Of a DNA stretch of 64,000 nucleotides, positions 1 through 64,000 are shown in pieces. Positions within the stretch are counted from its first letter, which is position 1; each line of letters starts with the position of its first letter. The notes beneath the pieces were generated by a model. That model was not told where the DNA came from and did not search any database. It saw only the letters and a list, made by a program, of their open reading frames with translations. Position numbers and translations under genes: made by a program. Source of the DNA: a virus; the IMG/VR virus record IMGVR_UViG_3300032397_000003, positions 91,574 through 155,573 of that record. One strand, 5' to 3'.

Positions 1-130
1 CATAGTAACTGTTAATTTCGGTGGTAAAATAGTAACCTTAGATGAAAATGCTATAGAGTCTATTCTTGAGTATAAACCTAATAATAACTTTGATCTAGAT
101 GATTTAAAAGGATTATTTGGAATGAAATAA
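1..130 (+). CDS. Partial protein, C-terminal end only
   Basis: The window opens inside this gene. Read in the frame starting at base 2, 42 codons run to a TAA at 128-130; the fragment begins IVTVNFGGK and ends LFGMK. The next gene's ribosome binding site (AAGGAGG) follows the stop directly, so the two are probably co-transcribed. The fragment is too short to assign a function. Confidence 0.5.
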   Translation, partial: IVTVNFGGKIVTLDENAIESILEYKPNNNFDLDDLKGLFGMK

Positions 131-142
131 TAAGGAGGAAGA

Positions 143-466
143 ATGAATAAAAAATATTTAATAGTAATACTATCTTTAATTATGTTTTCAATAATTCTTG
201 GTTTATGTATAGCGTTTTATACGCACGATAAAATAAATAAATTTGAAGCAAAACTTAAAGAAACTTATTCTGAAGTAGTATATATTAAAAATAGTCAATT
301 TATAGTCTCAGATAAAAAAGGAGATATTCATTTAATAAATATGTCAGGTAAAACTCAAATCTTACTTTCTCTACAGGACATCGAAAGTGGATTAAATAGA
401 GATTTCACTCTAAAGGATATTAGTAAACCAGATTTAAAATTAAAGCATAATTTTACTAATAAATAA
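143..466 (+). CDS. Small N-terminally anchored membrane protein, unknown function
   Basis: 107 residues. A hydrophobic segment at about residues 5-27 is followed by a lysine-rich soluble part, which suggests a signal anchor with a periplasmic or cytoplasmic tail. A strong AAGGAGG site lies about 6 nt before the ATG. It is first in a chain of three envelope-type genes (143, 481, 1301) separated by 13-14 nt. No family recognised. Confidence 0.75.
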   Translation: MNKKYLIVILSLIMFSIILGLCIAFYTHDKINKFEAKLKETYSEVVYIKNSQFIVSDKKGDIHLINMSGKTQILLSLQDIESGLNRDFTLKDISKPDLKLKHNFTNK

Positions 467-480
467 TAAAGAGGGTAAAG

Positions 481-1287
481 ATGAAAAAATGGTTATGGAT
501 TTTTAGTGGATTACTGTTATGCTATACTGTATTATGTATTAGTCTTGCTAATAAGGGATTTGGAGCAGAATATGAAGAAAGTGTAACTAAATATAAAGAT
601 AACTATTTTTTGTTTGGTGATAAAGAAGCTCAAACAAAAGTACAGGTTTCGGTAAAATATAATATTCTTTATCCTTCTGAAACAGGATTTAATTTAGGAT
701 ATACCCAAACAAGTAACTGGATTGTTTATAGTGGAAGAGATACCTTTTATACAATGTATCAACCGGAAGCATTTTTTAATTTTGAATCAGGTAAAAATAT
801 ATTTAAAGATTATATTATTCCTTATGTGGATTATATTCAAGTATCTCCTATATGTCATAATAGTACTGGAGTAGAAGGGGATAATCATAGAAGTATAAAT
901 ATATATTATGCACAAGTACAAGCATCGATTGGTGATGTATATAACTTTGGATTAAATCTAAAAGGTTTTGGTTATTATACAATAGCAGATAAAAATAAAG
1001 ATATAAGAGACTACAAAGGATACTACGAGGCAAAGTTATTTTTTAAGTTAAAAAGTAAAACAGTTGAATACTTAGATAAAGAAGAATTAGCATTTTCATT
1101 TGGTGGTTATGATAAATCGGATTATGATCATACAAGAAAAGGTTGGTTTTGTATAGAGGCTAGATTTAGAATCATAACAACGTATGTACAACCAAAACTA
1201 TTTTGCCAATTTTATCGGGGGTATAATGAGTTCATGGTCCAGTACAACAAAAAAACAAACTCTGTTCGTGTAGGTTTAGTATTTTAA
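481..1287 (+). CDS. Secreted or membrane-anchored protein, unknown function
   Basis: 268 residues with an N-terminal signal peptide or anchor (residues 4-25, Leu/Ile-rich, then SLANKGFGA, a possible cleavage region). The rest alternates aromatic and polar residues (many Tyr, Phe), as in a beta-rich extracytoplasmic protein. An SD-like GAGGG precedes the ATG. No conserved motif recognised. Its place between two other membrane genes suggests an envelope role such as lysis or exclusion, but that is inference only. Confidence 0.75.
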   Translation: MKKWLWIFSGLLLCYTVLCISLANKGFGAEYEESVTKYKDNYFLFGDKEAQTKVQVSVKYNILYPSETGFNLGYTQTSNWIVYSGRDTFYTMYQPEAFFNFESGKNIFKDYIIPYVDYIQVSPICHNSTGVEGDNHRSINIYYAQVQASIGDVYNFGLNLKGFGYYTIADKNKDIRDYKGYYEAKLFFKLKSKTVEYLDKEELAFSFGGYDKSDYDHTRKGWFCIEARFRIITTYVQPKLFCQFYRGYNEFMVQYNKKTNSVRVGLVF

Positions 1288-1300
1288 AGAGGTAGATTAA

Positions 1301-1717
1301 ATGGTAGTTAAAGAAAAGAAAACAATACTCAATCTAGGCTATGCACAATTATGGACAGCAGCTACGGTGATAGCGGGATTACTTGGTACTCTTTATGCAG
1401 CTGGAATAAAAACAGAAACAGAAATTAAGAAATTTGAGTTGATGAAACAAGCTCAGAAGTATGAAGATCAAATAGCTGAAATAAAAACAATTTCAAGAGA
1501 ATTTGAAGCAGATGCAATTTTCTTTAAAAGCCAATATATAAAAACTCATGCAAGATTGAGTGTATGTATGAAAGAGGACATTTCAAAATATCCATTAGAA
1601 AAATTAACTTCTCCATTTTTAGCTAAAGTAAAAACCTCTTCCACAGAAGAAACCTCGGTTAAGTTTAACGAGAAAGAAATTATTCCTGTCCTGAAGTTAC
1701 AGAGGAAAAAGAAATAA
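1301..1717 (+). CDS. Single-pass membrane protein with coiled coil
   Basis: 138 residues. One transmembrane segment (about residues 17-36, with AGLLGTLYAAG) is followed by a Lys/Glu-rich stretch (about 40-75) likely to form a coiled coil. This architecture resembles inner-membrane spanins and other small lysis or envelope proteins, but no outer-membrane partner can be identified nearby, so no function is assigned. SD GAGG precedes the ATG. Confidence 0.7.
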   Translation: MVVKEKKTILNLGYAQLWTAATVIAGLLGTLYAAGIKTETEIKKFELMKQAQKYEDQIAEIKTISREFEADAIFFKSQYIKTHARLSVCMKEDISKYPLEKLTSPFLAKVKTSSTEETSVKFNEKEIIPVLKLQRKKK

Positions 1718-1751
1718 CCTACTAATTATCTAAAATAGTTGGGGGTTATAT

Positions 1752-2246
1752 ATGAGTAGGATATTTATAGGAGTGGATAATGGGGTCTCAGGAAGTGTGG
1801 GAATTATCTCCGATGAAGAGGTATTATTTTTTCTAACCCCAGTTAAACTTTGTACCAACTATCAAAAGAAAGCAAAGCAGTTAAATAGAATAGATTTTCC
1901 CGCTTTAATAGAAATATTTAAAAATTATCAAGAATTAGATGTAAAGGCTATACTGGAAAGACCGATGGTCAATCCCACAAGATTTGAAGCTACAGCATCA
2001 GCACTTAGAGCATTTGAAGCTACTCTTATTGTATTAGAAGAATTAAATATTTCTCATGAATTTGTAGATAGTAAACAATGGCAAAAAGAAATGCTTCCAA
2101 GTGGATTGAAAGGATCAGAGCAACAAAAGAAAGCTTCTATGGATGTTGCTTGTAGAATGTTTCCTCAATTCAAAGAAGATATTATTAAACATAAAGATGG
2201 GGATGGTCTTCTTATTGCTGAATGGGCTAGAAGGAATAATCTATGA
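1752..2246 (+). CDS. RuvC-like Holliday junction resolvase
   Basis: 164 residues with an RNase H-fold pattern. The first strand carries the acidic residue D9 (IGVDNGVSG), E69 lies in ILERPM, and the C-terminal helix has D149/D151 in HKDGDGLLIAEWA. This arrangement is typical of RuvC-type resolvases that cut branched DNA. In phages these resolve recombination and replication intermediates before packaging. It is upstream of clamp-loader and nuclease genes. SD GGGGG precedes the ATG, and a weak ACTAATTAT motif lies at about 1722. Confidence 0.75.
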   Translation: MSRIFIGVDNGVSGSVGIISDEEVLFFLTPVKLCTNYQKKAKQLNRIDFPALIEIFKNYQELDVKAILERPMVNPTRFEATASALRAFEATLIVLEELNISHEFVDSKQWQKEMLPSGLKGSEQQKKASMDVACRMFPQFKEDIIKHKDGDGLLIAEWARRNNL

Positions 2247-2446
2247 GTCACCTTTACGAAACAAGCACTAAAGAAAAATTAGAATTATTTTGTGAGATAA
2301 GAAATATTATACGCGATTGTATTGGTGATTGTGGAAATAACAATTTAATTGTTTTTAAAATAATGATGTTATTAGATGAAAAGACACTAGAGAAAGATAT
2401 CAGATTAAGAAGAGCTTTAGACCAAATTAACCACTCTAGTAATTAA
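2243..2446 (+). CDS. Small hypothetical protein
   Basis: 67 residues, start overlapping the stop of the resolvase gene (ATGA), so probably translationally coupled. Predicted helical and charged, with no motif recognised. Confidence 0.65.
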   Translation: MSHLYETSTKEKLELFCEIRNIIRDCIGDCGNNNLIVFKIMMLLDEKTLEKDIRLRRALDQINHSSN

Positions 2447-2456
2447 AGGGGAAAGT

Positions 2457-2714
2457 ATGTTCCAGTATAAAGTAGATGTATCAAAAGGAGAATCTGAAAT
2501 AGTACAGTTACATGCATTCACTCTTGGATATTTCTGGGAGTTTGATCAATGTAAACAAAATGATAGAAACTTCCCTTGTCATTTACATTCCCACTATTTA
2601 TACTTTAACAAGAATGGTGAAATCTGGTTTTCAGATGATTTACGTTACTTCAGAAATGAAAGAGAACATATGCTTATAACCCCCAGTGATTTTTTGCAAT
2701 TAAATAAAAAATAA
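2457..2714 (+). CDS. Small hypothetical protein
   Basis: 85 residues with SD AAGGGGAAAG directly before the ATG. Aromatic- and His-rich in the middle (FPCHLHSHYLYF). No family recognised. It closes the first operon: a class B promoter starts right after the stop. Confidence 0.65.
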   Translation: MFQYKVDVSKGESEIVQLHAFTLGYFWEFDQCKQNDRNFPCHLHSHYLYFNKNGEIWFSDDLRYFRNEREHMLITPSDFLQLNKK

Positions 2715-2748
2715 TTTTTAATTCTTTTTAAAAATTCTATATATTATA
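2714..2748 (+). promoter_or_regulatory. Class B (middle-type) promoter, copy 1
   Basis: Box TTTAA at 2717-2721, a 13-nt gap, then TTCTATATATTATA at 2735-2748. It lies 36 nt before the transglycosylase ATG. The same two elements with the same gap occur eight times in the window. Confidence 0.7.
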
Positions 2749-2783
2749 AGTAGAAAAGAAAAATTTAAATAAGGATTAAAATA

Positions 2784-3413
2784 ATGAGAAAATTTCTAAT
2801 ACTATGGTTTATAATTCTACTGGTTGTAAAGTGTTCAAATGAAAAATCAATAACAATAGATCCTCTTATAAATGCTTATAAAGTAGATAATGTTAAACTA
2901 GATAAAAGTATTATTAAAGATAGTTTAAATCATTTTTTACATAAGTATAATAGAAAATGGAGTCAAGAGAATAAACAGAAATGTATAGATGCTTTATACT
3001 ATGGACAACAAGAATTTGATATAGATTACAAGATAGTAATGTCTTTAATTTCTATCGAGAGTCAATATAGAATAGTAGTTACAGGAAAGAATATAAGAAG
3101 AGGAAAAGTCAAATCTATCGATTATGGGCTAACTCAACAGAACTCTAAATATATAAAACAGAGATATAAATCAACAGAGGAGTATCTCAATAAGTATAAA
3201 ATAAAATATACTAATTCAAACTTTGATATTGGAAAGAATATCTTCTCCTGTTATATGTTATTAAGAGATACAAATGAATATGGTTCTTTGATTATGTTTA
3301 GAGACTATATAGCAAGTTATAATGTTGGTATAAGAGGTGTTAGACAAGAACATACTCAGAAAATAGCTGATAAATATTTTAATAAATTTATGAAGGAGCT
3401 TTTAAGCATATGA
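2784..3413 (+). CDS. Lytic transglycosylase (SLT-like) lipoprotein
   Basis: 209 residues. The N-terminus is a lipoprotein-type signal: hydrophobic 4-16, then Cys17, although the box VVKC is relaxed. The rest fits an SLT lysozyme-like domain: catalytic Glu92 in SLISIESQYR, YGLTQQN (114-120) in place of the usual GLMQ, and ASYNVG (177-182) in place of AAYNAG. Such enzymes cleave peptidoglycan glycan strands. As a likely outer-membrane-tethered enzyme it may serve in lysis or wall remodelling, and it is not an obvious tail lysozyme because it is outside the tail module. It has its own class B promoter. Confidence 0.75.
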   Translation: MRKFLILWFIILLVVKCSNEKSITIDPLINAYKVDNVKLDKSIIKDSLNHFLHKYNRKWSQENKQKCIDALYYGQQEFDIDYKIVMSLISIESQYRIVVTGKNIRRGKVKSIDYGLTQQNSKYIKQRYKSTEEYLNKYKIKYTNSNFDIGKNIFSCYMLLRDTNEYGSLIMFRDYIASYNVGIRGVRQEHTQKIADKYFNKFMKELLSI

Positions 3414-3484
3414 TAACACTACTTGTTATAATCGCATTGATTACTACCCTACTTATAATTCACAATTGCAAAAACGATTTTTAA
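3410..3484 (+). CDS. 24-residue single-pass membrane peptide
   Basis: The ATG overlaps the stop of the transglycosylase (ATGA), with GAAGGAG about 10 nt upstream. It encodes MITLLVIIALITTLLII then HNCKNDF: one transmembrane helix and a short polar tail. Coupling to a peptidoglycan enzyme makes a lysis-related role possible but unproven. The last codons overlap the next class B promoter. Confidence 0.5.
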   Translation: MITLLVIIALITTLLIIHNCKNDF

Positions 3485-3511
3485 TTCTGATAGATATTTC
3501 TATATATTACA
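3480..3511 (+). promoter_or_regulatory. Class B (middle-type) promoter, copy 2
   Basis: TTTAA at 3480-3484, a 13-nt gap, TTCTATATATTAC at 3498-3510, followed by AAAAAAGGAG and the clamp-loader ATG at 3529. The box overlaps the stop of the 24-residue peptide gene. Confidence 0.7.
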
Positions 3512-3528
3512 AAAAAGGAGAATAATAA

Positions 3529-4707
3529 ATGAGTAATGATAATACCCTACTTTACAATAAGTATAGACCGAATAAACTTTCAGACGTAGTTGGACATAGT
3601 GCTACTGTAAAAGATTTACAGAAAAGATCAAAAGAAGGTAATCTTCCTAGAGTAATATTTTTATCAGGTATTACTGGAACAGGTAAAACAACTCTACAAA
3701 GAATTATTGCTAAAAATATTCTTTGTCTTAATAAAGATAAAGAAGGGAATAGCTGTAATGTATGTGAGATTTGTTCTTCTATTATAGAGGAGAAGATAAC
3801 AAATTATTATTTTGAGATTAACTGCTCTAATGTTAACATAGATGAGTCAAGACAGATAGCTGAGAATGCATCAGTTAAATCTTTTTCAAATGCTAAAGCA
3901 AAAGTATTCGTTCTCGATGAAGCACAGGAACTTAAAAAATCACAAGCTGCTATGAACAATCTTTTAAAACCAATAGAGAAAGATTATAAAAATGTTTATT
4001 TTATATTTGGTGCCATGGACGATAAATCTGTACCAAAGGCAATCGTTGGTAGGTGTACAACTTATAAACTCAAACCACATAATATGGAAGACATTGCTAC
4101 AAAACTCGCTGATATTTGTCAGAAGGAATCCGTTATATTAGATACAGAAGAAAAAGCTAATGTACTTCTTACTATATCTGAGAATAGTGGTGGAAGTTTA
4201 AGACAAGCAATTAGTTATTTAGAGAGGGTTATATATTCAGAACTATGGACAACTAAACAAGCAATAGAAGAACTTGGTATAGTATCTTCCAGCGAGCTTA
4301 ATCTAAAGATCAATGCTCTGTTTAAAGGTAAGCCAGAAGCATTTGATATTACGTATAATGAAGAACTCCTCACTTCAATAAGATATATGTTTAGTACTAT
4401 GTACAAGAAGTTATCTGGTATAGAAGTAGAAGAATGGCAAGTTAAAAAACTTATGGGAATAGACAAAACCATTACACTAGAACAAGTTGAATATGCTCTT
4501 GGCAAGATTTTTGAATTAAATAAGTTCCCCTATGTTAATCAAGAAATGATCGATTTCATTTTAGTTGATATTTTTAATTATAATAAGAGATATATAAATC
4601 AATTGGTTGAGATGAAAATAGATTCTTATAGAACTCAATCAACTACTCTAAACAAATCAACAGAGTCTAAACAAGCTGAACCAGTTAGAAGAAGGGGGCA
4701 AGCATAG
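3529..4707 (+). CDS. DNA polymerase III gamma/tau-like clamp loader subunit
   Basis: 392 residues, AAA+ ATPase. It begins YNKYRPNKLSDVVGH, the DnaX/RFC start. Walker A is GITGTGKTT (47-55). A zinc-binding set of Cys66, 76, 79 and 82 matches the DnaX Cys4 insertion. Walker B is VFVLDEAQ (126-133), a sensor region lies near 161-167 and an SRC-like GRC at 174-176. It probably loads the sliding clamp for phage replication. The tail after about 350 is short, without the bacterial tau domains. No clamp or polymerase gene lies in this window. Confidence 0.88.
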   Translation: MSNDNTLLYNKYRPNKLSDVVGHSATVKDLQKRSKEGNLPRVIFLSGITGTGKTTLQRIIAKNILCLNKDKEGNSCNVCEICSSIIEEKITNYYFEINCSNVNIDESRQIAENASVKSFSNAKAKVFVLDEAQELKKSQAAMNNLLKPIEKDYKNVYFIFGAMDDKSVPKAIVGRCTTYKLKPHNMEDIATKLADICQKESVILDTEEKANVLLTISENSGGSLRQAISYLERVIYSELWTTKQAIEELGIVSSSELNLKINALFKGKPEAFDITYNEELLTSIRYMFSTMYKKLSGIEVEEWQVKKLMGIDKTITLEQVEYALGKIFELNKFPYVNQEMIDFILVDIFNYNKRYINQLVEMKIDSYRTQSTTLNKSTESKQAEPVRRRGQA

Positions 4708-4710
4708 TTT

Positions 4711-5106
4711 ATGCCTACTAAAATTATTTTATGTGCCGATTGTGGATGTGAAGTAATAGTTACATATAAAGATGGTAGAACAAAAAGATGTAAAGAGCAC
4801 CAAAAGATTCGTGCTAAGAAATTACAAGAAGAGTGGCAAGATAAACATGGACATGAATATATAGGTCATATACCTATACCAGTTCAAGAGGGTAGAAAGA
4901 GGACTTATTTAAGAAGAGCAGTTGATTCAGTACAAGATATCGAATATTGTAAAGCTAATTGGAATTCTGTTAAGGGATGTTTGAATTGCATAATAAAAGA
5001 TTGTTTACAACCAACAGACAATGATTCATTTTTACCTTGGGAGGATGAAGGATTTTATGAAGATGATATTAAAATAGACATTGAATTAAAAAGGAGTATA
5101 GGATAA
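4711..5106 (+). CDS. Putative zinc-finger protein
   Basis: 131 residues. The N-terminus has CADCGCE then RCKEH, a likely zinc-binding knuckle. A second Cys cluster (GCLNCIIKDC) lies near residues 90-98. The C-terminus is acidic. It follows the clamp loader by 3 nt and the nearest purine-rich SD (GGGGG) is rather far upstream. Function unknown; nucleic-acid binding is a guess from the Cys pattern. Confidence 0.65.
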   Translation: MPTKIILCADCGCEVIVTYKDGRTKRCKEHQKIRAKKLQEEWQDKHGHEYIGHIPIPVQEGRKRTYLRRAVDSVQDIEYCKANWNSVKGCLNCIIKDCLQPTDNDSFLPWEDEGFYEDDIKIDIELKRSIG

Positions 5107-5138
5107 TTTAATTTTTAGATTATTTTCTATATATTATA
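5106..5138 (+). promoter_or_regulatory. Class B (middle-type) promoter, copy 3
   Basis: TTTAA at 5107-5111, a 13-nt gap, TTCTATATATTATA at 5125-5138, then SD AGAGG and ATG at 5154. Confidence 0.7.
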
Positions 5139-5153
5139 GATAAGAGGTAATAA

Positions 5154-5393
5154 ATGTATACAGTAGATATTGAGAATTGTAGATTTTTAGAATTCAGGAA
5201 TGAAGACAGTTCTTATGTTCAATCGTTCTATTTGTCTGATGTTAGTGCTTTATTCATTTATAATCAAAAAGTTAAAGAAGATACATTCTCTTTCGATCTA
5301 ATTATAAGAGGGGTCTCTTATTCTATATCAGATATTACCTCTAGTAAAGAACAAGCGAAAGAAATTTTAAGTACTTGGAAGTTAAGCAGGTGA
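5154..5393 (+). CDS. Small hypothetical protein
   Basis: 79 residues, mixed alpha/beta character, no motif recognised. First gene after class B promoter copy 3. Its stop overlaps the GTG start of the next gene (GTGA). Confidence 0.65.
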   Translation: MYTVDIENCRFLEFRNEDSSYVQSFYLSDVSALFIYNQKVKEDTFSFDLIIRGVSYSISDITSSKEQAKEILSTWKLSR

Positions 5394-5632
5394 AAGATGT
5401 ATATTACAACTTTATAAATGAACATAACTTTAATGATAATTTAAGTGATATACCCGAGTTAAGCTATTCACAAAAGATTATCATATTAAAAGAATTACAA
5501 ATAGATTTTTCTAATGATACTGTATGTTTAGCACTAAATGATTATCATCAAAGATACATTAAAAAGAATAGAGTAAGAATCAAGTTGCTCTATAATACAT
5601 TAAAGGGGATTTGTCAAAGGTTGTTAAAATGA
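5390..5632 (+). CDS. Small hypothetical protein (GTG start)
   Basis: 80 residues from GTG at 5390, which overlaps the preceding TGA and has a GGAAG site upstream. A longer version from TTG at 5375 is possible but has no binding site. Lys/Tyr-rich and helical; unknown function. Confidence 0.6.
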   Translation: MKDVYYNFINEHNFNDNLSDIPELSYSQKIIILKELQIDFSNDTVCLALNDYHQRYIKKNRVRIKLLYNTLKGICQRLLK

Positions 5633-6174
5633 ATTTTTATTCATCCGATCAACATTTTGGTCATGGAAACATAATTAAATATGAGAATCGTCCATTTAAA
5701 TCGGTGGAAGAAATGGATGAATATATGATCTATAAACATAATTTAAAAGTATCTCCAAAGGATAATGTCTATTTTTTAGGGGACTGTATTTTCAGTAACG
5801 ATGAAAATAAAACTGTAAAACTATTACAAAGACTTAATGGTAACAAACATTTAATATACGGGAATCATGATAAAATAGTTAGAACAAGTCAGCTCGTGCA
5901 ACAACAATTTAATTTTTGTAAAAACTATTATGTTAACTATGAAAATATAAATGGAAACAAAACACCAATTATTCTTTTTCATTATCCAATTCAAGTATGG
6001 GATAGAAAACATCATGGTAGTATTCATCTATATGGACATATTCATTCTAATAAAGATAATCACCATCCAATGGTCAATGATTTAGTTAATGCTTATAATG
6101 TTGGAGTGGATGTAAGAAACTTTGAACCTGTTACTATTGAGGAGATATTAAAAAATGCTAGAACGATTAAGTAA
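5629..6174 (+). CDS. Metallophosphoesterase (calcineurin-like)
   Basis: 181 residues from ATG at 5629, overlapping the previous stop. All metal-binding blocks are visible: SDQHFGHGN (D7, H9), LGDCIF (51-), YGNHD (77-81), FHYP, and YGHIHSNK. These small phage enzymes act as phosphodiesterases or phosphatases; substrate unknown. It differs from its neighbour at 6301 in lacking the long C-terminal part. An upstream TTG at 5611 would add six residues but has no binding site. Confidence 0.85.
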   Translation: MNFYSSDQHFGHGNIIKYENRPFKSVEEMDEYMIYKHNLKVSPKDNVYFLGDCIFSNDENKTVKLLQRLNGNKHLIYGNHDKIVRTSQLVQQQFNFCKNYYVNYENINGNKTPIILFHYPIQVWDRKHHGSIHLYGHIHSNKDNHHPMVNDLVNAYNVGVDVRNFEPVTIEEILKNARTIK

Positions 6175-6304
6175 ACAAATAGTATGTGATCTTGAAACTG
6201 TAAGAGAACTTGTTGATGATTTTGAGAGTGAAGTCAATAGTCAAAGTGGTATTATAGAAATACTTGATAAACTGATAGATAAGTATAACAGGGGAATAGA
6301 ATGA
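6155..6304 (+). CDS. Small helical protein
   Basis: 49 residues. The ATG lies inside the end of the phosphoesterase gene, preceded by GAGGAGATATTAAAA, and the stop overlaps the next ATG (ATGA at 6301-6304). Acidic, helical, no Cys cluster. Unknown; probably coupled to the nuclease gene downstream. Confidence 0.6.
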   Translation: MLERLSKQIVCDLETVRELVDDFESEVNSQSGIIEILDKLIDKYNRGIE

Positions 6305-7233
6305 GCTTAATTGTCATAGGGGATATTCATTTAAAAAACAAAGAACCATTTCTGTCTGCATCTAAAAAATTTTTAAATTGGTTGTCTGAAAATTATAACG
6401 AAGAGGATATGATATTTTTGGGGGACTGTTTTGATTCCAGTTCGCCTTTATGGGAAGTATATAAAGTGTTCAAAGAATTTCTTATGAATAGAAAAGCACT
6501 TACATATATACTTAATGGTAATCATGACAAATCGAAAAATAGGGGTTGTTCTTTATCAAGTTTTAATTTACTAGATAATGTTACCGTATTTGAAGAAGAA
6601 GAAGAATGTCAGATAGATATTTTAAATTGTATGTTGTTACCTTTTAAATATAACTATAGAGAGTATGCCGAATTAGAAGGAAAGTATGATTATATATTTT
6701 CTCATATAGTTCCTATTAAAGCTCAATTCTCAAGTGAAGGAATAAAGTTTAAAACCTTACATGGCATATTTATACATGGTCATACCCACATATTCAAAGA
6801 AAAAGACTATTTAGATGAGTATGGAAATAAACACATTATTTTAGGAGTCCCAATCAGCACTCGTCATGCAGAGGATCAACACCATCAGATTATAGAAATA
6901 AATTATGATAGAAATAAAACTTTAGAGTATATAGATGTTCCTTTTTACTTCAAACATGAAACAGTATCTTATGGAGAAGTACCAGAGAGTAAAGAGAATA
7001 TTATAAATGTTATAGATGCTCCAAATAAGAAACTTGTATTTGAAAAGTATAAAGAGTATTATATAAGAGAAGCAGGTATTAAACTATTAAGAACAGAAAA
7101 TACTCAAGGAACATTTAAACAAGAGTTTGAAAGTGCTAACATATTACAGAAGTTTCAAAAGTACTCAGCAGATAAAAATTTATCTAAGGAAGTGTCAGAA
7201 GAATGTTCTACAAGATTGTCTCAAATTATATAA
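6301..7233 (+). CDS. SbcD/Mre11-like recombination nuclease (T4 gp47-type)
   Basis: 310 residues. Phosphoesterase motifs in order: VIGDIHLK (D8, H10), FLGDCFD, LNGNHD, FSH and IHGHTH, followed by about 100 residues of C-terminal cap and helices. Length and order match T4 gp47 and SbcD, the nuclease subunit that works with an SbcC/gp46 ATPase on DNA ends and recombination intermediates. No SbcC/gp46 gene is in the window; it may lie elsewhere. Confidence 0.8.
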   Translation: MSLIVIGDIHLKNKEPFLSASKKFLNWLSENYNEEDMIFLGDCFDSSSPLWEVYKVFKEFLMNRKALTYILNGNHDKSKNRGCSLSSFNLLDNVTVFEEEEECQIDILNCMLLPFKYNYREYAELEGKYDYIFSHIVPIKAQFSSEGIKFKTLHGIFIHGHTHIFKEKDYLDEYGNKHIILGVPISTRHAEDQHHQIIEINYDRNKTLEYIDVPFYFKHETVSYGEVPESKENIINVIDAPNKKLVFEKYKEYYIREAGIKLLRTENTQGTFKQEFESANILQKFQKYSADKNLSKEVSEECSTRLSQII

Positions 7234-7433
7234 AAGAAGAAAAGAGTAATTATGATAGAGTAATCAATAGAAGAAAAGAAAGATTTTTGGAATTAGTTGA
7301 ATTACATGCACCAAAGGAAATAATTATAAAAGAAATAGATTTACTAAGACAACCTTTTAAGTATTATATAGCAAAAAGTATAAAAGATAGGGTATCCATG
7401 ATATTAGGTAAATCACGATCCACTATATTGTAA
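7203..7433 (+). CDS. Small basic hypothetical protein
   Basis: 76 residues, Lys/Arg-rich, starting inside the 3' end of the nuclease gene with AAGGAAG upstream. The helical, positively charged character would suit nucleic-acid contact, but no family is recognised. Followed by a strong terminator. Confidence 0.6.
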   Translation: MFYKIVSNYIKEEKSNYDRVINRRKERFLELVELHAPKEIIIKEIDLLRQPFKYYIAKSIKDRVSMILGKSRSTIL

Positions 7434-7470
7434 ATGATATCTATCTTTTCATAAACCTCCGTTTATTTTT

Positions 7471-7502
7471 AAGAGTGGTAAGAAATTACCACTCTTTTTT
7501 TG
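7471..7502 (+). terminator. Rho-independent terminator
   Basis: An 11-bp perfect stem AAGAGTGGTAA / TTACCACTCTT with a GAAA loop, followed by a run of T. It ends the leftmost + operon exactly where the convergent tail operon ends. Confidence 0.85.
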
Positions 7503-8819
7503 TCAGGGTGCTTTGAAATCATTATAGAATATATGCGTTTTATCTACTTGTATTTGAGGTTTGGATATTGTAAGTTGTGAATAAGGAATACCGTCTTTCC
7601 CCATTGTATGAATTGAATCTACTATTAACCATTTACCATCAAACTCTTTTGCTAGTTCATTATCCTTGGTTTGTTTCTGTAGTGATATTTTTACAGTTTT
7701 ACCTGATACAATTAATGGACTGAAATCTACAACTATAACCATTCTATAACACATATGAGTATCTCTATAGAATTGATTTACAAATCCATTATATAGATTA
7801 TCATCGTCTTGAATACCTGCATAAGACACCCTTGTAGTATTTGTTGTATATTGATTTCTAATTAGAAGTTGTGTTTCAGAATCGTACTCTGATAATACAT
7901 TGTGAATATTTTTTGACGCATTACTACTTACACTACTTGGTTTATATCTATATATTTTCCTATTGTAGTTATCAAAGTTTACAGGCATACCACCATGAAA
8001 TACTCTATAATCTTTTATATACTTCTCATCCAGCATCATATCTTTGTTTAGGTCTATTATATATTCTTTTACTTCAGGTTGATCTAACATAGCTTGTATT
8101 GTCATAAAGTAAAATTCACCTTGACAATTAAAGAAGGTATAGAAGCCAGAGCCAGCATTGTTTTGACTGTATGCCCATTCTGCAAGTTTACAAATAAATT
8201 GTTTGTTCGTTATATTGTTTTGATTTAAGTATGGTGTTCCTGCGGTATCAGATATAGAGTGAAGAACTTTATCTGCTGTATCATTATTATATTTTTCTTT
8301 TGGAATACCCCAATCAGGTAATATAACATTTTTTAGTATCTCACTTATAGTTTGTTTTTTAGCTGTTGAATCTTCATGATTAAATGTTCTTGATTTAGGT
8401 ACATCAGATTTAAAATATTTAGATATCATCATAAATAGATTATCACCCGATACTGATTGAGCAATTTTAATATTGTTTATTTCATTAGCTGACCATACAT
8501 AAGTATGTTCTAAATACCCACCAATCTTTTTACCTGTTGCTTTACCATCTTTATCTTTCTGATCTTCTTCTGGGAAACCAAGTTTACAGGTTAAATCCAA
8601 TCCCTCTACAAAGAATACACTATCAATAATCTGTCCACCAGCATCTATAAAATATGTTTCACAATAAGGAAAGAAATCAAATAAAGAATCTTTAAAAAGA
8701 ATCTTATTCCAATTTCTTATAGGTGTACCTGTTTTATCATCTTCCTTCCAATCTTCTTGATGGAAGGATAGACAACTAGGATCAGATAACATTGAGAATT
8801 CATATTTAGATATTGACAT
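7503..8819 (-). CDS. Baseplate hub protein (gp27 / late-control-D-like)
   Basis: 438 residues, last gene of the tail operon. A central block (about 190-245) reads like the hub/gpD fold: ILPDWGIPKEKY, then ITNKQFICKLAEWAYSQ and FYTFFNCQGEFYF. The C-terminus has GKWLIVDSIHTMGKDG followed by YSQLTISK, as in gpD-type proteins where the last domain forms a ring with the spike. Residues 1-100 are family-specific. Assignment is from pattern and location in the tail operon, not from a search. Confidence 0.6.
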   Translation of the reverse strand: MSISKYEFSMLSDPSCLSFHQEDWKEDDKTGTPIRNWNKILFKDSLFDFFPYCETYFIDAGGQIIDSVFFVEGLDLTCKLGFPEEDQKDKDGKATGKKIGGYLEHTYVWSANEINNIKIAQSVSGDNLFMMISKYFKSDVPKSRTFNHEDSTAKKQTISEILKNVILPDWGIPKEKYNNDTADKVLHSISDTAGTPYLNQNNITNKQFICKLAEWAYSQNNAGSGFYTFFNCQGEFYFMTIQAMLDQPEVKEYIIDLNKDMMLDEKYIKDYRVFHGGMPVNFDNYNRKIYRYKPSSVSSNASKNIHNVLSEYDSETQLLIRNQYTTNTTRVSYAGIQDDDNLYNGFVNQFYRDTHMCYRMVIVVDFSPLIVSGKTVKISLQKQTKDNELAKEFDGKWLIVDSIHTMGKDGIPYSQLTISKPQIQVDKTHIFYNDFKAP

Positions 8820-8832
8820 CTATTATACTCAC

Positions 8833-8952
8833 TTAGTTATACTTCATAGCGGTCTTGTCATCGCAGTTTAAAACGGCTTTGATATCGTTGAATAGATCGG
8901 TCTTTTCAAACTGGTTATATCTCTTGATTATTTGCTTTAGTTTATCGTTCAT
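8833..8952 (-). CDS. Small hypothetical protein
   Basis: 39 residues (MNDKLKQIIKRYNQ to MKYN), between fibre 2 and the hub. Base composition is richer in G+C than most of the operon (codons such as ACC, GCC, CGA). The upstream binding site is weak. A real gene is plausible because it fills a 176-bp gap in a dense operon, but the evidence is thin. Confidence 0.4.
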   Translation of the reverse strand: MNDKLKQIIKRYNQFEKTDLFNDIKAVLNCDDKTAMKYN

Positions 8953-8995
8953 GCTATTAACCCGGATTATTTATTCTTTCAAATTCGTTTGCCAT

Positions 8996-10288
8996 TTATT
9001 GGCCTAAATACACAAAAGTAAATCTATTTTTTGCAGCATCATTAGGGGCGTTTCCAATTGTGTGTGGCCTAAATATATCCCCTTTTTTAAAGTACATACT
9101 TCCGGATAATTGGTGGAATGTATTTGCCTGAGTATACGCCATAGATACAATATCGGTAGTTGTAATAGATTGAATGATGGTCGTAAGCTGGTTCGAATTA
9201 AGACTTAAACCCCAATTTATATCGCCGCCGTCAGCTCCATGCATACACATATAGCTATACACACCGCTTCTATTTATTGTTATTTCAAGCCCTTTAGCGT
9301 TTGAACTGTAACCGCTGGAATGATTTTCAGAAAACATATTTCCGATATTTTCATCAAGATTAGTAAATCGCATAATTCTAATATCGGTTGAACCATAACC
9401 GGCATACGTTCTGAGTTTTAATTGACTTGTAATTCTTTCAGATACTATCTCCCAACATCCCGAATTTACACTTTCTTGTAGTACCAATATATTACCAACT
9501 TTAGGAAGTATAATTGATGCAAGTAAATCATTAGAAATTTTATTTGCATCTGTCGCATGAGGGTTTATTGTTAAAGTGTTTGTACCACCTTTTACATAAG
9601 CAATTTCTATTCTTCTCCTTCTATTATTAGACATTAAAGGAAGAGTATATATTACTGGACCTGCTGTTGTATCAAATTCTAATCTACTTATACCATCATT
9701 ATCTAATCCTACATAAGTAGCTTGCTTGTATGAAGTTAAATTACCATATGAAGTAAGTGCTTTTGTACTATTGTATAATCCATTAGCTCCTAGAATAGTA
9801 ACATCAGTTGATGCTGTAACCGTTGGAGTAATTACAGAGGTAGCCCCTCTAACATTACCACTTCTATCTATTAATCCCCATGTTTTAGATACATAAGAAA
9901 AAGAAGATAATACATTAGCTACATATACCCCCATACCAATTATAACATCAGTACTTAATAATTCACCCACTGCTTTAGCTGTAAAATCCATATAGTTAGT
10001 TGCTGAATTTATCCAAGTAAACTGACAAGTGATATATGGTTTAGCTTCTGTAATAGGAAATACTATTGTTGCAGATGTTTTTACATGAACCAGTTGATTC
10101 AATGATGTTTCTACTGCCACATCAAGTGGTGCGATATTAACATTGTTACCTGCATTGATAGTAAGATTACCACCATCATATACTCCGGGTTTAATCAGAT
10201 TATGAAGTAGCCCCCCAAGACTTGATGATAGAAGTTCTTGTCCATAACTAAAATTTATTGTTTGTGTACCATAATTTGTACTTCCCAT
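8996..10288 (-). CDS. Tail fibre 2 (paralogue of fibre 1)
   Basis: 430 residues. The N-terminal 150 residues match fibre 1 (11051-12064): both share NxGxQxIxFxY, IxPGVYxGG, IAP, a LVxV strand and a KTWG block, so this part probably attaches to the baseplate or a common adaptor. The middle has Ala/Thr/Val-rich strands. The C-terminal 140 residues (9001-9440) are Gly/Ser-rich, end VYLGQ, and are encoded by DNA of clearly higher G+C, as expected for an exchanged receptor-binding tip. Host receptor recognition is inferred. Confidence 0.7.
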   Translation of the reverse strand: MGSTNYGTQTINFSYGQELLSSSLGGLLHNLIKPGVYDGGNLTINAGNNVNIAPLDVAVETSLNQLVHVKTSATIVFPITEAKPYITCQFTWINSATNYMDFTAKAVGELLSTDVIIGMGVYVANVLSSFSYVSKTWGLIDRSGNVRGATSVITPTVTASTDVTILGANGLYNSTKALTSYGNLTSYKQATYVGLDNDGISRLEFDTTAGPVIYTLPLMSNNRRRRIEIAYVKGGTNTLTINPHATDANKISNDLLASIILPKVGNILVLQESVNSGCWEIVSERITSQLKLRTYAGYGSTDIRIMRFTNLDENIGNMFSENHSSGYSSNAKGLEITINRSGVYSYMCMHGADGGDINWGLSLNSNQLTTIIQSITTTDIVSMAYTQANTFHQLSGSMYFKKGDIFRPHTIGNAPNDAAKNRFTFVYLGQ

Positions 10289-10299
10289 TTTTTACCTTC

Positions 10300-11049
10300 T
10301 TACCATATAATTGAATTAAGGGCTTCTATTGTTTGTGCATTATCTATTGATAATTCTAATGCTTCTTTTTTACCATAGAGATAAATACTATAAGCTATCA
10401 TTTCCTTTCTCATTAGTTTAATCTGAGCTAAAGTAGCCATCGTTTTTTGATTTTGATATCCTTTATACTCTGTTTCTGCTATTTCACTATCTGTCATAAA
10501 TTCAATAAGTACATCAACATTTTGAAGATCATTCTTAGTTGTATTTCTTCTGTAATCAATATTTATACCTAATACTTCTGAAGGAAAATGACCATTTATA
10601 AAATGTTGATTATAAGCATCAGATATTTCTTGATATTTTATAATCTTAAATTCTTCTATAGCTAGAATTCCATCAGTAGCAAGTTCAGAATTAGTTTTTT
10701 GAATAATTGTTTTCGTAATATCATCATACTTCTCTCTGTCAGATAACACGGTTAATCCTGCATCTATCTTTTCTTTAATAGTCATCTCAACAAATTCATT
10801 ACCTTCAATCTTTTTCCCTTCGGGAATATCAACAAAGTCTTTTCTTTCTGATAATGATAGTAATTCATATTTAGAATCAAATTCTCTTATATCCTGACCA
10901 ACTTTACCTGTGAAATAATCGTTAGGTATATGCTGAATAGAATCATAATCGGTAATTCCTCCATATTGCATTGAAGCAATTACTTTATCCTCTGATTGAG
11001 TTTCGCAACTATGAACGATCTTATTATCCTTTAATGCTATATATATCAT
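10300..11049 (-). CDS. Fibre-associated protein with DUF4376-like C-terminus
   Basis: 249 residues. The N-terminus (MIYIALKDNKIVHSC) resembles fibre-assembly proteins. The C-terminal 100 residues carry a pattern I associate with DUF4376: a fDSEVLGxxIDYRRNT-like segment, then DVLIEFM, and an ending AQTIEALNSIIW. Lying between two fibre genes, it probably belongs to fibre assembly or attachment. Start 10 nt from the fibre 2 start and 2 nt from the fibre 1 stop. Confidence 0.6.
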   Translation of the reverse strand: MIYIALKDNKIVHSCETQSEDKVIASMQYGGITDYDSIQHIPNDYFTGKVGQDIREFDSKYELLSLSERKDFVDIPEGKKIEGNEFVEMTIKEKIDAGLTVLSDREKYDDITKTIIQKTNSELATDGILAIEEFKIIKYQEISDAYNQHFINGHFPSEVLGINIDYRRNTTKNDLQNVDVLIEFMTDSEIAETEYKGYQNQKTMATLAQIKLMRKEMIAYSIYLYGKKEALELSIDNAQTIEALNSIIW

Positions 11050-11050
11050 A

Positions 11051-12064
11051 TTATAGTACCGTCCTTTTCCATAGTTTCATAAGTCTGTTTCTTGGTTCTG
11101 TAGTTGTTCCAGTTCTGGCAACGAGAGCCGAATTAAGTGTAATTGTATCAGCGTTGTAAGTCCCACCAGATGCACCACCAGAAGATGTTGACGATCGAGT
11201 AAACGCCCCAGTCGCTACATTTGCAGCCGTCATATATGTCCCAACCGTACCATTTATAACTTGACCCTGGTCAGCACTTAATCCAGTTGACCTTGCTTGT
11301 TGAGTTGTTCCATCCGTTCCCCCTGCTGTTCTGAAGTAGACATATTCCGTGTTAAACTGTTCAACCCAAGTACCACCGAATAGTGTCGCTGGTCTTGAAG
11401 CTGTAGGAAATGCTGTTGCATCTGTGTTACTTGCTGCATCCGGGTATTGAACGTAGAATGAACCTACGGGATACATAAAATCAGAAACAGCTTTAGATGT
11501 AGGAACTTTTGTTGTACTTGTTGAAAATACTGTTTCTACGTCACACCCATCTACTTGGTCAACATTTAAATTTGCTACTTTTGTGGTTGATGTAACATAA
11601 AAAGGAGTTGTACCAACAGGTACATCATTAGTTGTTTGTCTACCCCATGTTTTATTAGCATAAGTAACTGATGTTATTGCCCCTAAAGTAAATATACATT
11701 CTCCTAAACATACTTCATAAGGTAATGCTCCTGACCCAGATGCTCTTTGATTAAAGTCTAACCAATTTTCAGATACATCATCCCATGTATAAGTAAGTGC
11801 TATTACTGGGGTTGATGCGTTTACTGATATAGTAGTTGCTGATCTTGTCTCTACTCTTACAAGTTTATTAGAGCTAACTTCATCTGTTTTTATATAAGCA
11901 ACAAAAGGGGCTATTGTTGCCTGAGTTCCTGCATAAGTAATAGTACCACCACTATATACCCCTGGATTTATAGCTTCTCGTAAAAGAGTATTAAATTCTT
12001 TTGCTTGAGCTGGATGGTGATAATCAAATGTTATATATTGGTCACCTAAATTCGTTATTGACAT
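11051..12064 (-). CDS. Tail fibre 1 / receptor-binding protein
   Basis: 337 residues. Residues 1-150 are homologous to fibre 2. The C-terminal half contains the common fibre-tip block YPVGSFYVQYPDA, then LFGGTWVEQF, a Gly/Ser/Thr-rich region, and the ending TEPRNRLMKLWKRT, found in many phage fibre tips and phage-collar-like proteins. The last third (11051-11420) is G+C-richer than the rest. A receptor-binding role is inferred from that block and the gene order. Confidence 0.75.
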   Translation of the reverse strand: MSITNLGDQYITFDYHHPAQAKEFNTLLREAINPGVYSGGTITYAGTQATIAPFVAYIKTDEVSSNKLVRVETRSATTISVNASTPVIALTYTWDDVSENWLDFNQRASGSGALPYEVCLGECIFTLGAITSVTYANKTWGRQTTNDVPVGTTPFYVTSTTKVANLNVDQVDGCDVETVFSTSTTKVPTSKAVSDFMYPVGSFYVQYPDAASNTDATAFPTASRPATLFGGTWVEQFNTEYVYFRTAGGTDGTTQQARSTGLSADQGQVINGTVGTYMTAANVATGAFTRSSTSSGGASGGTYNADTITLNSALVARTGTTTEPRNRLMKLWKRTVL

Positions 12065-12075
12065 CTTTACCTCTC

Positions 12076-13242
12076 TTAAATAATTTGAAAATCAAACTTG
12101 ATATTTGAATAAGTACTATTATCCCATTGAACTTTTGGAAATGTACTATATAATAAACAACCACTGAATGAGTCTAGTATTGCAACTTCTGTAAATCCTG
12201 AAAAATGTTGTTGCTCTTTTATTAGTGTTCTAAAATTAAGGTGATCTAATTCTTCTGTTATCTTAGATACCCCACTTGTATAACTTATTTGAAATATAAA
12301 ATCATGTACATCTGTAATACCAGAATGTATAATTGAATGAGTTCCTGATCCAAAATTGATATACTTCATATTTGTGAAATCAGTTGAAGTTAGAACACTC
12401 TTTTGTAAAGTTGGAGTTAATCCTTGATAATCAGTCCATGTTTTATTAGTAACTGTATTATTACTATTCAATTCAATCTGTAAATATGGTTCATAATAGC
12501 ATCTATCTGTTACTCGTTTAAATTGATCTATATCATTTTTTAACACTTTGAGAGTTTCTAATGATTGAAATTCAGTAGCTGATTCTATAAATTTATGGGT
12601 GTAGTTGAATATCATATTTCTCGTTAAAGAAAATAATATAGCAGAGCCATCTAAGCTTGGAAATTCTACAAAGTCTAGATAAGATGGATTAAGCTCGGAA
12701 TACGTTCCTGTTGATACCCTCTCAGTTGTATCTAAAGCAAATGGTGGGGTATAGTCTAATGATATATATGCATCAAGACGTACTAAACTACCTCTATAAG
12801 TATACCCCCTATCTTCTCTGTCCAGATGGGTTGTACCTGCTTGTGATGATCCTAGTAAAGTTTCATCCCCAATATAAACATCATATATAGTATCATAAAC
12901 AACTGAATATCCATTAGATATTAAATTAAAAGGTATTCCTTGTATTTGATAACAAGATGGGGTAGTTTTAGATTTAAGCCTCGGTATTAAAAATAGTAAT
13001 TCTTTTTTTATGAAATCAAGGGTTGAAGTATATCCATTTAGAGTTCTTAAATTATAACCTAACATTACAGCCAAGTCTCTTAATTCTTGTTCGGTAGCAT
13101 TATCAAAGTCATATTGATTAAATATAGCTTTTACTTTATCATCTCTAATATCTGTATATATAGATTGCCATACTTCAGTGAGTGATCCCCACTTAGTATC
13201 CTGCATTGCTTTTGGAATAAATCTCTTAAAGGAAAAATTCAT
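12076..13242 (-). CDS. Baseplate protein, tail protein I-like position
   Basis: 388 residues. The N-terminus (FKRFIPKAMQDTKW, then VKAIFNQYDFDNATEQELRDLAVMLGYN) resembles the start of wedge-outer proteins that sit between gp6/J and the fibres (gpI-type). The remainder is beta-rich. It sits 12 nt from each neighbour. It probably links the wedge to fibre attachment; this follows from gene order rather than clear homology. Confidence 0.55.
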   Translation of the reverse strand: MNFSFKRFIPKAMQDTKWGSLTEVWQSIYTDIRDDKVKAIFNQYDFDNATEQELRDLAVMLGYNLRTLNGYTSTLDFIKKELLFLIPRLKSKTTPSCYQIQGIPFNLISNGYSVVYDTIYDVYIGDETLLGSSQAGTTHLDREDRGYTYRGSLVRLDAYISLDYTPPFALDTTERVSTGTYSELNPSYLDFVEFPSLDGSAILFSLTRNMIFNYTHKFIESATEFQSLETLKVLKNDIDQFKRVTDRCYYEPYLQIELNSNNTVTNKTWTDYQGLTPTLQKSVLTSTDFTNMKYINFGSGTHSIIHSGITDVHDFIFQISYTSGVSKITEELDHLNFRTLIKEQQHFSGFTEVAILDSFSGCLLYSTFPKVQWDNSTYSNIKFDFQII

Positions 13243-13254
13243 CTAAAAATCCTC

Positions 13255-15099
13255 TTATGATATATAAGACAAATCAGTGTTGATAAAGTCTTGGTCTATG
13301 TCAGTTATTTGGTAGAACCAGGGCAATCTTATACTATTCCGCTGTCCAGGTGTTGTATTACCATCTTCCATCTTGTAACTGAGATATAAAACATATCCAT
13401 CAGCATCAGCAGTACCTGGATTCTGTATTCCATAAATAGCATGAGTTACATCAGCTACTATTTCAACAATTAAAAACGAATACTGATTAGTACTGTAATT
13501 AACAAATCCACCTGAAACTGTGTAACCGTTCATCCCCGATATAACCACACCTGTAGTAGATGCTATTTGTAAAGGGGCTTGCCATACATCAGCTATTTTT
13601 CTTTTAATCCATATTTCAAAACTATTTAATAGCAACCAATTTTGCTTATCTAGATCACTGGTTTGGGGTGGTATAAAACTAGAGAGTAATCTTACATTAC
13701 TCATTGTAGGATTTATATCTTTTTCTAAGTAATAAATCTCTGAACTATGGTACACTATATCAGTTATAGCATCTATAACTCTATAAAAATTAGATTCATA
13801 AATATTTTGCTGAAAGTCTGCATTAAGAATATCATATTGGGTATTAAGAGCATCCTTAATATCTAAGTCCACAACTGAAAATGTTTTATTAGCTGAAATT
13901 TTTGCAGTTACATCAAATCTCGCATAAACTTTTTGAAGTGTTTCAAAAGATACAATCTCTGTTAAACATTTTTTTGGTAAAATATAATCAGTTTCTAAAC
14001 TTGTTTTTTGAGTTGCAGTTAAATCTTCTCCAGTATTAGATACTGCAGTTACATAAACTAAATTTTGATCTGAGACATTAGTTGAACCCCCTAGACTTTC
14101 TATAGTCCATACTTTAGATTTATTTACGTAAGGAGCTGCATCAATTGCTGCCATCCAATTTTCTACTGAAGATAGTATACCACCTATTTGAAATAGATTA
14201 GGTGCATTATTTCTTATTGATTCAATATCTTCAATCTCTGTTCCTCCAACTATACCATCCGCATGAGTACAATATAAAGTAGCTACTGTATTATCTTCAT
14301 CTGTTAAAGCTGTTTTAATTACTATTATAGCATCACTTGATGTAATATCACCAAGACTTCCCTTTGTATCAGCATATTTAATAAGTATCCTTTCTCCATT
14401 AGAAAGTTTTTTAGAGTTTATACCATCACCAAATATAATCTTTATATAATCGTATGCAGGAGAGTTTTCTATTTGACAGTAATAATCAGTGGTATTATTT
14501 ATAAGATAAAGATTAGAGGTAATATTCACATCGTATAAGAATCCATTTGCTGAGTCTACTACCCATATTTGCAATTCATCATTATCAGTAGAATCAGAAT
14601 ATAAAGATATAGTTTCATTTACTATTCCAGTTGCTATATAAAGAAATTCTTTCGGAGTACCTTCTTTAACAGCAACATCTATATCTCCTACTGTACCTGT
14701 ATAATAAAATACATTATCAGTAGCATACACACTAAGAGTATTATCTACATCTATAAATGTAGCCCAACGGGGTATTCTAATTTCCTTTCCTGCATAGGTG
14801 TAGGCGGGGTTGAAGGTAGAATCAGCACTTATCTGTAAAGTACCAATAGCCCCTGTTTTTCTATAAGGAATATATCCAAGCCATTTAGCAAGTTTGACAA
14901 GTGAGTCTCTTTTTTCTGCTGTAATCCATTTAGCTTCTCTATATAAGAATTCAGCGAGATAAACTAATTTTTCTCCTGTATAAGCAAGCATATCAACAAT
15001 TCGTTGATATACTCCATAATATAATATTTTATTCCAATCAGATAAAAGCGAAAGTCTTGATTGTATTTCTGTTACGAGTCCGTTATACGTATAAATCAT
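13255..15099 (-). CDS. Baseplate wedge protein (gp6 / baseplate J-like)
   Basis: 614 residues. It has the baseplate-J layout: an N-terminal helical region with LAKWLGYIPYRKTGAIG (68-84), then a beta domain with IPRWATF, FGDGINSKKLSNGERI, and a central GIVGGTEIEDIESIRNNAPNLF, a close match to the J/gp47 'GGxexEsxexxRxxxp' signature. It forms the iris-like inner ring of the baseplate that controls sheath contraction. Neighbouring gp25 and spike genes support this. Confidence 0.85.
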   Translation of the reverse strand: MIYTYNGLVTEIQSRLSLLSDWNKILYYGVYQRIVDMLAYTGEKLVYLAEFLYREAKWITAEKRDSLVKLAKWLGYIPYRKTGAIGTLQISADSTFNPAYTYAGKEIRIPRWATFIDVDNTLSVYATDNVFYYTGTVGDIDVAVKEGTPKEFLYIATGIVNETISLYSDSTDNDELQIWVVDSANGFLYDVNITSNLYLINNTTDYYCQIENSPAYDYIKIIFGDGINSKKLSNGERILIKYADTKGSLGDITSSDAIIVIKTALTDEDNTVATLYCTHADGIVGGTEIEDIESIRNNAPNLFQIGGILSSVENWMAAIDAAPYVNKSKVWTIESLGGSTNVSDQNLVYVTAVSNTGEDLTATQKTSLETDYILPKKCLTEIVSFETLQKVYARFDVTAKISANKTFSVVDLDIKDALNTQYDILNADFQQNIYESNFYRVIDAITDIVYHSSEIYYLEKDINPTMSNVRLLSSFIPPQTSDLDKQNWLLLNSFEIWIKRKIADVWQAPLQIASTTGVVISGMNGYTVSGGFVNYSTNQYSFLIVEIVADVTHAIYGIQNPGTADADGYVLYLSYKMEDGNTTPGQRNSIRLPWFYQITDIDQDFINTDLSYIS

Positions 15100-15108
15100 T
15101 TTAAACCT

Positions 15109-15696
15109 CTAGCTTCCATTACAGACGATTAGTATGTCTGTAAATTTTGAATCAGTAGGAAGAAGGTTGACGAGTTTGTATTTATTCCACTTCCAACTGT
15201 TTAAATCATAATCATAAATCAATCTACTAGAACTTATAGAAGGTTTTTTAATTGTTACAAATTCTAATAGATTATCTTCTATATATAGTACTTCTTCATA
15301 TTCAAAACTATTAGTGCTAAATTTTGTATTAAGAAATAATGATAAGGCATCTGTTGTTCCTTCGTTTGGAATTGAGTATACAACTTCAATTTCAGTTATT
15401 CTATTTTCATAATCAGGAATTATATTTAACGCTTGTATAGTCACTTCAGGGGAGAATTCATTCATTAAAGCTGTCATCAATCTCATTTTTAAAGTCATAA
15501 AGTTTTCTGGATTTAATGTCTTAAAAGCAAAATTATCTAATGCCCCTCCTGCAAAAGGATTCATTAAGTATTCTCCTCTCTTGGAGTTTATCCATTGGTT
15601 CATTGCATTCTTAATAGCACTGGCTGCATAATAAGTTACAGGTGTACCATCTTTATTATCCCTACTGTATAAATCTATATCTTGGTAAGTTGACAT
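15109..15696 (-). CDS. Baseplate wedge protein gp25-like
   Basis: 195 residues. The N-terminal half carries the gp25/GpW signature: AIKNAMNQWINSKRGEYLMNP then FAGGALDNFAFK, matching the usual T/S-x-x-GE and FG...L blocks. gp25 joins gp6 and starts sheath assembly. The C-terminal 70 residues are an extension relative to the usual 130-residue family. A class C motif lies just upstream of its SD (GAGGG). Confidence 0.8.
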   Translation of the reverse strand: MSTYQDIDLYSRDNKDGTPVTYYAASAIKNAMNQWINSKRGEYLMNPFAGGALDNFAFKTLNPENFMTLKMRLMTALMNEFSPEVTIQALNIIPDYENRITEIEVVYSIPNEGTTDALSLFLNTKFSTNSFEYEEVLYIEDNLLEFVTIKKPSISSSRLIYDYDLNSWKWNKYKLVNLLPTDSKFTDILIVCNGS

Positions 15697-15710
15697 TTTC
15701 CCTCTTTATA

Positions 15711-15724
15711 TTATTTATTAGTAA
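15711..15724 (-). promoter_or_regulatory. Class C (late-type) motif before gp25
   Basis: Read on the minus strand: TTACTAATAAATAA, about 15 nt upstream of the gp25 ATG with the SD GAGGG between. One of about a dozen copies. Confidence 0.55.
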
Positions 15725-15729
15725 AGAAT

Positions 15730-16425
15730 TTAATTATTTTTATTCTTAGCTGATAGGATAGTAGGTAGCTGAACTGTCTTAATCAAAGTAAATGCAGCTG
15801 CATTAACAGGAACAGATGAAGGACTACCAGGTGCAGTACATGTTACAGTAATGGCTGCAATAGCGTCAAGAATAGCTCCCAAAGTATCACTTAAAGTTTT
15901 ACCTAGAACCATTTTCTCAGATGGTACTGTTCCCCCTAATAATTCTATCTCAGTAGCTTTTATTTTAACTTTTCCATTTTTATCTATAAATATACTTGCA
16001 GTAGGGTGATATATAAATATTTCAGCATTACTAGAATTACTATCTACTCCTATACAAATTCCATTAGGATAATAAGTATATTTAGCATTAGGGTAAACCG
16101 AAGCTGATCCTATACTTGATTTTACATTGTCTTGAAATAAAGTATGAGGATGAAAGTCACTAAAATTTATATCTGATATATAATAAGGTTGTCTTTGAAA
16201 TTCATCTATATCTTCAAACCACACCCATACAAAAGAATTAACTTCTGGTATAAAAGAGGAACCGTGTAGATTACTTCCACCACATCCACCTGAATTACTT
16301 TGAATTGCCCATGGAAGTTCTTTGTCAGCTATACCATAATGAAGGTGCTCTATTTTTACTTGAACTCTTCCTTTCTTTTTTGTATCATTGTTTTTTATGA
16401 CTTTAGCTGGAAAATATCCTTGCAT
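15730..16425 (-). CDS. Baseplate central spike protein (gpV / gp5-like)
   Basis: 231 residues. The N-terminal OB-fold signature is clear: KKKGRVQVKIEHL, ELPWAIQS, then FIPEVNSFVWVWFED, as in gpV/gp5 spikes. A C-terminal beta-strand region (120-170) and a hydrophobic Ala/Thr tail follow. No lysozyme domain like that of T4 gp5. It would form the membrane-puncturing tip under the hub. Confidence 0.8.
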   Translation of the reverse strand: MQGYFPAKVIKNNDTKKKGRVQVKIEHLHYGIADKELPWAIQSNSGGCGGSNLHGSSFIPEVNSFVWVWFEDIDEFQRQPYYISDINFSDFHPHTLFQDNVKSSIGSASVYPNAKYTYYPNGICIGVDSNSSNAEIFIYHPTASIFIDKNGKVKIKATEIELLGGTVPSEKMVLGKTLSDTLGAILDAIAAITVTCTAPGSPSSVPVNAAAFTLIKTVQLPTILSAKNKNN

Positions 16426-16725
16426 CTATTGTCTCCATTTTAGGATAAAACTTTTTATATCTTCAATCTTCGGAATATATATCTCAGTCATAGGAATTAT
16501 TTCAAATATATCTTCTATATTATTTACAAGTAATATTATATCCCAATATTCAACTGATTGATAATATGTTTGAGATATAAGATAAGGTCTTTCTATTTCA
16601 ATCTTAGATATCTTATGAGTAAAGTATCCATTAGTCCATTCAAAATTTCTCCATAATACTGAAGAAGAATCTCTTATTATATTACCATCTGTATCACTTA
16701 ATATTGATTGTACTTTTTCTCTCAT
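16426..16725 (-). CDS. Small baseplate protein, LysM/gpX- or gp53-like
   Basis: 99 residues, stop touching the next ATG. The segment YYQSVEYWDIILLVNNI followed by TEIYIPKIEDIKSFI resembles the gpX/LysM or gp53 pattern (xYWWxIxxxNNI ... LxIP). Such proteins clamp the hub or the wedge. Assignment is tentative. Confidence 0.5.
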   Translation of the reverse strand: MREKVQSILSDTDGNIIRDSSSVLWRNFEWTNGYFTHKISKIEIERPYLISQTYYQSVEYWDIILLVNNIEDIFEIIPMTEIYIPKIEDIKSFILKWRQ

Positions 16726-16730
16726 TTGTA

Positions 16731-17471
16731 TTATCTCATTCTAGGATTTGTTTTTACTGGGGCTGCAGGTGCTTCTGGTCCATAATAATTACCATTAGTG
16801 TCAAATAATCTCCCCATTTTAAAGAATTCTATGAAAGCAGGAACAAGACTTTGTATTTGTACATTAGCACTAGCCCACAAAGGGTAACCGTTCTCAGTGA
16901 CATGTTTAGAGTAGGTTGGAGAAACAGAAAAAACAAATGCTGCTGGGAGATATATAACTCCAGGGATAACAACTGAAAAAATAGAATCCTGTTGTTGATC
17001 TATAATTTTTTGCATTTCTTTTTTTTGTTGGTCTGTAATTTCTTCTCCACCTTTATCTTTTATGTCTTTTATTTCTTGATCTATTGATCTAACATTTTTT
17101 GCATTTAACCCAGGAACCAAAACTTGTTTTTTATCCCCTGTTCTAAGTATATGAGAACCTATAAGTAAGGTCATAGGGTCAAGAACATCAGTTAAAGGAT
17201 CAGTTTTTGTATAAAAAAACATATCAACTGTAATTTTTACAGGATTTGTTTTTGTCCATCTAGGAGCATCAAGTATTGATCTTAATCCTAATCCTGTCGA
17301 TCCAACTGTTCCACCCGAACTACTTAACATATTACCAACATCTACTAGAGAAGATATAGTGGGGCATAGATCACCAAAAGTACTAAACTCAGTAGCTGTT
17401 TCTATTTGAAAATCTTCTGTTATTGGAAGATCAATTTGACCACTTGCAAATTGCATTATTATTCTATTCAT
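16731..17471 (-). CDS. Tail tube-hub adaptor / baseplate protein
   Basis: 246 residues between the tape measure and spike genes. The pattern VKITVDMFFYTKTDP ... LVPG ... PGVIYLPAAFVFSVSPTYSKHVTENGYPLWASANV fits tail-completion proteins that cap the tube below the tape measure, where residues after 'G.P' are shared. A Lys/Glu/Gln-rich insertion (about 125-160) is probably a coiled coil. Its start overlaps the tape measure stop. Confidence 0.5.
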   Translation of the reverse strand: MNRIIMQFASGQIDLPITEDFQIETATEFSTFGDLCPTISSLVDVGNMLSSSGGTVGSTGLGLRSILDAPRWTKTNPVKITVDMFFYTKTDPLTDVLDPMTLLIGSHILRTGDKKQVLVPGLNAKNVRSIDQEIKDIKDKGGEEITDQQKKEMQKIIDQQQDSIFSVVIPGVIYLPAAFVFSVSPTYSKHVTENGYPLWASANVQIQSLVPAFIEFFKMGRLFDTNGNYYGPEAPAAPVKTNPRMR

Positions 17472-19030
17472 TTAGACCCCAGTACAAATGTTCCTTTTCT
17501 ATTCATATCAAAATCCATAGCTTTTGCTCTTCCTGCATCTCTTCCAGACTCATATTTATCTAATTTTTCTAATAAGCCAGCTTGTTTCGCTTCGGCATAT
17601 CTTTGAGTGGATACTCCCATTGTTTGTGCAGCCTCTCTTAATTGCTTAACATCTTCATAATCTGCAGCATTTAGTTGTTTTTTCAATTGCTCATCCGTAG
17701 CTGAAGAGGATGCCGCTTGAACTATGTAAGACTGAGATGCTGTCTTTCCCGCTTCTTGAATTTTTTCGGTATTTCTCATATAATCTACAGCGCCATAATC
17801 CCAAATAGCACCTAACCAATTGAGTAAATCCCCTATAACTTTTTGCACTGTATTTATAGCTGATGTTATACCACTAGTAATTTTATTAAAGAGATTACCA
17901 AAAAAATCTAATACAGGTCCAAGTTTTTTTAATACTGGTGCAGCCATTTTAGATAATTTAGAAAATAAATTTTTTATAGGTTTTATAAATATAGAATCAA
18001 ATAATGTACTTAGTATTGTATATCCTGATTTGAAAACTCTAATAGCTCCCATAACAAAATTGTATATTCCCGTTATAAGTTTAATAGGGAGTAATATAAT
18101 AAATTTCCATATTTTAAATTGAAGTATAAGAAATTTACCTAAAGCTTTAAATAAAAAACTACCTATTTTTTTAATGATAGGTAAAGCGGGAACTATGTAA
18201 TCAGTAAAAAATACTTTTAATGTATTAAAAAGATCAGATATAAGAGGTTCTATTTCTTTCCAGTTATCATAAATTAAATAGGCTATAAGAGCTGCTGCTG
18301 CAACTGCTGCAACTAGAGGCCAACTTAATACCGCCATTGCAGCACCTAAAGAACTTATTATTGGACCTAGAAATCCAACTGCCCAAACTATAGCAAGAAG
18401 TAGTGGAAGAAATTGAGCTATGAAATCAGTTATCTTTCCCCATATAGGGTCTTTTAACCCAAGCATATCAAGTATAGCTCTAAATATTTGTTTTAATACT
18501 TTTGGTATTACATTCCATAAAAGATTCCAGAACATTTTTAAAAGTGTTGGTAAGAATTTTATAAGACTTACAATAGCACTACCAATAATGCCTAAAATCC
18601 AAGGTAAGAACTTTTGTATGATTCCCATTCTAAGTAGAACAAGAAATACAATAAGTTCAGTTATAAAACTAACTGAAGCAAGTCCTTTTAAAAATCCTAA
18701 AGTCTTTTGAAAGAAATTTGATTTAATTACTTTTTGCCATTTTTCAGTAATCCAATGGCTTTTCTTTTTATCCCCATCTGAAGGTTCATTTTTTTTATCT
18801 TGTTTATTCCCATCTATTGATGCGCCATATACTTTTTCTACTATTTCTATAAGTCTAGTAAATCTAGTGATAAGCATATTATGAAGTCCTTTAATGGCTA
18901 AAGTAAACATACCATTATTACCAAGAAATTTCATAAGAAAAGGAGTATATATTTTATCAACTTTAGTTTGTTCTTTTTTTAATTCTTTACTAAGAGGTTT
19001 ATTAAAATCTGGTAAAACCATTCCATCCAT
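17468..19030 (-). CDS. Tape measure protein
   Basis: 520 residues, very hydrophobic between about 110 and 400 with many amphipathic or transmembrane-like helices, including YLIYDNWKEIEPLISDLF, a phrase typical of tape measure proteins. It follows the chaperone genes and precedes the hub adaptor, the standard position. At about 1.5 angstrom per residue it predicts a fairly short tail of about 75-80 nm. Confidence 0.8.
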   Translation of the reverse strand: MDGMVLPDFNKPLSKELKKEQTKVDKIYTPFLMKFLGNNGMFTLAIKGLHNMLITRFTRLIEIVEKVYGASIDGNKQDKKNEPSDGDKKKSHWITEKWQKVIKSNFFQKTLGFLKGLASVSFITELIVFLVLLRMGIIQKFLPWILGIIGSAIVSLIKFLPTLLKMFWNLLWNVIPKVLKQIFRAILDMLGLKDPIWGKITDFIAQFLPLLLAIVWAVGFLGPIISSLGAAMAVLSWPLVAAVAAAALIAYLIYDNWKEIEPLISDLFNTLKVFFTDYIVPALPIIKKIGSFLFKALGKFLILQFKIWKFIILLPIKLITGIYNFVMGAIRVFKSGYTILSTLFDSIFIKPIKNLFSKLSKMAAPVLKKLGPVLDFFGNLFNKITSGITSAINTVQKVIGDLLNWLGAIWDYGAVDYMRNTEKIQEAGKTASQSYIVQAASSSATDEQLKKQLNAADYEDVKQLREAAQTMGVSTQRYAEAKQAGLLEKLDKYESGRDAGRAKAMDFDMNRKGTFVLGSK

Positions 19031-19058
19031 CTATGATAAACCCCCTTTTAAAAATTTT

Positions 19059-19073
19059 ATAATTATTAGTAAG
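19059..19073 (-). promoter_or_regulatory. Class C (late-type) motif before tape measure
   Basis: Minus strand TTACTAATAATTATA, about 29 nt before the tape measure ATG, with GGGGG near the start. Confidence 0.55.
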
Positions 19074-19083
19074 AAATTTCTTA

Positions 19084-19380
19084 TTATCTTCTCATTGAAG
19101 AACTTGAAGGCATCTTACTTGTTTCTTTTTTCATCTCAGCTTGTTTAGCTTTTTGATAAGTCTCATATTGACTATATCGTTTCTTAGCAATCCATCTAGG
19201 CATTGCTAAGACTTCATTTTCAGATAAACCTACCTTATATACCAAAATAAATATCAAGTCCTGAATTGAATTTAGGTTTTCTCTCGGTAACATCTCCCGT
19301 ATGTTGTTTACGATAGTTGAGTGGGAGAAGTTGCCTTGGATCGATGACATCCCTAAGTAACCTCTTGTCTGATTCACCAC
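19084..19380 (-). CDS. Tail assembly chaperone extension, probably made by frameshift
   Basis: Open frame of 98 codons overlapping the 3' end of the chaperone gene in another frame and ending just before the tape measure gene. Only the part after about codon 37 looks coding (QDLIFILVYKVGLSENEVLAMPRWIAKK), matching the style of gpT/gp26-type chaperone ends. The upstream part is probably a shadow of the main frame, so this segment is most likely joined to it by a -2 (or +1) shift; GAGAGAAAAC at 19276-19285 (minus strand) allows an exact -2 re-pairing of AGA. An independent start cannot be excluded. Confidence 0.55.
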   Translation of the reverse strand: MVNQTRGYLGMSSIQGNFSHSTIVNNIREMLPRENLNSIQDLIFILVYKVGLSENEVLAMPRWIAKKRYSQYETYQKAKQAEMKKETSKMPSSSSMRR

Positions 19381-20407
19381 ACAAAGGACAAACTAATTCT
19401 GCCTCTGAGTTTAAACCAAACTCTATATTTTCAAATAAATCCTCTATGTTGCGCATTGTCTTTCTTTTAATGCCATTTTTAAATTCTTCATATTTCTGGT
19501 CATCTGAAAGAACAACATTATTTTTAGTTATAAGCATCATCGATTTTGCATATAATACTAAATCTTTTCCTTGCGCCTCTTTAAGAGCATTTATTTCATC
19601 TTCTTTCTTTTGTTTTAATTCGTGTAGAGGAACATTAGCTTCTCTTCTATTCTGAATATTCTTAATTTTTGAACCATATAACTTATCAGAAAACTTTTTA
19701 GCTTTAAGTACATCTTCAAGTCTTGGATATCTAATTGTATACAAAGCACCATCAGCCAATATAGTAAAAGGTTCTTTAACTTTTATCGTAGCTACTTCCA
19801 CTTCTCTTGTATGTAAATCAATATCATCTAATGGGTTATTTTTATATTTTCTTAATAGAAATTGTTTGAATTCATCATCAGACATTTCAGCAAATCTACT
19901 CGCCATATAAGCTCTCATTTCTTCATCAACTTGCTCCATAGACTTAAAAGTTAAATCAGAAAGTTCTATTATGTATTCATTTACTACTCTGTCTTTATCA
20001 CTTTTTTCAGATTGACATTGACATATCCAATAATGAATATGAGTATTACCTTCATATTGTTGTTTGATAGCTATTAGAGTTTCAAGTATATCTTCTGCTG
20101 TCATATCTTTAATATTGAAATCCGGTTCATTTCTTTTTAAATCATTAAGAATGACTACAAGATTTTCTAGAAGGTTATCTTGAGTTGATAATTCAATATC
20201 ATTAATATGTTTACCATTAAAGTCATCAAAATATAAAGTAGGAGGAGTAGCAAATCTTCCCTGTGATTCATAATCTATTTTTACAAACCCCGCAGTATTT
20301 TGAAATTCATCTTCTTTTTCCATATCAGCTTCTAGATTCTTTTTTTCTAAAGTCTGACTTCTTCTTCTTGCAACTTCTTCTGGTTTGAGAATAAGTGGTT
20401 CTGTCAT
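19235..20407 (-). CDS. Tail/baseplate assembly chaperone (gp26-like), main frame
   Basis: 390 residues. Charged and helical, with a late CPLCGESDKRLLRDVIDPRQLLPL block (about 342-365), probably zinc-binding and reminiscent of T4 gp26/gp51-type hub assembly proteins. It lies between the tube and tape measure genes, the usual place for tail assembly chaperones. It ends FGI at 19235, while a second frame continues to 19084. Confidence 0.6.
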   Translation of the reverse strand: MTEPLILKPEEVARRRSQTLEKKNLEADMEKEDEFQNTAGFVKIDYESQGRFATPPTLYFDDFNGKHINDIELSTQDNLLENLVVILNDLKRNEPDFNIKDMTAEDILETLIAIKQQYEGNTHIHYWICQCQSEKSDKDRVVNEYIIELSDLTFKSMEQVDEEMRAYMASRFAEMSDDEFKQFLLRKYKNNPLDDIDLHTREVEVATIKVKEPFTILADGALYTIRYPRLEDVLKAKKFSDKLYGSKIKNIQNRREANVPLHELKQKKEDEINALKEAQGKDLVLYAKSMMLITKNNVVLSDDQKYEEFKNGIKRKTMRNIEDLFENIEFGLNSEAELVCPLCGESDKRLLRDVIDPRQLLPLNYRKQHTGDVTERKPKFNSGLDIYFGI

Positions 20408-20435
20408 TAGTCTTCTCCTGTAAGTTTATAAAAAC

Positions 20436-20449
20436 TTTTTATTAGTATG
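20436..20449 (-). promoter_or_regulatory. Class C (late-type) motif before chaperone gene
   Basis: Minus strand CATACTAATAAAAA, about 30 nt before the ATG, with the SD AGGAGAAG downstream of it. Confidence 0.5.
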
Positions 20450-20454
20450 TAAAG

Positions 20455-21099
20455 TTAAAGAGCAGATGTACCCTGGGATAATCTAATATTATCACAAGTA
20501 AACTCAGCAGTAATTATTTCATTTTCTCCTGAAGCATGGTCATATCCTATGCCTGTTACATTTTTAAACTTCATTCCATCTATTTTTATCCATTCAGGAG
20601 AAGGTAACATATCAGGTTGCATTGGAATTATAATAGCAGTTTTTTTACTAGCGTCTTGATCATCTTTAAATAAATAATCACCCCTTAAATTTTTAAATCC
20701 AAGTGAGCTTCCTTTAGAAAATGTTACAATCTCTTCTTCCCATTTTCTAAAATATCCTTTAACGTTACCAAAACTATTTTCTAGAAAAGTACAACTAAAA
20801 GTATCAGTATAAACTAAATCTTTTAGAAATTGTCTACCACCACTTCTTTGATATTCAAATCCAGTTAATGGGATATCATTTATAGCATATAGATTAACTC
20901 TCATCATAATGGTATCTAAAACTGATAAAGCTATACCACCCGGAGTTTTTGGAAATGTTTCTGGATAAATAAGCATTTCAAATAAACATTTATGTTGAAG
21001 TGAGAAAGTAGATGCTAAAGCTATATCAGCTTCATTTAGAATAGCTGCAGCATCTACTACAGACTTATAACCATTTATAACACTATTAGCAATAGCCAT
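20455..21099 (-). CDS. Second tail tube-like protein
   Basis: 214 residues, 7 nt after the gene for the shorter tube protein. The gp19-like character shows in LASTFSLQHKCLFEMLIYPETFP, NLYAINDIPLTGFEYQR, FLENSFGNVKGYFRKWEEEI and a final EFTCDNIRLSQG. It is either the main tube protein or a tube-initiator relative; I favour the second because its shorter neighbour has gp19 length. Confidence 0.65.
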   Translation of the reverse strand: MAIANSVINGYKSVVDAAAILNEADIALASTFSLQHKCLFEMLIYPETFPKTPGGIALSVLDTIMMRVNLYAINDIPLTGFEYQRSGGRQFLKDLVYTDTFSCTFLENSFGNVKGYFRKWEEEIVTFSKGSSLGFKNLRGDYLFKDDQDASKKTAIIIPMQPDMLPSPEWIKIDGMKFKNVTGIGYDHASGENEIITAEFTCDNIRLSQGTSAL

Positions 21100-21106
21100 A
21101 TTATAA

Positions 21107-21619
21107 TTACTCTACAGTCATTACAACATATATGAATATAACAGTTATTCTTAATGGATCACCTGATTGGTTATCAAATGTTTGAATCTTAACAGATTTA
21201 GGTTTAGCATATTTAAAACTAATAGTTTTTACACCTGATTGAGTTCTATCTTCTGCTTGTACTATCACTGTTGATCTTGCCATTATTTCTGGAAGAGCTG
21301 TACCATTAGAATGATCGTAAGACATATCAGACCATTTTCTAATATCATCATATACTTTCCATGCTTGATCAAGTCTTATATCAATTGTAAATTCTTTTGT
21401 AGTTTCTTGTAACATACCTGTCTTAGGAATTTTAAATCCTTTTCTGAATATCTCATATACGTTTACTACATCTTCAGGTGGATCGAAAGTTTGATCACAT
21501 CTTAAAGATATTGCATTAGCATCACCACCACCTGGAATACCATTTGGAAATATAATTGAGAACTGCGATGCTAGGGCGTCGTCTCCAAGAGAGAGTATTT
21601 GATCTGTTGAAATCGCCAT
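21107..21619 (-). CDS. Tail tube protein (gp19-like)
   Basis: 170 residues, the length of T4 gp19 (163), encoded directly after the sheath gene. Tube-type segments: LASQFSIIFPNGIPG, IFRKGFKIPKTGML, TIDIRLDQAWKVYDDIRKW and a final strand ITVIFIYVVMTVE. It would polymerise into the inner tube through which DNA passes. Confidence 0.75.
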   Translation of the reverse strand: MAISTDQILSLGDDALASQFSIIFPNGIPGGGDANAISLRCDQTFDPPEDVVNVYEIFRKGFKIPKTGMLQETTKEFTIDIRLDQAWKVYDDIRKWSDMSYDHSNGTALPEIMARSTVIVQAEDRTQSGVKTISFKYAKPKSVKIQTFDNQSGDPLRITVIFIYVVMTVE

Positions 21620-21644
21620 TTATTTTACCTCTTTATTTATCTAA

Positions 21645-21685
21645 ATTATTCTAATATTAGTAAGGGAATATTTCATCCCTTACTA
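21645..21685 (-). promoter_or_regulatory. Hairpin with overlapping class C motif between sheath and tube
   Basis: Perfect 10-bp inverted repeat TAGTAAGGGA / TCCCTTACTA (21658-21685, 8-nt loop). On the minus strand its right arm runs into the class C-like TTACTAATATTAGAATAAT ahead of the tube gene. It may combine partial termination or RNA stabilisation after the sheath with a fresh late start for the tube gene. Confidence 0.5.
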
Positions 21686-21693
21686 AAATTTTA

Positions 21694-23844
21694 TTAAGCC
21701 GTTAAACTTTCAATTGAAATATTTTGCCCTATTCTAGTAAGTCTTAAAATAACCCACTGAGAATTTGGGGTGATCTGGCAATAAAAATCTAGGACGAACT
21801 GACGATTATTTAAAACAGTATTGGTATTATTTGTAGCGTCGCAAATAATTTTGTAGGCTCTAATCCATCCATTTGCCTTGATAGGTTCTACAAATTCTTC
21901 TGTTTGAACCTTAGCCATCATTCTATGAAGAGGATCGTTGATTTTAAATTCTTGTTTTCTAAGTATTTGCTTTGTAATAACTTCTATCATATACTTATAA
22001 ACTCTTCTTGTACCAACAAAACTTGTATCACTATTTGTTACTTGTAGAGTTTGATCTCCATAACACATAAGACCATAAGCCTGATCTAGTATAATAGGGT
22101 TGATTTGATTATTGTAGAATGAATCAAGCTCTGCTTGGGTATAATCAATTTCAACTTCTTTAACTACCCAATCATTTAACTGACCACCATGATTACTTTC
22201 ATCTAATCCTGCTGGAGATGCAGCATCATAAACATCTGACATATAAGCAAACTTTTTACCAACTGAACCAACATTTGAAATCCATGCAAAACTATTATTA
22301 TAATCATCTTGAATTTTTGCCCAGTTGTGATAAAGTCCTACATCATCAGTATCAAGAGCTAAACTTGATCTAAACGCTAATGCTTGAGAAGCACTTGCTC
22401 CAAGAGGAACACATGTAATACCTTGACCCCATACTTGATAAGTTTGAATAAGGGTATTTATAGTATTTGCATGAGTACCATAACAATCCATAAATATTTT
22501 AGCTTTATACTTATTAGCATATTGGAATTGATTCCATGCCGTAGTAAAATCACCTGTTACAGGATCATTACCTCTAGAACCACCTGTAAATGCTATTACT
22601 GCTGAATTAACTGTATAAGGAGTTGCTGTATAAGCAGGATTTAATTTAAAAGTTACATAAGGATTTTCATCAAATACATCTACATAATAAAGAGACTTTC
22701 CAAACGCATCTTTCTCATTTATAAGTGAATAATTATATGCTTGTATAAGTGAATTACCCGTTGATCCCACTTTGTAAAGAGTAAGAGTAAATTTACTTCC
22801 TGATACATAAGCAACTGAAGCTGCTAGATCATCTGTATAAGGAGAAGTGGTAAAGAAACTATGGGATACGGTGGTTGAAGTATCTGCTGTATAACGATAA
22901 TCAAAAGTTACTGCTCGTCCATATTGAGGAATAGATAAAGTTGGATTTGTTCCTGTACTTGCAAGACTTGTACCACCAGAACTAAATACTGCTGTTAATG
23001 CAGAATCTCCTGTAGCTGGATCACTTACTGTTATATTACCAGATGTACTTCCATTTCTTCCTACTATGTTTATAAAGTTCCCCGAAACTGAAGCTGCAGT
23101 ATAACCAAATGCTACATTTATAGCTGATATAACTGCTGTTCTTAAAGTTGTTGCAGATTGCCCTAGATTAAGAGTTTGTATTGAACCATCTATAATAATT
23201 TTAATATACTTATCTGTTGATCCAACACTTAAATTATAACTTGATGCTCCATTTACATCTGTAGTTACTGTAGCATAACTTCCAGCTACTCCTGCAAAAG
23301 TAAGAGAGAATACCCCTGTTGCTAAAGTTACTGAACCTGCTGTAATATCTGCTCCAGACAATGCACCACCTGTAGCCATAGTAACTGTTTTTTCAATTCC
23401 ATTAACTTTTACTTTAAAGTTAGGTTCATCTGATACTGGAATATTTGTTATTGTTCCTGAGAATGTAGCGGTTACTCCATTTCCTGTTCCTACTGCATGA
23501 GTAGCTCCTTTAGCAGTTGATCCATAGCTAAAAGTAGAAGGGGTTCTTCCTACTCCAAAAGCAGTTACTGTTGCTTTCCCTACATCAATTCCACCATAGG
23601 CTGAATTTGTTCCTATTGCAGAAGCTACCCATAAAGGTGCTCTTCTTGTAAATGCAATAGCTTCAAAAACACCTGGATAGGATGCTGAAGGTGTTCCAAG
23701 CTCTCTTAAACAATCCTCTTCAGATTGAAGATACATTGGAGTTGATTTTCCTTTAGCCGAATTTAAAACCATAGCCCCTGTCTCATCAACAAGAGTATTT
23801 ATAAATCCACTCAAATCGCGCTCTAAAACTTGCGTTCTACTCAT
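21694..23844 (-). CDS. Tail sheath protein
   Basis: 716 residues, first gene of the tail operon. The N-terminus has the sheath handle pattern (LVDETGAMVLNSAKGKSTPMY, then FEAIAFTRRAPLWVASAIG). A long Ser/Thr/Gly-rich beta insertion (about 95-310) precedes the conserved C-terminal domain (KKFAYMSDVYDAASPAG, then YGLMCYGDQTL, KYMIEVITKQILRKQEF and a final VILRLTRIGQNISIESL). Larger than T4 gp18 (659) because of the outward-facing insertion. It contracts during infection. Confidence 0.88.
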   Translation of the reverse strand: MSRTQVLERDLSGFINTLVDETGAMVLNSAKGKSTPMYLQSEEDCLRELGTPSASYPGVFEAIAFTRRAPLWVASAIGTNSAYGGIDVGKATVTAFGVGRTPSTFSYGSTAKGATHAVGTGNGVTATFSGTITNIPVSDEPNFKVKVNGIEKTVTMATGGALSGADITAGSVTLATGVFSLTFAGVAGSYATVTTDVNGASSYNLSVGSTDKYIKIIIDGSIQTLNLGQSATTLRTAVISAINVAFGYTAASVSGNFINIVGRNGSTSGNITVSDPATGDSALTAVFSSGGTSLASTGTNPTLSIPQYGRAVTFDYRYTADTSTTVSHSFFTTSPYTDDLAASVAYVSGSKFTLTLYKVGSTGNSLIQAYNYSLINEKDAFGKSLYYVDVFDENPYVTFKLNPAYTATPYTVNSAVIAFTGGSRGNDPVTGDFTTAWNQFQYANKYKAKIFMDCYGTHANTINTLIQTYQVWGQGITCVPLGASASQALAFRSSLALDTDDVGLYHNWAKIQDDYNNSFAWISNVGSVGKKFAYMSDVYDAASPAGLDESNHGGQLNDWVVKEVEIDYTQAELDSFYNNQINPIILDQAYGLMCYGDQTLQVTNSDTSFVGTRRVYKYMIEVITKQILRKQEFKINDPLHRMMAKVQTEEFVEPIKANGWIRAYKIICDATNNTNTVLNNRQFVLDFYCQITPNSQWVILRLTRIGQNISIESLTA

Positions 23845-23890
23845 TATTTTGTATACCTCTGTGTAATCATAATTTCCCTTTTTCCATAAA

Positions 23891-23948
23891 TTTCATTTAT
23901 TATTAGTAAAAAATTTTTAAAGAAAATAATTACTAATAATAAATGAAA
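23891..23948. promoter_or_regulatory. Divergent class C motifs in a perfect 19-bp inverted repeat
   Basis: TTTCATTTATTATTAGTAA (23891-23909) and its exact reverse complement TTACTAATAATAAATGAAA (23930-23948) are separated by 20 nt. The left copy points to the sheath gene (-), the right copy to the 44-residue membrane protein (+). Best read as back-to-back late promoters, or as a binding site for a dimeric regulator. Confidence 0.6.
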
Positions 23949-23966
23949 ATAAAGGAGTTGTGTATT

Positions 23967-24101
23967 ATGGGAGTATTTTTAATAAGTTTAGCTATTTCTG
24001 CATTTATAACCTATATAAAGGAAGAAATGAGAGAGGATTTTTATTGTCGATTTTTTTACACTTTTTTAGTAATTTTTTTAATAAAAAGTTTAACTTTTTA
24101 A
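23967..24101 (+). CDS. 44-residue membrane protein
   Basis: ATG with AAAGGAG upstream, 20 nt after the right-hand class C motif. Two hydrophobic stretches (about 2-17 and 28-43) flank a charged EEMREDFYCRF loop, so two membrane passes are likely. Late expression and size would suit a holin-like or lysis protein; no family is recognised. The 3' end overlaps a class B promoter. Confidence 0.5.
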   Translation: MGVFLISLAISAFITYIKEEMREDFYCRFFYTFLVIFLIKSLTF

Positions 24102-24120
24102 GTTTTTTCTATATATTATA
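24083..24120 (+). promoter_or_regulatory. Class B (middle-type) promoter, copy 4
   Basis: AAAAAGTTTAA at 24083-24093, a 13-nt gap, TTCTATATATTATA at 24107-24120. It precedes the frameshifted gene at 24153. Confidence 0.75.
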
Positions 24121-24152
24121 ATTATAGAAAGAAATTAAAAAAGGAGTAAATT

Positions 24153-24528
24153 GTGACTAAAGAGCATAAATCAGTATTTGACTATGGAAGATTGTATGAG
24201 ATGTCTAATCTCTTTCCAGAAGATACTGGTTTAAAATTTAAAATTTAAAGTTTGGATTTCAACTAAATCTGGTAGAGAGGGATATAATGCTAGAATTAAA
24301 ATCTCTAATGCAGAGGGTACAGCATCAGTTATGATATGGGGAACCCCTAAAATTAAAGATACAAAAGGTAAGATAACTATTACAGGAAATGACTTGAAAG
24401 ATATAGTTAAATTTGTAGAATTAAATAGGGAAGAACTTTTAAAGCATTGGGGAGGGGAAACAAGCAGTAAACAATTTACAAATGCAATTAAGTCTATTAA
24501 AAAAAATAAAAAAGGAGAAATAAGATGA
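24153..24528 (+). pseudogene. Frameshifted member of the 'EMANL' small-protein family
   Basis: GTG at 24153 with AAGGAG upstream opens a frame (…YGRLYEMSNLFPEDTGLKFKI) that stops at 24246-24248. The family continues in another frame as KVWISTKSGREGYNARIKI to 24528. Intact paralogues at 49996 and 53819 read TGLNYRLWIQT and TGLDYIVWISP at this point. The break is explained exactly by a 7-bp tandem duplication: AAAATTT occurs twice, at 24233-24239 and 24240-24246. Removing one copy restores TGLKFKVWIS. The N-terminal YGRLYE|MSN looks like the capsid-targeting signature shared by its paralogues. Confidence 0.75.
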
Positions 24529-24926
24529 AAAAATTAGTAATGAGTACAGTATTGATGTTTATAGTAGTAGTTGGTTATGCAAAAGAAGTAAGTATATTAG
24601 ATGTAGATTACATAACAAGTTGGAAATTGTTGGGGATGTCTACATGGGGTAGTGATGAATATACAAATGGAGATATGAGAATAGCGGCAGTAATAGAAGC
24701 CGATCAAATTACTCTTGTAGGTATTGATGATATACCCCAAAAGATTAAAGAAGTGACTACAGCCATTGATGAAGAGGGTCTTAAAGTAACAACTATTAAA
24801 ATGGAAGGTAATAAATTCTATTATACTATTAAGCGAATCAGCTCAAATTCCATTATGTTTAAATTGATATTTGTTAAAAGTGGTAACGAGAGATTAAGAT
24901 ATATTCTGGGTAATGAAGAGCAGTAA
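24525..24926 (+). CDS. Secreted/periplasmic protein, unknown
   Basis: 133 residues with a clear signal peptide (KK then hydrophobic 4-17, cleavage likely after GYA19). The mature part is about 114 residues with alternating strands. Its start overlaps the end of the broken gene. A strong terminator follows. No family recognised. Confidence 0.7.
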   Translation: MKKLVMSTVLMFIVVVGYAKEVSILDVDYITSWKLLGMSTWGSDEYTNGDMRIAAVIEADQITLVGIDDIPQKIKEVTTAIDEEGLKVTTIKMEGNKFYYTIKRISSNSIMFKLIFVKSGNERLRYILGNEEQ

Positions 24927-24935
24927 TCGAATATG

Positions 24936-24990
24936 AAATAGAAAAATCTGAGAGAAAAATAGTTTAATTCTCTCAGATATTTCTATTTTA
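24936..24990 (+). terminator. Rho-independent terminator
   Basis: An 11-bp stem ATCTGAGAGAA / TTCTCTCAGAT with a loop of about 11 nt, extended by AAATAGAAA / TTTCTATTT, ending in TATTTTA. Confidence 0.75.
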
Positions 24991-25025
24991 TGATACATAA
25001 AAAATTTAAAAAACGGAGGATTTAA

Positions 25026-26396
25026 ATGAACAGTTTAAAAAGTTTAATTTGTATGGTTATTCTATCTGCATTTGTAGCATGTTCAGGAGGAGGTTCTGGG
25101 GAATCAACAGTAACTTATGTAAATAATACCCCAATAGTAGATACCGGTACTCCGGTAACTTTTCAAGGTACAATCGAAAAAGGGGCATTGCAAAGAGGGT
25201 CTAGAGTTATTGCATCAGAATGGAATGTATTAACTGGTTATTCGGGACTATGCTTTAAAACATATACCACTGATGATAAAGGAAGTTACACAATTAAAAG
25301 TTCTAAAATAAAGGATATGATAGATGTTGAAGCAGAGGGATATTTTTTTAACGAAAACGATGCTTCTACGAACAATAAAATTATATTATATGGTTTACTA
25401 GACAGTAATAAAGCAACTTGGAATATCAATATTTTAACTCATATTATAAGATATAGAGTTATAAAACTTTTAGAGGATGATGTTGATTTTGATGATGCAG
25501 TTACAAGTGCTGTTACCTCACTTTATAATAATTTAGGATGGGGAGTTGTAGATCCCTCTTTAATAAATGCAGTTGACAATCCACAATTATTATTTCTATC
25601 TAGTGCTATATGTAAAAATAGAACAGCTTCAGAAGTATCTAAACTATTAACTGATTTATCTTTAGACTTAGAGGATGGAAATATAGATATATCTATGCTT
25701 AATTCTTCTTTCGCTCTAGTGAATACAGCAACAGTAACTTCTAATATCATTGCAAAATATGGTAGTTGTCCTAATCTTGCAAATGTTAAATCTCAAGTAT
25801 TAGCTCAAAGAGGATTAGTGGATATAACCATTAAAATATTTACTGCTTCACCTATACCTTACTCTGGGGTAGATTGGTATATAAGAAATGCATCGAGTAT
25901 AATGTATATGAAAGATAATAAATTAGATAGTTTAGCCTCACTCCAGGTATCTATGTCTCATCTTGGAGTAACTACGAATAATATATCTAATAATATTCTA
26001 GAATTTTTTAGTATTACGGTTGATGGAGTAAAAACACTTTATTTTTCTCTGGGTTTTGAATCTAATAATATTATTAAACACTATAAGCAAGTAAATGGTA
26101 TTGTTACCGAGATATCTAGTTTACCTACAAAGCCTGTACCGGTTATTCAAACCCTTAATAATGGATTTTATAATTATTCAAATCCTAATCTATTAGATAG
26201 TAATTCCCATAGTTGGAACATAGGTACTTTATATGGATATAAGATATGTGAGGACTTTATTGAAGGTACGCTTCATAGAGGAAAAACAATATTTGTAGAA
26301 CAAGGAGCTGCGGGTATAAAAATATTAGGTTCTTATTGTGACTATACAGCAGATGGGGGATTTTTATATGGCACCTCTAACGCTAGATTTTGGTAA
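25026..26396 (+). CDS. Large surface lipoprotein of bacterial type
   Basis: 456 residues. Lipoprotein signal: hydrophobic 8-18 then FVAC19 followed by SGGGSG, a flexible tether. Next comes a carboxypeptidase-regulatory/Ig-like start (FQGTIEKGALQRGSRVIA, TYTTDDKGSYTIKS, VEAEGYFFNEN) and INILTHIIRYRVIKLL, a set I know from bacterial outer-membrane lipoproteins. The C-terminal half is not recognised. It stands alone between two terminators with its own SD, a typical moron arrangement. A host-surface role such as superinfection exclusion is inference. Confidence 0.75.
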   Translation: MNSLKSLICMVILSAFVACSGGGSGESTVTYVNNTPIVDTGTPVTFQGTIEKGALQRGSRVIASEWNVLTGYSGLCFKTYTTDDKGSYTIKSSKIKDMIDVEAEGYFFNENDASTNNKIILYGLLDSNKATWNINILTHIIRYRVIKLLEDDVDFDDAVTSAVTSLYNNLGWGVVDPSLINAVDNPQLLFLSSAICKNRTASEVSKLLTDLSLDLEDGNIDISMLNSSFALVNTATVTSNIIAKYGSCPNLANVKSQVLAQRGLVDITIKIFTASPIPYSGVDWYIRNASSIMYMKDNKLDSLASLQVSMSHLGVTTNNISNNILEFFSITVDGVKTLYFSLGFESNNIIKHYKQVNGIVTEISSLPTKPVPVIQTLNNGFYNYSNPNLLDSNSHSWNIGTLYGYKICEDFIEGTLHRGKTIFVEQGAAGIKILGSYCDYTADGGFLYGTSNARFW

Positions 26397-26411
26397 TAAT
26401 TTTTAAAACAG

Positions 26412-26452
26412 AAAGTTTGGAAGAATTAAATTATTCTTCCAAACTTTTCTAT
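26412..26452 (+). terminator. Strong terminator after lipoprotein gene
   Basis: A 15-bp perfect stem: AAAGTTTGGAAGAAT (26412-26426) and its complement (26433-26447) with a 6-nt loop, then TCTAT. The 3' side also holds TTTTCTATATAATTAA, which resembles the class B -10 element but lacks the TTTAA box at 13 nt. Confidence 0.75.
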
Positions 26453-26475
26453 ATAATTAAATAAGGAGAAATAGA

Positions 26476-26589
26476 ATGACAAGACAGGAAAGAATTCAAG
26501 AGATTAAGAAACAAATTCCTAATACTATTAAAAATCCTGAAGTGATTGAAAAAGTAGCTGAAATAATAATGAAGCAATGGGGAATGTAA
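26476..26589 (+). CDS. Small hypothetical protein
   Basis: 37 residues (MTRQERIQEIKKQ to KQWGM), with AAGGAG upstream. Helical and charged. The stop overlaps the next ATG (TAATG), which indicates coupling to the following gene. Confidence 0.5.
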   Translation: MTRQERIQEIKKQIPNTIKNPEVIEKVAEIIMKQWGM

Positions 26590-27167
26590 TGAAGTATATT
26601 TTTCAAGATATAAGGGACTGGTTACTTATAGAACCTTTTAAATTAAGTTATTTTACTTATATTTTCAGAAGACCTTATTACAGATGGCAATTATTTAAAA
26701 GATTCTGTAAAACTCCTTATTATGGATGTTGGGAATTATGTAATCCTATATTTGATTATTCATTTGAAATACTCTGCGAGTTCTACGAAAACTACGAAGA
26801 TAAAATTAAGTACCGTTGGAATATAGATGAAGCTAATGAGTATGAAAAAGAAATGATTATATATCAGAATAAAGCTAATGAGGAACTAGAATATCTTTAT
26901 AATTGGTATACAGTAACAAGACCAAGAAGAGAAGAAGAAATAGAGTACTTACTACATACATGGTGTGAACACCATGTTAGTTGGTGGGATAGATGCCAAG
27001 ATGAAACAGATAACGAAAAAGGTATGAGACAGTACTATTCTAATCCTAATAACAAGTATGCTGATTATTTACATAAAATGATGAATGAGGAAGAAACTCA
27101 GTTTGAACAAGAAAAAGAAGATAATCTAATCAGATTGATAAAATTAAGAAATAGGTTATGGGATTAA
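26589..27167 (+). CDS. Hypothetical Tyr/Trp-rich protein
   Basis: 192 residues from ATG at 26589, which couples to the preceding stop. An upstream in-frame ATG at 26577 would add four residues. Unusually rich in Trp, Tyr, Phe and Cys in its first 120 residues (for example YFTYIFRRPYYRWQLF) and then Glu/Lys-rich and helical. No family recognised. Confidence 0.65.
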   Translation: MKYIFQDIRDWLLIEPFKLSYFTYIFRRPYYRWQLFKRFCKTPYYGCWELCNPIFDYSFEILCEFYENYEDKIKYRWNIDEANEYEKEMIIYQNKANEELEYLYNWYTVTRPRREEEIEYLLHTWCEHHVSWWDRCQDETDNEKGMRQYYSNPNNKYADYLHKMMNEEETQFEQEKEDNLIRLIKLRNRLWD

Positions 27168-27197
27168 GAATTTTAAATTTATAAGGAGAGAATAAAT

Positions 27198-28541
27198 ATG
27201 AAGCTATCGGTGCAAGGAAATCCAAACTACTGTGCTACTATTGTAGCAATAGATAATGTAATAGAACTTGAGAATTGTCAAAATATTCAAGGAACTATTA
27301 TACAAGGTTGTCATGTAATTGTAAGTAAGGAAGTAAAGGTTGGTGATGTGGGGGTTTTCTTCCCTACAGAATGTTCTATCAAAGATATTTTTCTTAAAGC
27401 TAATAATCTTTACAGAGATAAAGAATTAAATACTGATAAAGAGAAAGCAGGGTTCTTTGAGTTAAATGGTAGAGTTCGTTGTATGAAGCTTAGAGGATTT
27501 AAGTCTGATGGATTCTTTATGCCTATGCATAGTTTAGCTAGCATTCCCGATATTAAAAATAATTTTGAGAAATATGTAGCCTCTGCTTCTATACCTATTG
27601 GAACAGACTTTGATCATATTGATGGACAAATGATTTGTGAGAAGTATATAATTAAATCTAAAACTCAAGGAGCACCAAATTCTAAAAAAGATAAAAAGAG
27701 TCTTAAAGTAAAAAGATTTAATAAACTCCGAGATGACATCTTTCGCTTCCACATCGATACTGCCCAGCTTGCAAAGAATATGCTTATGATAAATCCTGAT
27801 GACATAATTTCCATAACAGAAAAAGTTCATGGTACCTCGGCCATCGCATCTTATATTCTATGTAATAGAAAACTTACATGGAAAGATAAACTCGCTAAAC
27901 TTATTGGAGCTAAAGTAAATGAATTTGAATACGACCACATCTGGAGTTCCAGAAGAGTCATAAAAAATCAGTATTTATACGAAGATAAGTTGACTCATTT
28001 CTACTCAGAAGATATTTGGAAAACTGGAATGGACGAGCTTAAACCCTTTATCCAAAAAGATATGACAATCTATTATGAAATCGTTGGGTACTTATCAGAA
28101 GGGAAAATGATTCAAGGTCAATTTGATTATGGATGTCAAGTAGGCAAGCATGAGAAATATGTATACCGTATCACAACGACCAATGAAAGTGGGGTAGCTT
28201 TTGAATGGAGTATGAAGCAAGTTCAGGATTGGTGTAAACAGAATGGATTAAAAGCTGTTCCTCTTCATTACTATGGATATGCTAAAGACTTGTTTAAGGA
28301 TATTAGTGTTGAGAATCACTGGCATGAGAATTTTCTATCTAAACTACAGGACACTTATCTTGAAAAGAAATGTACTATGTGTCGTAATGATGTACCGGCA
28401 GAGGGAATCTGTTTAAGAAAGGAATCGCTCGACATTGAAGTCTGGAAATTAAAATCGTTTGCTTTCAGAGCTATGGAGACAAAAGAGATGGATTCTGGTA
28501 ATGAGAATATAGAAGACTCTCAAGAAATAGATGCTGTATAA
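27198..28541 (+). CDS. RNA ligase, DRB0094/Rnl5-like
   Basis: 447 residues. An N-terminal OB-like domain (about 1-160, with VGDVGVFFPTECSI and CMKLRGFKSDGFFMP) precedes the nucleotidyltransferase core: motif I EKVHGTSA with Lys209 as the likely AMP acceptor, IWSSRRVIKN (about 248-257), YYEIVGYLSEG, motif IV AEGICLRKE, and motif V EVWKLKSFAF. This order fits the RNA ligase family typified by Deinococcus DRB0094. It would repair nicked RNA, for example tRNAs cut by host defences. No partner kinase/phosphatase is seen nearby. Confidence 0.85.
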   Translation: MKLSVQGNPNYCATIVAIDNVIELENCQNIQGTIIQGCHVIVSKEVKVGDVGVFFPTECSIKDIFLKANNLYRDKELNTDKEKAGFFELNGRVRCMKLRGFKSDGFFMPMHSLASIPDIKNNFEKYVASASIPIGTDFDHIDGQMICEKYIIKSKTQGAPNSKKDKKSLKVKRFNKLRDDIFRFHIDTAQLAKNMLMINPDDIISITEKVHGTSAIASYILCNRKLTWKDKLAKLIGAKVNEFEYDHIWSSRRVIKNQYLYEDKLTHFYSEDIWKTGMDELKPFIQKDMTIYYEIVGYLSEGKMIQGQFDYGCQVGKHEKYVYRITTTNESGVAFEWSMKQVQDWCKQNGLKAVPLHYYGYAKDLFKDISVENHWHENFLSKLQDTYLEKKCTMCRNDVPAEGICLRKESLDIEVWKLKSFAFRAMETKEMDSGNENIEDSQEIDAV

Positions 28542-28575
28542 GACTTCTTACTAAAAATAATAATTCGCTCTGGTT

Positions 28576-28665
28576 ATGAAAGAAATAAACAATATCGGCG
28601 TTGAGTCTACTGATTGCATTCATGACTCTTTTCCGAAGCGGATTATTAAAAAATTTAAAGGATAA
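28576..28665 (+). CDS. Possible 29-residue peptide in a compositionally odd gap
   Basis: The 129-bp gap between the RNA ligase and first glycosyltransferase holds an ATG frame (MKEINNIGVESTDCIH to KKFKG) with codons GGC, GAG, CCG and CGG that are rare in neighbouring genes. There is no clear binding site. It could be a peptide, a small RNA or a recombination scar. A class C-like CTTACTAAAAATAATAA lies at about 28547-28563. Confidence 0.25.
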   Translation: MKEINNIGVESTDCIHDSFPKRIIKKFKG

Positions 28666-28670
28666 AATAA

Positions 28671-29801
28671 ATGAAAAAAATATTATACATATCCCCTTAT
28701 GAAGAATTTGTAGTAGCTCAGAATGGGGGGTATGGAGTTGTAGCTGAATCATTTAAAAGAATGTTTGATAATATGAGTAGTATAGAAGTTGAATATGTCA
28801 ATATAAATATTCTTGCTTCAGGAAATTTAAATAGAATAAATCAAAGATTTGATGTGTGCATACTACTCGTACATCCATCCTCTTTTGAAAATAAAATATT
28901 TAAACAAAATATGGAGTATGTTTCATCTATATGTGATAAAACATATATTCATATCTTTTGGGAAACAAGCCCTACGCCCTCTAAATGGAAATGGTTATGG
29001 CAATCTGATATCTTTACAGGATTTATTTCACCTTCAAAGTTTGTATTTGATATGATAAATTATGAAACTAAAAAATTCAATAAAGAAAATCATCTTATCT
29101 ATTGTCCTGTGTTTGAAGAAGATTATGAAAAGTATAAAATTAGTATTTCTAAAAAAGAAACAGAAGATGTATTTAATGTTCTCTATATGGGACAGTATAC
29201 AAAAAGAAAAGGAATGGAAGATGCTATAATCGGATTTGTTCAAGCTCTATCTGAATATAAAGATTGTAGACTGGTATTAAAGTATCATCCTTTATCAGAT
29301 AAAGAATTACCTGCATCTGATTTGATTTCAAATTTAGTAAGTACAAACACAAAAAAGATGAATGCTAAAATATATGAAGTCACGGGTAATCTCAGTAAGG
29401 ATGATATCTATAGTTTATATAATGAAGCTTCTGTATTATTATTTCCTTCAAGAGGAGAAGGATATGGTCTTCCTTTAGTTGAAGCAGGTATGATTGGACT
29501 TCCCTGCATTTATACTGATTGGTCATCCACAAAAGAAACAGGAAAGTTTAGAGGTAATAAATCTATAGCTTATATATTGGATACTGCTCAAGGAATGGCT
29601 CAGTATGATTATGAAGGCAATTCTGTATACGCAGTTCCATATATAAAAGACATTGTAAAGAATTTAAAAGAATGTTATGAAGCATGGAAGTATAGTAAAG
29701 AAGAATATTATGAATATACTAATAATAACGATATTGATATAATTAAGAAATTTGGCCCTAAAGTATTTATGGAACAAATTTCAAAGTTGATAGGAGAATA
29801 A
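28671..29801 (+). CDS. Glycosyltransferase, GT4 family
   Basis: 376 residues, GT-B fold. It starts with ILYISPYEEFVV and GGYGVVAESF (donor cleft), has NVLYMGQYTKRKGMEDAI at the linker, and ends with the GT4 signature VLLFPSRGEGYGLPLVEAG (E-x7-E). It opens the glycan cluster, whose genes follow each other with overlaps or gaps of a few bases. It would transfer a sugar from an NDP-sugar donor; acceptor unknown. Confidence 0.85.
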   Translation: MKKILYISPYEEFVVAQNGGYGVVAESFKRMFDNMSSIEVEYVNINILASGNLNRINQRFDVCILLVHPSSFENKIFKQNMEYVSSICDKTYIHIFWETSPTPSKWKWLWQSDIFTGFISPSKFVFDMINYETKKFNKENHLIYCPVFEEDYEKYKISISKKETEDVFNVLYMGQYTKRKGMEDAIIGFVQALSEYKDCRLVLKYHPLSDKELPASDLISNLVSTNTKKMNAKIYEVTGNLSKDDIYSLYNEASVLLFPSRGEGYGLPLVEAGMIGLPCIYTDWSSTKETGKFRGNKSIAYILDTAQGMAQYDYEGNSVYAVPYIKDIVKNLKECYEAWKYSKEEYYEYTNNNDIDIIKKFGPKVFMEQISKLIGE

Positions 29802-29806
29802 ACAAT

Positions 29807-30823
29807 TTGAGTAATGAAATAATTTCTTTAATAACAGGTGATGGACAGGATACATTATGGCTTAGTAAATTTCTTTTAGAGAAAGGTCACACAGTTATAG
29901 TGGGTTCAAGAAGAAGTGGATCAAATACTATCTGGAAGTATAAAGAACAAGGTATATATGATAATCCTAAATTAAAATTTGTACTTATGGATTTAAATGA
30001 ATTCCATAATGTTAATAATGTAGTTAAAAAATATAAACCTGATTATATTTATAATCTAGGTGCTCAAAGTTTTGTAGCTGCTTCATGGGATAACCCTTTA
30101 ATGACTATGCAAACAAATAGTTTAGGAGTTATATACTTACTGGACTCTATCAAAAATAATTATTTAAATACCAAATTTTATCAAGCAGGAACTTCAGAAA
30201 TGTTTGGAAAGGTGCAAGAGATGCCACAAACAGAAAAAACACCTTTCTATCCAAGATCAATGTATGGTGTATCAAAATTGGCAGCTTATTGGTCTATTGT
30301 TAATTATAGAGAATCTTATGGGATGTTTGCTTGTAATGGAATACTCTTTAATCATGAGAGTTGTTATAGAGGGTCAGAATTTTTAACCAAGAAAGTTGTT
30401 GAGAATGTGGTTTTAATAAAAAAAGGAAAACAAGATTTTTTTGAACTTGGAAATCTTAATGCTAAAAGAGATTGGGGATTTGCAGGTGACTACTGTGAAG
30501 CGATGTATTTAATGTTGAAGCAAGATATACCCCAAGATTTTGTTATAGCAACAGGGAAGACTCATTCAGTAAAAGAGTTTGTTGAAAAATGTTTTCAATA
30601 TGTTGGCATAGATATCTATTGGGAAGGTAGTGAAGAAAATGAAATTGGATTTGATGGAAGTGGGAAAACTTTAATAAAAGTTAATAAACAATTTTATAGA
30701 CCAACAGAAGTTGATATATTACTGGGTAATCCCCAAAAAGCAAAAAACATATTGAATTGGAAACCTAAAATGTCATTTGATGATCTTGTTTCTCATATGA
30801 TGGAATATGAGGTAAAAAAGTGA
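29807..30823 (+). CDS. gmd: GDP-mannose 4,6-dehydratase-like enzyme
   Basis: 338 residues from a TTG start with TAGGAGAATA upstream. Extended SDR fold: GDGQDTLWLSKFLLEKGHTV in the nucleotide loop (shortened relative to the usual GxTGQDGxYL), NLGAQSFVAASW, the catalytic triad region TSE (129-131) with Y153-x3-K157 in MYGVSK, NHES and KRDWGFAGDY. These are GMD-type blocks. It makes GDP-4-keto-6-deoxymannose, precursor of fucose, rhamnose or perosamine. The altered loop (GDGQD) may change cofactor contact. Confidence 0.85.
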   Translation: MSNEIISLITGDGQDTLWLSKFLLEKGHTVIVGSRRSGSNTIWKYKEQGIYDNPKLKFVLMDLNEFHNVNNVVKKYKPDYIYNLGAQSFVAASWDNPLMTMQTNSLGVIYLLDSIKNNYLNTKFYQAGTSEMFGKVQEMPQTEKTPFYPRSMYGVSKLAAYWSIVNYRESYGMFACNGILFNHESCYRGSEFLTKKVVENVVLIKKGKQDFFELGNLNAKRDWGFAGDYCEAMYLMLKQDIPQDFVIATGKTHSVKEFVEKCFQYVGIDIYWEGSEENEIGFDGSGKTLIKVNKQFYRPTEVDILLGNPQKAKNILNWKPKMSFDDLVSHMMEYEVKK

Positions 30824-31923
30824 TACTCTATGGTGCAGGGGAACTAGGAAAACTTGCCCATCAATTTTTAGACTTCTATAATATAGAACATATTGTATGT
30901 GATGACAACCCTGAAAATTATATGCATGATAGTTTTTGGGTTGGTAAACCTATATTTAAATTAAGTAATTTATCTATTGATCTCCTTAATACTAGTTTAC
31001 TGGTTTGTATTTCAACAGCTTCATACAATACGATAAGACAGAAATTAAATAATAAAGGGTTTACAAATGTTAAACCTTTCTTTCAGGTAGCAGAGGAAAT
31101 AAATAAAGCTAATGCATATAAACATCCTTGTACAAATGGATGGAAAATAAAAAATCATTCTGAATATACTTATGATGTGATTGAAAGTTCTTTTAAAGAT
31201 ACTTATTCCAAATATGCTTATGCACAATTTTTTGATTGGCATAACGACTATACAGAATTTATAAATAATGATTTCCCAATTAATTGTAATGATAGATATT
31301 TTATTCCTGAAGTGTTAGATGTGTTACATGATAATGAAGTATTTATTGATGTTGGTGCTTATGACGGAAGAGTTACTAAAAAGTTTATAGAGATAGTTAG
31401 AGGTAAGTATGAACATATTTATATGTTTGAGCCTACCGATTCTATGTGTGTAAGTTATGAAAAGATATACAAATATAATTATGCTTTAGGTGATACTGAA
31501 GATAAATTTATTAATTTTAATAAAGAGCAAGGATATTTATGCAAGGTAGATAAACTCTCAAAAGAAAAAGTTGGGATACTTAGATTAGACAATCTTGAAC
31601 TTACCCCAACATTCATTAAGTATCATCTTGAAGGGTATGAATTAAAAGCAATTAAAGGATCGATTAAAACTATTAAAAAACATAGACCAATTATTACAGT
31701 TACTACTTATCACACTGAAGAAGGATTATATAAACTTCCTATGCATCTTATTAAAAATTTGAAAGATTATAATTTCTATTGGAGAAATCATAATTATCAA
31801 GGGCAGGGGGCTGTAATGTATTGTATACCTAAAGAAAGATGGAGTATATCATTTTCAACAACTATCCATGTAAATGATAATTGGCAAGTATATCAAGATT
31901 TAAAAAAATGGGCAGGATTATGA
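30820..31923 (+). CDS. Two-domain protein: Rossmann/PglD-like N-terminus and FkbM methyltransferase
   Basis: 367 residues from GTG overlapping the previous TGA. N-terminal VILYGAGELGKLAHQFLDF resembles nucleotide-binding starts of sugar-modifying proteins. The C-terminal part has the FkbM methyltransferase layout: FIDVGAYDGRVTKKF (SAM loop, about 185-200), YMFEPT, LRLDNLE and KYHLEGYELKAIKGSIKTI, RPIITVTTYH. It probably O-methylates a sugar. Overlaps the following glycosyltransferase. Confidence 0.75.
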   Translation: MILYGAGELGKLAHQFLDFYNIEHIVCDDNPENYMHDSFWVGKPIFKLSNLSIDLLNTSLLVCISTASYNTIRQKLNNKGFTNVKPFFQVAEEINKANAYKHPCTNGWKIKNHSEYTYDVIESSFKDTYSKYAYAQFFDWHNDYTEFINNDFPINCNDRYFIPEVLDVLHDNEVFIDVGAYDGRVTKKFIEIVRGKYEHIYMFEPTDSMCVSYEKIYKYNYALGDTEDKFINFNKEQGYLCKVDKLSKEKVGILRLDNLELTPTFIKYHLEGYELKAIKGSIKTIKKHRPIITVTTYHTEEGLYKLPMHLIKNLKDYNFYWRNHNYQGQGAVMYCIPKERWSISFSTTIHVNDNWQVYQDLKKWAGL

Positions 31924-33224
31924 ATATAGTTCATATAACACCCCATCTTGGAGGAGGGGTAAAAACAGTTCTACTCGGTTGGGCAAAAGAAGATAAAGAA
32001 AATAAACATATTTTTTTATCCCTTGGTTATACTGATAATGAAGTAAAAGAAACCTTTTTAAAATTAAATATTGCTCTGTATGATAATCTATATAAAGATT
32101 ATGATTTTATATCTGAATTAGTTTTTTTTGCTGATGTGGTGGTAATTCATTATTGGAACTTCCCGCCTCTTATTCACCTCTTATTAAATAGTAATATACC
32201 TGAATGTAGAGTTATTACATGGTGTCATAATTCAGGATTCCATGCTCCGTATACTATACCAAAAGGAGTAGTAGAATATTCTGATAAATTTATATTTACT
32301 TCCCCTATAAGTTATAATTTAGGTATATGCAAAGAATATCCTCCTGATAAATTTGATTGTATATGGTCAACAGGTGGTGTTGATAAATATCAGAAGATAC
32401 AAAAGAAAAGGCATGAAGGATTTAATATTCTTTATATAGGTACATTAGATTTTGCAAAACTTAGAAATGATTTTGTTTATATATGTTCTGAAATACTAGA
32501 GGAGATTCCTGAAGCAATTATCACTGTATGTGGTAATGGTTCATCTATGAAAGAAATTGAATATTCTATTTCTGATTTAGAATTACAAGATAGAATTAAA
32601 CTAGAAGGATTAGTAGAAGATATAAAACCTTATCTTCAAGTAGCGGATGTATTTTTATATCCTTTAGACTCATATCATTATGGTACAGCAGAACAAATTC
32701 TAGGTGAAGTGATGGCTTGTGGATTAGTTCCTATTGTGTTTGATAATCCATGTGAAATGGAAATTGTAGAAGATGAGATGACAGGATTCGTAGTAAGTAC
32801 AATTCAACAATGTATAGACAGGGTTAAAGAATTATATATTGATAATGAAGATGGAATCACTTGGAGTCAACTAACTTTAAATGCTTCTCTATCGGCTTTA
32901 GAAAAGTATTCTATAAGTAATATGATAGATGATTGGAATAAATTATTTAAAGAATCAACATCTCTTCCAAAGAAAAAAAGAGAATGGAATACTTGTTTTG
33001 AAGGGATGTATGGTATAGGTACAGTTACTTTTTTAGAATCACTTAATGAACAGGAAGCAAATATATTCCATAATTATATTTCTTATGAAAGACAATTAAA
33101 GACTTTATTAAAATCTTCTCTTCAATGGAATTCAGAAAGTAAAGGATCAATAAAACAGTATCTAAAATATTTTCCTGAAGATGTATATTTAAATAGATTT
33201 AAAAAACTAATGGAGGAGAACTAA
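31920..33224 (+). CDS. Glycosyltransferase, GT4 family
   Basis: 434 residues from ATG at 31920 (ATGA overlap with the previous stop); a longer frame from 31881 lies inside the previous gene. GT-B features: IVHITPHLGGGVKTVLLGWA, FNILYIGTLDFAKLRNDF, and DVFLYPLDSYHYGTAEQILGEVMACG with the E-x7-E-like donor motif. A helical extension of about 90 residues at the C-terminus may bind a partner or acceptor. Confidence 0.8.
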   Translation: MNIVHITPHLGGGVKTVLLGWAKEDKENKHIFLSLGYTDNEVKETFLKLNIALYDNLYKDYDFISELVFFADVVVIHYWNFPPLIHLLLNSNIPECRVITWCHNSGFHAPYTIPKGVVEYSDKFIFTSPISYNLGICKEYPPDKFDCIWSTGGVDKYQKIQKKRHEGFNILYIGTLDFAKLRNDFVYICSEILEEIPEAIITVCGNGSSMKEIEYSISDLELQDRIKLEGLVEDIKPYLQVADVFLYPLDSYHYGTAEQILGEVMACGLVPIVFDNPCEMEIVEDEMTGFVVSTIQQCIDRVKELYIDNEDGITWSQLTLNASLSALEKYSISNMIDDWNKLFKESTSLPKKKREWNTCFEGMYGIGTVTFLESLNEQEANIFHNYISYERQLKTLLKSSLQWNSESKGSIKQYLKYFPEDVYLNRFKKLMEEN

Positions 33225-34252
33225 TGACAATAGGTACAAGATATATACAAGAGGGAAGAGTTCCCTTACAAACATTACTTCCATTAGAAGCACCACTTGT
33301 TCTTTTTATTGACCCATCTGATAAATGTTGTTTAAAATGTTCCTTTTGCCCTACTGGAGATTTTAAATTAATGAAGGAAGTAAAAAGACCTCTTCAGTCT
33401 ATAAATTTTAATCTATATAAGAAAATAATTGATGACTTACAAAAATTTGAAACTAAAGTAAAAGTAATTCGTTTATATGGACATGGCGAACCACTATTGA
33501 ATCCTCACTTTATAGATATGGTTAAGTATGCTAAACAATCTGATAAAGTAGAGACAGTAGATACAACTACGAATGGAATGTGTTTATATCCTCAATTTAA
33601 TATAGAGATTATAGAGTCAGGAATAGATAGAATAAATATTTCAGTTAATGGATTAAGTGACGAACAATATTTTGAATTTACTAAAACAAAAGTAAATTTT
33701 AAAAGATATGTTGCTAATATAAAACACCTTTATGAAAATAAAAAAAACACTTACATATTTATAAAAATAAATGGTGATACTATATCTAAAGACGATGAAC
33801 AAAAGTTCTTAGATATTTTTGAACCTATTGCTGATTCAGTTGCAATAGAAAAATCTATGGGATGTTGGCATGGATTCGATCCAAAAGGATTTATACGTTC
33901 AGATAATAATGTTGGTATCTATGGACAAGCTTTAGAAGAAGAAGCTTTAGTTTGTCCCTACATTACATATTCTATGATGATAAATTCAGATGGCATGGTT
34001 TCAGCTTGTTTTCTTGATTGGAATAGAAACCTCCAAGTAGGTAATATATTTGATAATTCTGTTTATGATATATGGAATGGAAAGCCTTTAAACAGTTTAA
34101 GAAAATTTATGTTAGAAGGAAAAAGAAGATTACATACTTATTGTAATACATGTGATCAACTTAAAAAAGGTATGCCTTCTAACATTGATAAATATGCAAA
34201 AGAACTTTACGGTAAATATAATTTTGAGGGTATAGAAGAGGATGGACAATAA
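33224..34252 (+). CDS. Radical SAM/SPASM enzyme
   Basis: 342 residues. The radical SAM cluster motif CX3CX2C is C35, C39, C42 (within DKCCLKCSFCPTG). RLYGHGEPLLNP and TTNGM are further core strands. The C-terminal SPASM-like part has CPYITYSMMINSDGMVSACFLDW, VGNIFDNSVYDIWNG and YCNTCDQ. These enzymes do radical chemistry on peptides, sugars or cofactors. Inside a glycan cluster, sugar or lipid modification is likely, but the substrate is unknown. A TAATG overlap and SD GGAGGAG mark the start. Confidence 0.85.
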   Translation: MTIGTRYIQEGRVPLQTLLPLEAPLVLFIDPSDKCCLKCSFCPTGDFKLMKEVKRPLQSINFNLYKKIIDDLQKFETKVKVIRLYGHGEPLLNPHFIDMVKYAKQSDKVETVDTTTNGMCLYPQFNIEIIESGIDRINISVNGLSDEQYFEFTKTKVNFKRYVANIKHLYENKKNTYIFIKINGDTISKDDEQKFLDIFEPIADSVAIEKSMGCWHGFDPKGFIRSDNNVGIYGQALEEEALVCPYITYSMMINSDGMVSACFLDWNRNLQVGNIFDNSVYDIWNGKPLNSLRKFMLEGKRRLHTYCNTCDQLKKGMPSNIDKYAKELYGKYNFEGIEEDGQ

Positions 34253-34919
34253 TTTAATTTTTGATTTAGGTTTTTGTGATGGAACAGATACAACTTTTTA
34301 TTTAGAAAAAGGATTTAAAGTTGTTGCAGTAGAAGGTAACCCCTCACTTGCTGAAATAGGTAGTAGAAGATTTAAAGATGAGATAGATTCCGGTCAATTG
34401 ATCTTATTGAATAGGGTTGTTGCTGAAGGAGTATCTAAAATGGATTTCTACATACATCCAGAAAAAATAGAATGGAGTAGTATCTATAAGCATATAGCAG
34501 AACAAGATGAAAAAGAAAGTATAATGGTATCTGTTGATTCAATAAGTATATTTGAATTGTTCAAGACTTTTGATACTCCTCATTATATGAAAGTGGATAT
34601 AGAAGGTTGTGATGTATTAACATCTTTTCATTTAAGTCAAGCTAAAGAAAAACCTAAGTTTGTTTCATTTGAACTTAATCGAAAAGATTATTTATCTTTA
34701 TTCTATAATCTTCATAAAGCAGGGTATACTGAGTTTCAATTAATAAATCAAGCAAATAATAAACCACTTAGTTCAGGAAAATTTGGACAATTGCTTCCAG
34801 AGAACAATTGGATAAGTTTAGAAGAAGCATTATTTAGATACTGTAAATTTAATGAACTAAGAGCATTGGATTATGATAATCTAAGTTTTGGTTGGTTAGA
34901 TTTACATGCTAGGAGATAA
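34242..34919 (+). CDS. FkbM-family methyltransferase
   Basis: 225 residues, starting inside the end of the radical SAM gene. FkbM blocks: LIFDLGFCDGTDTTFYLEKGFKVVAVEGNP (SAM binding), MDFYIHPE, SVDSISIFELF, MKVDIEGCDVLTSF and FVSFELN. It probably methylates a glycan hydroxyl. Confidence 0.8.
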   Translation: MDNNLIFDLGFCDGTDTTFYLEKGFKVVAVEGNPSLAEIGSRRFKDEIDSGQLILLNRVVAEGVSKMDFYIHPEKIEWSSIYKHIAEQDEKESIMVSVDSISIFELFKTFDTPHYMKVDIEGCDVLTSFHLSQAKEKPKFVSFELNRKDYLSLFYNLHKAGYTEFQLINQANNKPLSSGKFGQLLPENNWISLEEALFRYCKFNELRALDYDNLSFGWLDLHARR

Positions 34920-34922
34920 ATA

Positions 34923-35489
34923 ATGAAAGAAAATAATTTTGAAAAAATATTTAAAAATTGTGATACAGATAAATGTGTGAATTACTCACAAGCTTACCAT
35001 GATTCATTTGATGACATAAGACAAGATATAAATCTTATTTTTGAAGTGGGGGTTAATAGAGGTGGTAGCGTTAAAGGATGGAAAGAATATTTTCCTAATG
35101 CTCTTATAGTAGGAATTGATATTGACAGTACATGGTATTTTGAAGACCCCGATGGGAGAATTAAAATAGAAATAGGAAGTGCTAATCAAAAAGATTTTAT
35201 AGAGTATCTAATAAGTAAATATGGATACCCTGATATTGTTATAGATGATGGGTCACATTTAAGTAGTGATATTAAAGATACATATAATTTACTTTATGAT
35301 TATACTAAACTATGTTATGTTATAGAAGACTATGGAGTACAGTTTAAAGAATTTGAGAATGGAATGTATATAAATGACGGAGTGTCTGCTACAAATATTT
35401 TACATAATCACGTAGATCATTTACTATTACACAAAGACTCTATCAAGTCTATTAGAGTATATCATTCTATTTGTTTATTGTTCAAATGA
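34923..35489 (+). CDS. Class I SAM methyltransferase (cephalosporin hydroxylase/macrocin-OMT-like)
   Basis: 188 residues. LIFEVGVNRGGSVKGWKEYFPNALIVGIDID is the SAM pocket and VIDDGSHLSSD the acidic loop of sugar O-methyltransferases in this group. Short compared with relatives. The stop overlaps the start of the next gene. Confidence 0.75.
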   Translation: MKENNFEKIFKNCDTDKCVNYSQAYHDSFDDIRQDINLIFEVGVNRGGSVKGWKEYFPNALIVGIDIDSTWYFEDPDGRIKIEIGSANQKDFIEYLISKYGYPDIVIDDGSHLSSDIKDTYNLLYDYTKLCYVIEDYGVQFKEFENGMYINDGVSATNILHNHVDHLLLHKDSIKSIRVYHSICLLFK

Positions 35490-36139
35490 AGATACACTTA
35501 ATATCGGCTTTTTATAGAAAACACTTAGTTCCTACTTTAATCAATTATTTTGAATCTATGGGAATAGAATGGTATCCTGTATGTGATTATAATGATATAG
35601 AAGTATTCAAAGATAATAAGAGGACATGGATTCATCCTATATTGTGTCCCCCATTGAATCTACCAGGAGATCAAGCATTTAAAAAACTTAATGACTTCAT
35701 AGATCAAAAAATAATAATAGATGAAGATTATTATTGTTTCTGTGGAGACGATGATATGTATGAACAAGGATTCTTTGAGGAGATAAAAAAGCAGACAGCT
35801 AAAATAATATTTGTTTCTATTGCTTGTGGTGATACTATTCCATCAACTTCACCTCATAATATACATCCAATGATTATAAAAACTTTTGATGATGTTGCTG
35901 TATGTAGAATAGGACTTCCTCAATATATAATTAAAGGAGAAATATTAAAACAGATTAGATTTAAGAATGAACAACCTTATGATGATGGAACATTTGCTGT
36001 AGAATTAAAAACTAGATTTCCTAATGACTGTATATTTCTACCTGACTTATTTGCATTTGGAAATTATTTTGAATTGGGTAGATATACTAATGATAATTGG
36101 AAATTAAAACCACAATGGGAGTTACCAAAGATAATATGA
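35486..36139 (+). CDS. Putative glycosyltransferase (GT-A type)
   Basis: 217 residues from ATG at 35486 (ATGA overlap). It starts IHLISAFYRKHLVPTL, has the metal-binding acidic motif FCGDDDMYEQGFFEE, and DDGTFAVELKTRFPND. The truncated gene at 38895 appears to be a paralogue of its N-terminal half. Overlaps the next gene's start. Confidence 0.65.
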   Translation: MKIHLISAFYRKHLVPTLINYFESMGIEWYPVCDYNDIEVFKDNKRTWIHPILCPPLNLPGDQAFKKLNDFIDQKIIIDEDYYCFCGDDDMYEQGFFEEIKKQTAKIIFVSIACGDTIPSTSPHNIHPMIIKTFDDVAVCRIGLPQYIIKGEILKQIRFKNEQPYDDGTFAVELKTRFPNDCIFLPDLFAFGNYFELGRYTNDNWKLKPQWELPKII

Positions 36140-37125
36140 TTAAACACTCAGATAAAAGATGGTATATTCTACAACCAGTCTATGGAGGTAAGTGGTCTAT
36201 TCCAGATGCTTCTCTTCCTTGGACTAATGATTGTAATATAGCATTAGGGAGATTACTACAAGCTCCTGCAAGTCACTTTTCAAATGAAGATATAGATTTA
36301 ACTGCTGATATCTACTACATGATTATATTTAATGTTGATCATTATGAAAAAGAGTTAGAACTTATAAAAAAATTAAAATCACTAAATAAAAAAGTTATAC
36401 TTACTTTCTCTGCTGATATGAGATTCTTAACTGGGGAGGGATTACTTGGACATCAAGGAATAAATTATACTGATCTATGTGCTGAAGCTGATTTAGTTAT
36501 TTCAGGAGTTCCAGAAAATATAAAATTTTATGGAAGATATCAACATAAAGTTATTTCAATGGGAGTATTCCTAGAGAGACTGAATTTTTCAAATTCAGTT
36601 CTACCAAAAGATATAGATATACTAATGTCAGGTTCTATATTTAGGAATGAACCATCACTATCATTTGCATTAGAACTTATGTGTATTTTAAAAGAAAAAT
36701 ACCCTGATAAGAAAATATCTTATCCTACTAGACATAAATGGCTTCTTCAACCTAGATATCCTCAAATTGATTTTATTGAAGCAGAAGATTATATGTATAA
36801 TACAGGTTTAGTTCCTTTACTACAAAGATCAAAAGTATATATAAATCCTGAGTTAAGACCTAATCCTGGTAGAGCAATGATAGAAGCATTTTATTGTAGA
36901 GTACCTTATATATGTAGTAGCATGAGTTACCCTGCAAAATATATACCAGACTTTACTTATGATAATATGAACTTTGATACTATTATAAATCAATATGAAA
37001 TGTTGATAAATTCAGATTTAACTAAAATAATGAGAACAGCAGAAGAATTAGCAGAAGAAGATTATTTTGACAATGCTATACAGAGAATAATGGATAGATT
37101 ATACCCTGAAGGAGATTCAATTTGA
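36136..37125 (+). CDS. Glycosyltransferase, GT4/GT-B-like
   Basis: 329 residues from ATG at 36136; in-frame ATGs at 36115 and 36097 are inside the previous gene. It contains VILTFSADMRFLTGEG, DILMSGSIFRNEPSL (linker) and SKVYINPELRPNPGRAMIEAFYCRVPYICS, a donor-binding motif with E at the GT4 position. Overlaps the next TTG start. Confidence 0.7.
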   Translation: MIKHSDKRWYILQPVYGGKWSIPDASLPWTNDCNIALGRLLQAPASHFSNEDIDLTADIYYMIIFNVDHYEKELELIKKLKSLNKKVILTFSADMRFLTGEGLLGHQGINYTDLCAEADLVISGVPENIKFYGRYQHKVISMGVFLERLNFSNSVLPKDIDILMSGSIFRNEPSLSFALELMCILKEKYPDKKISYPTRHKWLLQPRYPQIDFIEAEDYMYNTGLVPLLQRSKVYINPELRPNPGRAMIEAFYCRVPYICSSMSYPAKYIPDFTYDNMNFDTIINQYEMLINSDLTKIMRTAEELAEEDYFDNAIQRIMDRLYPEGDSI

Positions 37126-37595
37126 AAATTTTATATCTAAGTCTTTTCCCAGAAACAAATAATTGTAATGAAATAGCTAATTTGGAATATTTTATAGATT
37201 CAACCTATTACTATGGAATATCCGACCTATTTTCCTATCGTTTATTTTCTAATCACGAATCTATGGTAGATACCCTCAGAACTGTTTTCAAGTGTGAAAA
37301 AGACAGTGGAGTTACTTGTCCTGATTTTACGAAAGTGGCTACTGCATATGGAATAGCAACCACTCGAATTATAAACCATACAGACATAGAATATATTATT
37401 AAAAGTGCTTTAGACTACGAAGGTCCAATGTTAATAGAAGTAATGATTGATCATTTTCAACCATTTCATCCTAGAGTAATGACTGAAAAGAAACCAGATG
37501 GAAAACTAGTGTCTAAACCCCTTGAAGACATGTATCCTTTTTTAGATCGTGAATTGTTTAAAAATCAAATGATAGTGGAGCCAGTTAATGAATAA
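37122..37595 (+). CDS. Chimera: glycosyltransferase N-terminus joined to ThDP-enzyme C-terminus
   Basis: 157 residues, TTG start with AAGGAG upstream. Residues 1-58 (KILYLSLFPETNNCNEIANL… to TVFKCE) are nearly the same as the start of the intact gene at 39128. Residues 60-157 (DFTKVATAYGIATTRI, GPMLIEVMIDHFQPFHPRV, KPLEDMYPFLDRELFKNQMI) are the C-terminal end of an acetolactate-synthase-like thiamine diphosphate enzyme of surface-sugar loci. The ThDP-binding GDGS block is absent, so the enzyme activity cannot be complete. The frame is open across the junction near base 37295. Probably a recombination product. Confidence 0.75.
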   Translation: MKILYLSLFPETNNCNEIANLEYFIDSTYYYGISDLFSYRLFSNHESMVDTLRTVFKCEKDSGVTCPDFTKVATAYGIATTRIINHTDIEYIIKSALDYEGPMLIEVMIDHFQPFHPRVMTEKKPDGKLVSKPLEDMYPFLDRELFKNQMIVEPVNE

Positions 37596-38592
37596 AATAA
37601 TACAACAAGATTTACAATACATAATAGAATCACCTATAATTGATTGGAAAAGATTTGCTAATAAAACTATTCTAATTACAGGAGCTAATGGTATGTTAGC
37701 CTCTTATACGGTAGAAACCCTACTTTATTTAAATAATGAAGTATTAAAAGATAATCCTTGTACTGTTATTGCTTTAGTTAGAAATGCAGAAAAAGCTTCA
37801 AAAAAGTTTGGAGAAAATAGAAAAGGATTAGTAAAAATATGTCAAGATGTTTCTAGTCCTTTGTATAATATCCCTAAAGTAAATTTCATTATACATGCTG
37901 CAAGTTTAGCTTCACCAAAATATTATAATGAATCTCCTGTAGATGTACTACTCCCTAATATTATTGGAACTAAAAATACTCTAGCTTTGGCTTATCAGTT
38001 TAATATAGAAGGTTATTTATTTTTTAGTACTGGAGAAATATATAATCATATGGATACTTTGAATATTCGTTCTTGCTATGGGGAGAGTAAACGAATGGGA
38101 GAAGTTCTATGTACTAGTTATCATCACCAATATAAAGTTCCAACAAAGATAGCAAGAATATTTCATACGTATGGTCCAGGAATGGATTTAGAAGGAGGAA
38201 GAGTATTTGAAGACTTTGTGAAGAATATAATAAATAATGAAAATATTGAACTCAAGAGTGATGGTAGTGCTATAAGACAATTCTGTTATATAGCTGATGC
38301 TACTATTGCATTCTTTAAAATCCTACTTGATGGTGAATCAGGACAAGCATATGATGTTGCTAATAATTCACAAAAGATATCTGTAAGAGATTTAGCTGAA
38401 GTTATGGTAAATCTCTACCCAGAAAAAAATCTAAATTATTCTTTTGTTCCTCAAGATAAAGCGTATTTAAAAAGTATGACCAAAGAATATATACCGGATA
38501 TCTATAGTATAAATAAATTAGGTTGGTATCCTAATATAACAATAGAACAAGGATTTAAAAGAACGATAGAAAGTTTTGAAACTAATAATTAA
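37588..38592 (+). CDS. NAD-dependent sugar epimerase/dehydratase
   Basis: 334 residues, extended SDR. NAD-binding TILITGANGMLASY (28-40), HAASLASPKYY, FFSTGEIYNHM, and active-site YGESKRMGEVL (Y-x3-K), IARIFHTYGPGM. Related to UDP-glucuronate decarboxylase/epimerase types found next to ThDP enzymes in bacterial surface-polysaccharide loci, the same order as the ThDP fragment upstream here. It overlaps that fragment by 8 bp. Confidence 0.8.
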   Translation: MNKIIQQDLQYIIESPIIDWKRFANKTILITGANGMLASYTVETLLYLNNEVLKDNPCTVIALVRNAEKASKKFGENRKGLVKICQDVSSPLYNIPKVNFIIHAASLASPKYYNESPVDVLLPNIIGTKNTLALAYQFNIEGYLFFSTGEIYNHMDTLNIRSCYGESKRMGEVLCTSYHHQYKVPTKIARIFHTYGPGMDLEGGRVFEDFVKNIINNENIELKSDGSAIRQFCYIADATIAFFKILLDGESGQAYDVANNSQKISVRDLAEVMVNLYPEKNLNYSFVPQDKAYLKSMTKEYIPDIYSINKLGWYPNITIEQGFKRTIESFETNN

Positions 38593-38614
38593 AGAGGTAT
38601 TATGGAATGAACTT

Positions 38615-38767
38615 ATGATTAAATCCCAAGATGAATTACATGATTTTATAGCACTAACTCAAAAGATGTCTAATGAATATATAGAAGACTTAGGATCACC
38701 AGAACCACATTCTTGGATTGCTTTAGGATTCTGGTCTGATTTTTTTAGTCTATTTAAGGAGAGATAA
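38615..38767 (+). CDS. Small hypothetical protein
   Basis: 50 residues from ATG at 38615; an upstream TTG at 38576 gives 63 residues but lacks a binding site. Helical N-terminus and an aromatic C-terminus (WIALGFWSDFFSLF). Unknown. Confidence 0.45.
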   Translation: MIKSQDELHDFIALTQKMSNEYIEDLGSPEPHSWIALGFWSDFFSLFKER

Positions 38768-38769
38768 AA

Positions 38770-38898
38770 ATGGGAATAAATCCACCCAAACTACCAATAA
38801 AACCTAAACCAATTATTTTAAGTAATAACATAAAATGTAATTATTGTGGTTCTGATATAGAAGTAAACGAAGTTTGTAAAGGGTGTGGAAATAAATGA
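38770..38898 (+). CDS. 42-residue zinc-ribbon protein
   Basis: ATG with AAGGAG upstream. A Pro/Lys-rich start (NPPKLPIKPKP) is followed by a zinc ribbon with CNYC and CKGC (residues 23-39). The stop overlaps the next ATG. Likely a small zinc-binding adaptor; role unknown. Confidence 0.6.
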   Translation: MGINPPKLPIKPKPIILSNNIKCNYCGSDIEVNEVCKGCGNK

Positions 38899-39125
38899 TA
38901 CACCTAATTACTCCATTCAGTCGTCCAGAAAATTTACAATTTTATCTTGATAATCTAAAGGATAAGAATGTTATTTGGCATCCTATTTTTCAAGGGGGCG
39001 TACCAGAAGAATTAGAGGCATTTGATTGGGTAAGAGCTTCTAATGTATTTGAAGTCCCTGAAGGAATATTTCCTAATATTTATAAGTGCAATACATTTAT
39101 TACGCCATTTAATAAAGGAGTTTAA
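38895..39125 (+). CDS. Truncated glycosyltransferase-like protein
   Basis: 76 residues. IHLITPFSRPENLQFYLDNL, VIWHPIF and KCNTFI align with the first third of the 217-residue protein at 35486 (IHLISAFYRKHLV, IEWYPV, KLNDFI). The gene ends right there with TPFNKGV and a stop, lacking the catalytic acidic motif. It is followed 2 nt later by the intact gene whose 5' end is duplicated at 37122, so this looks like a second recombination end point. Confidence 0.6.
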   Translation: MIHLITPFSRPENLQFYLDNLKDKNVIWHPIFQGGVPEELEAFDWVRASNVFEVPEGIFPNIYKCNTFITPFNKGV

Positions 39126-39127
39126 AT

Positions 39128-39883
39128 TTGAAAATATTATATTTAAGTCTTTTTCCTGAAACAAATAGCTGTAATGAAATAGCAAATTTAGAATACTTTA
39201 GAAATTCTGCTGAATACTATGGAATATCAGATTTATTTTCTTATAGATTATTTTCTAATCATGACTGCATGGTTAATACTTTAAGAACCGTTTTTGATTG
39301 TGAAGATTATAAACAAGAGAAACTATTTGATTTTGAAAAATACCCTATACAAGTTGAGAGATTATTCTTTGATACTGTATATAGAGACACTATGAATGAG
39401 AAAAGAGCACATGAAATAGCCTGGTCTAAACAAAGAATATTTGCTTATACTACTTTCAAACATGTATTAGATAGATTTGATTATATATTTTATAATGATG
39501 CAGATATTAAAATAGATGCTAAAGATATACATGAATTATGTAAAGTACTAGAAGTTAGAAATTTTGATGAAACAATATATCCGAGTTTTATAAATATACC
39601 TTATGTTATAAAACTTAAAAAACAAATTGTATCTGATAGCTTTGGATCATTTATTATACCAACTAAAGTGATAGAAGATGTTGCCCATGTAGAAAAAAGT
39701 CTATATGAAATATATGAACAAGATGGAAAGTTTTATAGGAAAAATGCTCCTGATTGGATATTAAGACAGCAACTTATCAGAGAAGGGTATAAGGAAATAA
39801 GAGGGGAAAGTTGTAATACAAAGCATTATATAAATGATAATAAGTATTATGAATTTGATGCAGGTAAATTAACATTTAATTAA
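39128..39883 (+). CDS. Putative glycosyltransferase (GT-A type) with DxD
   Basis: 251 residues, TTG start with AAAGGAG upstream. KILYLSLFPETNSCNEIANL at the start; IFYNDADIKIDAKDIHELC holds a DxD metal site (about 120-135); SFINIPYVIK and a C-terminal APDWILRQQLIREGYKEI follow. Its first 58 codons are duplicated with about 78% DNA identity at 37122. Last gene before the late-type small protein. Confidence 0.6.
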   Translation: MKILYLSLFPETNSCNEIANLEYFRNSAEYYGISDLFSYRLFSNHDCMVNTLRTVFDCEDYKQEKLFDFEKYPIQVERLFFDTVYRDTMNEKRAHEIAWSKQRIFAYTTFKHVLDRFDYIFYNDADIKIDAKDIHELCKVLEVRNFDETIYPSFINIPYVIKLKKQIVSDSFGSFIIPTKVIEDVAHVEKSLYEIYEQDGKFYRKNAPDWILRQQLIREGYKEIRGESCNTKHYINDNKYYEFDAGKLTFN

Positions 39884-39903
39884 AATTATCTCAGAAATTG
39901 TTT

Positions 39904-39920
39904 TTACTAATAATAAAATG
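39904..39920 (+). promoter_or_regulatory. Class C (late-type) promoter for the small structural-like gene
   Basis: TTACTAATAATAAAATG, 62 nt before the ATG at 39983. A hairpin AATTGTTT / AAACAATT (39940-39960) lies in the leader. This separates the next gene from the glycan operon's own transcription. Confidence 0.6.
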
Positions 39921-39982
39921 ATATAGGACTTAGGTTCTTAATTGTTTAATAAAAACAATTTTATCAGAAGAGGTAATTTATT

Positions 39983-40264
39983 ATGGCTCAGAGTTGGAAA
40001 AAACTAAAAACCGTCACCGCAACAGTTTCAGCGGCAGATGACTCAGCAGCAAAAAAGTTTATATTCATTGGAACAGGTGTTCCTGCAACCGCAACAGGTT
40101 CTTTTGCTTATGTATTAGGAGTAACTAGATCAGGAGTTGATTTTACAAACAAAGCAAAACATGCTTACAGTACTGTATCAGGGGCAGTTGTTATTCAAGA
40201 TAACGCATCTGATTATGTATTAACAAGTGGTGACATCGTTACTATTATAGGTACTTATATTTAG
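39983..40264 (+). CDS. Small Ser/Thr/Ala-rich protein, candidate virion surface or decoration protein
   Basis: 93 residues, Ala/Ser/Thr/Val-rich (TVTATVSAADDSAAKK, GVPATATGSFAYVLGVTRSG, ending SGDIVTIIGTYI), beta-strand pattern, no signal peptide. Codons are G+C-richer than neighbours, like the capsid gene, which suggests high expression. It has its own late-type promoter and SD (AGAGG) although it sits inside the glycosyltransferase cluster. A head or tail decoration protein, possibly glycosylated by its neighbours, is a reasonable inference. Confidence 0.65.
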   Translation: MAQSWKKLKTVTATVSAADDSAAKKFIFIGTGVPATATGSFAYVLGVTRSGVDFTNKAKHAYSTVSGAVVIQDNASDYVLTSGDIVTIIGTYI

Positions 40265-40278
40265 TATCTAATTTTTAA

Positions 40279-40302
40279 ACTCCTCTTGAAATACAGAGGA
40301 GT
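40279..40302 (+). other. RNA hairpin after the small structural-like gene
   Basis: 8-bp perfect stem ACTCCTCT / AGAGGAGT with an 8-nt loop, without a downstream U run. More likely an mRNA 3'-end stabiliser or attenuator than a full terminator. Confidence 0.45.
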
Positions 40303-40324
40303 AAAAAATTCAAGGAGAACTCTT

Positions 40325-41599
40325 TTGAAATCCCAACAAAAAGTTTTAATCTGTGGAGATTCATTTAAAAATATATCAGGTCTTTCTTACGTGTCTTTAA
40401 GTTTAGCTAAATTCTTTATTCAAAAGAATTATGAAGTAGCCTATTGTATTCTTTCTGGAGCAGATTGTACTAGTAAGGATTTAATAAATAAAGGACATTT
40501 CTTTTATGAGAATCTTATAGATTTAAAGGTATATAATTGTCAAAATAAAAAAGATGGATCATTACAACTATTTAATAACTGTATCAAAGACCATAAACCT
40601 ACTATAGTTCTATCTGTACATGATCTATGGCAATTTGAAAATATATATGTATCCGCCTATAGAGACACCTATACCTGGATTTCCTACTGCCCTATAGAAA
40701 GTGCTTATTATTCTGAATATATAGTTAATCCTACAAAGACAGATAATAATATTAGAAAATCGTTGAGTGCATTGTGTGAGAATATGGATTATGCTATTGC
40801 TTATAATAATGTTGGTAAATCTCAATTAGCTAAATTTAAATCTAGTGTTACTGACAGTCTACCTAATGGATTAGATGATTTTTATTTTGATGAAAGTGAA
40901 ATAGATAGACAAGTAATGTTTAAAGGGGTAGCTAAAGAAGATGATTTTATATTTATGTCTACTGGTCATAACTTTAATCGTAAAGGATTAGATTATGTAG
41001 TAGATGCTTTCTATAAGTTTTTAAAAGCTAATAGTATGAATAAAAAATATAAACTATATCTACACGGTTATCTTGATACTATTGATGCAGGTACAGATAT
41101 TAAATCTATGATATATGAAATGGGAATATCTGATTATGTTATAATGTCACAGGATAATACAAAGACTCCTAAACGAGAACTGTATAAGAGATATAGATGT
41201 TGTGATGCTTATATTGGATTACCTCTAGCAGAAGGATTTGGATATGGATTCTTTGAAGCCATGCAAAGTGGTCTTCCTATTATATATCATAATGTTGGTG
41301 GTATACAACAATATCTAAAATCAAGTGTCAGTTATCCTATAGATAGCGTTGCTACTATGAGACCTAATAATTATTTTTGTGAATGGAAGATTCCTGGTGT
41401 AGATCAGGCTGTTCAAGCTATGATCAAAGTATCTCAATTTTCAAAAGAAGAACTGGAAGATATCAAAGTAAATAATATGAAACAAAGTAAAAAGTATTTA
41501 TGGAGTGAAGTTTATAAACAACTTGAAGTTATAATAGATTTTGATACAGTAGGAAAAACAGGAATATTTAATAAACTAAATATTAAAAGAATGGCATAA
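40325..41599 (+). CDS. Glycosyltransferase, GT4 family
   Basis: 424 residues from TTG at 40325 with CAAGGAGAAC upstream; the frame continues back to 40286 through the hairpin but that start has no binding site. GT-B: KVLICGDSFKNISGLSYVSLSLAKFF, FMSTGHNFNRKGLDYVVDAF and GLPLAEGFGYGFFEAMQSGLPIIYHNVGG (E-x7-E). Last gene of the glycan cluster. Confidence 0.85.
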   Translation: MKSQQKVLICGDSFKNISGLSYVSLSLAKFFIQKNYEVAYCILSGADCTSKDLINKGHFFYENLIDLKVYNCQNKKDGSLQLFNNCIKDHKPTIVLSVHDLWQFENIYVSAYRDTYTWISYCPIESAYYSEYIVNPTKTDNNIRKSLSALCENMDYAIAYNNVGKSQLAKFKSSVTDSLPNGLDDFYFDESEIDRQVMFKGVAKEDDFIFMSTGHNFNRKGLDYVVDAFYKFLKANSMNKKYKLYLHGYLDTIDAGTDIKSMIYEMGISDYVIMSQDNTKTPKRELYKRYRCCDAYIGLPLAEGFGYGFFEAMQSGLPIIYHNVGGIQQYLKSSVSYPIDSVATMRPNNYFCEWKIPGVDQAVQAMIKVSQFSKEELEDIKVNNMKQSKKYLWSEVYKQLEVIIDFDTVGKTGIFNKLNIKRMA

Positions 41600-41608
41600 T
41601 TTTTAAAT

Positions 41609-41646
41609 AAAAAGTTTAATTTTACCCACTATTTCTATATATTATA
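41609..41646 (+). promoter_or_regulatory. Class B (middle-type) promoter, copy 5
   Basis: AAAAAGTTTAA at 41609-41619, a 13-nt gap, TTCTATATATTATA at 41633-41646, starting the run of small genes from 41681. Confidence 0.75.
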
Positions 41647-41680
41647 GGTATAAGAAAAATTTCATTAAGGAGAAAGACTT

Positions 41681-42013
41681 ATGATGAAACAAGTAATGAC
41701 AAAAGAACATAGACAATTTTTAGAGAATTGTAGATCAAGAGAAACTTATCTAAAATATGTTCGAGCAAGGGTTAGGAATGCCTTTGACTTTAACGAAGAG
41801 GAATTACAAACATATCATAAAGCATATACTAAACTTGCTGATAGTGTTGAAAGTTTTAATGGATCACAATTTAAACATCACATTATGACTATTATGAATT
41901 CTGTCTCATCTTATGATGAGAGATATTTTAATTACAAGAAAGCAATTGAAGAAGCTTCTGAATTATATAATAAAGTTAATGTATTACATAAATCAAAACT
42001 AATTAAACTTTAA
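41681..42013 (+). CDS. Small helical hypothetical protein
   Basis: 110 residues, SD AAGGAGAAAG, starts ATGATG. Basic, helical (KEHRQFLENCRSRETYLKYVRARVRNAF), with a second helical half. No family recognised. Confidence 0.65.
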   Translation: MMKQVMTKEHRQFLENCRSRETYLKYVRARVRNAFDFNEEELQTYHKAYTKLADSVESFNGSQFKHHIMTIMNSVSSYDERYFNYKKAIEEASELYNKVNVLHKSKLIKL

Positions 42014-42023
42014 GGGGGAAGGA

Positions 42024-42224
42024 GTGAAAGAAATACATAACTTATCTGATGCAGTTAAATATTATGCTTTTAATTTTTTATGTGAACACCTAAATAATAA
42101 AATTAAAGAAGTAGAGTTTGATAAACTTGGAGATGCTTGGGATAAAGTAGTTTCCTATAATGCAACTATAACATTTGAGCAGTATATAAATTCTTGGAAA
42201 AGTAGGGGGTATAGAATTGTATGA
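42024..42224 (+). CDS. Small hypothetical protein (GTG start)
   Basis: 66 residues from GTG with GGGGGAAGGA upstream. Helical, mixed charge, no motif. The stop overlaps the next ATG. Confidence 0.55.
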   Translation: MKEIHNLSDAVKYYAFNFLCEHLNNKIKEVEFDKLGDAWDKVVSYNATITFEQYINSWKSRGYRIV

Positions 42225-42370
42225 AACTAATAGCATTGATTATATTTTCAATTATACTTTTTGTTGTATTATGTATAATAGCTAAAGCATCAAGTAACAA
42301 TAGAGATAGATATAACTTTTTATGGGAAGGATTTGAAAAAGATGTTAAGGAGAAAAAAGATGTTCAGTAG
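42221..42370 (+). CDS. 49-residue membrane protein
   Basis: ATG overlaps the previous stop (ATGA). Transmembrane helix at residues 3-21 (LIALIIFSIILFVVLCIIA), then a charged cytoplasmic or periplasmic tail ending KEKKDVQ. Its 3' end overlaps the next small membrane gene in another frame, an arrangement seen for spanin pairs, though no lipobox supports that. Confidence 0.5.
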   Translation: MKLIALIIFSIILFVVLCIIAKASSNNRDRYNFLWEGFEKDVKEKKDVQ

Positions 42371-42497
42371 AACGTTTATCACAATAATTTTATGCTGTCA
42401 TATAATAGATATCCCTAAAACTGTCTCCGTATCAAATCAAGGGATAGTTTTATTTGTTTATATACTAGCAATTATTTTATTATGGGGGTTACAATGA
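42360..42497 (+). CDS. 45-residue membrane protein
   Basis: Starts within the preceding gene (TTAAGGAG lies about 10 nt upstream). Two hydrophobic stretches (about 5-17 and 28-44) around a polar PKTVSVSNQG turn. The stop overlaps the next start. Unknown, perhaps part of a small envelope module with 42221 and 42494. Confidence 0.45.
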   Translation: MFSRTFITIILCCHIIDIPKTVSVSNQGIVLFVYILAIILLWGLQ

Positions 42498-42844
42498 AAA
42501 AATATACTATACTTTTAATTCTAATATTTATACTACCAACTTTCTCCTATACTCAGAATTATTTTACAAAAGATGGGGAGCAGATATTTATTATTCAAGC
42601 AGATCAATTTAAAGTGTTTCATATACCTCTTAAAGGTAAGAGTACTCAGTATCTTTTTAAACTTACAGGGGAATCTATTTTTAGTATTCAAATTATAGAA
42701 CCCTCGGGAAATAAATGGGATATACATGTTTCAGATAACAATGAAATAATGGTGTGGGAAAATATAATGGACGAAGGGATTTATGAAATAAGGGTATTTA
42801 CGATTACTAAGAATAAAGTTACGTTCATCTGGGGAGAATACTAA
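42494..42844 (+). CDS. Secreted protein, unknown
   Basis: 116 residues from ATG at 42494, with GGGGG 6 nt upstream and overlapping the previous stop; an ATG at 42482 is possible. Signal peptide: KK then hydrophobic 5-18, cleavage near TFSYTQ. The mature part is beta-rich (FKVFHIPLKGKSTQYLFKL, YEIRVFTITKNKVTFIWGEY), like a small Ig or pre-peptidase C-terminal type domain. Periplasmic role unknown. Confidence 0.65.
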   Translation: MKKYTILLILIFILPTFSYTQNYFTKDGEQIFIIQADQFKVFHIPLKGKSTQYLFKLTGESIFSIQIIEPSGNKWDIHVSDNNEIMVWENIMDEGIYEIRVFTITKNKVTFIWGEY

Positions 42845-42864
42845 TATTAAAAGAAGAGGTGCAA

Positions 42865-43056
42865 ATGAATAATAGAAAATTATTAACAAGACAAGATATA
42901 GTTAAATTATGGCAGTCTCAGCCACAGGAATATCTTAACTCTTATTGTTGTCCTTATTGTAGAGATATTCTACATGGGATAGAAGATAAGTTGGTATGTA
43001 AAAATCATATGTGTAAAGGGACTTCTATAAAACATGAAGTCAGTTCTTCAAAATAA
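42865..43056 (+). CDS. Zinc-ribbon protein
   Basis: 63 residues from ATG at 42865, whose SD is a perfect GAGGTG; an in-frame GTG at 42859 lies inside that SD. A helical start, then SYCCPYCRDIL and LVCKNHMCKGT, a probable four-Cys zinc site. Unknown function. Confidence 0.6.
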   Translation: MNNRKLLTRQDIVKLWQSQPQEYLNSYCCPYCRDILHGIEDKLVCKNHMCKGTSIKHEVSSSK

Positions 43057-43060
43057 AATA

Positions 43061-43073
43061 AACTAATAAATAG
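43061..43073 (+). promoter_or_regulatory. Class C (late-type) motif
   Basis: AACTAATAAATAG, about 20 nt upstream of ATG 43094 on the + strand. Confidence 0.5.
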
Positions 43074-43093
43074 TAAAAATAAGGATGTCTATA

Positions 43094-43507
43094 ATGAGTA
43101 AAGTTATGTTCAAGAAATTTGTAGTAAAATTCTTTGGTCTTACAGATATAAGTGATATGATTCTTCAAGGAAAGAAAACTCAAAAGGAACTTGATGAAAG
43201 ATATTGGAAAGAAAGATTAGCTGATCTGAGGTTATCTCTTAATAGAGAACATCAGTTAGAACTGTCTGAAAAAGATGCTCAGATATCCATGCTTGAAGAT
43301 TCTGTTAGAGGGTATAAAGCAAGAGAGAAAGAGTTAGATAGCAGGGAACATAAAATGAAATTACAAGTCAAAGATAACTCATTTGTTGTTACTAAAATAT
43401 CTAGTGCTGTTGATGATCTTAGTATGACAATAAGTTCTTTTGTTGGAACTATGAGAGGAATAAAATCTGAAGCAGACGAACATAAACTAAGAATTGAAAA
43501 AAAATGA
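43094..43507 (+). CDS. Coiled-coil protein
   Basis: 137 residues from ATG at 43094 (AAGG is spaced correctly for it; ATG 43085 lies against the site). Long Glu/Lys/Leu heptad-like stretch (about 30-95: ERYWKERLADLRLSL, LELSEKDAQISMLEDSV), then a helical tail. A late-type motif upstream suggests a structural or assembly role, but no family is recognised. Confidence 0.6.
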   Translation: MSKVMFKKFVVKFFGLTDISDMILQGKKTQKELDERYWKERLADLRLSLNREHQLELSEKDAQISMLEDSVRGYKAREKELDSREHKMKLQVKDNSFVVTKISSAVDDLSMTISSFVGTMRGIKSEADEHKLRIEKK

Positions 43508-43668
43508 AATATAGAAAATGCAGTAAATGTAATAGAATCATAGAAGGAACTATAACAAAATATTTTTTAAACAGAATTAAATACAATTGTATATGTGGTC
43601 GTAATTGTATAGTAGATGAGGGAAACAATGGTTTTACAAAACAGTTTGAAGAGTTATTCAATAAGTGA
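43504..43668 (+). CDS. Small zinc-ribbon protein
   Basis: 54 residues, ATG overlapping the previous stop. Two Cys pairs: RKCSKCNR near the start and NCICGRNC at about 28-35. Ends KQFEELFNK. First of two adjacent Cys-rich mini-proteins. Confidence 0.55.
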   Translation: MKYRKCSKCNRIIEGTITKYFLNRIKYNCICGRNCIVDEGNNGFTKQFEELFNK

Positions 43669-43841
43669 GTGACTACGATCCTGATTACACTATCTGCTGT
43701 GATTCAAGAAAAGAGATTAAGAAAGGAATATGTAAGCATATGGTTAAAGATAGCTGTATGCTTTGTTCTATACACAACAATATCAAATGCATGTGTTGGA
43801 CTGACTGTGTAAAGAAAGAACTAAATAGTCTTACCAAGTAG
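43665..43841 (+). CDS. Cys-rich mini-protein (GTG start)
   Basis: 58 residues from GTG overlapping the previous TGA. Eight Cys in 38 residues: CC, CKH, CMLC, CMCWTDC. This looks like a metal-binding or redox protein. Its last 21 bases overlap the end of the convergent gene at 43821. No family recognised. Confidence 0.5.
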   Translation: MSDYDPDYTICCDSRKEIKKGICKHMVKDSCMLCSIHNNIKCMCWTDCVKKELNSLTK

Positions 43842-44018
43842 TCTCAACACTTCAGTCACTTTCATCCAATCAAAATCTATTCCATCTTCATCATTGGGCT
43901 TTAACATAGATTCAGCAGTCATGAAAAATTCTAAGAAAGAAAATACAGAGTGCCATTCCTCTTCTGTTAAAACAGGGAGCTTATGTCCTAACTCCCCTAA
44001 ATATCTCATGGGTGCCAT
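43821..44018 (-). CDS. Small hypothetical protein, end of neck/head operon
   Basis: 65 residues, 6 nt after the neck-type gene. Acidic, helical (LTEEEWHSVFSFLEFF, DEDGIDFDWMKV). Unknown. Confidence 0.55.
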   Translation of the reverse strand: MAPMRYLGELGHKLPVLTEEEWHSVFSFLEFFMTAESMLKPNDEDGIDFDWMKVTEVLRLLGKTI

Positions 44019-44024
44019 ATATAC

Positions 44025-44780
44025 CTATACTGAATGCAAAAACACAATATCATGGATGCTACTCCAAGCCTCTGCGACCTTGTCTTTCAAATCTGTTGCT
44101 CTAGTGCGAAGAGCCTCGATGTTAATGGTAATTTCCAATCCTGTGTCTGAAAGTATTGAAGCACTATCTGCTATATGATCAAGTAGCTCTGCTTGACAAA
44201 GTTTAATAACATCATCTCTTCTTTCCATACTAACCGCATCAAAATTATTACTGAATTTAGCCCAAGTAACATTCAATGCACCAGTAGTGGAACTATATAC
44301 AATGAGTCTTCTATTTTCTAAATCTACTCTTGATTTTACTGTAGTATAATTATTCTGCTGTGATTTAAACTTTTGTCTCTCTACATCTCTTTGATAAAGT
44401 AATCCTGATGGATTATATCCTTTTACTCCATAAGCACCAATACCTTTCGTAGATGAACCAACCGAGGTAGTCGTCTGAAACATTATGAGATCCCAGAATG
44501 AAGTTCCACTACCAGGAAGTAATCCCATATCAACCACACGAGCATCTAAAACTCCAAAGGTATACGCATCGGGAAAAGCTATAAACTGTTCTCCATTTAT
44601 AGCCCCAACTTGTTCTGCTTTAATAGGAAACTTAACAAAATATTTTTGTAACGAGGGATACACGCAGTAGTCCAGAATGTCGTCATCCGAAAGTAAAAGT
44701 GAATCCACGGCGGGATAGGCTAAAACTTTTTTTATGAGAGCTAAATGTAAATCAGATATTGTTACGCCAGATAATGACAT
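44025..44780 (-). CDS. Putative neck / head-tail connector protein
   Basis: 251 residues. The N-terminal ISDLHLALIKKVLAYP, LLLSDDDILDYCVYPSLQKYFVKFP resembles head-completion proteins with helical start and 'LxDxxIxxxIxxAL' spacing. It is beta-rich in the middle (LENRRLIVYSSTTGALNVTW) and helical at the end. It lies in the head operon with TerL and has a class C motif. Exact T4 counterpart (gp13/gp14) cannot be decided. Confidence 0.5.
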   Translation of the reverse strand: MSLSGVTISDLHLALIKKVLAYPAVDSLLLSDDDILDYCVYPSLQKYFVKFPIKAEQVGAINGEQFIAFPDAYTFGVLDARVVDMGLLPGSGTSFWDLIMFQTTTSVGSSTKGIGAYGVKGYNPSGLLYQRDVERQKFKSQQNNYTTVKSRVDLENRRLIVYSSTTGALNVTWAKFSNNFDAVSMERRDDVIKLCQAELLDHIADSASILSDTGLEITINIEALRTRATDLKDKVAEAWSSIHDIVFLHSV

Positions 44781-44792
44781 ATTTATAAACCT

Positions 44793-45230
44793 CTATAATA
44801 ATATTAGTAAAAGAAAAACTAATAATCCTCCAGCTATAGGAAAACCAACTTCAGCAACATCTCTATATATGATTCTCCATTCTGGTAATCCTTTTGATTT
44901 ATCATTATCTATATTGAGATTCAGATTGGCTACTATATAGTTTAACTCTCTTCCTTCTTTATCTTTCCATATAATTTTAATATTTGTTGTATATAGTCCA
45001 TCTATTTTAGATGCTACTACTTTATCACATTCTATTGTAACTCTATTTTCTTTTTGTGCTAACATAAGTTCTACATACTGCTCTGATCCTATTACAAGAT
45101 TCTCATATTGATCAGGAGTCATTCTTCCTATTGCTATACCATTCTGGGATATAACTATATCATTTGATTTAGCATGAAGTAATCCTGTAAAACATATTAG
45201 AAGCATTATTGCTATGATTAGTTTTTTCAT
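44793..45230 (-). CDS. Secreted protein with C-terminal membrane anchor
   Basis: 145 residues: signal peptide (hydrophobic 4-18, cleavage after LHA20), a periplasmic domain with VRxTIECDKVVASKIDG-like strands, and a C-terminal transmembrane segment (VGFPIAGGLLVFLLLILL). An envelope protein unusually placed in a head-gene operon. Unknown function. Confidence 0.65.
   Translation of the reverse strand: MKKLIIAIMLLICFTGLLHAKSNDIVISQNGIAIGRMTPDQYENLVIGSEQYVELMLAQKENRVTIECDKVVASKIDGLYTTNIKIIWKDKEGRELNYIVANLNLNIDNDKSKGLPEWRIIYRDVAEVGFPIAGGLLVFLLLILL
44795..44810 (-). promoter_or_regulatory. Class C (late-type) motif before neck gene
   Basis: Minus strand TTACTAATATTATTAT, about 15 nt before ATG 44780, with SD AGAGG in between. 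It overlaps the end of the upstream gene. Confidence 0.5.
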
Positions 45231-46481
45231 TTACTTTTTATCCTTTGTTGGTATGTATTGATAGGGTACTCCACCAAATCCAAATTCTACTTTACCTTTT
45301 ATATTAGACATTTTTCTTATATCGTCTTCTGAATATATTTTAGCCATAGAATACTCGACTGTTAAATCACCCCCTATAAATTTAGGTAATCCCTCTAATG
45401 ATTTTAATTGTGGATTTCTATCACATATAAAATCATCCCCTACAGTATCAGGACTATTTTTTAAAGATGTTAGATTATTCATATGACAAGCAAAGTGCCC
45501 ATCAACAGTTCCAAATTTAAAAGGAATTTCTTTTAAGTGTTTATTCCCTATATCAACATATCCCTCAAAATCAACAGTTAAATCCATATTTATAATATAA
45601 TCTTTATTCTCTAAACCTAAATTTTTAATATTATATTCTATCTTTTGTTTCGGATCATGGATATTTATAGTTTTCTTAGCTGGAACATTATCTACTCTTG
45701 TTATAACTTCAAATGCTCTTGTATTAAAGAATACAGCTTGCATAGGTTCTGATGGATGTATATATCCTTTACCTGATTTATCTGCAAATCCACTATAACC
45801 TAAATCTTTTGATAGAATAAGATTCCATTTAGTTGATGATTGCTTTGAATCTGCTGATAAAAAATCAGACAACAATCTTGTTATATTCCACATAGAAACT
45901 GATGGATTTTTTTCTTTAGCTTCTTTTAAAGAGTAATCTATAAACTCTAACCATAGCTCTTTTTCATTATCAAAAATTTGTACATCAAAATACTTTCTTA
46001 TATGTCTAATAGCTTTTTCGGTCTTATATTCTTTAAACATTATTTCTTTATATTTCTTTTCTAATATCTTTATATCCATATCATACTTATCACTACCATA
46101 ATCCTTATACATATCTTCTATAAAATGTGATTTATCTTTTACTCTAATAAATGAAATGTATTTAGCACTACCGGCAAAGGGAGCATAAGAACCAACTGAC
46201 TTAGTATATATATTTTTACTTTCTGAACTTTCAAATCCTTTTGATAAGTTCATAAAGGGTGTGTAATTTTTAACAAATTCTCTAAGTGGGTATGTGTAAA
46301 TCCCTACAGGCGTATTGAACTTACTTTTAGGATTTATACCTATCTTATCTATTTCTGTAAATGATATATAAACATCTTTATCATCTTTATATTTATCTAC
46401 ATAATCCCAAGCACTTATATGAGGATTCTGCTCAGGATTTCTTCTTGCTTCATTGAAATTAAATGGTTTATATCTTTTCAT
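45231..46481 (-). CDS. Large protein with capsid-targeting-like start and LRR-like repeats
   Basis: 416 residues. It starts MKRYKPFNFNE|A, the signature shared with other putative head-packaged proteins. A central block (YISFTEIDKIGINPKSKFNTPVG, PFAGSAKYISFI) is recognised only as a motif of phage proteins. At about 325-385 there are short leucine-rich-like repeats (HFACHMNNLTSLKNSP, FICDRNPQLKSLEGLP). Such a protein could be an internal, injected effector. Stop and start touch both neighbours. Confidence 0.65.
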   Translation of the reverse strand: MKRYKPFNFNEARRNPEQNPHISAWDYVDKYKDDKDVYISFTEIDKIGINPKSKFNTPVGIYTYPLREFVKNYTPFMNLSKGFESSESKNIYTKSVGSYAPFAGSAKYISFIRVKDKSHFIEDMYKDYGSDKYDMDIKILEKKYKEIMFKEYKTEKAIRHIRKYFDVQIFDNEKELWLEFIDYSLKEAKEKNPSVSMWNITRLLSDFLSADSKQSSTKWNLILSKDLGYSGFADKSGKGYIHPSEPMQAVFFNTRAFEVITRVDNVPAKKTINIHDPKQKIEYNIKNLGLENKDYIINMDLTVDFEGYVDIGNKHLKEIPFKFGTVDGHFACHMNNLTSLKNSPDTVGDDFICDRNPQLKSLEGLPKFIGGDLTVEYSMAKIYSEDDIRKMSNIKGKVEFGFGGVPYQYIPTKDKK

Positions 46482-46711
46482 TTCTTAACCTTACTCAGTA
46501 TATCTTTTGCGATCTCAATCGATTCACTTAATGCATCTATATTAGGATCAACCTTTGCATCTATAATTTTAAACTCAGGTACTATAACAAGTTTCTTACC
46601 AGACTTTCTAAAATACATTACAGCAAATACTATACCTGCAAATATTGCTATGATGAATATAATAGTAAATAGTGATACTAGGTTGTCTTTAATTGATTTT
46701 AAAAAATTCAT
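46478..46711 (-). CDS. Single-pass membrane protein
   Basis: 77 residues. Transmembrane helix at about 12-33 (LVSLFTIIFIIAIFAGIVFAV), then a basic and acidic tail (LSESIEIAKDILSKVKK). Overlaps the next gene by 4 bp. Unknown. Confidence 0.6.
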   Translation of the reverse strand: MNFLKSIKDNLVSLFTIIFIIAIFAGIVFAVMYFRKSGKKLVIVPEFKIIDAKVDPNIDALSESIEIAKDILSKVKK

Positions 46712-46712
46712 C

Positions 46713-47000
46713 TTAATTCCTCTTTAGATATTGCTCTACTTCATTTATAAAATCCCTTCTTTTTATATTCCCACAATTTCCTTTGTCCCAGTCATCTATA
46801 ATTTTAAGAACAGATGTGGCAGTACCATAAGTTCCAAATTTAGTATCCGATATCTTTTTCATTATACTATCATGATCTTTTTGATTCTTAACATCATCCC
46901 ATTGTTGAAATAATTTATTAACAATAGCACCATTATTTATGTCTGGTGATACTATAGTTTGATTGCTTTTTTCTTTAAAATAACTTTCATATCTTTTCAT
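46713..47000 (-). CDS. Small protein with capsid-targeting-like start
   Basis: 95 residues beginning MKRYESYFKE|K, then helical, charged sequence. No family recognised. Placed among head genes; perhaps an internal head protein. Confidence 0.6.
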   Translation of the reverse strand: MKRYESYFKEKSNQTIVSPDINNGAIVNKLFQQWDDVKNQKDHDSIMKKISDTKFGTYGTATSVLKIIDDWDKGNCGNIKRRDFINEVEQYLKRN

Positions 47001-47003
47001 TTA

Positions 47004-47375
47004 TTACACTCCAAAAATACTTAAATTTACGTTCATTGGTGAGGTACTATCTGTGCTTATATCTACACTTGATATTAGTTCTGCAAAAACTGAATCTACT
47101 GAATAAACAAATATTCCATTGATAGGAATAACTATACCTGATGGAACTCCACTATATACTACTCTTAGATTAGCTGTAGCAAGTACTTCATTAGGGTCTT
47201 CTACATTAGCTATAATTTTAGATATAGTACCTACTTTAGATACAGGAACAGTTATCCATCCATCTGTATCAATTAGTTGATAGAACTCCCTCTCAATTTT
47301 CCCAGCCAAAGTAATGTCTTGTGAATTGTATTGACTTGACGTCCCAACCACTTCTACATTTAATTGTATTGTCAT
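47004..47375 (-). CDS. Beta-rich putative virion protein
   Basis: 123 residues, rich in Val/Ile/Thr/Ser (QLNVEVVGTSSQYNSQDITL, PSGIVIPINGIFVYSVDS). Structural look, no signal peptide. Next to TerL in the head operon; may be a head or connector protein. The ATG overlaps the previous stop. Confidence 0.55.
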   Translation of the reverse strand: MTIQLNVEVVGTSSQYNSQDITLAGKIEREFYQLIDTDGWITVPVSKVGTISKIIANVEDPNEVLATANLRVVYSGVPSGIVIPINGIFVYSVDSVFAELISSVDISTDSTSPMNVNLSIFGV

Positions 47376-47521
47376 TCTATATCACCTTTATATTTTTCTC
47401 TTTTATATTTTCTACGATTAGACTCAACCCTTGGCTTCTGGACAATAATATGTCTCTTACACATAGATAGTATCTGTTCCTTTTTATCCTTATATAATTT
47501 AATTGTGGCTATTGTTTTCAT
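47372..47521 (-). CDS. 49-residue basic protein
   Basis: MKTIATIKLYKDKKEQILSM then CKRHIIVQKP and KYKREKYKGDIE: Lys/Arg-rich, possibly nucleic-acid binding. Follows a class C motif by only 1-2 nt, so a binding site is hard to place. The stop overlaps the next ATG. Confidence 0.5.
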   Translation of the reverse strand: MKTIATIKLYKDKKEQILSMCKRHIIVQKPRVESNRRKYKREKYKGDIE

Positions 47522-47522
47522 A

Positions 47523-47570
47523 ATAATTATTAGTAAATAAATAATAGAAAATTAAATTACTAATAATTAT
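47523..47570. promoter_or_regulatory. Inverted pair of class C motifs with 20-nt spacer
   Basis: ATAATTATTAGTAA (47523-47536) and its exact complement TTACTAATAATTAT (47557-47570) are 20 nt apart, the same spacing as at 23891-23948. The left half points at the 49-residue gene (-), while the right half points into the 3' end of TerL, antisense. Confidence 0.55.
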
Positions 47571-47573
47571 AAG

Positions 47574-49649
47574 TTATAAATGAGGGCGGGCTTTTAACAA
47601 ATGTTGAATAGCCTTAGTAGCAATCTCCTTCTTATCCCCCTCTTTATCTGAAAACCGTTTATTTTCCATTTCATATATCGTTGTAGGAATTGATTGATGG
47701 TTAAATGCTCCAAAGACAGCATTACAAGATGTATCTGAACAGTCCTTCGCATAAGTTCCAGCGGTGGATTTATCCCAATCTCCATTATACTTTTGATTTC
47801 TTGTTCCTTCCTCATGGTCTATTTTATCTTTTCCAGATTCTGATTTAGTTACTTTAAGAGCTTGTAGGTTATTCTTTAAGAATATGTTTCTACCTGATTT
47901 AATCAATCCATTATTAAGACAAGTAAGATATATCATATATGGGTTAATGGTACGATCTACAGATTGGATGAATATCTGTACATGATTTCTTTCTAAGAAT
48001 TGTTTACCGTGTCTTGATTGAAATGTATCTGTATATATTCCATATATAGGTAGACTAGCTTTACTCATTAAATCCATTATAAAGTATATAGGGGCTTCTA
48101 GTGATGTTTCTTTTTTAGCCCCTATTATAACACAACATAGATCATGAACAAATATAGAAGCTTTCTTTTCTATGCTCCACTCTTTATGAAGAATAGTTAT
48201 CCCCATTGCATCCCCTGCTAGCGAATAAGCGTTGTCAATTGAGATATATCGCGGTTCATTTGGTGCTCTAACAATTCTATATTCTCCCGTTGAATTTCTG
48301 TGAAAAAACTTGTCCTTAATTTGATCCCAAATTAACCCTTCTGGCAAATCAACCGCATCGGCAATTATTGCCCCTTCAACGTTCTTGAGTATATTATTCT
48401 CGAAAATATTTTCTATTAAGCTTATATCGTTAATAAATTTATTCTCAGATACAGTCGGTCTTCCCGCTATGTCCTTTATACTCTTAGCTAGATTATCTTT
48501 AAAAGCATCATAAGCATCTATAGGAACATATATAATTAAGTCACCTGGAATTCCTTCTAGTTGTCTTTCATCGGTAACTATAGCAGCTGGTATTGATCCA
48601 TTCCCTGTTATTACTTTAAACATAAGCCCCCTATCAAACAGGTCTTTGTTTAACCCTTCTACGCTCTCATATTCTTTTTGTTTTAAAAGTTCTTCCTTTC
48701 CTTTATTATACTTTTTAAAATTCTTTCCATTATTAGGAAGAGCTTCCCATCTCGTAGTCCAATTGAATCTTACTCCTTCCCTGTATCTTAGTTCAGTAAG
48801 TACGTGTTTCTCTATTACGGAATCAACATTGTTTGCTGATGTATCTAAGTATAAGAAAGTTAGATAATCTTCACCTACTGTAGCTTTAATTCTATCTGCT
48901 ACGTCCGTATATAATCTGAAGATACTTTCTTCAGTAGCACCCGCATTCTCAACCCAAAAACTTATTTCGCTGATATAGGCACTCAACAAATTTGCACCGA
49001 TGAATGCTAGAGCATCATCATTACCAAGTTGTAATTGTAATCCAGAGGCTAAAGTAATTTCCCCTGAAGTAGATGCTTTACTGTATACTATTTTTCCTCT
49101 ACCTAATCTATTCTGTTCTGGTATTACTTTATCTTGAAATTTAACCTGAATAAATCTATTTGATTTCTCCATCATTTTAAACATCGGTCTCAGATAGAGT
49201 TCTCTAGTCTTATCATACTTAAATGAAATAATATATACAGCTAAATCTGTAAGAGGGGATAGTCCATAATACATAGCAGGTTCTCTCACATGATGTATAA
49301 AGACCATTGTATATGCAATAAGCAGAATAGCTAAATATGTTTTACCTATCCTTGTTGAACCATACTGTACAATCTTATTATATTTCTTTGTAGGATCAAG
49401 GCATTCTAAAAATTCAGCTCTTATCCAAGGATATATACTTTGAGTAAATGTCTCTGGTAACCATCCATTCTTAGGATCAAGGAATTCTGCTGGAGTTGGG
49501 GGAGTAGAAAAATATATAATACTTTCAACTTGCTTCTTTAATTCTTCTTGTGTACTCTTATCAAAATACATCTTATACATCATCTCTCTTTCTTCTACTG
49601 AAAGATGACTATAGGATTCTTCTATTATTTGTTCTCTTGATTTCTCCAT
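47574..49649 (-). CDS. terL: Terminase large subunit (TerL)
   Basis: 691 residues. ATPase: Walker A GSTRIGKT (97-104), Walker B region LLSAYISEISFW with E228, coupling region LDTSAN (269-273). Nuclease: first Asp in YISIDNAYSLAGDAMGI (D472, with D480), a further acidic IYTDTFQS strand, and KDCSDT near the end. It cuts and pumps phage DNA into the prohead. Longer than T4 gp17 (610). The middle holds an insertion of about 120 residues around 330-450. No small terminase is recognised beside it. Confidence 0.88.
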   Translation of the reverse strand: MEKSREQIIEESYSHLSVEEREMMYKMYFDKSTQEELKKQVESIIYFSTPPTPAEFLDPKNGWLPETFTQSIYPWIRAEFLECLDPTKKYNKIVQYGSTRIGKTYLAILLIAYTMVFIHHVREPAMYYGLSPLTDLAVYIISFKYDKTRELYLRPMFKMMEKSNRFIQVKFQDKVIPEQNRLGRGKIVYSKASTSGEITLASGLQLQLGNDDALAFIGANLLSAYISEISFWVENAGATEESIFRLYTDVADRIKATVGEDYLTFLYLDTSANNVDSVIEKHVLTELRYREGVRFNWTTRWEALPNNGKNFKKYNKGKEELLKQKEYESVEGLNKDLFDRGLMFKVITGNGSIPAAIVTDERQLEGIPGDLIIYVPIDAYDAFKDNLAKSIKDIAGRPTVSENKFINDISLIENIFENNILKNVEGAIIADAVDLPEGLIWDQIKDKFFHRNSTGEYRIVRAPNEPRYISIDNAYSLAGDAMGITILHKEWSIEKKASIFVHDLCCVIIGAKKETSLEAPIYFIMDLMSKASLPIYGIYTDTFQSRHGKQFLERNHVQIFIQSVDRTINPYMIYLTCLNNGLIKSGRNIFLKNNLQALKVTKSESGKDKIDHEEGTRNQKYNGDWDKSTAGTYAKDCSDTSCNAVFGAFNHQSIPTTIYEMENKRFSDKEGDKKEIATKAIQHLLKARPHL

Positions 49650-49705
49650 TTATACTATTTTATATTAAAATTTTAATATAAATTACTCCTATTTTATTTA
49701 GATAA

Positions 49706-49750
49706 AAAACTGCAACTTTTTTTAAAAATAATAAAAAAAGTGTAGACATT
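49706..49750 (+). repeat. Direct repeat, copy 1, upstream of class A promoter
   Basis: About 45 bp (AAAACTGCAACTTTTTTT then AAAAATAATAAAAAAAG and TGTAGACATT) repeated at 53184-53228 with one T fewer in the run. The repeat ends in the -35 element, so it is probably an upstream activating A/T tract copied with the promoter. Confidence 0.7.
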
Positions 49751-49771
49751 TTTTATATAGTTTATTAGTAT
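49743..49771 (+). promoter_or_regulatory. Class A (early-type) promoter 1
   Basis: TAGACA (49743-49748), 17-nt spacer, TAGTAT (49766-49771): a sigma70-like pair, 41 nt before ATG 49813. Confidence 0.65.
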
Positions 49772-49812
49772 TATATTAAGTTAGTTAAATAAGAAGTTTA
49801 AGGAGAAATAAT

Positions 49813-49977
49813 ATGCCACAACTAATTGCAGAAAAGGTAGATAATTCAATAATGATAATAGATACATTCTCCTCTAATATTGTAAGATTTGATGCTAATA
49901 AAATTCCATTTAGGGTGCTAAAAGTAAATTTTGATTGGACTAGAAAACAGATCATTGAAGCAATAAAAAATATTTAA
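49813..49977 (+). CDS. Small hypothetical protein
   Basis: 54 residues, SD AAGGAG. Mixed alpha/beta (SIMIIDTFSSNIVRF, ending TRKQIIEAIKNI). Directly follows class A promoter 1, so probably early. Unknown. Confidence 0.6.
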   Translation: MPQLIAEKVDNSIMIIDTFSSNIVRFDANKIPFRVLKVNFDWTRKQIIEAIKNI

Positions 49978-49995
49978 AAATAAAGGAGAAGATGA

Positions 49996-50337
49996 ATGGA
50001 AAAGAAAATTGAAAAATATCAACCATTATTTGAAATGGCAAATTTGACTAAATCTGATACAGGTTTAAACTACAGACTTTGGATTCAAACTCAAACAGGG
50101 AAAGAAAAACATTGGGCTATACTTAAAGTGGAAGTAGATAATGAATTTATTCCTATATCTATTACTGATGAGCCTGAAATAATGATAAAGAGTAAAAAAG
50201 ATATTCTTGATGCTAAGGATTTCAATGCTATTAAAAAATGGATTGTAATGAATCAAGAAGTACTACTTAAATACTGGAATAGTAAAGGAGAAATGAGCTT
50301 ACAAGATTTCTTTAAGAAAATGAAAAAATTTAAATAG
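49996..50337 (+). CDS. 'EMANL' family small protein with capsid-targeting-like start
   Basis: 113 residues, SD AAAGGAG. The N-terminus KIEKYQPLFE|MANL resembles a T4-type capsid-targeting sequence. Then TGLNYRLWIQTQTGKEKHW and KKWIVMNQEVLLKYWNSKG are shared with 53819 (TGLDYIVWISP…, YKWIILNKETLLKYWNGKG) and with the broken gene at 24153. Function unknown; perhaps a small DNA/RNA mimic or inhibitor delivered with the DNA. Confidence 0.65.
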   Translation: MEKKIEKYQPLFEMANLTKSDTGLNYRLWIQTQTGKEKHWAILKVEVDNEFIPISITDEPEIMIKSKKDILDAKDFNAIKKWIVMNQEVLLKYWNSKGEMSLQDFFKKMKKFK

Positions 50338-50351
50338 TATTAAAAAAGTAG

Positions 50352-50377
50352 TAGACATTACAAGTAGTTACTATATA
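50352..50377 (+). promoter_or_regulatory. Class A-like promoter 2
   Basis: TAGACA (50352-50357) followed by an A/T-rich -10 (TATATA at 50372-50377). The spacing (14 nt) is shorter than in the other copies, so the exact -10 is uncertain. Confidence 0.5.
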
Positions 50378-50400
50378 ACTAAATTAAAAAGGAGAAGATA

Positions 50401-50796
50401 ATGGAAAGATATTTAACAGAGGATCAGAAACAAATTAAAATTTGGAGAGAAAAAGAAAAGTTTACTGAAATGTCAAGAATAGGTAATTTACCTAAGCATA
50501 AAGATATTTCAGTATGGGTAAATGAAAAAGGGGAAGAAAGAGAAGAGCCTCATTTTCATATTAGATTTGCAAATAATGAAGTATTTAGATTAAGATTCAA
50601 AGATTTAAGCACTATGGATAAAAAAGGATTTGATAGTGTCTTATTAAAAGAATTTATAAAATGGTTAAAATCCCCAAGCAAGCTTGATAAAGATATTACA
50701 AATGTAAAAGTATCTCTACTGATTTGGAACGCACAAGAATACAATACCCACAGAGTTAAAATGTCTGATTTAAAATGGTTAAAAAATATTGAATAA
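50401..50796 (+). CDS. Small protein with capsid-targeting-like start
   Basis: 131 residues, SD AAGGAG. It starts MERYLTE|D and soon after has KFTEMSRIGN; later HFHIRFANNEVFRLRFKDL and KEFIKWLKSP. A distant relation to the 'EMANL' family is possible (EM-[AS] after an acidic start, strand pair, then a Trp-containing helix). Unknown. Confidence 0.6.
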   Translation: MERYLTEDQKQIKIWREKEKFTEMSRIGNLPKHKDISVWVNEKGEEREEPHFHIRFANNEVFRLRFKDLSTMDKKGFDSVLLKEFIKWLKSPSKLDKDITNVKVSLLIWNAQEYNTHRVKMSDLKWLKNIE

Positions 50797-50821
50797 AAAA
50801 TTAAAAAATTAAAAAAAGTAG

Positions 50822-50849
50822 TAGACATTTTTAATAGGTAGTTTACTAT
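50822..50849 (+). promoter_or_regulatory. Class A (early-type) promoter 3
   Basis: TAGACA (50822-50827), 16-nt spacer, TACTAT (50844-50849), 41 nt before ATG 50891. Confidence 0.65.
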
Positions 50850-50890
50850 AGTATTTAATAAGAAGTTAAAAATAAATAAGGAGAAAAACA

Positions 50891-51040
50891 ATGACAGCAA
50901 AACAGATTCAAAAAGCATTTTCAAAAGAAGACTCAAGAGAAGAATCAATGGCATTTGTTTCAACATTCAAAAAAGACAAAAGAGATTCATCCAAATGGTC
51001 TAAACGTAAAGTTGATTACTATGGTAACAACGTAAAATAA
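50891..51040 (+). CDS. 49-residue basic protein
   Basis: SD AAGGAG. MTAKQIQKAFSKEDSREE then KKDKRDSSKWSKRKV: very basic, likely nucleic-acid binding or an anti-host peptide. Has its own class A promoter. Unknown. Confidence 0.55.
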   Translation: MTAKQIQKAFSKEDSREESMAFVSTFKKDKRDSSKWSKRKVDYYGNNVK

Positions 51041-51068
51041 TTTAAAAAATTAAATGGAGAAATTACCA

Positions 51069-51692
51069 ATGGCAAAATTAAACAGTATCTACATAACAAA
51101 AACAGATGAAGAAGTAATTGATATTTACAGGAATAATGCTCACTATAGAACTAAACAAGAAATTGAAACTTATTTTTACAAAAAGTATTCACCACTATTT
51201 AAAGCTCTTTCAAGAAAATTTTACTATGCTGAATCAGTAGAAGATAATATGCAAGAGTGCTATTTAAAAATGATTGAAATACTTGAAGATTCTTCTTATA
51301 CTGTAGGGGAGGATACTTTAGGTTTAATGTTAAGAAAAAAAATAAATTCTCATTTACAGTATCAAGGTAAAAAAGCTCAAGAGTATATGGTAGAGGAGTA
51401 TATAGAACTTGATGAGGAAGATGAAGATGCTATAATAACAAAACAAAGTAAAATACACAGTGAAGAATTTGTTTCAGAACTTATATTTAATATTACTCTT
51501 AAAGATTTTAGAAAACAACTTAGTACATATGAAAATAAACTTATGGACCTACTACCTAGCAGTATGGAAAAAAAGGAAATAGCAAAAGAATTAGGATATA
51601 AACATACTGCTAATTTAGCCCCTATAAGAAAAAGTCTAAAAGAAAGATATATTACTTTTATGAATGAAGCTGGATATGAATTAGCTATATAA
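51069..51692 (+). CDS. Sigma-70-like transcription factor, candidate late sigma
   Basis: 207 residues from ATG at 51069 (GGAG 9 nt upstream); ATG at 51054 has no site. Region-2-like helices: KYSPLFKALSRKFYYAESVEDNMQECYLKMIEIL, then an acidic linker (LDEEDEDAI) and a C-terminal helix-turn-helix of region-4 type (LMDLLPSSMEKKEIAKELGYKHTANLAPIRKSL). The layout fits a small phage sigma factor comparable in role to T4 gp55. It may read the class C motif, though that is inference. Confidence 0.7.
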   Translation: MAKLNSIYITKTDEEVIDIYRNNAHYRTKQEIETYFYKKYSPLFKALSRKFYYAESVEDNMQECYLKMIEILEDSSYTVGEDTLGLMLRKKINSHLQYQGKKAQEYMVEEYIELDEEDEDAIITKQSKIHSEEFVSELIFNITLKDFRKQLSTYENKLMDLLPSSMEKKEIAKELGYKHTANLAPIRKSLKERYITFMNEAGYELAI

Positions 51693-51706
51693 GAGATTAT
51701 TTGTAA

Positions 51707-51731
51707 CTGCTTTATAATTATTATAAGGCAG
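51707..51731 (+). other. RNA hairpin after the sigma-like gene
   Basis: CTGCTTTATA / TATAAGGCAG stem (one G-T pair) with a 5-nt loop, not followed by a U run. Possibly a transcript-processing or attenuation structure before the gene at 51762. Confidence 0.45.
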
Positions 51732-51761
51732 ATATAAAAAATTTTAAAAGGAGAAAGAAAA

Positions 51762-51980
51762 ATGAATACACAGGATGTTACAAAAATAAAAGAGTTTATG
51801 TTTTATAATTTTGTTAGTTATACAAATCAATTAACAGAGGAAGAAAAATTTACAAATGATTTTGATGCATTTAAAATGACTGAAACTCTTAGTATATTAC
51901 TAAATACAACAAAACAAAAAATAATGACAGATTACCTTAATTATTATAAGGTACAAAAGCAATTAGGACTTTTTAAATGA
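51762..51980 (+). CDS. Small hypothetical protein
   Basis: 72 residues, SD AAAGGAG. Helical (KIKEFMFYNFVSYTNQL, ILLNTTKQKIMTDYLNYY). Stop overlaps next ATG. Unknown. Confidence 0.55.
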   Translation: MNTQDVTKIKEFMFYNFVSYTNQLTEEEKFTNDFDAFKMTETLSILLNTTKQKIMTDYLNYYKVQKQLGLFK

Positions 51981-52171
51981 AATGTCAACACTTTCACATA
52001 TGCGTAAATAGTTATAACCCTCTCTGTTCTGATAGTAAATGTTCTCTTATTAAACAGGAACAAGGGAGAGAAGATCAAAGTAGGTTAGAATCTGTTAGAC
52101 GAGCAATAGATAAGTATAAGACTAATGAGAAAATAAAAAGTTTTTTAGATAGAAAAAGTTTTAATTGTTGA
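51977..52171 (+). CDS. Small Cys-rich protein
   Basis: 64 residues. CQHFHICV, LCSDSKCS near the start form a likely metal site; the rest is basic and helical. The 3' end overlaps class B promoter copy 6. Confidence 0.5.
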   Translation: MKCQHFHICVNSYNPLCSDSKCSLIKQEQGREDQSRLESVRRAIDKYKTNEKIKSFLDRKSFNC

Positions 52172-52191
52172 TAAAATTTCTATATATTATA
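52153..52191 (+). promoter_or_regulatory. Class B (middle-type) promoter, copy 6
   Basis: AAAAAGTTTTAA at 52153-52164 (one extra T), a 13-nt gap, TTCTATATATTATA at 52178-52191. Confidence 0.7.
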
Positions 52192-52225
52192 ATTAGAGAA
52201 TGAATTTAAATAAGGGGTAAATATA

Positions 52226-52411
52226 ATGACAAAGAAACAATTACTTAAGCTGTTAAAAGATATTCCTGATGATTATGAAATTATAGCAGAGACTATTCCT
52301 GTAAATGATGAAGCAATAAAAGGACGGTCTCGATATACAGAATTTAAAATTGATAGTGATGCTATTGCTTATGATGATCATAGAAAAGTAATAATAATGA
52401 CTTTGATATAA
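52226..52411 (+). CDS. Small hypothetical protein
   Basis: 61 residues, SD AAGGGG. KKQLLKLLKDIPDDYEI resembles the start of many small phage proteins of the form 'LLxxLxxxPDDxEV'. Acidic, unknown function. Confidence 0.6.
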   Translation: MTKKQLLKLLKDIPDDYEIIAETIPVNDEAIKGRSRYTEFKIDSDAIAYDDHRKVIIMTLI

Positions 52412-52422
52412 GGAGAAGAGTT

Positions 52423-52683
52423 ATGTTAACCAACGAAGAACTTGAACAAGTAGATATAAATCAATTTCTTAAAGATTATGTAAATGGTAGAACATATAGA
52501 GATATAAATGCTGTACTTAAAAGATTAGATATACCGGAAGAAGATAAAGAGTATATTCAGAAGTATATTCAGAAGTATATCAAATGGAGAAAAAGTTTTT
52601 TCTATAAAAAAGGTATAGAAAATGGAAAGGAAAGATTTAAAAAAGATTTATGGGAAATGATTAAACCGGATTTGGAGGATTGA
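52423..52683 (+). CDS. Small hypothetical helical protein
   Basis: 86 residues, SD AAGGAG. Contains a short internal repeat (EYIQKYIQKYIKW), also visible as a 12-bp DNA repeat (AAGTATATTCAG) at 52557-52580. Basic C-terminus. Unknown. Confidence 0.55.
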   Translation: MLTNEELEQVDINQFLKDYVNGRTYRDINAVLKRLDIPEEDKEYIQKYIQKYIKWRKSFFYKKGIENGKERFKKDLWEMIKPDLED

Positions 52684-52685
52684 AT

Positions 52686-52937
52686 ATGAGAAAGTTTATA
52701 ACATATGATGGTAAATATACTACAACAAATGATGCAGGACTTTTAAAAGTATGGAGATATGATATTGAATGTATAGGAGAACCTTGGAGAGAGGAAGATT
52801 TAATTGGAGATGGTTATGTTCTTTCTCTAATACATAGAATAGAAGAATTGGAAGATGAACTTAGTAAAACAAAAGAGGATTTATATATTTCTAAAGAAGT
52901 AATTAAGCCAGCAGGGCAAGGAGATTATTGCGAATGA
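52686..52937 (+). CDS. Small hypothetical protein
   Basis: 83 residues from ATG at 52686, with GGAGG 7 nt upstream (TTG at 52680 is too close to it). C-terminal half is coiled-coil-like (RIEELEDELSKTKEDL). Unknown. Confidence 0.55.
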   Translation: MRKFITYDGKYTTTNDAGLLKVWRYDIECIGEPWREEDLIGDGYVLSLIHRIEELEDELSKTKEDLYISKEVIKPAGQGDYCE

Positions 52938-53135
52938 AATATATATGTGGATATTTATATAAGAATACTAAGTATTGACAATGTAGCTGATGCTGTAGTA
53001 AAACTATTAGGTGTAAGGTATGCAAAAAGCATAAAGTCTGAAACAGTTATTACTGATTGGACGACTTTTGGGATGGATAACATAAGATTAGCAACAGCAG
53101 AAGAACTTCAAGAATATTTTAAGGAGAATAAGTAA
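52934..53135 (+). CDS. Small protein with a frame break near its start
   Basis: ATG at 52934, with AAGGAG correctly placed, overlaps the previous stop and reads MKYICGYLYKNTKY before TGA at 52976. The main frame (from GTG 52947, no binding site) reads ILSIDNVADAVVKLLGVRYAKS to 53135. A +1 shift at TAT-TGA-C would join them. Either a small insertion/deletion, a recoding event, or a poorly initiated GTG gene. Confidence 0.4.
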
Positions 53136-53183
53136 TTTTATACTAAAAATAAAATAGATATTATAACTTAAATATATAGAAAT

Positions 53184-53228
53184 AAAACTGCAACTTTTTT
53201 AAAAATAATAAAAAAAGTGTAGACATTT
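53184..53228 (+). repeat. Direct repeat, copy 2, upstream of class A promoter
   Basis: Second copy of the element at 49706-49750: AAACTGCAACTTTTTT then AAAAATAATAAAAAAAGTG and TAGACATT. Confidence 0.7.
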
Positions 53229-53248
53229 CTACATATGTTTTGTACTAT
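53220..53248 (+). promoter_or_regulatory. Class A (early-type) promoter 4
   Basis: TAGACA (53220-53225), 17-nt spacer, TACTAT (53243-53248), 40 nt before ATG 53288. Confidence 0.65.
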
Positions 53249-53287
53249 ATACTTAAGTTAATAAAAAGAAGTTAAAGGAGAAACAAA

Positions 53288-53545
53288 ATGAAAAAAGAAA
53301 TAATTACTATTGAAAGACTTAAAGGATTACAAGACAGCATTTCCTACTTGGGTAGTTTCGGGGTTAGTTATAAATCATCTAATGTTTTAATATCTCAGGA
53401 TCATAAAAATTATAAAGATATTGATATAGTTTGTGAAAATGGGGATATCTCATATTCTCTTACTGATAAACTATATAAACTTGCAGAGCTTAATATCGAA
53501 AGAGATAGAATCATAAATGAAATAATGAATTCTAAGGGGGAATGA
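53288..53545 (+). CDS. Small hypothetical protein
   Basis: 85 residues, SD AAAGGAG. Contains strand-like YKSSNVLISQDHKNYKDIDIVCENGDISYSL and a helical C-terminus. Unknown. Confidence 0.6.
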   Translation: MKKEIITIERLKGLQDSISYLGSFGVSYKSSNVLISQDHKNYKDIDIVCENGDISYSLTDKLYKLAELNIERDRIINEIMNSKGE

Positions 53546-53547
53546 AA

Positions 53548-53817
53548 ATGAGAGAATCAGAAATTGAAAAAGTAATCTATAATTTATTAGATGTGCCACA
53601 ACATAAAATTAAATATGCTATAAGAACCAATCTTATTGAATGTATGTTTCTAACACTTAAAAATTATGGAATTAAATTAACTGAAGATGTATTTGAAATT
53701 TTCAATGATATTATAATCGAAAAACTTTCTGGTTCTGTTGATATTGATTATAAGTTTGAAGATGAAGAAGAATATAACAATATTATGAATCTCAAAAATT
53801 TAATAAAGGAGAAATAA
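53548..53817 (+). CDS. Small hypothetical protein
   Basis: 89 residues from ATG at 53548 (AAGGGGG 7 nt upstream; ATG 53542 is too close). Acidic, helical. One bp separates it from the next gene. Unknown. Confidence 0.55.
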   Translation: MRESEIEKVIYNLLDVPQHKIKYAIRTNLIECMFLTLKNYGIKLTEDVFEIFNDIIIEKLSGSVDIDYKFEDEEEYNNIMNLKNLIKEK

Positions 53818-53818
53818 A

Positions 53819-54142
53819 ATGGAAAATGAAAGATACCAAAAGTTTTTTGAAATGGCAAATATCTCTATTAAAAAAACTGGATTAGATTATATAGTTTGGA
53901 TATCTCCTCAATCGGGAAAAGAGAAACATAACGCTAGAATTAAAATTCAAATTGATAATGATTTTGTTCCTATAACAATCTCTGATAATCCAGAATTAAA
54001 AAGTAAAACCAAAATAGATTCAAAGAAACTCAACAAAGTGTATAAATGGATTATACTCAATAAAGAAACACTTTTAAAATATTGGAATGGTAAAGGTAAA
54101 ATTGGTATAGATGAGATACTGGATGAACTAAAGAAAATTTAA
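53819..54142 (+). CDS. 'EMANL' family small protein with capsid-targeting-like start
   Basis: 107 residues, SD AAAGGAG. NERYQKFFE|MANI at the start, then TGLDYIVWISPQSGKEKHNARIKI and VYKWIILNKETLLKYWNGKG, paralogous to 49996 and to the broken gene at 24153. Unknown function. Confidence 0.65.
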   Translation: MENERYQKFFEMANISIKKTGLDYIVWISPQSGKEKHNARIKIQIDNDFVPITISDNPELKSKTKIDSKKLNKVYKWIILNKETLLKYWNGKGKIGIDEILDELKKI

Positions 54143-54157
54143 ATAAGGAGAAATAAG

Positions 54158-54346
54158 ATGGGAACAAAAATAGCAAGCAAGATGGCAGAAGCAAAACTTA
54201 AGGTTCATAATAATTTAATGAATAAGTATATGCAAATTGGGCTAACTAGAGAAGATGCTTCCACAAGAGTATATGATGAAATCAATTCAGGATTACATAA
54301 TAAGGATATTAAAAACTGTGAAAAGATTCTCAGTGGAAGAGGGTAG
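54158..54346 (+). CDS. Small hypothetical helical protein
   Basis: 62 residues, SD AAGGAG. KMAEAKLKVHNNLMNKYM then LTREDASTRVYDEI. Helical. Unknown. Confidence 0.55.
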   Translation: MGTKIASKMAEAKLKVHNNLMNKYMQIGLTREDASTRVYDEINSGLHNKDIKNCEKILSGRG

Positions 54347-54351
54347 TAAAA

Positions 54352-54876
54352 ATGAAAAAATATGAACGATACCAGGAATCAATTACTGTAGGATATAAAG
54401 GTAGAAAAATTATTGATACTTATCATTCTATCGACAGATTAGTTGATAAAACTAGATTTGTCAATTTAGAAAAGGATCAAGTTATTACTGTTATCAATAA
54501 TGGAATAAAAAAGATTATAGATAACTATAAAGATGAAAGTACCACTTATGGTATATGGTCTAAATCAACTGGAATATGTATCATATTAGAACGGAGAAAA
54601 GATAATCAGAATAATAAGGATAAAAATAATCATGCTATCATTATTACTCTTCCACCTATTAAGAAAAATTTTAAGGACTTTCATACTAAGTCAGTGGATA
54701 CCAGAATAATAGTAGAGAGTTATTTACACTCTTATATAATGAAAATAGCTCAAAAAGAAATAGGGTGTAGTGCTAATGAAATAATAACAATTAAACTTAA
54801 TGAAAATGTTAATGTCACCTATCACGAAGGAGAACTTTGGGATAGTGGAATAGCATACTGTATAGAAGTAGAATAA
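54352..54876 (+). CDS. Protein with capsid-targeting-like start, unknown
   Basis: 174 residues beginning MKKYERYQE|S. Beta-rich middle (GICIILERRKDNQ, HAIIITLPPI), and a C-terminal strand VNVTYHEGELWDSGIAYCIEVE. SD GAGGG. No family recognised. Confidence 0.6.
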   Translation: MKKYERYQESITVGYKGRKIIDTYHSIDRLVDKTRFVNLEKDQVITVINNGIKKIIDNYKDESTTYGIWSKSTGICIILERRKDNQNNKDKNNHAIIITLPPIKKNFKDFHTKSVDTRIIVESYLHSYIMKIAQKEIGCSANEIITIKLNENVNVTYHEGELWDSGIAYCIEVE

Positions 54877-54897
54877 AGGATAAAAGGAGAAATAACA

Positions 54898-56706
54898 ATG
54901 ATACAGAAAACAGTTACAAAACTTATTGAAGCAAAGGAAGCTTATTATAATAATGAACCTATTATGACAGATGAAGACTTTGATTATTTAGAATACACTC
55001 TTAGACAAATGGACCCTGATAATAATTATTTTAATCTAGTTGGGGTAGCTCCTATAGGGGATAAAATAAAACATCAATATCCTATGCTATCTATGGCAAA
55101 AGCAAAATCAGTTTCTGATGTAGAAGTATGGTTGAAAAAGATTTTAGACGAACGAGTTCATCTTATTATCGAACCTAAGATAGATGGACTATCTGCAAGT
55201 TGTATATATGAAAATGGTAAACTTCAATATATAGTTACAAGAGGGGATGGGGTAGAAGGAAGAAATATATCACAAATAAAAGATTATATTGATATCCCCA
55301 AAACTATTTCTGTTACTGATAGAATAGAAATTAGGGGGGAGTTATTTATTCCACAGAATAGTGATTTTCCTAATCCCGAGGGTAAACCTCTAAGAAATCT
55401 TGCAGTAGGTCTTGTGAATAGAAAAGATACTGGACTAGAAGATTTGAAATATCTCAAGTTTGTAGCTTATCAAGTATTTGGTTCTGATAAAGAAACAGAA
55501 ATGGAAAAACTCCTATTTATAAAAGATAATAATTTTAATATCGTAGAATCTTTTGTAGCAAAATCTATAGAGGATATTCAAACTTATTTTAATGATTATA
55601 AAGAACACTATAGAACAGTATGGGAATATGAAACTGATGGTCTTATCATTATAGTAAATGATTGTAAGCTACATGAAGAAATCAATGCTAAGTATACCGT
55701 AAGTCACCATAATCATTATGCTATAGCTCTTAAACCTGAATCTGAATCTATGTGGACTATTGTAAATGATATTACATGGCAAGTAAGTAAAAGTGGTTCA
55801 GTTATACCCGTAGTTAATATTGACCCAGTTACTATTGGAGGAGCTGTAATAAGAAATGTTACCGCTAATAATTATGAGAATGTTAAAAAACTTAAAATCA
55901 ATATTGGTGATAAAATTCATGTGGCGCGGAGTAATGATGTCATACCCTACTTAATTGAAACTATACCAAGTTTTGATCAATCAAATTTAATTCCAAAACT
56001 ATGCCCATCTTGTGATAATCATCTAATAGAAAAAGGGGTTCATATAGTTTGTGATAATCCTAAATGTGAAGAAAAGAATATCCAACTTATCACTTCATGG
56101 GTCAAGTCATGTGATATGGATCAAGTATCTGAATCAACTGTAAGGGCTTTATATAATAATCAATATATTAAATATATACAGGACTTATATGTATTAAAAG
56201 CTAAACATATTTCACTAGATGGATTTGGAGATAAGAAAATAACAAATCTATTAGCTCAAATTGAAAAATCAAGAACAATGAATATTCAACAATTTATAGC
56301 AAGACTATCCATCAATCTTGTAGGAGAAAAGGCAGTAAAAAAGCTTGGAATAAATACTATTGACGATTTCTTTAATTTCAATGATAGACAATCTGTGGTA
56401 GGACAAAATATAATAGATTATAGAAAGGAGAATGAAAAACAAATAGAGAATCTTATACAATACCTACATATAGAAGATATAGTTTCTAAATCAGCAACTA
56501 AAGGGAAAGTCTGTATGACAGGTTCTGGACCCCGTGGAAGAAAAGAACTGATTAAAGAGATAGAAGATAAAGGTTATGAATTTACAGACAGTATCAATAA
56601 AGAAACTTCCATATTACTTTGTGAAGATGTTAATGGATCATCTTCTAAACTTGAAAAAGCTAAGAAACTTGGAATACAGCTAATGAATTATTCAGAATTT
56701 TTTTAA
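54898..56706 (+). CDS. ligA: NAD-dependent DNA ligase
   Basis: 602 residues, SD AAAGGAG. A partial Ia region (EAYYNNEPIMTDEDFDYLEYTL), catalytic Lys94 in EPKIDGLS, TRGDGVEGRN, RGELFIP, YETDGLIIIVND and ALKPESE in the nucleotidyltransferase domain; OB-fold; zinc finger (CPSCDNH, CDNPKCEEKN); helix-hairpin-helix (DGFGDKKITNLLAQI, ARLSINLVGEKAVKKLG); C-terminal BRCT (GKVCMTGSGPRGRKELIKEIEDKGY). A complete bacterial-type ligase, slightly shorter than E. coli LigA (671). It would seal nicks in phage DNA. Confidence 0.92.
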   Translation: MIQKTVTKLIEAKEAYYNNEPIMTDEDFDYLEYTLRQMDPDNNYFNLVGVAPIGDKIKHQYPMLSMAKAKSVSDVEVWLKKILDERVHLIIEPKIDGLSASCIYENGKLQYIVTRGDGVEGRNISQIKDYIDIPKTISVTDRIEIRGELFIPQNSDFPNPEGKPLRNLAVGLVNRKDTGLEDLKYLKFVAYQVFGSDKETEMEKLLFIKDNNFNIVESFVAKSIEDIQTYFNDYKEHYRTVWEYETDGLIIIVNDCKLHEEINAKYTVSHHNHYAIALKPESESMWTIVNDITWQVSKSGSVIPVVNIDPVTIGGAVIRNVTANNYENVKKLKINIGDKIHVARSNDVIPYLIETIPSFDQSNLIPKLCPSCDNHLIEKGVHIVCDNPKCEEKNIQLITSWVKSCDMDQVSESTVRALYNNQYIKYIQDLYVLKAKHISLDGFGDKKITNLLAQIEKSRTMNIQQFIARLSINLVGEKAVKKLGINTIDDFFNFNDRQSVVGQNIIDYRKENEKQIENLIQYLHIEDIVSKSATKGKVCMTGSGPRGRKELIKEIEDKGYEFTDSINKETSILLCEDVNGSSSKLEKAKKLGIQLMNYSEFF

Positions 56707-56708
56707 AT

Positions 56709-56746
56709 AAAAAGTTTAATTTATAGGAAAAATTCTATATATTATA
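56709..56746 (+). promoter_or_regulatory. Class B (middle-type) promoter, copy 7
   Basis: AAAAAGTTTAA at 56709-56719, a 13-nt gap, TTCTATATATTATA at 56733-56746. Confidence 0.75.
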
Positions 56747-56775
56747 TATAGGAATTTAAATAAGAAGAAAAACAA

Positions 56776-57249
56776 ATGGAAAGAATTAAAAAATATCAAA
56801 GAATATTACAAGAGATGGATTTTAAGCGTTCTGAAATTGAACAGGAAATTAGAAGTTCAGACCGTAATAGAAGAGAACATTTGGTACTGTGTTATTATCT
56901 TCCTAAACATACTGCTAATAACCACTGGCAACAAGAAATCTATGCTGATATAAAAGATATAGCGGATAGAAAATGGAAAAATAATAATTGGTATTTATCG
57001 GAAAAAGAGTACTTAGATAATCTCTGGAATAAACCATATGAGAATAAGGATGAGTATGAAATCATAGATAAGACTATTGAAGGACTTATTTATGATAAGT
57101 ACAAAATCCCTAAAGACTGGAAAGATGAAAAAGATGATTTGGTTATTTCACTTCATAATCTTTATCAAGAAATTTCAAAATTACTGTCAGAAGGTAAAAT
57201 AAGTAGATTGGTTGTTTATAAGTTAATAGAAAAATATATTATTAAATAA
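56776..57249 (+). CDS. Charged hypothetical protein with capsid-targeting-like start
   Basis: 157 residues. It begins RIKKYQRILQE|MDF, similar in form to the other KY…E starts, then RSEIEQEIRSSDRNRREH and a Trp/Asp/Lys-rich body. AAGAAG-type weak SD. Unknown. Confidence 0.6.
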   Translation: MERIKKYQRILQEMDFKRSEIEQEIRSSDRNRREHLVLCYYLPKHTANNHWQQEIYADIKDIADRKWKNNNWYLSEKEYLDNLWNKPYENKDEYEIIDKTIEGLIYDKYKIPKDWKDEKDDLVISLHNLYQEISKLLSEGKISRLVVYKLIEKYIIK

Positions 57250-57261
57250 GGAGAAAAACAA

Positions 57262-57849
57262 ATGGACAATAAACAAGCTATACTTGAATTACTCAACTCA
57301 GTTAAAAGAAGAAACATGTATATACTTATCAAATGGATAGAGGAAGATACAGATTTCTTTACTGCTCCTGCTTCTTCAAAGTTTCATGGTAATTATAAAG
57401 GCGGATTAGCAGAACACTGTATGGATACATATCAATGTTTTTTACAGTTAATGGAAACACCTCAATTTAAGAAATATGATTTTCCAATGGAGTCAGTGAT
57501 TTTAATTACACTACTTCATGATATGTGTAAAACTAATTTCTATTTTGAGACTACAAGGAATTGGAAAAATCCTGACACAGGACAGTGGGAGCAAGTTCCT
57601 TATTATGAGATAGTAGATAGTCATCCTTATGGTCATGGCGAGTGCTCTGTGATGCTCATAAGTGATTATATTAAACTTACTACAGAAGAGAAGTATGCAA
57701 TACGTTGGCATCAAGGTGGTTTTGATAAACTTGTACAAGCAGGAGACTTTACTGTCAATAGGGTATTTGAAGTATCTCCTATCAGTGTTTGTTTGCATAT
57801 AGCTGATATGATGGCTACATATACTTGTAATAGAAAACAAGAAAAATAA
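57262..57849 (+). CDS. HD-domain phosphohydrolase
   Basis: 195 residues, SD AAGGAG. HD-superfamily residues: H42 (KFHGNYKGG), H52 (LAEHCMDTY), the H86-D87 doublet (LLHDMCKTNF), HGECSVMLI, and AIRWHQGG, followed by ICLHIADMM-like VCLHIADMMATY (conserved Asp). Members hydrolyse nucleotides or cyclic nucleotides. A phage enzyme of this kind could act on dNTPs or signalling nucleotides; the substrate is not predictable. Confidence 0.8.
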   Translation: MDNKQAILELLNSVKRRNMYILIKWIEEDTDFFTAPASSKFHGNYKGGLAEHCMDTYQCFLQLMETPQFKKYDFPMESVILITLLHDMCKTNFYFETTRNWKNPDTGQWEQVPYYEIVDSHPYGHGECSVMLISDYIKLTTEEKYAIRWHQGGFDKLVQAGDFTVNRVFEVSPISVCLHIADMMATYTCNRKQEK

Positions 57850-57862
57850 GGGGAAATAAAAA

Positions 57863-58284
57863 ATGAATAAACCAATTAAGAAGCAAAGTTAAGTAAGAGG
57901 GATAAAGAAGCAAATATTATTACAGATATAGTGAATGAATCGTTGTGTTATGAATATGAATACGATAAAGAGGATAATTGGATTATATTTGGATTAGGTA
58001 TTATCTATAACTATAATAATAAGTGGTTTATATCCATTGATCACTCGGAATTAAATAATAGGATTGATAATATATCACTATTAGGAATAATGTATGAACT
58101 TACTCTACATAAAATTATAGTAAAACCTGATTTAGGTTATATATCAGTTTACAAAAATAAAAAACACAAAGGAATATTATTACAGCAGGATATATATGAT
58201 TATGCAAAAAATAATAATATTAGTGAGATGGAAGCTGAAAAGGCATTAAAGAAAATTTTTCTATCTAAACAAAAAACCCTCTAA
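57863..58284 (+). CDS. Small protein with a frame break near its start
   Basis: ATG 57863 with a good AAGGGGAAA site opens MNKPIKKQS and stops at 57890-57892. The main frame starts only at GTG 57931 (no binding site) and runs 117 codons to 58284 (CYEYEYDKEDNWIIFGLG … AEKALKKIFLS). In that frame the codons from 57880 (EAKLSKRDKEANIITDIVNES) look coding, so a -1 shift or one-base change near 57880 probably joins the two parts. Function unknown. Confidence 0.45.
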
Positions 58285-58304
58285 TTTCTTAGAGGGTTTT
58301 TCTT
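58273..58304. terminator. Bidirectional terminator between convergent operons
   Basis: 12-bp perfect stem AAAACCCTCTAA / TTAGAGGGTTTT with a TTTC loop, T-rich on the right and A-rich on the left, between the + operon and the capsid gene's 3' end. Confidence 0.85.
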
Positions 58305-58333
58305 TATCTAAGTAAAACTATTTTCTTTAAATA

Positions 58334-59794
58334 TTAAAGTGAACCTAGCTGCATAAGTCTGCAAAACTTGCCATTAATGACACGAGAATCTTCGATGACG
58401 CAAGAATTTCCCTCAGTAACAAAGTTAGGGTATCTTAAGCTGGCATCTAATTCTGTCAACGTTCCGAAAAGGATACTCACATCCATGGCCTCCTGTGGAT
58501 TCTTGTATACAAGTAACATCTCGTTATTTGCTACAAGTGATGCATCTGCTGGACAAGTATAAACATCCATATCTGACAATGTACCAGACTGGTATACACC
58601 ATTCTTAACATCTCCAGTTACATCTTTCCAAAGGTCATGATTTTTCATATACTCAGTTGCTTTAGAACCTGCAACGATATCAGTAATACCACCCCTTTTG
58701 ATATCATCATAAATTACTGCTCCAACTCTTCCAATTTCAGTAAGAAGTCTTTGTGCATGTGATTTATAACTGATCTCACCAGCAGCCGCAAAGTCTGTAT
58801 CAAATGAAGCTACTGCATTTCCAAGTGCTACTCTTCTTGCTTGTGCAATTGCTCTATAGTCTTTTGCTCTTGCATGCTCTTGTCCAACTGCTTGTGCCAT
58901 ATAATCTTTAGCATCACCAAGACCAGTTGTCTCAAACATGATTTGAGTCATATCAGAAATTCTATATCCAAGAGGCATAGGACGTGCATTGAATCTAGTT
59001 TTCACAAGTTCAAGAGCCATAGTACCATAGTTAGAATAGTTTGTTGCATCTTCTGAGTTCCAGTTATATACACAAACGATAGCTGCTCCTACTGCTGGAC
59101 CACGACCTGCTAAGAAGTTAAGAGTAACAACACCAGTTGAATATACAACAGTGTTTGTAGCTGCAGGATCAAGTAAAGGACCAACAAGTGTTCCAGAACC
59201 ATTATCTACTGCTATTTGTGCACCAGCAACTGTAATTACAGTCTTAAAAGGAATAAGTGGAAGATATGCCATTGCTGCAGAAACGAATGTTATTGTACCT
59301 GCACCAGCACCTGTTCCAACTGCTCCATAATATTGCTCGCCAGAGTAATAAGGAGCTATACTTTCGTATGATCTTGCAGCTGCAACTCCACCTCTAAGAG
59401 ACTGCTCATAAGTCGCTTGGATGTAGAATAATGCATCATCAGTAGAAGTTAGAGGATACTCAGTAAAAATATCACCTCTTTTTGAATTAGCTGCTCCAAG
59501 GAAAACTGCTTTAAGCATATGTTCTGGTTTTACAGATGTTCCAAAAGTAGTAGAATAAAGATTTTCTCTCATGATCTGTTTTAGAACTTTTTCTTGGTTC
59601 TCAAGCATAATTGCTGCTTTACGAATTTTAGCAGGATTAGCTTGATAAGCTTTAAGCATTTCTGGTCCTACTAGGTCAGTTTTTGACCATTTGGATACAC
59701 ATGCTTCTCCCATTTTTGATTTAGAACTCCACTCTCTTTGAACGATTTCGTTCATTTGAGCTTCACTCAATTTTTCTTGTCTTCCGTGTTTCAT
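58334..59794 (-). CDS. Major capsid protein (gp23-like)
   Basis: 486 residues. It lies beside the protease-scaffold gene, and the pattern GDIFTEYPLTSTDDALFYIQATYEQ, ARPMPLGYRISDMTQIMFETT, YKSHAQRLLTEIGRVGAVIYDDIKRGG and EYMKNHDLWKDV fits T4 gp23-type HK97-fold capsid proteins. The N-terminus contains KLSE|AQ (residues 9-13), a possible prohead protease site of the L-x-E type. An Ala/Gly-rich insertion (about 155-245) may form a surface domain. Codons are G+C-rich, as for a highly expressed gene. Confidence 0.85.
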   Translation of the reverse strand: MKHGRQEKLSEAQMNEIVQREWSSKSKMGEACVSKWSKTDLVGPEMLKAYQANPAKIRKAAIMLENQEKVLKQIMRENLYSTTFGTSVKPEHMLKAVFLGAANSKRGDIFTEYPLTSTDDALFYIQATYEQSLRGGVAAARSYESIAPYYSGEQYYGAVGTGAGAGTITFVSAAMAYLPLIPFKTVITVAGAQIAVDNGSGTLVGPLLDPAATNTVVYSTGVVTLNFLAGRGPAVGAAIVCVYNWNSEDATNYSNYGTMALELVKTRFNARPMPLGYRISDMTQIMFETTGLGDAKDYMAQAVGQEHARAKDYRAIAQARRVALGNAVASFDTDFAAAGEISYKSHAQRLLTEIGRVGAVIYDDIKRGGITDIVAGSKATEYMKNHDLWKDVTGDVKNGVYQSGTLSDMDVYTCPADASLVANNEMLLVYKNPQEAMDVSILFGTLTELDASLRYPNFVTEGNSCVIEDSRVINGKFCRLMQLGSL

Positions 59795-60128
59795 AAGTAC
59801 TATTGTACCTCGTATAATTTTAAATTTGTGAGACTTTGTTAAAAATCTTTATAAAGTTTTTTAAGTCTATATTAAACTGTTTATTATTCAAACCCTTGTG
59901 AGTAATTTAGCTGGCTTTTTGTAGCACCTTATTTAATTTATGAGAAATAGCTTTAAGCTTCCTATGTGAATCTTTTTATATTATTTATTAGTAAGAATAG
60001 ATTTAATAATATATTTTATTAAATCTATATTTTACTGTATTTATTAGTATAAATAGATTTTAAAACTATTTTAATTAAAAGTTTAATTATCTTTAATTTT
60101 TCTATATATTTATAATAGGAGGTTATAG
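59795..60128. promoter_or_regulatory. 334-bp non-coding region between capsid gene and HNH gene
   Basis: No credible gene. On the minus strand it holds two class C motifs, TTACTAATAAATAA (59981-59994) and ATACTAATAAATA (60039-60051), and then an unusually long leader of about 185 nt before the capsid ATG, whose SD is GAGG. On the + strand its right end holds class B promoter copy 8. No clear terminator hairpin was found. Confidence 0.55.
60077..60113 (+). promoter_or_regulatory. Class B (middle-type) promoter, copy 8
   Basis: AAAAGTTTAA at 60077-60086, a 13-nt gap, TTCTATATATTTATAA from 60100, followed by AGGAGG and ATG 60129. Confidence 0.7.
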
Positions 60129-60821
60129 ATGGAAATATGTAATAAATGTAAAAAAGAACTAGATGAATCTAATTTTTATAAAGATAAATCTAGATCAAGA
60201 GGGTACAACTATACTTGTAAAATATGTATGAAAGATAAATATAAAATTGATGCTGCATCACTATCTATAAGTGATATTGAAAAAAGAAAACAAAAAGATA
60301 AAGAAAAATATCATCAAAATTTAGATAAATCTAGGGAGGATAATAGAAAAAGAAAAATAAAGTATAACATAAAACACACAGAAAAAATCAAAGAGGAAAA
60401 GGATAAAAAGAAAAAAATAAAAGAAGAAAAAAGAAAAACTAAAGAAGAAAAAAGAGAAGGAAATTCAAAATATAGACGAAATAGATTAAAAAATGATCCT
60501 TTATATAAATTGATTAATACTATTAGAAGTAGAATTACTATGGCAATTAAATGTCAATATGGGGAAAAACAAAATAAAACAATAGAACTTTTAGGTTGTA
60601 CAGTAGATGAATGTAGAAACCATCTTGAAAAACAATTTACAGAAGGGATGACTTGGGAAAATCATAGTCGATATGGTTGGCATATAAATCATATTATTCC
60701 TTGTAATGCATTTGATTTAACATGCCCATTGCAACAAAAGATATGTTTTCATTATACAAACTTACAACCTCTTTGGTGGAAGGATAATATATCTAAAGGA
60801 AAGAAGATAAAAAAGTCCTAA
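60129..60821 (+). CDS. HNH endonuclease, free-standing homing type
   Basis: 230 residues. N-terminal zinc ribbon (ICNKCKKEL … YTCKICM), a Lys/Glu-rich helical linker (80-115), and a C-terminal HNH-like core: GWHINHIIPCNAFDL and CFHYTNLQPLWWKDNISKGK, a form seen in homing endonucleases. It lies in opposite orientation between capsid and protease-scaffold genes with its own class B promoter and terminator, as expected for a self-spreading insertion next to conserved head genes. Confidence 0.85.
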   Translation: MEICNKCKKELDESNFYKDKSRSRGYNYTCKICMKDKYKIDAASLSISDIEKRKQKDKEKYHQNLDKSREDNRKRKIKYNIKHTEKIKEEKDKKKKIKEEKRKTKEEKREGNSKYRRNRLKNDPLYKLINTIRSRITMAIKCQYGEKQNKTIELLGCTVDECRNHLEKQFTEGMTWENHSRYGWHINHIIPCNAFDLTCPLQQKICFHYTNLQPLWWKDNISKGKKIKKS

Positions 60822-60846
60822 CCATTTCTGATTAGGACTTTTCTTT
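60811..60846. terminator. Bidirectional terminator
   Basis: 11-bp stem AAAAGTCCTAA / TTAGGACTTTT with a 10-nt loop; T runs on both strands. It ends the HNH gene and, on the other strand, lies downstream of the scaffold gene end. Confidence 0.85.
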
Positions 60847-60866
60847 AATAAAATAAAGGAGGATAC

Positions 60867-62240
60867 TTATATCTTAAATTTATAGTTTGTGAATTGTGAA
60901 GATTGTTCTTTTCTAGATTCTTTCAACTTGTGAATATCATTACCAAATTTAGTTTCAAACAAGGTAACTTTTTTAATTGCTTCTGCAATAGAACCTGATT
61001 TAAGAACCGCTTCTTTGATATCTCTGATAGATGGTTTAGCTTCTACTATTGCTTTATAATAAGCTACAACTTCTTTTACAGGGGCTTTAGATTCTTTTAC
61101 AGATTTTTTCTTAGCATCTACTTTAGCTTGAAGTCTTTTTGCTTCTTGTCTTTTCTTACGTCTAATAGCCTCTTTCTTTGCTGCTCTTACTGCTGCCATT
61201 TTATCATCAGCATTATCTTCAGAATCATCTTCTTTTTCATCATCTTCTTTATCGTCTTCTTCAGCTTCGTCTAGTTCTTCATCATCTTCGTCTTCATCAT
61301 CAGACTCGTCCATTTTTTCTTCTTCGTCATCTTCATCTTCGTCATCTGATTCTTCCATTTCTTCTTCGTCTTCGTCACTATCTTCAGAATCATCTTCCTC
61401 AGCTTCTTTTCTTTTTTTAGATTTAGATTTTTTAGATTCTTTTTTAGCTTCTTCTTTGTCATCTTCATCGTCTTTTTCTTCGTCTTCTTTTCCATCTTCA
61501 TCTGCTTCGAAGATATACTCATCATTTTCTACATCGTCATCAAAAAGACCACCATCTATATCAGCACCAGAAAGATCGTCTTCATCATCCATAATTTCAT
61601 CATCAAAATCATAATCAAAGTCTTCTTTAAGTATTTTTTCAAGCTCTTTAATATGTTTTTCGGCTACTTTAAGTGCCTTAGATTTTGTAGATGATTTTAA
61701 TTTCATTTTCTCCCTTTCTTCTTTAAATTTTGCAATGTCCTTTTCTCTCAACTCAGTGTCTTCTTCATACACTTTAAGATCAGAATCTCTCTTTTGAACT
61801 TCCTCTACAAGAACTTTAATATCAGCTTCCATAAGTTCCCTATCTTCTGAGAATTGTTTAAGATCAGCTTCCATCATTTTTACAGATTTAACAATATCTT
61901 TGTCATTAGCTTTTTCAACAATTTTAGATGCTTTATCAAGATTCTCTTTAAGTACTTTAATAGTCTCACAAGATGCTTCATATTTTTTAGATAGACTTTC
62001 AAGAGTTTCTTTTGATTCTTTTAATTCTTGTTTAGCATTATTTTTCTGCTCTTCAAGTGTATTTTGAATCTGTACAATCGTTGCTTCGACTTGAGCTTTT
62101 TGTTCTGCCATCTCAGGAATGATTGTTTCGGAAACTTCTTTAAGCCCTTTTATAGCTTCAACGCAGTTTTCATTAGCAATCGCTTCCTTGATGGTAGCTT
62201 TAATTTGATTCTTAATAGACAATTCCAAATATTTATCCAT
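60867..62240 (-). CDS. Nested scaffold, internal start within protease-scaffold gene
   Basis: In-frame ATG at 62240 (residue 227, MDKYLEL) is preceded on the minus strand by GGTAGAGGTAAAAGGAAAA, a good binding site inside the coding sequence. It would give a 457-residue scaffold without the protease, similar in principle to the lambda C/Nu3 pair. That internal start falls exactly where the coiled coil begins. Predicted, not shown. Confidence 0.5.
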   Translation of the reverse strand: MDKYLELSIKNQIKATIKEAIANENCVEAIKGLKEVSETIIPEMAEQKAQVEATIVQIQNTLEEQKNNAKQELKESKETLESLSKKYEASCETIKVLKENLDKASKIVEKANDKDIVKSVKMMEADLKQFSEDRELMEADIKVLVEEVQKRDSDLKVYEEDTELREKDIAKFKEEREKMKLKSSTKSKALKVAEKHIKELEKILKEDFDYDFDDEIMDDEDDLSGADIDGGLFDDDVENDEYIFEADEDGKEDEEKDDEDDKEEAKKESKKSKSKKRKEAEEDDSEDSDEDEEEMEESDDEDEDDEEEKMDESDDEDEDDEELDEAEEDDKEDDEKEDDSEDNADDKMAAVRAAKKEAIRRKKRQEAKRLQAKVDAKKKSVKESKAPVKEVVAYYKAIVEAKPSIRDIKEAVLKSGSIAEAIKKVTLFETKFGNDIHKLKESRKEQSSQFTNYKFKI

Positions 62241-62918
62241 TTTTCCTTTTACCTCTACCATTTTAATTTTTTCTTCTACTTTATTAGTAATAATACTTTC
62301 TGAAATTTTATTTTCTTTTTGTACTATTGACTTTTCTTCTAAGTTTTCTTGAGTAGCAAATACTCCTTGAGAAGGTTTCATTACCCAGTCGGTTTGAGAA
62401 TATTCATAACTAGATGGATTAACCTCTTTACCTGCTAAAGGACCATCCTCGTTTAGCTCCCCGAAGCCTACGGTTGAGAAACCTGTTTTTCCACCTGCTT
62501 TAATCTTCTCTAATAAAAGATTCCCTGCTGCCCCTATACAATATAAATCAGCAGTAGATACTTCCTCTCCTATCTGAAAATTATGCCATACTCCTACTTG
62601 ATCGAGCACATCTCCGTCATCATCGGCATGGTTGGCCAACGAATCACTCCCTTCAAACATTCCTGATTTATGTACAGCTTCCCATAGTTCTTTGGAATAT
62701 ACTCTACCGTTAGCATTTTCGGTATAACGAGTAATAGGAACATTTTTAAGTATCCCTCTTGCTTCAAATTGTTTTCCTGATTTAGCTTCAGTAAACTTAT
62801 TATCCTTTGATGTAAATACAATAACATCTTCTGCTTTAGGAGAATAGGATACGCTCTCTATTAAAAGTTGTTTCCCTTTTGCTTTAGCTTGTTCTTGTAA
62901 TGTTTTATACTTGTTCAT
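60867..62918 (-). CDS. Prohead protease-scaffold fusion (gp21 + gp22 type)
   Basis: 683 residues. The N-terminal 200 residues match the T4 gp21-type serine protease fold: VPITRYTENANGRVYSKELW, NHADDDGDVLDQVGVWHN with probable catalytic H97, and GGKTGFSTVGFGEL with S148. The rest is scaffold: long coiled coil (about 225-435), a highly acidic Asp/Glu tract (about 440-570), then a basic segment (RRKKRQEAKRLQAK) and a C-terminal part needed for shell binding. MNKYKTLQE at the start fits the shared signature. The protein would assemble the prohead and then digest itself. Confidence 0.8.
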   Translation of the reverse strand: MNKYKTLQEQAKAKGKQLLIESVSYSPKAEDVIVFTSKDNKFTEAKSGKQFEARGILKNVPITRYTENANGRVYSKELWEAVHKSGMFEGSDSLANHADDDGDVLDQVGVWHNFQIGEEVSTADLYCIGAAGNLLLEKIKAGGKTGFSTVGFGELNEDGPLAGKEVNPSSYEYSQTDWVMKPSQGVFATQENLEEKSIVQKENKISESIITNKVEEKIKMVEVKGKMDKYLELSIKNQIKATIKEAIANENCVEAIKGLKEVSETIIPEMAEQKAQVEATIVQIQNTLEEQKNNAKQELKESKETLESLSKKYEASCETIKVLKENLDKASKIVEKANDKDIVKSVKMMEADLKQFSEDRELMEADIKVLVEEVQKRDSDLKVYEEDTELREKDIAKFKEEREKMKLKSSTKSKALKVAEKHIKELEKILKEDFDYDFDDEIMDDEDDLSGADIDGGLFDDDVENDEYIFEADEDGKEDEEKDDEDDKEEAKKESKKSKSKKRKEAEEDDSEDSDEDEEEMEESDDEDEDDEEEKMDESDDEDEDDEELDEAEEDDKEDDEKEDDSEDNADDKMAAVRAAKKEAIRRKKRQEAKRLQAKVDAKKKSVKESKAPVKEVVAYYKAIVEAKPSIRDIKEAVLKSGSIAEAIKKVTLFETKFGNDIHKLKESRKEQSSQFTNYKFKI

Positions 62919-62927
62919 ATATTACCT

Positions 62928-63134
62928 TTAATTACCAATTTTTCCATCTTGTATTCGGCTAAGAGCTATACCATAAATATCTCCATTACCGAAGTCTACA
63001 TTAACCATATCTTTCATAACTTTTATTACTTTACCTTTTTTCTTATCAAGTAATGAGCCTTTGAAATCTCCTATAAGAGTATCACCAACTTTTATATCGT
63101 CTGCTTCTTCAAACTTTCTTTTATATCTTTTCAT
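62928..63134 (-). CDS. Small protein with capsid-targeting-like start
   Basis: 68 residues: MKRYKRKFEE|A, then IKVGDTLIGDF, KGKVIKVMKDMVNVDFGNGD, a small beta-barrel-like pattern (SH3-like). Possibly packaged in the head. Overlaps the next gene by 4 bp. Confidence 0.6.
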   Translation of the reverse strand: MKRYKRKFEEADDIKVGDTLIGDFKGSLLDKKKGKVIKVMKDMVNVDFGNGDIYGIALSRIQDGKIGN

Positions 63135-63403
63135 AATCCCTCTGTATCCTGTCCATAGTTTATTAGTTCATCCCCGATACTTGTGAATAAGTCCCCAATC
63201 GCTTTAAAGGCTTTTCGAGACCTTTTATCCTTTGAATTGTGCAAGCTTGTAAAAATATCAATCATACTCTTACGAGACTCCTCGTTGCCATAATCATTAT
63301 CCCTAAGTACTCCTAATAATTCGGTTACCTTGTCATCTAACCAATCAGGAGTAGTATCCTTATCATCTTCATCTTCACTGTAATATCTTATGTATCTATT
63401 CAT
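63131..63403 (-). CDS. Small acidic protein with similar start
   Basis: 90 residues: MNRYIRYYSE|D, acidic start, then helices (LDDKVTELLGVLRDNDYG, RKAFKAIGDLFTSIGDEL). No family recognised. Confidence 0.6.
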   Translation of the reverse strand: MNRYIRYYSEDEDDKDTTPDWLDDKVTELLGVLRDNDYGNEESRKSMIDIFTSLHNSKDKRSRKAFKAIGDLFTSIGDELINYGQDTEGL

Positions 63404-63412
63404 AATAAATAC

Positions 63413-63790
63413 CTATCTAAACGACCACTCTTTAGTTTCATAGTTATACAGTGATGTAAGTAATTCAGTACCATTTGAGCCCCCTGATTTATATTCAAAC
63501 CTAAAATCTAAAGTCATCCACCACGTAGGTTCCTTATCATTTATTGCAGAGTTAAAAGTCTTTAAAATAAAGCTGCTATAAATGTTTTTAAGTATACCAG
63601 TTAACTTAGTTAAATCCTTAGATTGCACGGATAAGTACTCTTTTCTAGAAGAAATTTTTGAAATAGATAGAGGTATACTCACACCTAATCTTTTTTTAAC
63701 TTCATTTTCTAAAGGTGTTAAATCTATCGTTGAAATTATTTGATCTAATAATTGATTATCTTCTTTAAACTTGCTCACATATCTTTTCAT
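63413..63790 (-). CDS. Protein with capsid-targeting-like start
   Basis: 125 residues: MKRYVSKFKE|D, then LEVEVKKRLGVSI-like helix and strands (TWWMTLDFRFEYKSG). Unknown. Upstream neighbour starts 7 nt away. Confidence 0.6.
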   Translation of the reverse strand: MKRYVSKFKEDNQLLDQIISTIDLTPLENEVKKRLGVSIPLSISKISSRKEYLSVQSKDLTKLTGILKNIYSSFILKTFNSAINDKEPTWWMTLDFRFEYKSGGSNGTELLTSLYNYETKEWSFR

Positions 63791-63796
63791 TTTTAT

Positions 63797-63973
63797 TTAC
63801 CTATTTCTTAAATTATTTATAACTTGTTTTATTTCTTCTTCTGTTAGAAATCTTTGCATAGATTCGTAAAGTCCATCAGAGAATACAGAAATATTCTTAG
63901 ATTCATTATAAAACTTAATAAATTCTTCAAATATTTTTAAAGTACCTTCTTCTAATCTTTTATATCTTTTCAT
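63797..63973 (-). CDS. Small protein with capsid-targeting-like start
   Basis: 58 residues: MKRYKRLEE|G, then a long helix (TLKIFEEFIKFYNES) and LTEEEIKQVINNLRNR. Same operon as the genes downstream. Upstream of it only a few codons of another gene are visible at the window edge. Confidence 0.55.
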   Translation of the reverse strand: MKRYKRLEEGTLKIFEEFIKFYNESKNISVFSDGLYESMQRFLTEEEIKQVINNLRNR

Positions 63974-64000
63974 CTATTACACTCTATCCATAACATTTTT

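Follow-up and report, generated by a model that had tools for sequence, protein, structure and literature searches.

A glycosyltransferase-ThDP enzyme fusion, probably a recombination scar, in the surface-sugar island of a tailed phage

How did an open reading frame (ORF) that starts as a glycosyltransferase and finishes as a ThDP enzyme arise in a phage, and does its product do anything? The ORF lies in the window, a stretch of 64,000 nucleotides that spans positions 91574 to 155573 of a virus record of 155,573 bases (G000). The phage is tailed and has contractile-tail genes; no tRNA was found in the window. The ORF belongs to an island of sugar genes on the plus strand at about 28671-41599, whose members from 28671 to 39128 are closely packed, neighbors either overlapping by 1-43 nt or lying 2-5 nt apart when some start codons are assumed. 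The features that matter here are listed below, with G002 and G009 denoting two other phage contigs.

13255-15099, baseplate wedge
17468-19030, tape measure
21694-23844, tail sheath
36097-37125, plus strand, upstream GT1-like glycosyltransferase, 57.5% to G009 30918-31892
37122-37595, plus strand, chimeric ORF, 157 aa, TTG start
37122-37295, plus strand, 5' part of the chimera, 58 glycosyltransferase codons with the TTG start, 84% aa and 80% nt identity to 39128-39301
37291-37306, plus strand, junction zone, from sliding identity and alignment of the proxy parents, which have GTGAAG in common in the same codon phase
37296-37595, plus strand, 3' part of the chimera, final ~97 codons of a ThDP gene of the YerE/JanthE type, including its stop codon
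37588-38592, plus strand, NAD-dependent epimerase/dehydratase (SDR), PF01370 at 9e-34, 65% to G002 27544-28560
38576-38767, plus strand, second scar, final 55 codons of a glycosyltransferase of the type at G002 30080-31003, 78% aa over residues 253-307
38770-38898, plus strand, small ORF of 42 aa with two CxxC motifs (zinc-ribbon-like), read from the sequence
38895-39125, plus strand, third scar, first ~68 codons of a glycosyltransferase of the type at G002 31003-31617, 84% aa over residues 3-70
39128-39883, plus strand, intact glycosyltransferase, 251 aa, full length 51% to G002 36651-37391 and 57% to G009 31926-32675
54898-56706, NAD-dependent ligase

Structure of the chimeric ORF and its junction

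The first-pass annotation had read this ORF as the 5' end of a glycosyltransferase fused in frame to the 3' end of a ThDP enzyme gene, and an identity switch at the junction bears this out. Bases 37109-37298 align with 39115-39304 at 80.5% identity over 190 nt (E 6e-36). In a sliding-identity analysis, the similarity to the glycosyltransferase drops at about 37297-37306, the same spot where identity to the ThDP gene of G002 climbs. The breakpoint had been put at base 37295; the data place it within about 37291-37306. When the two proxy parents are aligned, they share GTGAAG there in equal codon phase, and a shared run of at least 6 nt would occur at a random junction with p of about 0.004 (0.011 for at least 5 nt), but these proxies are only 70-83% nt identical relatives of the true parents, so that both the microhomology and the exact breakpoint are approximate. 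The ORF thus has the make-up of a phage intragenic mosaic, with two segments from different genes, each intact in relatives, in a single reading frame.

The assignment of residues 60-157 to the end of a ThDP enzyme holds as well. Residues 60-107 match PF02775 (TPP_enzyme_C) with 24.8 bits against a gathering score of 21.9, spanning profile positions 99-151 of 151. The closest solved structure to the tail is 8rph (E 1e-12), and the tail is 71% aa identical to residues 499-598 of the G002 ThDP enzyme. Since the chimera retains only about residues 502-598 of that enzyme, it is devoid of the N-terminal and central TPP domains, of the ThDP-binding motif GDG (or CDG)...NN and of the catalytic Glu, in agreement with the earlier statement that the remnant cannot be catalytic alone. 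The glycosyltransferase part is restricted to residues 1-58 of 251 and does not extend to the FDYIFYNDADI (DxD-like) segment of the full-length fold. Judged by these missing parts, the chimera can be neither a ThDP enzyme nor a glycosyltransferase, and its product is very probably not an enzyme.

The ORF is tightly linked to its neighbors: 4 nt are shared between its start and the stop of the preceding gene and 8 nt between its stop and the epimerase start, and a GGAG just 5' of the epimerase ATG lies within the ORF. The epimerase has whole motifs, namely, YGESK (YxxxK) and TGANGML. The chimera is real, but it had been treated as a single event, and it turns out to be the first of three consecutive scars. 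The last few codons of the third scar resemble the end of a GT2 gene of G002 (TPFNK), and the 42-aa ORF between the second and third scars has no equivalent between the corresponding G002 genes according to the alignment.

An assembly artefact joining two genes has nothing in its favor except the chimeric look. A separate contig, G001 (IMGVR_UViG_3300031885_000158), carries the same junction in identical DNA, with no nucleotide difference across 36686-38707, while differing elsewhere (15 mismatches in 10.3 kb and larger differences downstream). Judging by the record names, the two contigs would come from different samples. In addition, the 20% nt divergence between the glycosyltransferase copies makes a repeat-induced misjoin unlikely. 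Misassembly is therefore very unlikely, and we give it next to no credence. G001 was the only further copy of the chimera found in our scans. A DNA search of the phage collection gave no match, a tblastn search of it returned acetolactate-synthase ends only, and other family members found via the tail sheath, which are fragments, had no match to the chimera tail or to the ThDP gene.

Beyond the island, about 200 bases net of window positions 42020-42276 are missing from G001. A cluster of substitutions at 41993-42014 adjoins this gap and includes a G001 stop codon near the end of ORF 41681-42013.

Intact relatives of the parents in related phages

The ThDP gene is intact in G002 (IMGVR_UViG_3300009169_000021), a contig of 65.9 kb whose tail sheath is 64% identical to that of the window phage. 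The two records have dozens of further genes in common, mostly at 40-87%, baseplate and replication genes among them, which places both phages in the same family. The G002 cluster (L005:1620-11017; G002:C1:19163-28560) consists, in order, of an RfbF-like gene, RfbH, an LdpA-like ferredoxin protein, a HAD hydrolase, an HMGL aldolase resembling 4-hydroxy-2-oxovalerate aldolase, an HpcH/HpaI aldolase, the ThDP enzyme, a 41-aa ORF, and the epimerase. The RfbF-like glucose-1-phosphate cytidylyltransferase passes TIGR02623 (309.6 against a cut-off of 300.25) and RfbH passes NF011936 (595 against 423); no dedicated CDP-glucose 4,6-dehydratase passed its cut-off among the G002 genes scanned. The ThDP protein (598 aa) contains all three TPP domains (PF02776, PF00205, and PF02775) and the GDG motif (VHGDGG), has JanthE (8rph) as its best solved match (2e-127), and lies in a CDP-sugar gene neighborhood. 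On this basis it is a predicted YerE-like enzyme, which would join an alpha-keto acid to a CDP-4-keto-dideoxy sugar by carboligation. G002 thus apparently carries most of a branched CDP-sugar pathway of the YerE/ErwE type.

In G002, the ThDP gene, the hydrophobic 41-aa ORF (L005 gap 9887-10000; G002:C1:27430-27543), and the epimerase are chained by start/stop overlaps. The 41-aa ORF is absent from the window, and ATGAAT is common to both of its edges, as read from the sequences. On the 3' side of the epimerase lie a putative glycosyltransferase of 307 aa (30080-31003), a glycosyltransferase-like gene of 204 aa (31003-31617), and a GT2 of 243 aa (31794-32525). The window therefore resembles G002 in having the same ThDP tail, epimerase, and glycosyltransferases in the same order. 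It differs in that the ThDP gene is intact in G002, that the CDP-sugar pathway genes are present there, and that the cluster occupies another genome location. At 1e-6, none of the ORFs in the 155-kb record that contains the window matches the RfbF, RfbH, LdpA-like, HAD, HMGL, or HpcH genes of G002.

The earlier expectation that such an epimerase is the usual partner of the ThDP enzyme was well founded: in many of 49 bacterial YerE-type loci, an epimerase 38-50% identical to that of the window adjoins the ThDP gene. The proposal that the donor's gene order is kept proved correct too, with the epimerase directly 3' of the ThDP gene in loci L045 and L052 and, beyond the 41-aa ORF, 3' of it in G002. 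The donor had been taken to be bacterial, and bacterial loci with both genes do exist, but the nearest intact donor is a phage. As the related phage G002 has an intact ThDP gene and the same epimerase, with RfbF, RfbH, and the aldolases before them, the closest source is a branched-sugar cluster carried by phages, which in the end goes back to bacteria. Alternatively, this phage could have picked up a ThDP-epimerase fragment straight from a bacterium, independently of other phages; the cluster type is widespread in bacteria, with adjacent epimerases. We nevertheless find this route highly improbable: the best bacterial ThDP protein is only 43% identical to the G002 enzyme, against 71% between the G002 and window tails; bacterial epimerases reach at most 50% to that of the window, against 65% in G002; and the flanking glycosyltransferase remnants are G002-like at 78-84%.

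G009 (IMGVR_UViG_3300032177_000015) has the site of the fusion unbroken, in an island that shows synteny with that of the window and contains orthologues of the genes at 28671, 29807, 30820, 31881, 33224, 34242, 36097, 39983, and 40286. There, an intact glycosyltransferase (31926-32675) comes immediately after the orthologue of 36097, and next come a 408-aa gene, a 93-aa gene, and the orthologue of 40286. Since the intact gene comes right after the 36097 orthologue, the 5' part of the chimera holds the ancestral glycosyltransferase position on the left, and the gene at 39128 sits at its place on the right, so that two glycosyltransferase copies flank the ThDP-epimerase block. The first 58 codons had been described as a duplicate of the gene at 39128; the match itself stands, but the position in G009 indicates that the piece is not simply a stray duplicate. 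The two window copies are sisters in trees (support, 0.93). Because the synonymous distance between them is near saturation (dS of 1.49 on 34 sites), two separate phage lineages, and not a recent duplication, may have supplied them.

Three further observations concern other genes of these phages. A 298-aa gene of the contig G006 (19311-20207) matches two separate ORFs of the window's record (G000:C1:17951-19985), with its first 45 residues in one and the rest in the other, and small ORFs between them; this looks like a further case in the family of a gene either interrupted by an insertion or fused. Several otherwise different ORFs open with a shared leader like MxRYKPFxEE (G000 C1:17951-20720 and 611-1051; window 45231-46481 and 53819-54142), which we take to be reminiscent of the capsid-targeting leaders of T4 internal proteins. 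Lastly, the window ORFs 8996-10288 and 11051-12064, near the baseplate genes, are alike over their first ~140 residues (34%) and then diverge; tail fibre genes often share starts and then differ.

Origin of the fusion and selection on the frame

The ORF is likely to be a scar of recombination, joined in frame within the variable surface-sugar island of this tailed phage, because G009 has the glycosyltransferase uninterrupted at this site and G002 has the ThDP gene intact. The starting block would have descended from a phage-borne YerE-type cluster of ThDP enzyme, epimerase, and glycosyltransferases, as still seen in G002, and would have been fused at codon 58 to the glycosyltransferase gene located after 36097 in the ancestral island. 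The event was probably an illegitimate recombination between short stretches of common bases (GTGAA); the GTGAAG that the proxy parents share in phase at the junction is suggestive of this mechanism. In the process, RfbF, RfbH, the aldolases, the first 500 ThDP codons, and most of three further glycosyltransferases would have been lost and the epimerase retained whole. The location of the sugar cluster differs between G002 and the window record; a G002-like cluster may have entered the window lineage and then shrunk, or the lineage may once have had the cluster and lost most of it in place.

The age of the fusion bears on whether the protein matters. In a three-way polarisation with G002 as outgroup, the N-terminal piece of the chimera has 14 unique nucleotide substitutions and no amino acid change, compared with 4 unique amino acid changes over the same piece of the intact glycosyltransferase at 39128; 5 further residues differ in all three sequences and are thus assignable to no branch. 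Estimates of dN/dS are about 0.07-0.08 for both pieces, with synonymous sites near saturation. For the tail, we used a consensus of 49 relatives (L012-L060 plus L073, a viral contig, filtered for length, with one member viral or all bacterial). The chimera and the intact G002 tail each show 1 exclusive departure from it, and the columns where the two tails differ favor the chimera in 12 cases and G002 in 13. By Ka/Ks, polarisation, and consensus departures alike, there is no sign of relaxed selection. The fusion is therefore young or constrained, and the absence of decay fits a recent fusion but also selection on it; G001 is too similar to the window for measuring selection after the fusion. 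Structure prediction for the 157-aa protein gave a mean pLDDT of 55 and a pTM of 0.43, a weak prediction that is compatible with a product that does not fold.

These results weigh on the idea that the fusion is a selected small protein, in which the N-terminal beta-alpha-beta piece of the glycosyltransferase and the ThDP tail serve as a noncatalytic partner or regulator of the epimerase or of host sugar enzymes. The open frame without decay, the purely synonymous N-terminal branch, the low dN/dS of both pieces, and a tail conserved to the same degree as in the intact enzyme would all be expected of it. However, most of the N-terminal branch may be older than the fusion and date from the time at which the piece still belonged to an intact glycosyltransferase, the fusion is known only from two nearly identical strains, the predicted fold is poor, and both pieces are cut inside domains. 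We hence judge this explanation unlikely. Its stronger form, in which a new phage protein that arose by illegitimate recombination would bind to the adjacent epimerase or to a sugar enzyme of the host and change the kind of surface sugar produced, seems quite unlikely.

A version of the scar explanation deserves more weight. Selection could keep the frame if translation of the chimera were needed to start the epimerase, its amino acid sequence being irrelevant. The overlaps of 4 nt with the upstream gene and 8 nt with the epimerase, the GGAG placed inside the chimera, and the similar chain in G002 point in this direction. The GGAG alone may suffice for the epimerase start, though, and the one-in-three chance of an in-frame join needs no selection, so that we hold this version as tentative and lean against it. 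If the ORF does anything, it would most likely relay ribosomes from the upstream genes to the overlapping epimerase start.

Comparison with known systems

Read as a recombination scar, the locus documents gene turnover in the sugar island of a phage with unusual completeness: intact parents in family relatives, an unbroken site, and three scars. Its tail is homologous to the C-terminal end of the YerE-like ThDP enzymes (YerE, ErwE, and JanthE, the protein of structure 8rph [PMC12188165]), of whose ~598 residues it keeps the last ~97. In LPS sugar pathways, these enzymes introduce a branch into CDP-4-keto-3,6-dideoxyglucose, and ErwE prefers 4-hydroxy-2-oxo acids (PMC12247030), a preference that the aldolases of the G002 cluster would fit. 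Solved relatives of the window epimerase include 8v4g, a Campylobacter SDR with an N-terminal extension and a CDP-linked sugar as its substrate (PMC10918830). None of the papers listed by a search on phage and yersiniose appears to concern a phage-encoded pathway. G002-type phages, which appear to carry most of a YerE/ErwE-type branched-sugar pathway, are candidates for altering host surface glycans.

Shuffling of protein fragments is established in phages, and the in-frame joining of unrelated protein pieces by recombination is what the chimera has in common with such intragenic mosaicism (PMC10684548). The cases described there shuffle domains, for instance, those of receptor-binding proteins and endolysins (PMC10684548), whereas both breakpoints of the chimera lie inside domains and its product is probably inactive. 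The fusion is thus a well-resolved case of a known kind, and the intact G002 cluster is the more interesting object.

Follow-up and report, generated by a model that had tools for sequence, protein, structure and literature searches.

A fused gp21-type protease-scaffold gene with a conserved candidate internal scaffold start in a contractile-tailed phage

In phage Lambda (C/Nu3), the scaffold is translated from an in-frame start with a Shine-Dalgarno (SD) sequence located inside the protease gene. The proteases of this type in Lambda (C) and Mu (I) belong to a peptidase family other than that of T4 gp21. Phage Mu gene I/Z and ORF 27 of the Mu-like phage PaMx73 have been described in similar terms, with a scaffold produced from an in-frame SD start inside the protease gene (PMC4378225). 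In the herpesvirus UL26/UL26.5 (UL80/UL80.5) arrangement, as outlined in PMC12474303, an N-terminal protease precedes a C-terminal scaffold with a cleavage site between the two domains, and a nested gene yields the scaffold alone in excess, the full-length product amounting to ~10% of the scaffold. The protease folds of T4 and herpesviruses have been linked (PMC5694885). According to the account of T4 given in PMC9026906, the scaffold gp22 outnumbers the protease gp21 by 576 to 72 (the two being products of separate genes), a second start in gene 21 (Met45) gives rise to a short protease and not to a scaffold, and cleavage is associated with an L/I-x-E motif, represented in T4 by LIE-9.

The fused protease-scaffold gene and its neighborhood

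The window analyzed here is a stretch of 64,000 nucleotides with which a virus record of 155,573 bases (IMGVR_UViG_3300032397_000003) ends, and its matches to a tail sheath (21694-23844), a tape measure protein (17468-19030) and a baseplate wedge protein (13255-15099) are those of a contractile-tailed phage. The protease-scaffold gene (60867-62918, minus strand, as are the features described below unless otherwise noted) is one uninterrupted frame of 683 codons with an ATG start, encoding a protein of 683 aa and 77.8 kDa, and is preceded by an SD-like AAAGGT (62924..62929; -3.9 kcal/mol). A sequencing error was ruled out as the cause of the fusion, since the frame is equally unbroken in six other contigs (L002, L007, L011, L008, L009 and L010), one of which is near-identical. 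Neither a second copy of the gene nor a T4-like split into separate protease and scaffold genes was found in the 155,573-base record.

Searches with the window protein returned no match in Pfam or PHROGs at E <= 0.1 and none by tblastn against 50,697 phage records, and the matches of a PDB sequence-profile search were confined to its acidic and helical parts. Genome contigs searched with a 7-sequence family alignment and with the capsid protein also yielded no relative. IMG/VR searches with the fusion or the capsid protein identified relatives, comprising the six related contigs and the more distant L005, L018 and L019. Together with the window, the six contigs define four divergent lineages (window/L002, L011/L007, L008/L009 and L010), with identities to the window across lineages of 48-64% at the protein level and 67-72% at the nucleotide level.

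Residues 1-195 (62334..62918) form a predicted gp21-type (Peptidase_S77-like) protease domain. An AlphaFold2 model of residues 1-213 (pLDDT 79.7) matches T4 gp21 (5jbl) with a Foldseek E-value of 1.2e-05 (probability 1.00) and a VIA Z-score of 13.1 (rmsd 3.4, 152 aligned residues), the next family in the fold comparison being the HCMV protease (VIA Z-score of 4.9). These comparisons support the modeled N-terminal domain as having the T4 gp21 protease fold. Three residues are invariant in 7/7 aligned sequences and are the putative catalytic residues of the gp21 family type: His97 (62628..62630), the putative nucleophile Ser148 (62475..62477) and the candidate third residue Asp177 (62388..62390). 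An H/S/D triad has been aligned to T4 gp21 in PMC5694885. The profile PF03420 (Peptidase_S77) is matched above its cut-off by the distant fused relatives L005, L018 and QdP_Psa3, but not by L010, L008 and L011. The L008 protein also matches positions 51-440 of phrog_207 (head maturation protease, 519 positions; E 3.6e-11), indicating that this profile spans both the protease and the scaffold parts; its family description does not mention a nested start. The initial annotation had proposed that a gp21-type protease is fused in a 683-residue protein to a scaffold, unlike in T4. Its assignment of the protease is backed by the fold and by the PF03420 and phrog_207 matches of the relatives, and the fusion is supported, the T4-type records examined having separate genes.

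Downstream of the protease, sequence and alignment delimit a charged scaffold part (residues 227-434; 61617..62240), coiled-coil-like as judged from the look of its sequence, followed by an acidic stretch with 63% Asp and Glu (residues 435-573; 61200..61616) and by a basic C-terminus (residues 574-683; 60870..61199; pI 10.2) that is conserved in the alignment and is a candidate capsid-binding end. Two L/I-x-E sequences conserved in 4/4 lineages stand out by their location: LIE21 (62856..62864), a candidate N-terminal autocleavage site, and I-x-E207 (62298..62306), which lies in the linker and is a candidate site for the separation of protease and scaffold. These Glu-rich proteins contain 24-27 L/I-x-E sites each, of which 12 are conserved, including those at residues 21, 207 and 245, so that the conservation of I-x-E207 carries little weight when taken alone.

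The next structural gene encodes the major capsid protein (58334..59794). It was identified by a profile-profile match (E 2.4e-25, 406 columns) to a set of seven phage proteins, five of which carry a capsid annotation, and by tblastn it matches the QdP_Psa3 major head protein (E 5e-4). Its predicted structure (pLDDT 40) was set aside, and the identification rests on the profile comparison. The protein presents an (L/I/M)GE-A sequence near residue 30, a candidate cleavage site only. An endonuclease VII-like ORF (60129-60821, plus strand; phrog_1035, E 3.9e-17) separates the two genes and is encoded on the strand opposite to theirs, whereas L008, L010 and L011 have just a short gap at this position, and a terminator-like hairpin of 16 pairs (60844-60809) is found directly past the protease-scaffold stop codon.

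Runs of small genes sit just upstream of the protease-scaffold gene. Their products share the N-terminal sequence M(K/N)RY, after which there is, in most cases, an aromatic residue and a Glu near position 10. In the window such genes map, all on the minus strand, to 45231-46481, 46713-47000, 62928-63134, 63131-63403, 63413-63790 and 63797-63973, and in the relatives to 3619-4862 (L010) and 3612-5643 (L011). These starts resemble the capsid-targeting sequences of T4, in which positions 4, 7, 8 and 10 matter (PMC9026906). A looser form of the motif occurs at the start of 12/89 window ORFs, compared to 12/334 internal Met residues, and is also carried by the internal scaffold start (MDKY).

An internal start at the domain border

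The initial annotation had pointed to an in-frame ATG at 62240, behind a binding-site-like sequence at the border of the two domains, as the start of a 457-residue product. The window confirms this description. The ATG (62238..62240) encodes Met227, is aligned with a Met in all seven aligned sequences and is preceded, with a 10-nt spacer, by the sequence AGAGGT (62251..62256), which pairs with the anti-SD at -7.1 kcal/mol, compared to -3.9 kcal/mol at the full-length start. The nested frame (60867..62240) comprises 457 codons plus the stop codon that it shares with the fusion, and would encode a scaffold of 457 aa and 52.8 kDa. For 87 predicted gene starts of the window the median SD score is -6.3 kcal/mol, compared to -0.9 kcal/mol for 338 internal ATGs, of which nine score as well as the ATG at 62240. 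The 10-nt spacer, found in both the window and L010, is at the long end. Within the window gene alone the signal is modest, with synonymous-codon shuffles reaching the observed SD score at p = 0.10.

Among the in-frame ATGs, Met227 ranks second of 13 in the window and is top-scoring in the genes of 3/4 lineages. Met220 (ATG 62261) was discarded as a start, having an SD score of only -1.0 kcal/mol and not being conserved. In the window, the in-frame Met405 scores -7.2 kcal/mol, and its Met counterparts in L011 and L008 reach -6.0 and -6.5 kcal/mol. It lies in the middle of the scaffold, is SD-like in 3/4 lineages and has no Met counterpart in L010. We rejected it as a further start and retain it as a caution, given that its score indicates that purine-rich Glu codons are able to mimic an SD sequence.

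The relatives, which the initial annotation had named as the check on its proposal, keep the internal site in 4/4 lineages. The sequence GAGGTAAAA is codon-identical and the ATG is retained in all of them, inside a linker that is variable in both length and sequence, with a gap of 3 or 6 nt between GAGGTAAAA and the Met. Silent sites have otherwise largely diverged, as revealed by the retention of the codon in only 8/42 invariant fourfold columns, and there are only three runs of at least three codon-identical columns, EVK among them. GAG accounts for 8-18% of the Glu codons in these genes, and among the 40 columns with an invariant Glu across the lineages, 26 are all GAA and a single one, the SD codon, is all GAG. 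Synonymous shuffles of the three other lineages yielded p = 0.023, 0.045 and 0.036, values that are not independent and not to be multiplied, since the four lineages are related. The RNA at the site is weakly structured, with 160/215, 164/195, 207/207 and 180/205 gene windows at least as stable. By these sequence comparisons, the internal-start signal becomes strong only when the relatives are added.

The SD-like run and the Met might be a coincidence, reflecting the coding of Glu, Val and Lys residues conserved as protein. The mimicry seen at Met405 in the same gene and the shuffle value of 0.10 in the window fit such an origin. Against it stand the single all-GAG column among the 40 invariant Glu columns, the shuffle values of the three further lineages (0.023-0.045) and the case of L010, where the residue context differs and GAGGTAAAA and the Met are nonetheless retained. 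We consider coincidence highly improbable on this evidence.

The herpesvirus scaffold is made from a separate mRNA. The scaffold of the window could likewise arise, as that of UL26.5, from its own mRNA, transcribed from a promoter within the coding sequence of the protease, the SD sequence then serving that transcript. The output would be the same, and overlapping genes are used by herpesviruses (PMC12474303). Nothing promoter-like was detected just upstream of 62240 on this strand, where the region has 10 sites compared to 10.8 expected, and the T4-late-type TATAAATA, a consensus that may not be that of this virus, occurs at chance frequency in the window, with no instance near 62240. An internal promoter appears very unlikely.

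The reading that we favor is that two in-frame starts on one mRNA would give rise to the fusion and to an excess of the 457-aa scaffold, both of which we infer from sequence with a probability of roughly 0.8.

Fused and split forms in other phages

The comparison was extended to 18 annotated phage records, chosen for diversity from several hundred matches and one further match (H1). A fusion is present in 10 of these records (QdP_Psa3, SP-15, LIS04, Ab1-TPeters, RHph_Y65, phiXF1, GXN1, IME392, EP_H11 and phiLo) and absent from the other eight (CPt10, immuto, PA5oct, PhiW-14, Vibrio 1.031.O, Vibrio 150E35-1, PAU and Va2). The predicted gp21-type protease-scaffold fusion is therefore not unique to this virus and has gone mostly unremarked in other phages.

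Border starts were scored with a rule set after part of the data had been seen, which calls for an ATG located 50-90 residues past the catalytic Ser with an SD score <= -5. Outside the clade of L018, and leaving out the near-duplicates L002, L007, L009 and EP_H11, a border start with SD is present in 10/14 distinct fusions, compared to 11/108 background windows. The site is absent under this rule in SP-15, LIS04 and GXN1 and weak (-3.9) in QdP_Psa3, and none of the three fusions from Gram-positive phages presents it. The L018 clade comprises 26 loci, from which L045 and L046 (the L018 gene), the duplicates L053, L062 and L064-L066, and the cut L069 and L070 were dropped. Here a border start with SD occurs in 5/18 fusions, compared to 5/160 background windows, and the clade was accordingly rejected as support for a general rule. 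As far as can be predicted from these genes, a nested start occurs commonly in fusions of this kind without being universal, and it is not conserved within the L018 clade. A large IMG/VR clade of fused proteins (L047-L068), in which a Met around residue 199 is retained and in most cases lacks an SD sequence, provides a useful contrast to the family of the window.

The absence of a border start in several fusions indicates that fused phages can live without one, and bears on whether the scaffold might arise solely through self-cleavage at I-x-E207, yielding one scaffold per protease and leaving the SD-like sequence unused. In line with such a route, I-x-E207 is retained in 4/4 lineages within a variable linker, and 13/18 fusions of the L018 clade and the three Gram-positive ones manage without a border SD. 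Cleavage alone leaves unexplained both why the SD codons are conserved at silent sites and why an invariant Met lies at SD distance from them, and it appeals to a motif that is common in Glu-rich proteins (24-27 sites per protein). We regard it as very unlikely to be the sole source of the scaffold.

In RHph_Y65, Ab1-TPeters, IME392 and EP_H11, the border ATG with its SD sequence is the best in-frame ATG, and the gene is not annotated as nested in any of these records. No relatives of IME392 were found in IMG/VR. In Vibrio 1.031.O and 150E35-1, the scaffold is encoded by a gene of its own that shares the frame of the protease and follows two stop codons and an AGGAG sequence. The gp21-type protease of Vibrio 1.031.O, 150E35-1 and Va2 forms the C-terminal portion of a protein of 472-484 aa whose N-terminal half is different (L038 1655-3073, L039 1643-3073 and L044 1583-3037, respectively), the scaffold being separate. 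By blastp, residues 207-443 of RHph_Y65, which begin exactly at its internal Met207, match residues 1-215 of the scaffold that Va2 encodes separately (E 1.7e-07), and residue 225 of Ab1-TPeters pairs with residue 5 of the scaffold of 1.031.O; in multiple alignments the Ab1-TPeters Met was not placed in the same column. These pairwise alignments suggest that the internal start of the fused gene matches the position of the separate scaffold start.

The same-frame Vibrio genes suggest that the T4 split could have arisen when a stop codon appeared immediately ahead of the nested start. A nested arrangement ancestral to the gp21-protease tailed phages and the herpesviruses, with the T4 split derived in this manner, is a speculative and rather doubtful extension of these observations. 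Since related phages include both fused and split forms, whether gp21 and gp22 underwent fusion or fission can be tested directly.

A two-start model and its relationship to known systems

Under the two-start model, ribosomes would initiate at two in-frame starts on the mRNA of the fused gene, the weaker site (62918) giving the full-length protease-scaffold and the stronger, conserved site (62240) giving the 457-aa scaffold alone. An excess of scaffold from Met227 is suggested by the strength of the SD sequence and its conservation. Since both products would share the scaffold domain, a minority of full-length molecules could enter the prohead core by co-assembling with the more abundant free scaffold, resulting in a low proportion of protease of the kind that T4 attains with separate genes and herpesviruses with UL26 and UL26.5. 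Subsequently, the protease would release itself at the candidate I-x-E207 site, digest the scaffold at sites of the L/I-x-E type, and trim the capsid protein. The sequence basis of this model comprises the fusion, the protease fold, the conserved internal SD and start, and the neighboring capsid gene; from it we infer the production of both products, their ratio, their co-assembly and the cleavages.

If the model holds, a lineage related to the herpesvirus capsid proteases would join the phages in which nested translation sets the ratio of protease to scaffold, its layout paralleling that of UL26/UL26.5, and the label "head maturation protease" on such genes would hide both a scaffold and a second product. 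Nested in-frame scaffold starts in Mu, Mu-like phages and Lambda, as well as the herpesvirus layout, are already known. Searches of the open-access literature turned up no description of a nested start in a fused protease-scaffold gene of the gp21 type, and within that literature the gp21-type protease is the new element.

Within phages, the closest counterparts by layout are RHph_Y65, Ab1-TPeters, IME392 and EP_H11, in which a fused gene with a border ATG and SD also precedes the capsid gene, although they are distant from the window in sequence (profile-profile E 1.6e-09). With T4 genes 21 and 22 the locus shares the predicted protease fold, the L/I-x-E-type sites and the position before the capsid gene, whereas in T4 the two genes are separate. 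As in Mu I/Z, PaMx73 and Lambda C/Nu3, an in-frame start with SD lies within the protease gene and the stop codon is shared, features known here from sequence; a point of difference is the predicted protease fold, for which T4 gp21 is the best match, in a contractile-tailed phage. The locus also resembles herpesvirus UL26/UL26.5 at the sequence level, with a protease upstream of a scaffold, a nested scaffold start and a related protease fold (VIA Z-score of 4.9 to the HCMV protease). I-x-E207, conserved in 4/4 lineages, is a candidate for an inter-domain cleavage site, although its L/I-x-E motif is common. The herpesviruses differ in being viruses of eukaryotes, whereas here a single conserved SD sequence of bacterial type lies within one frame.
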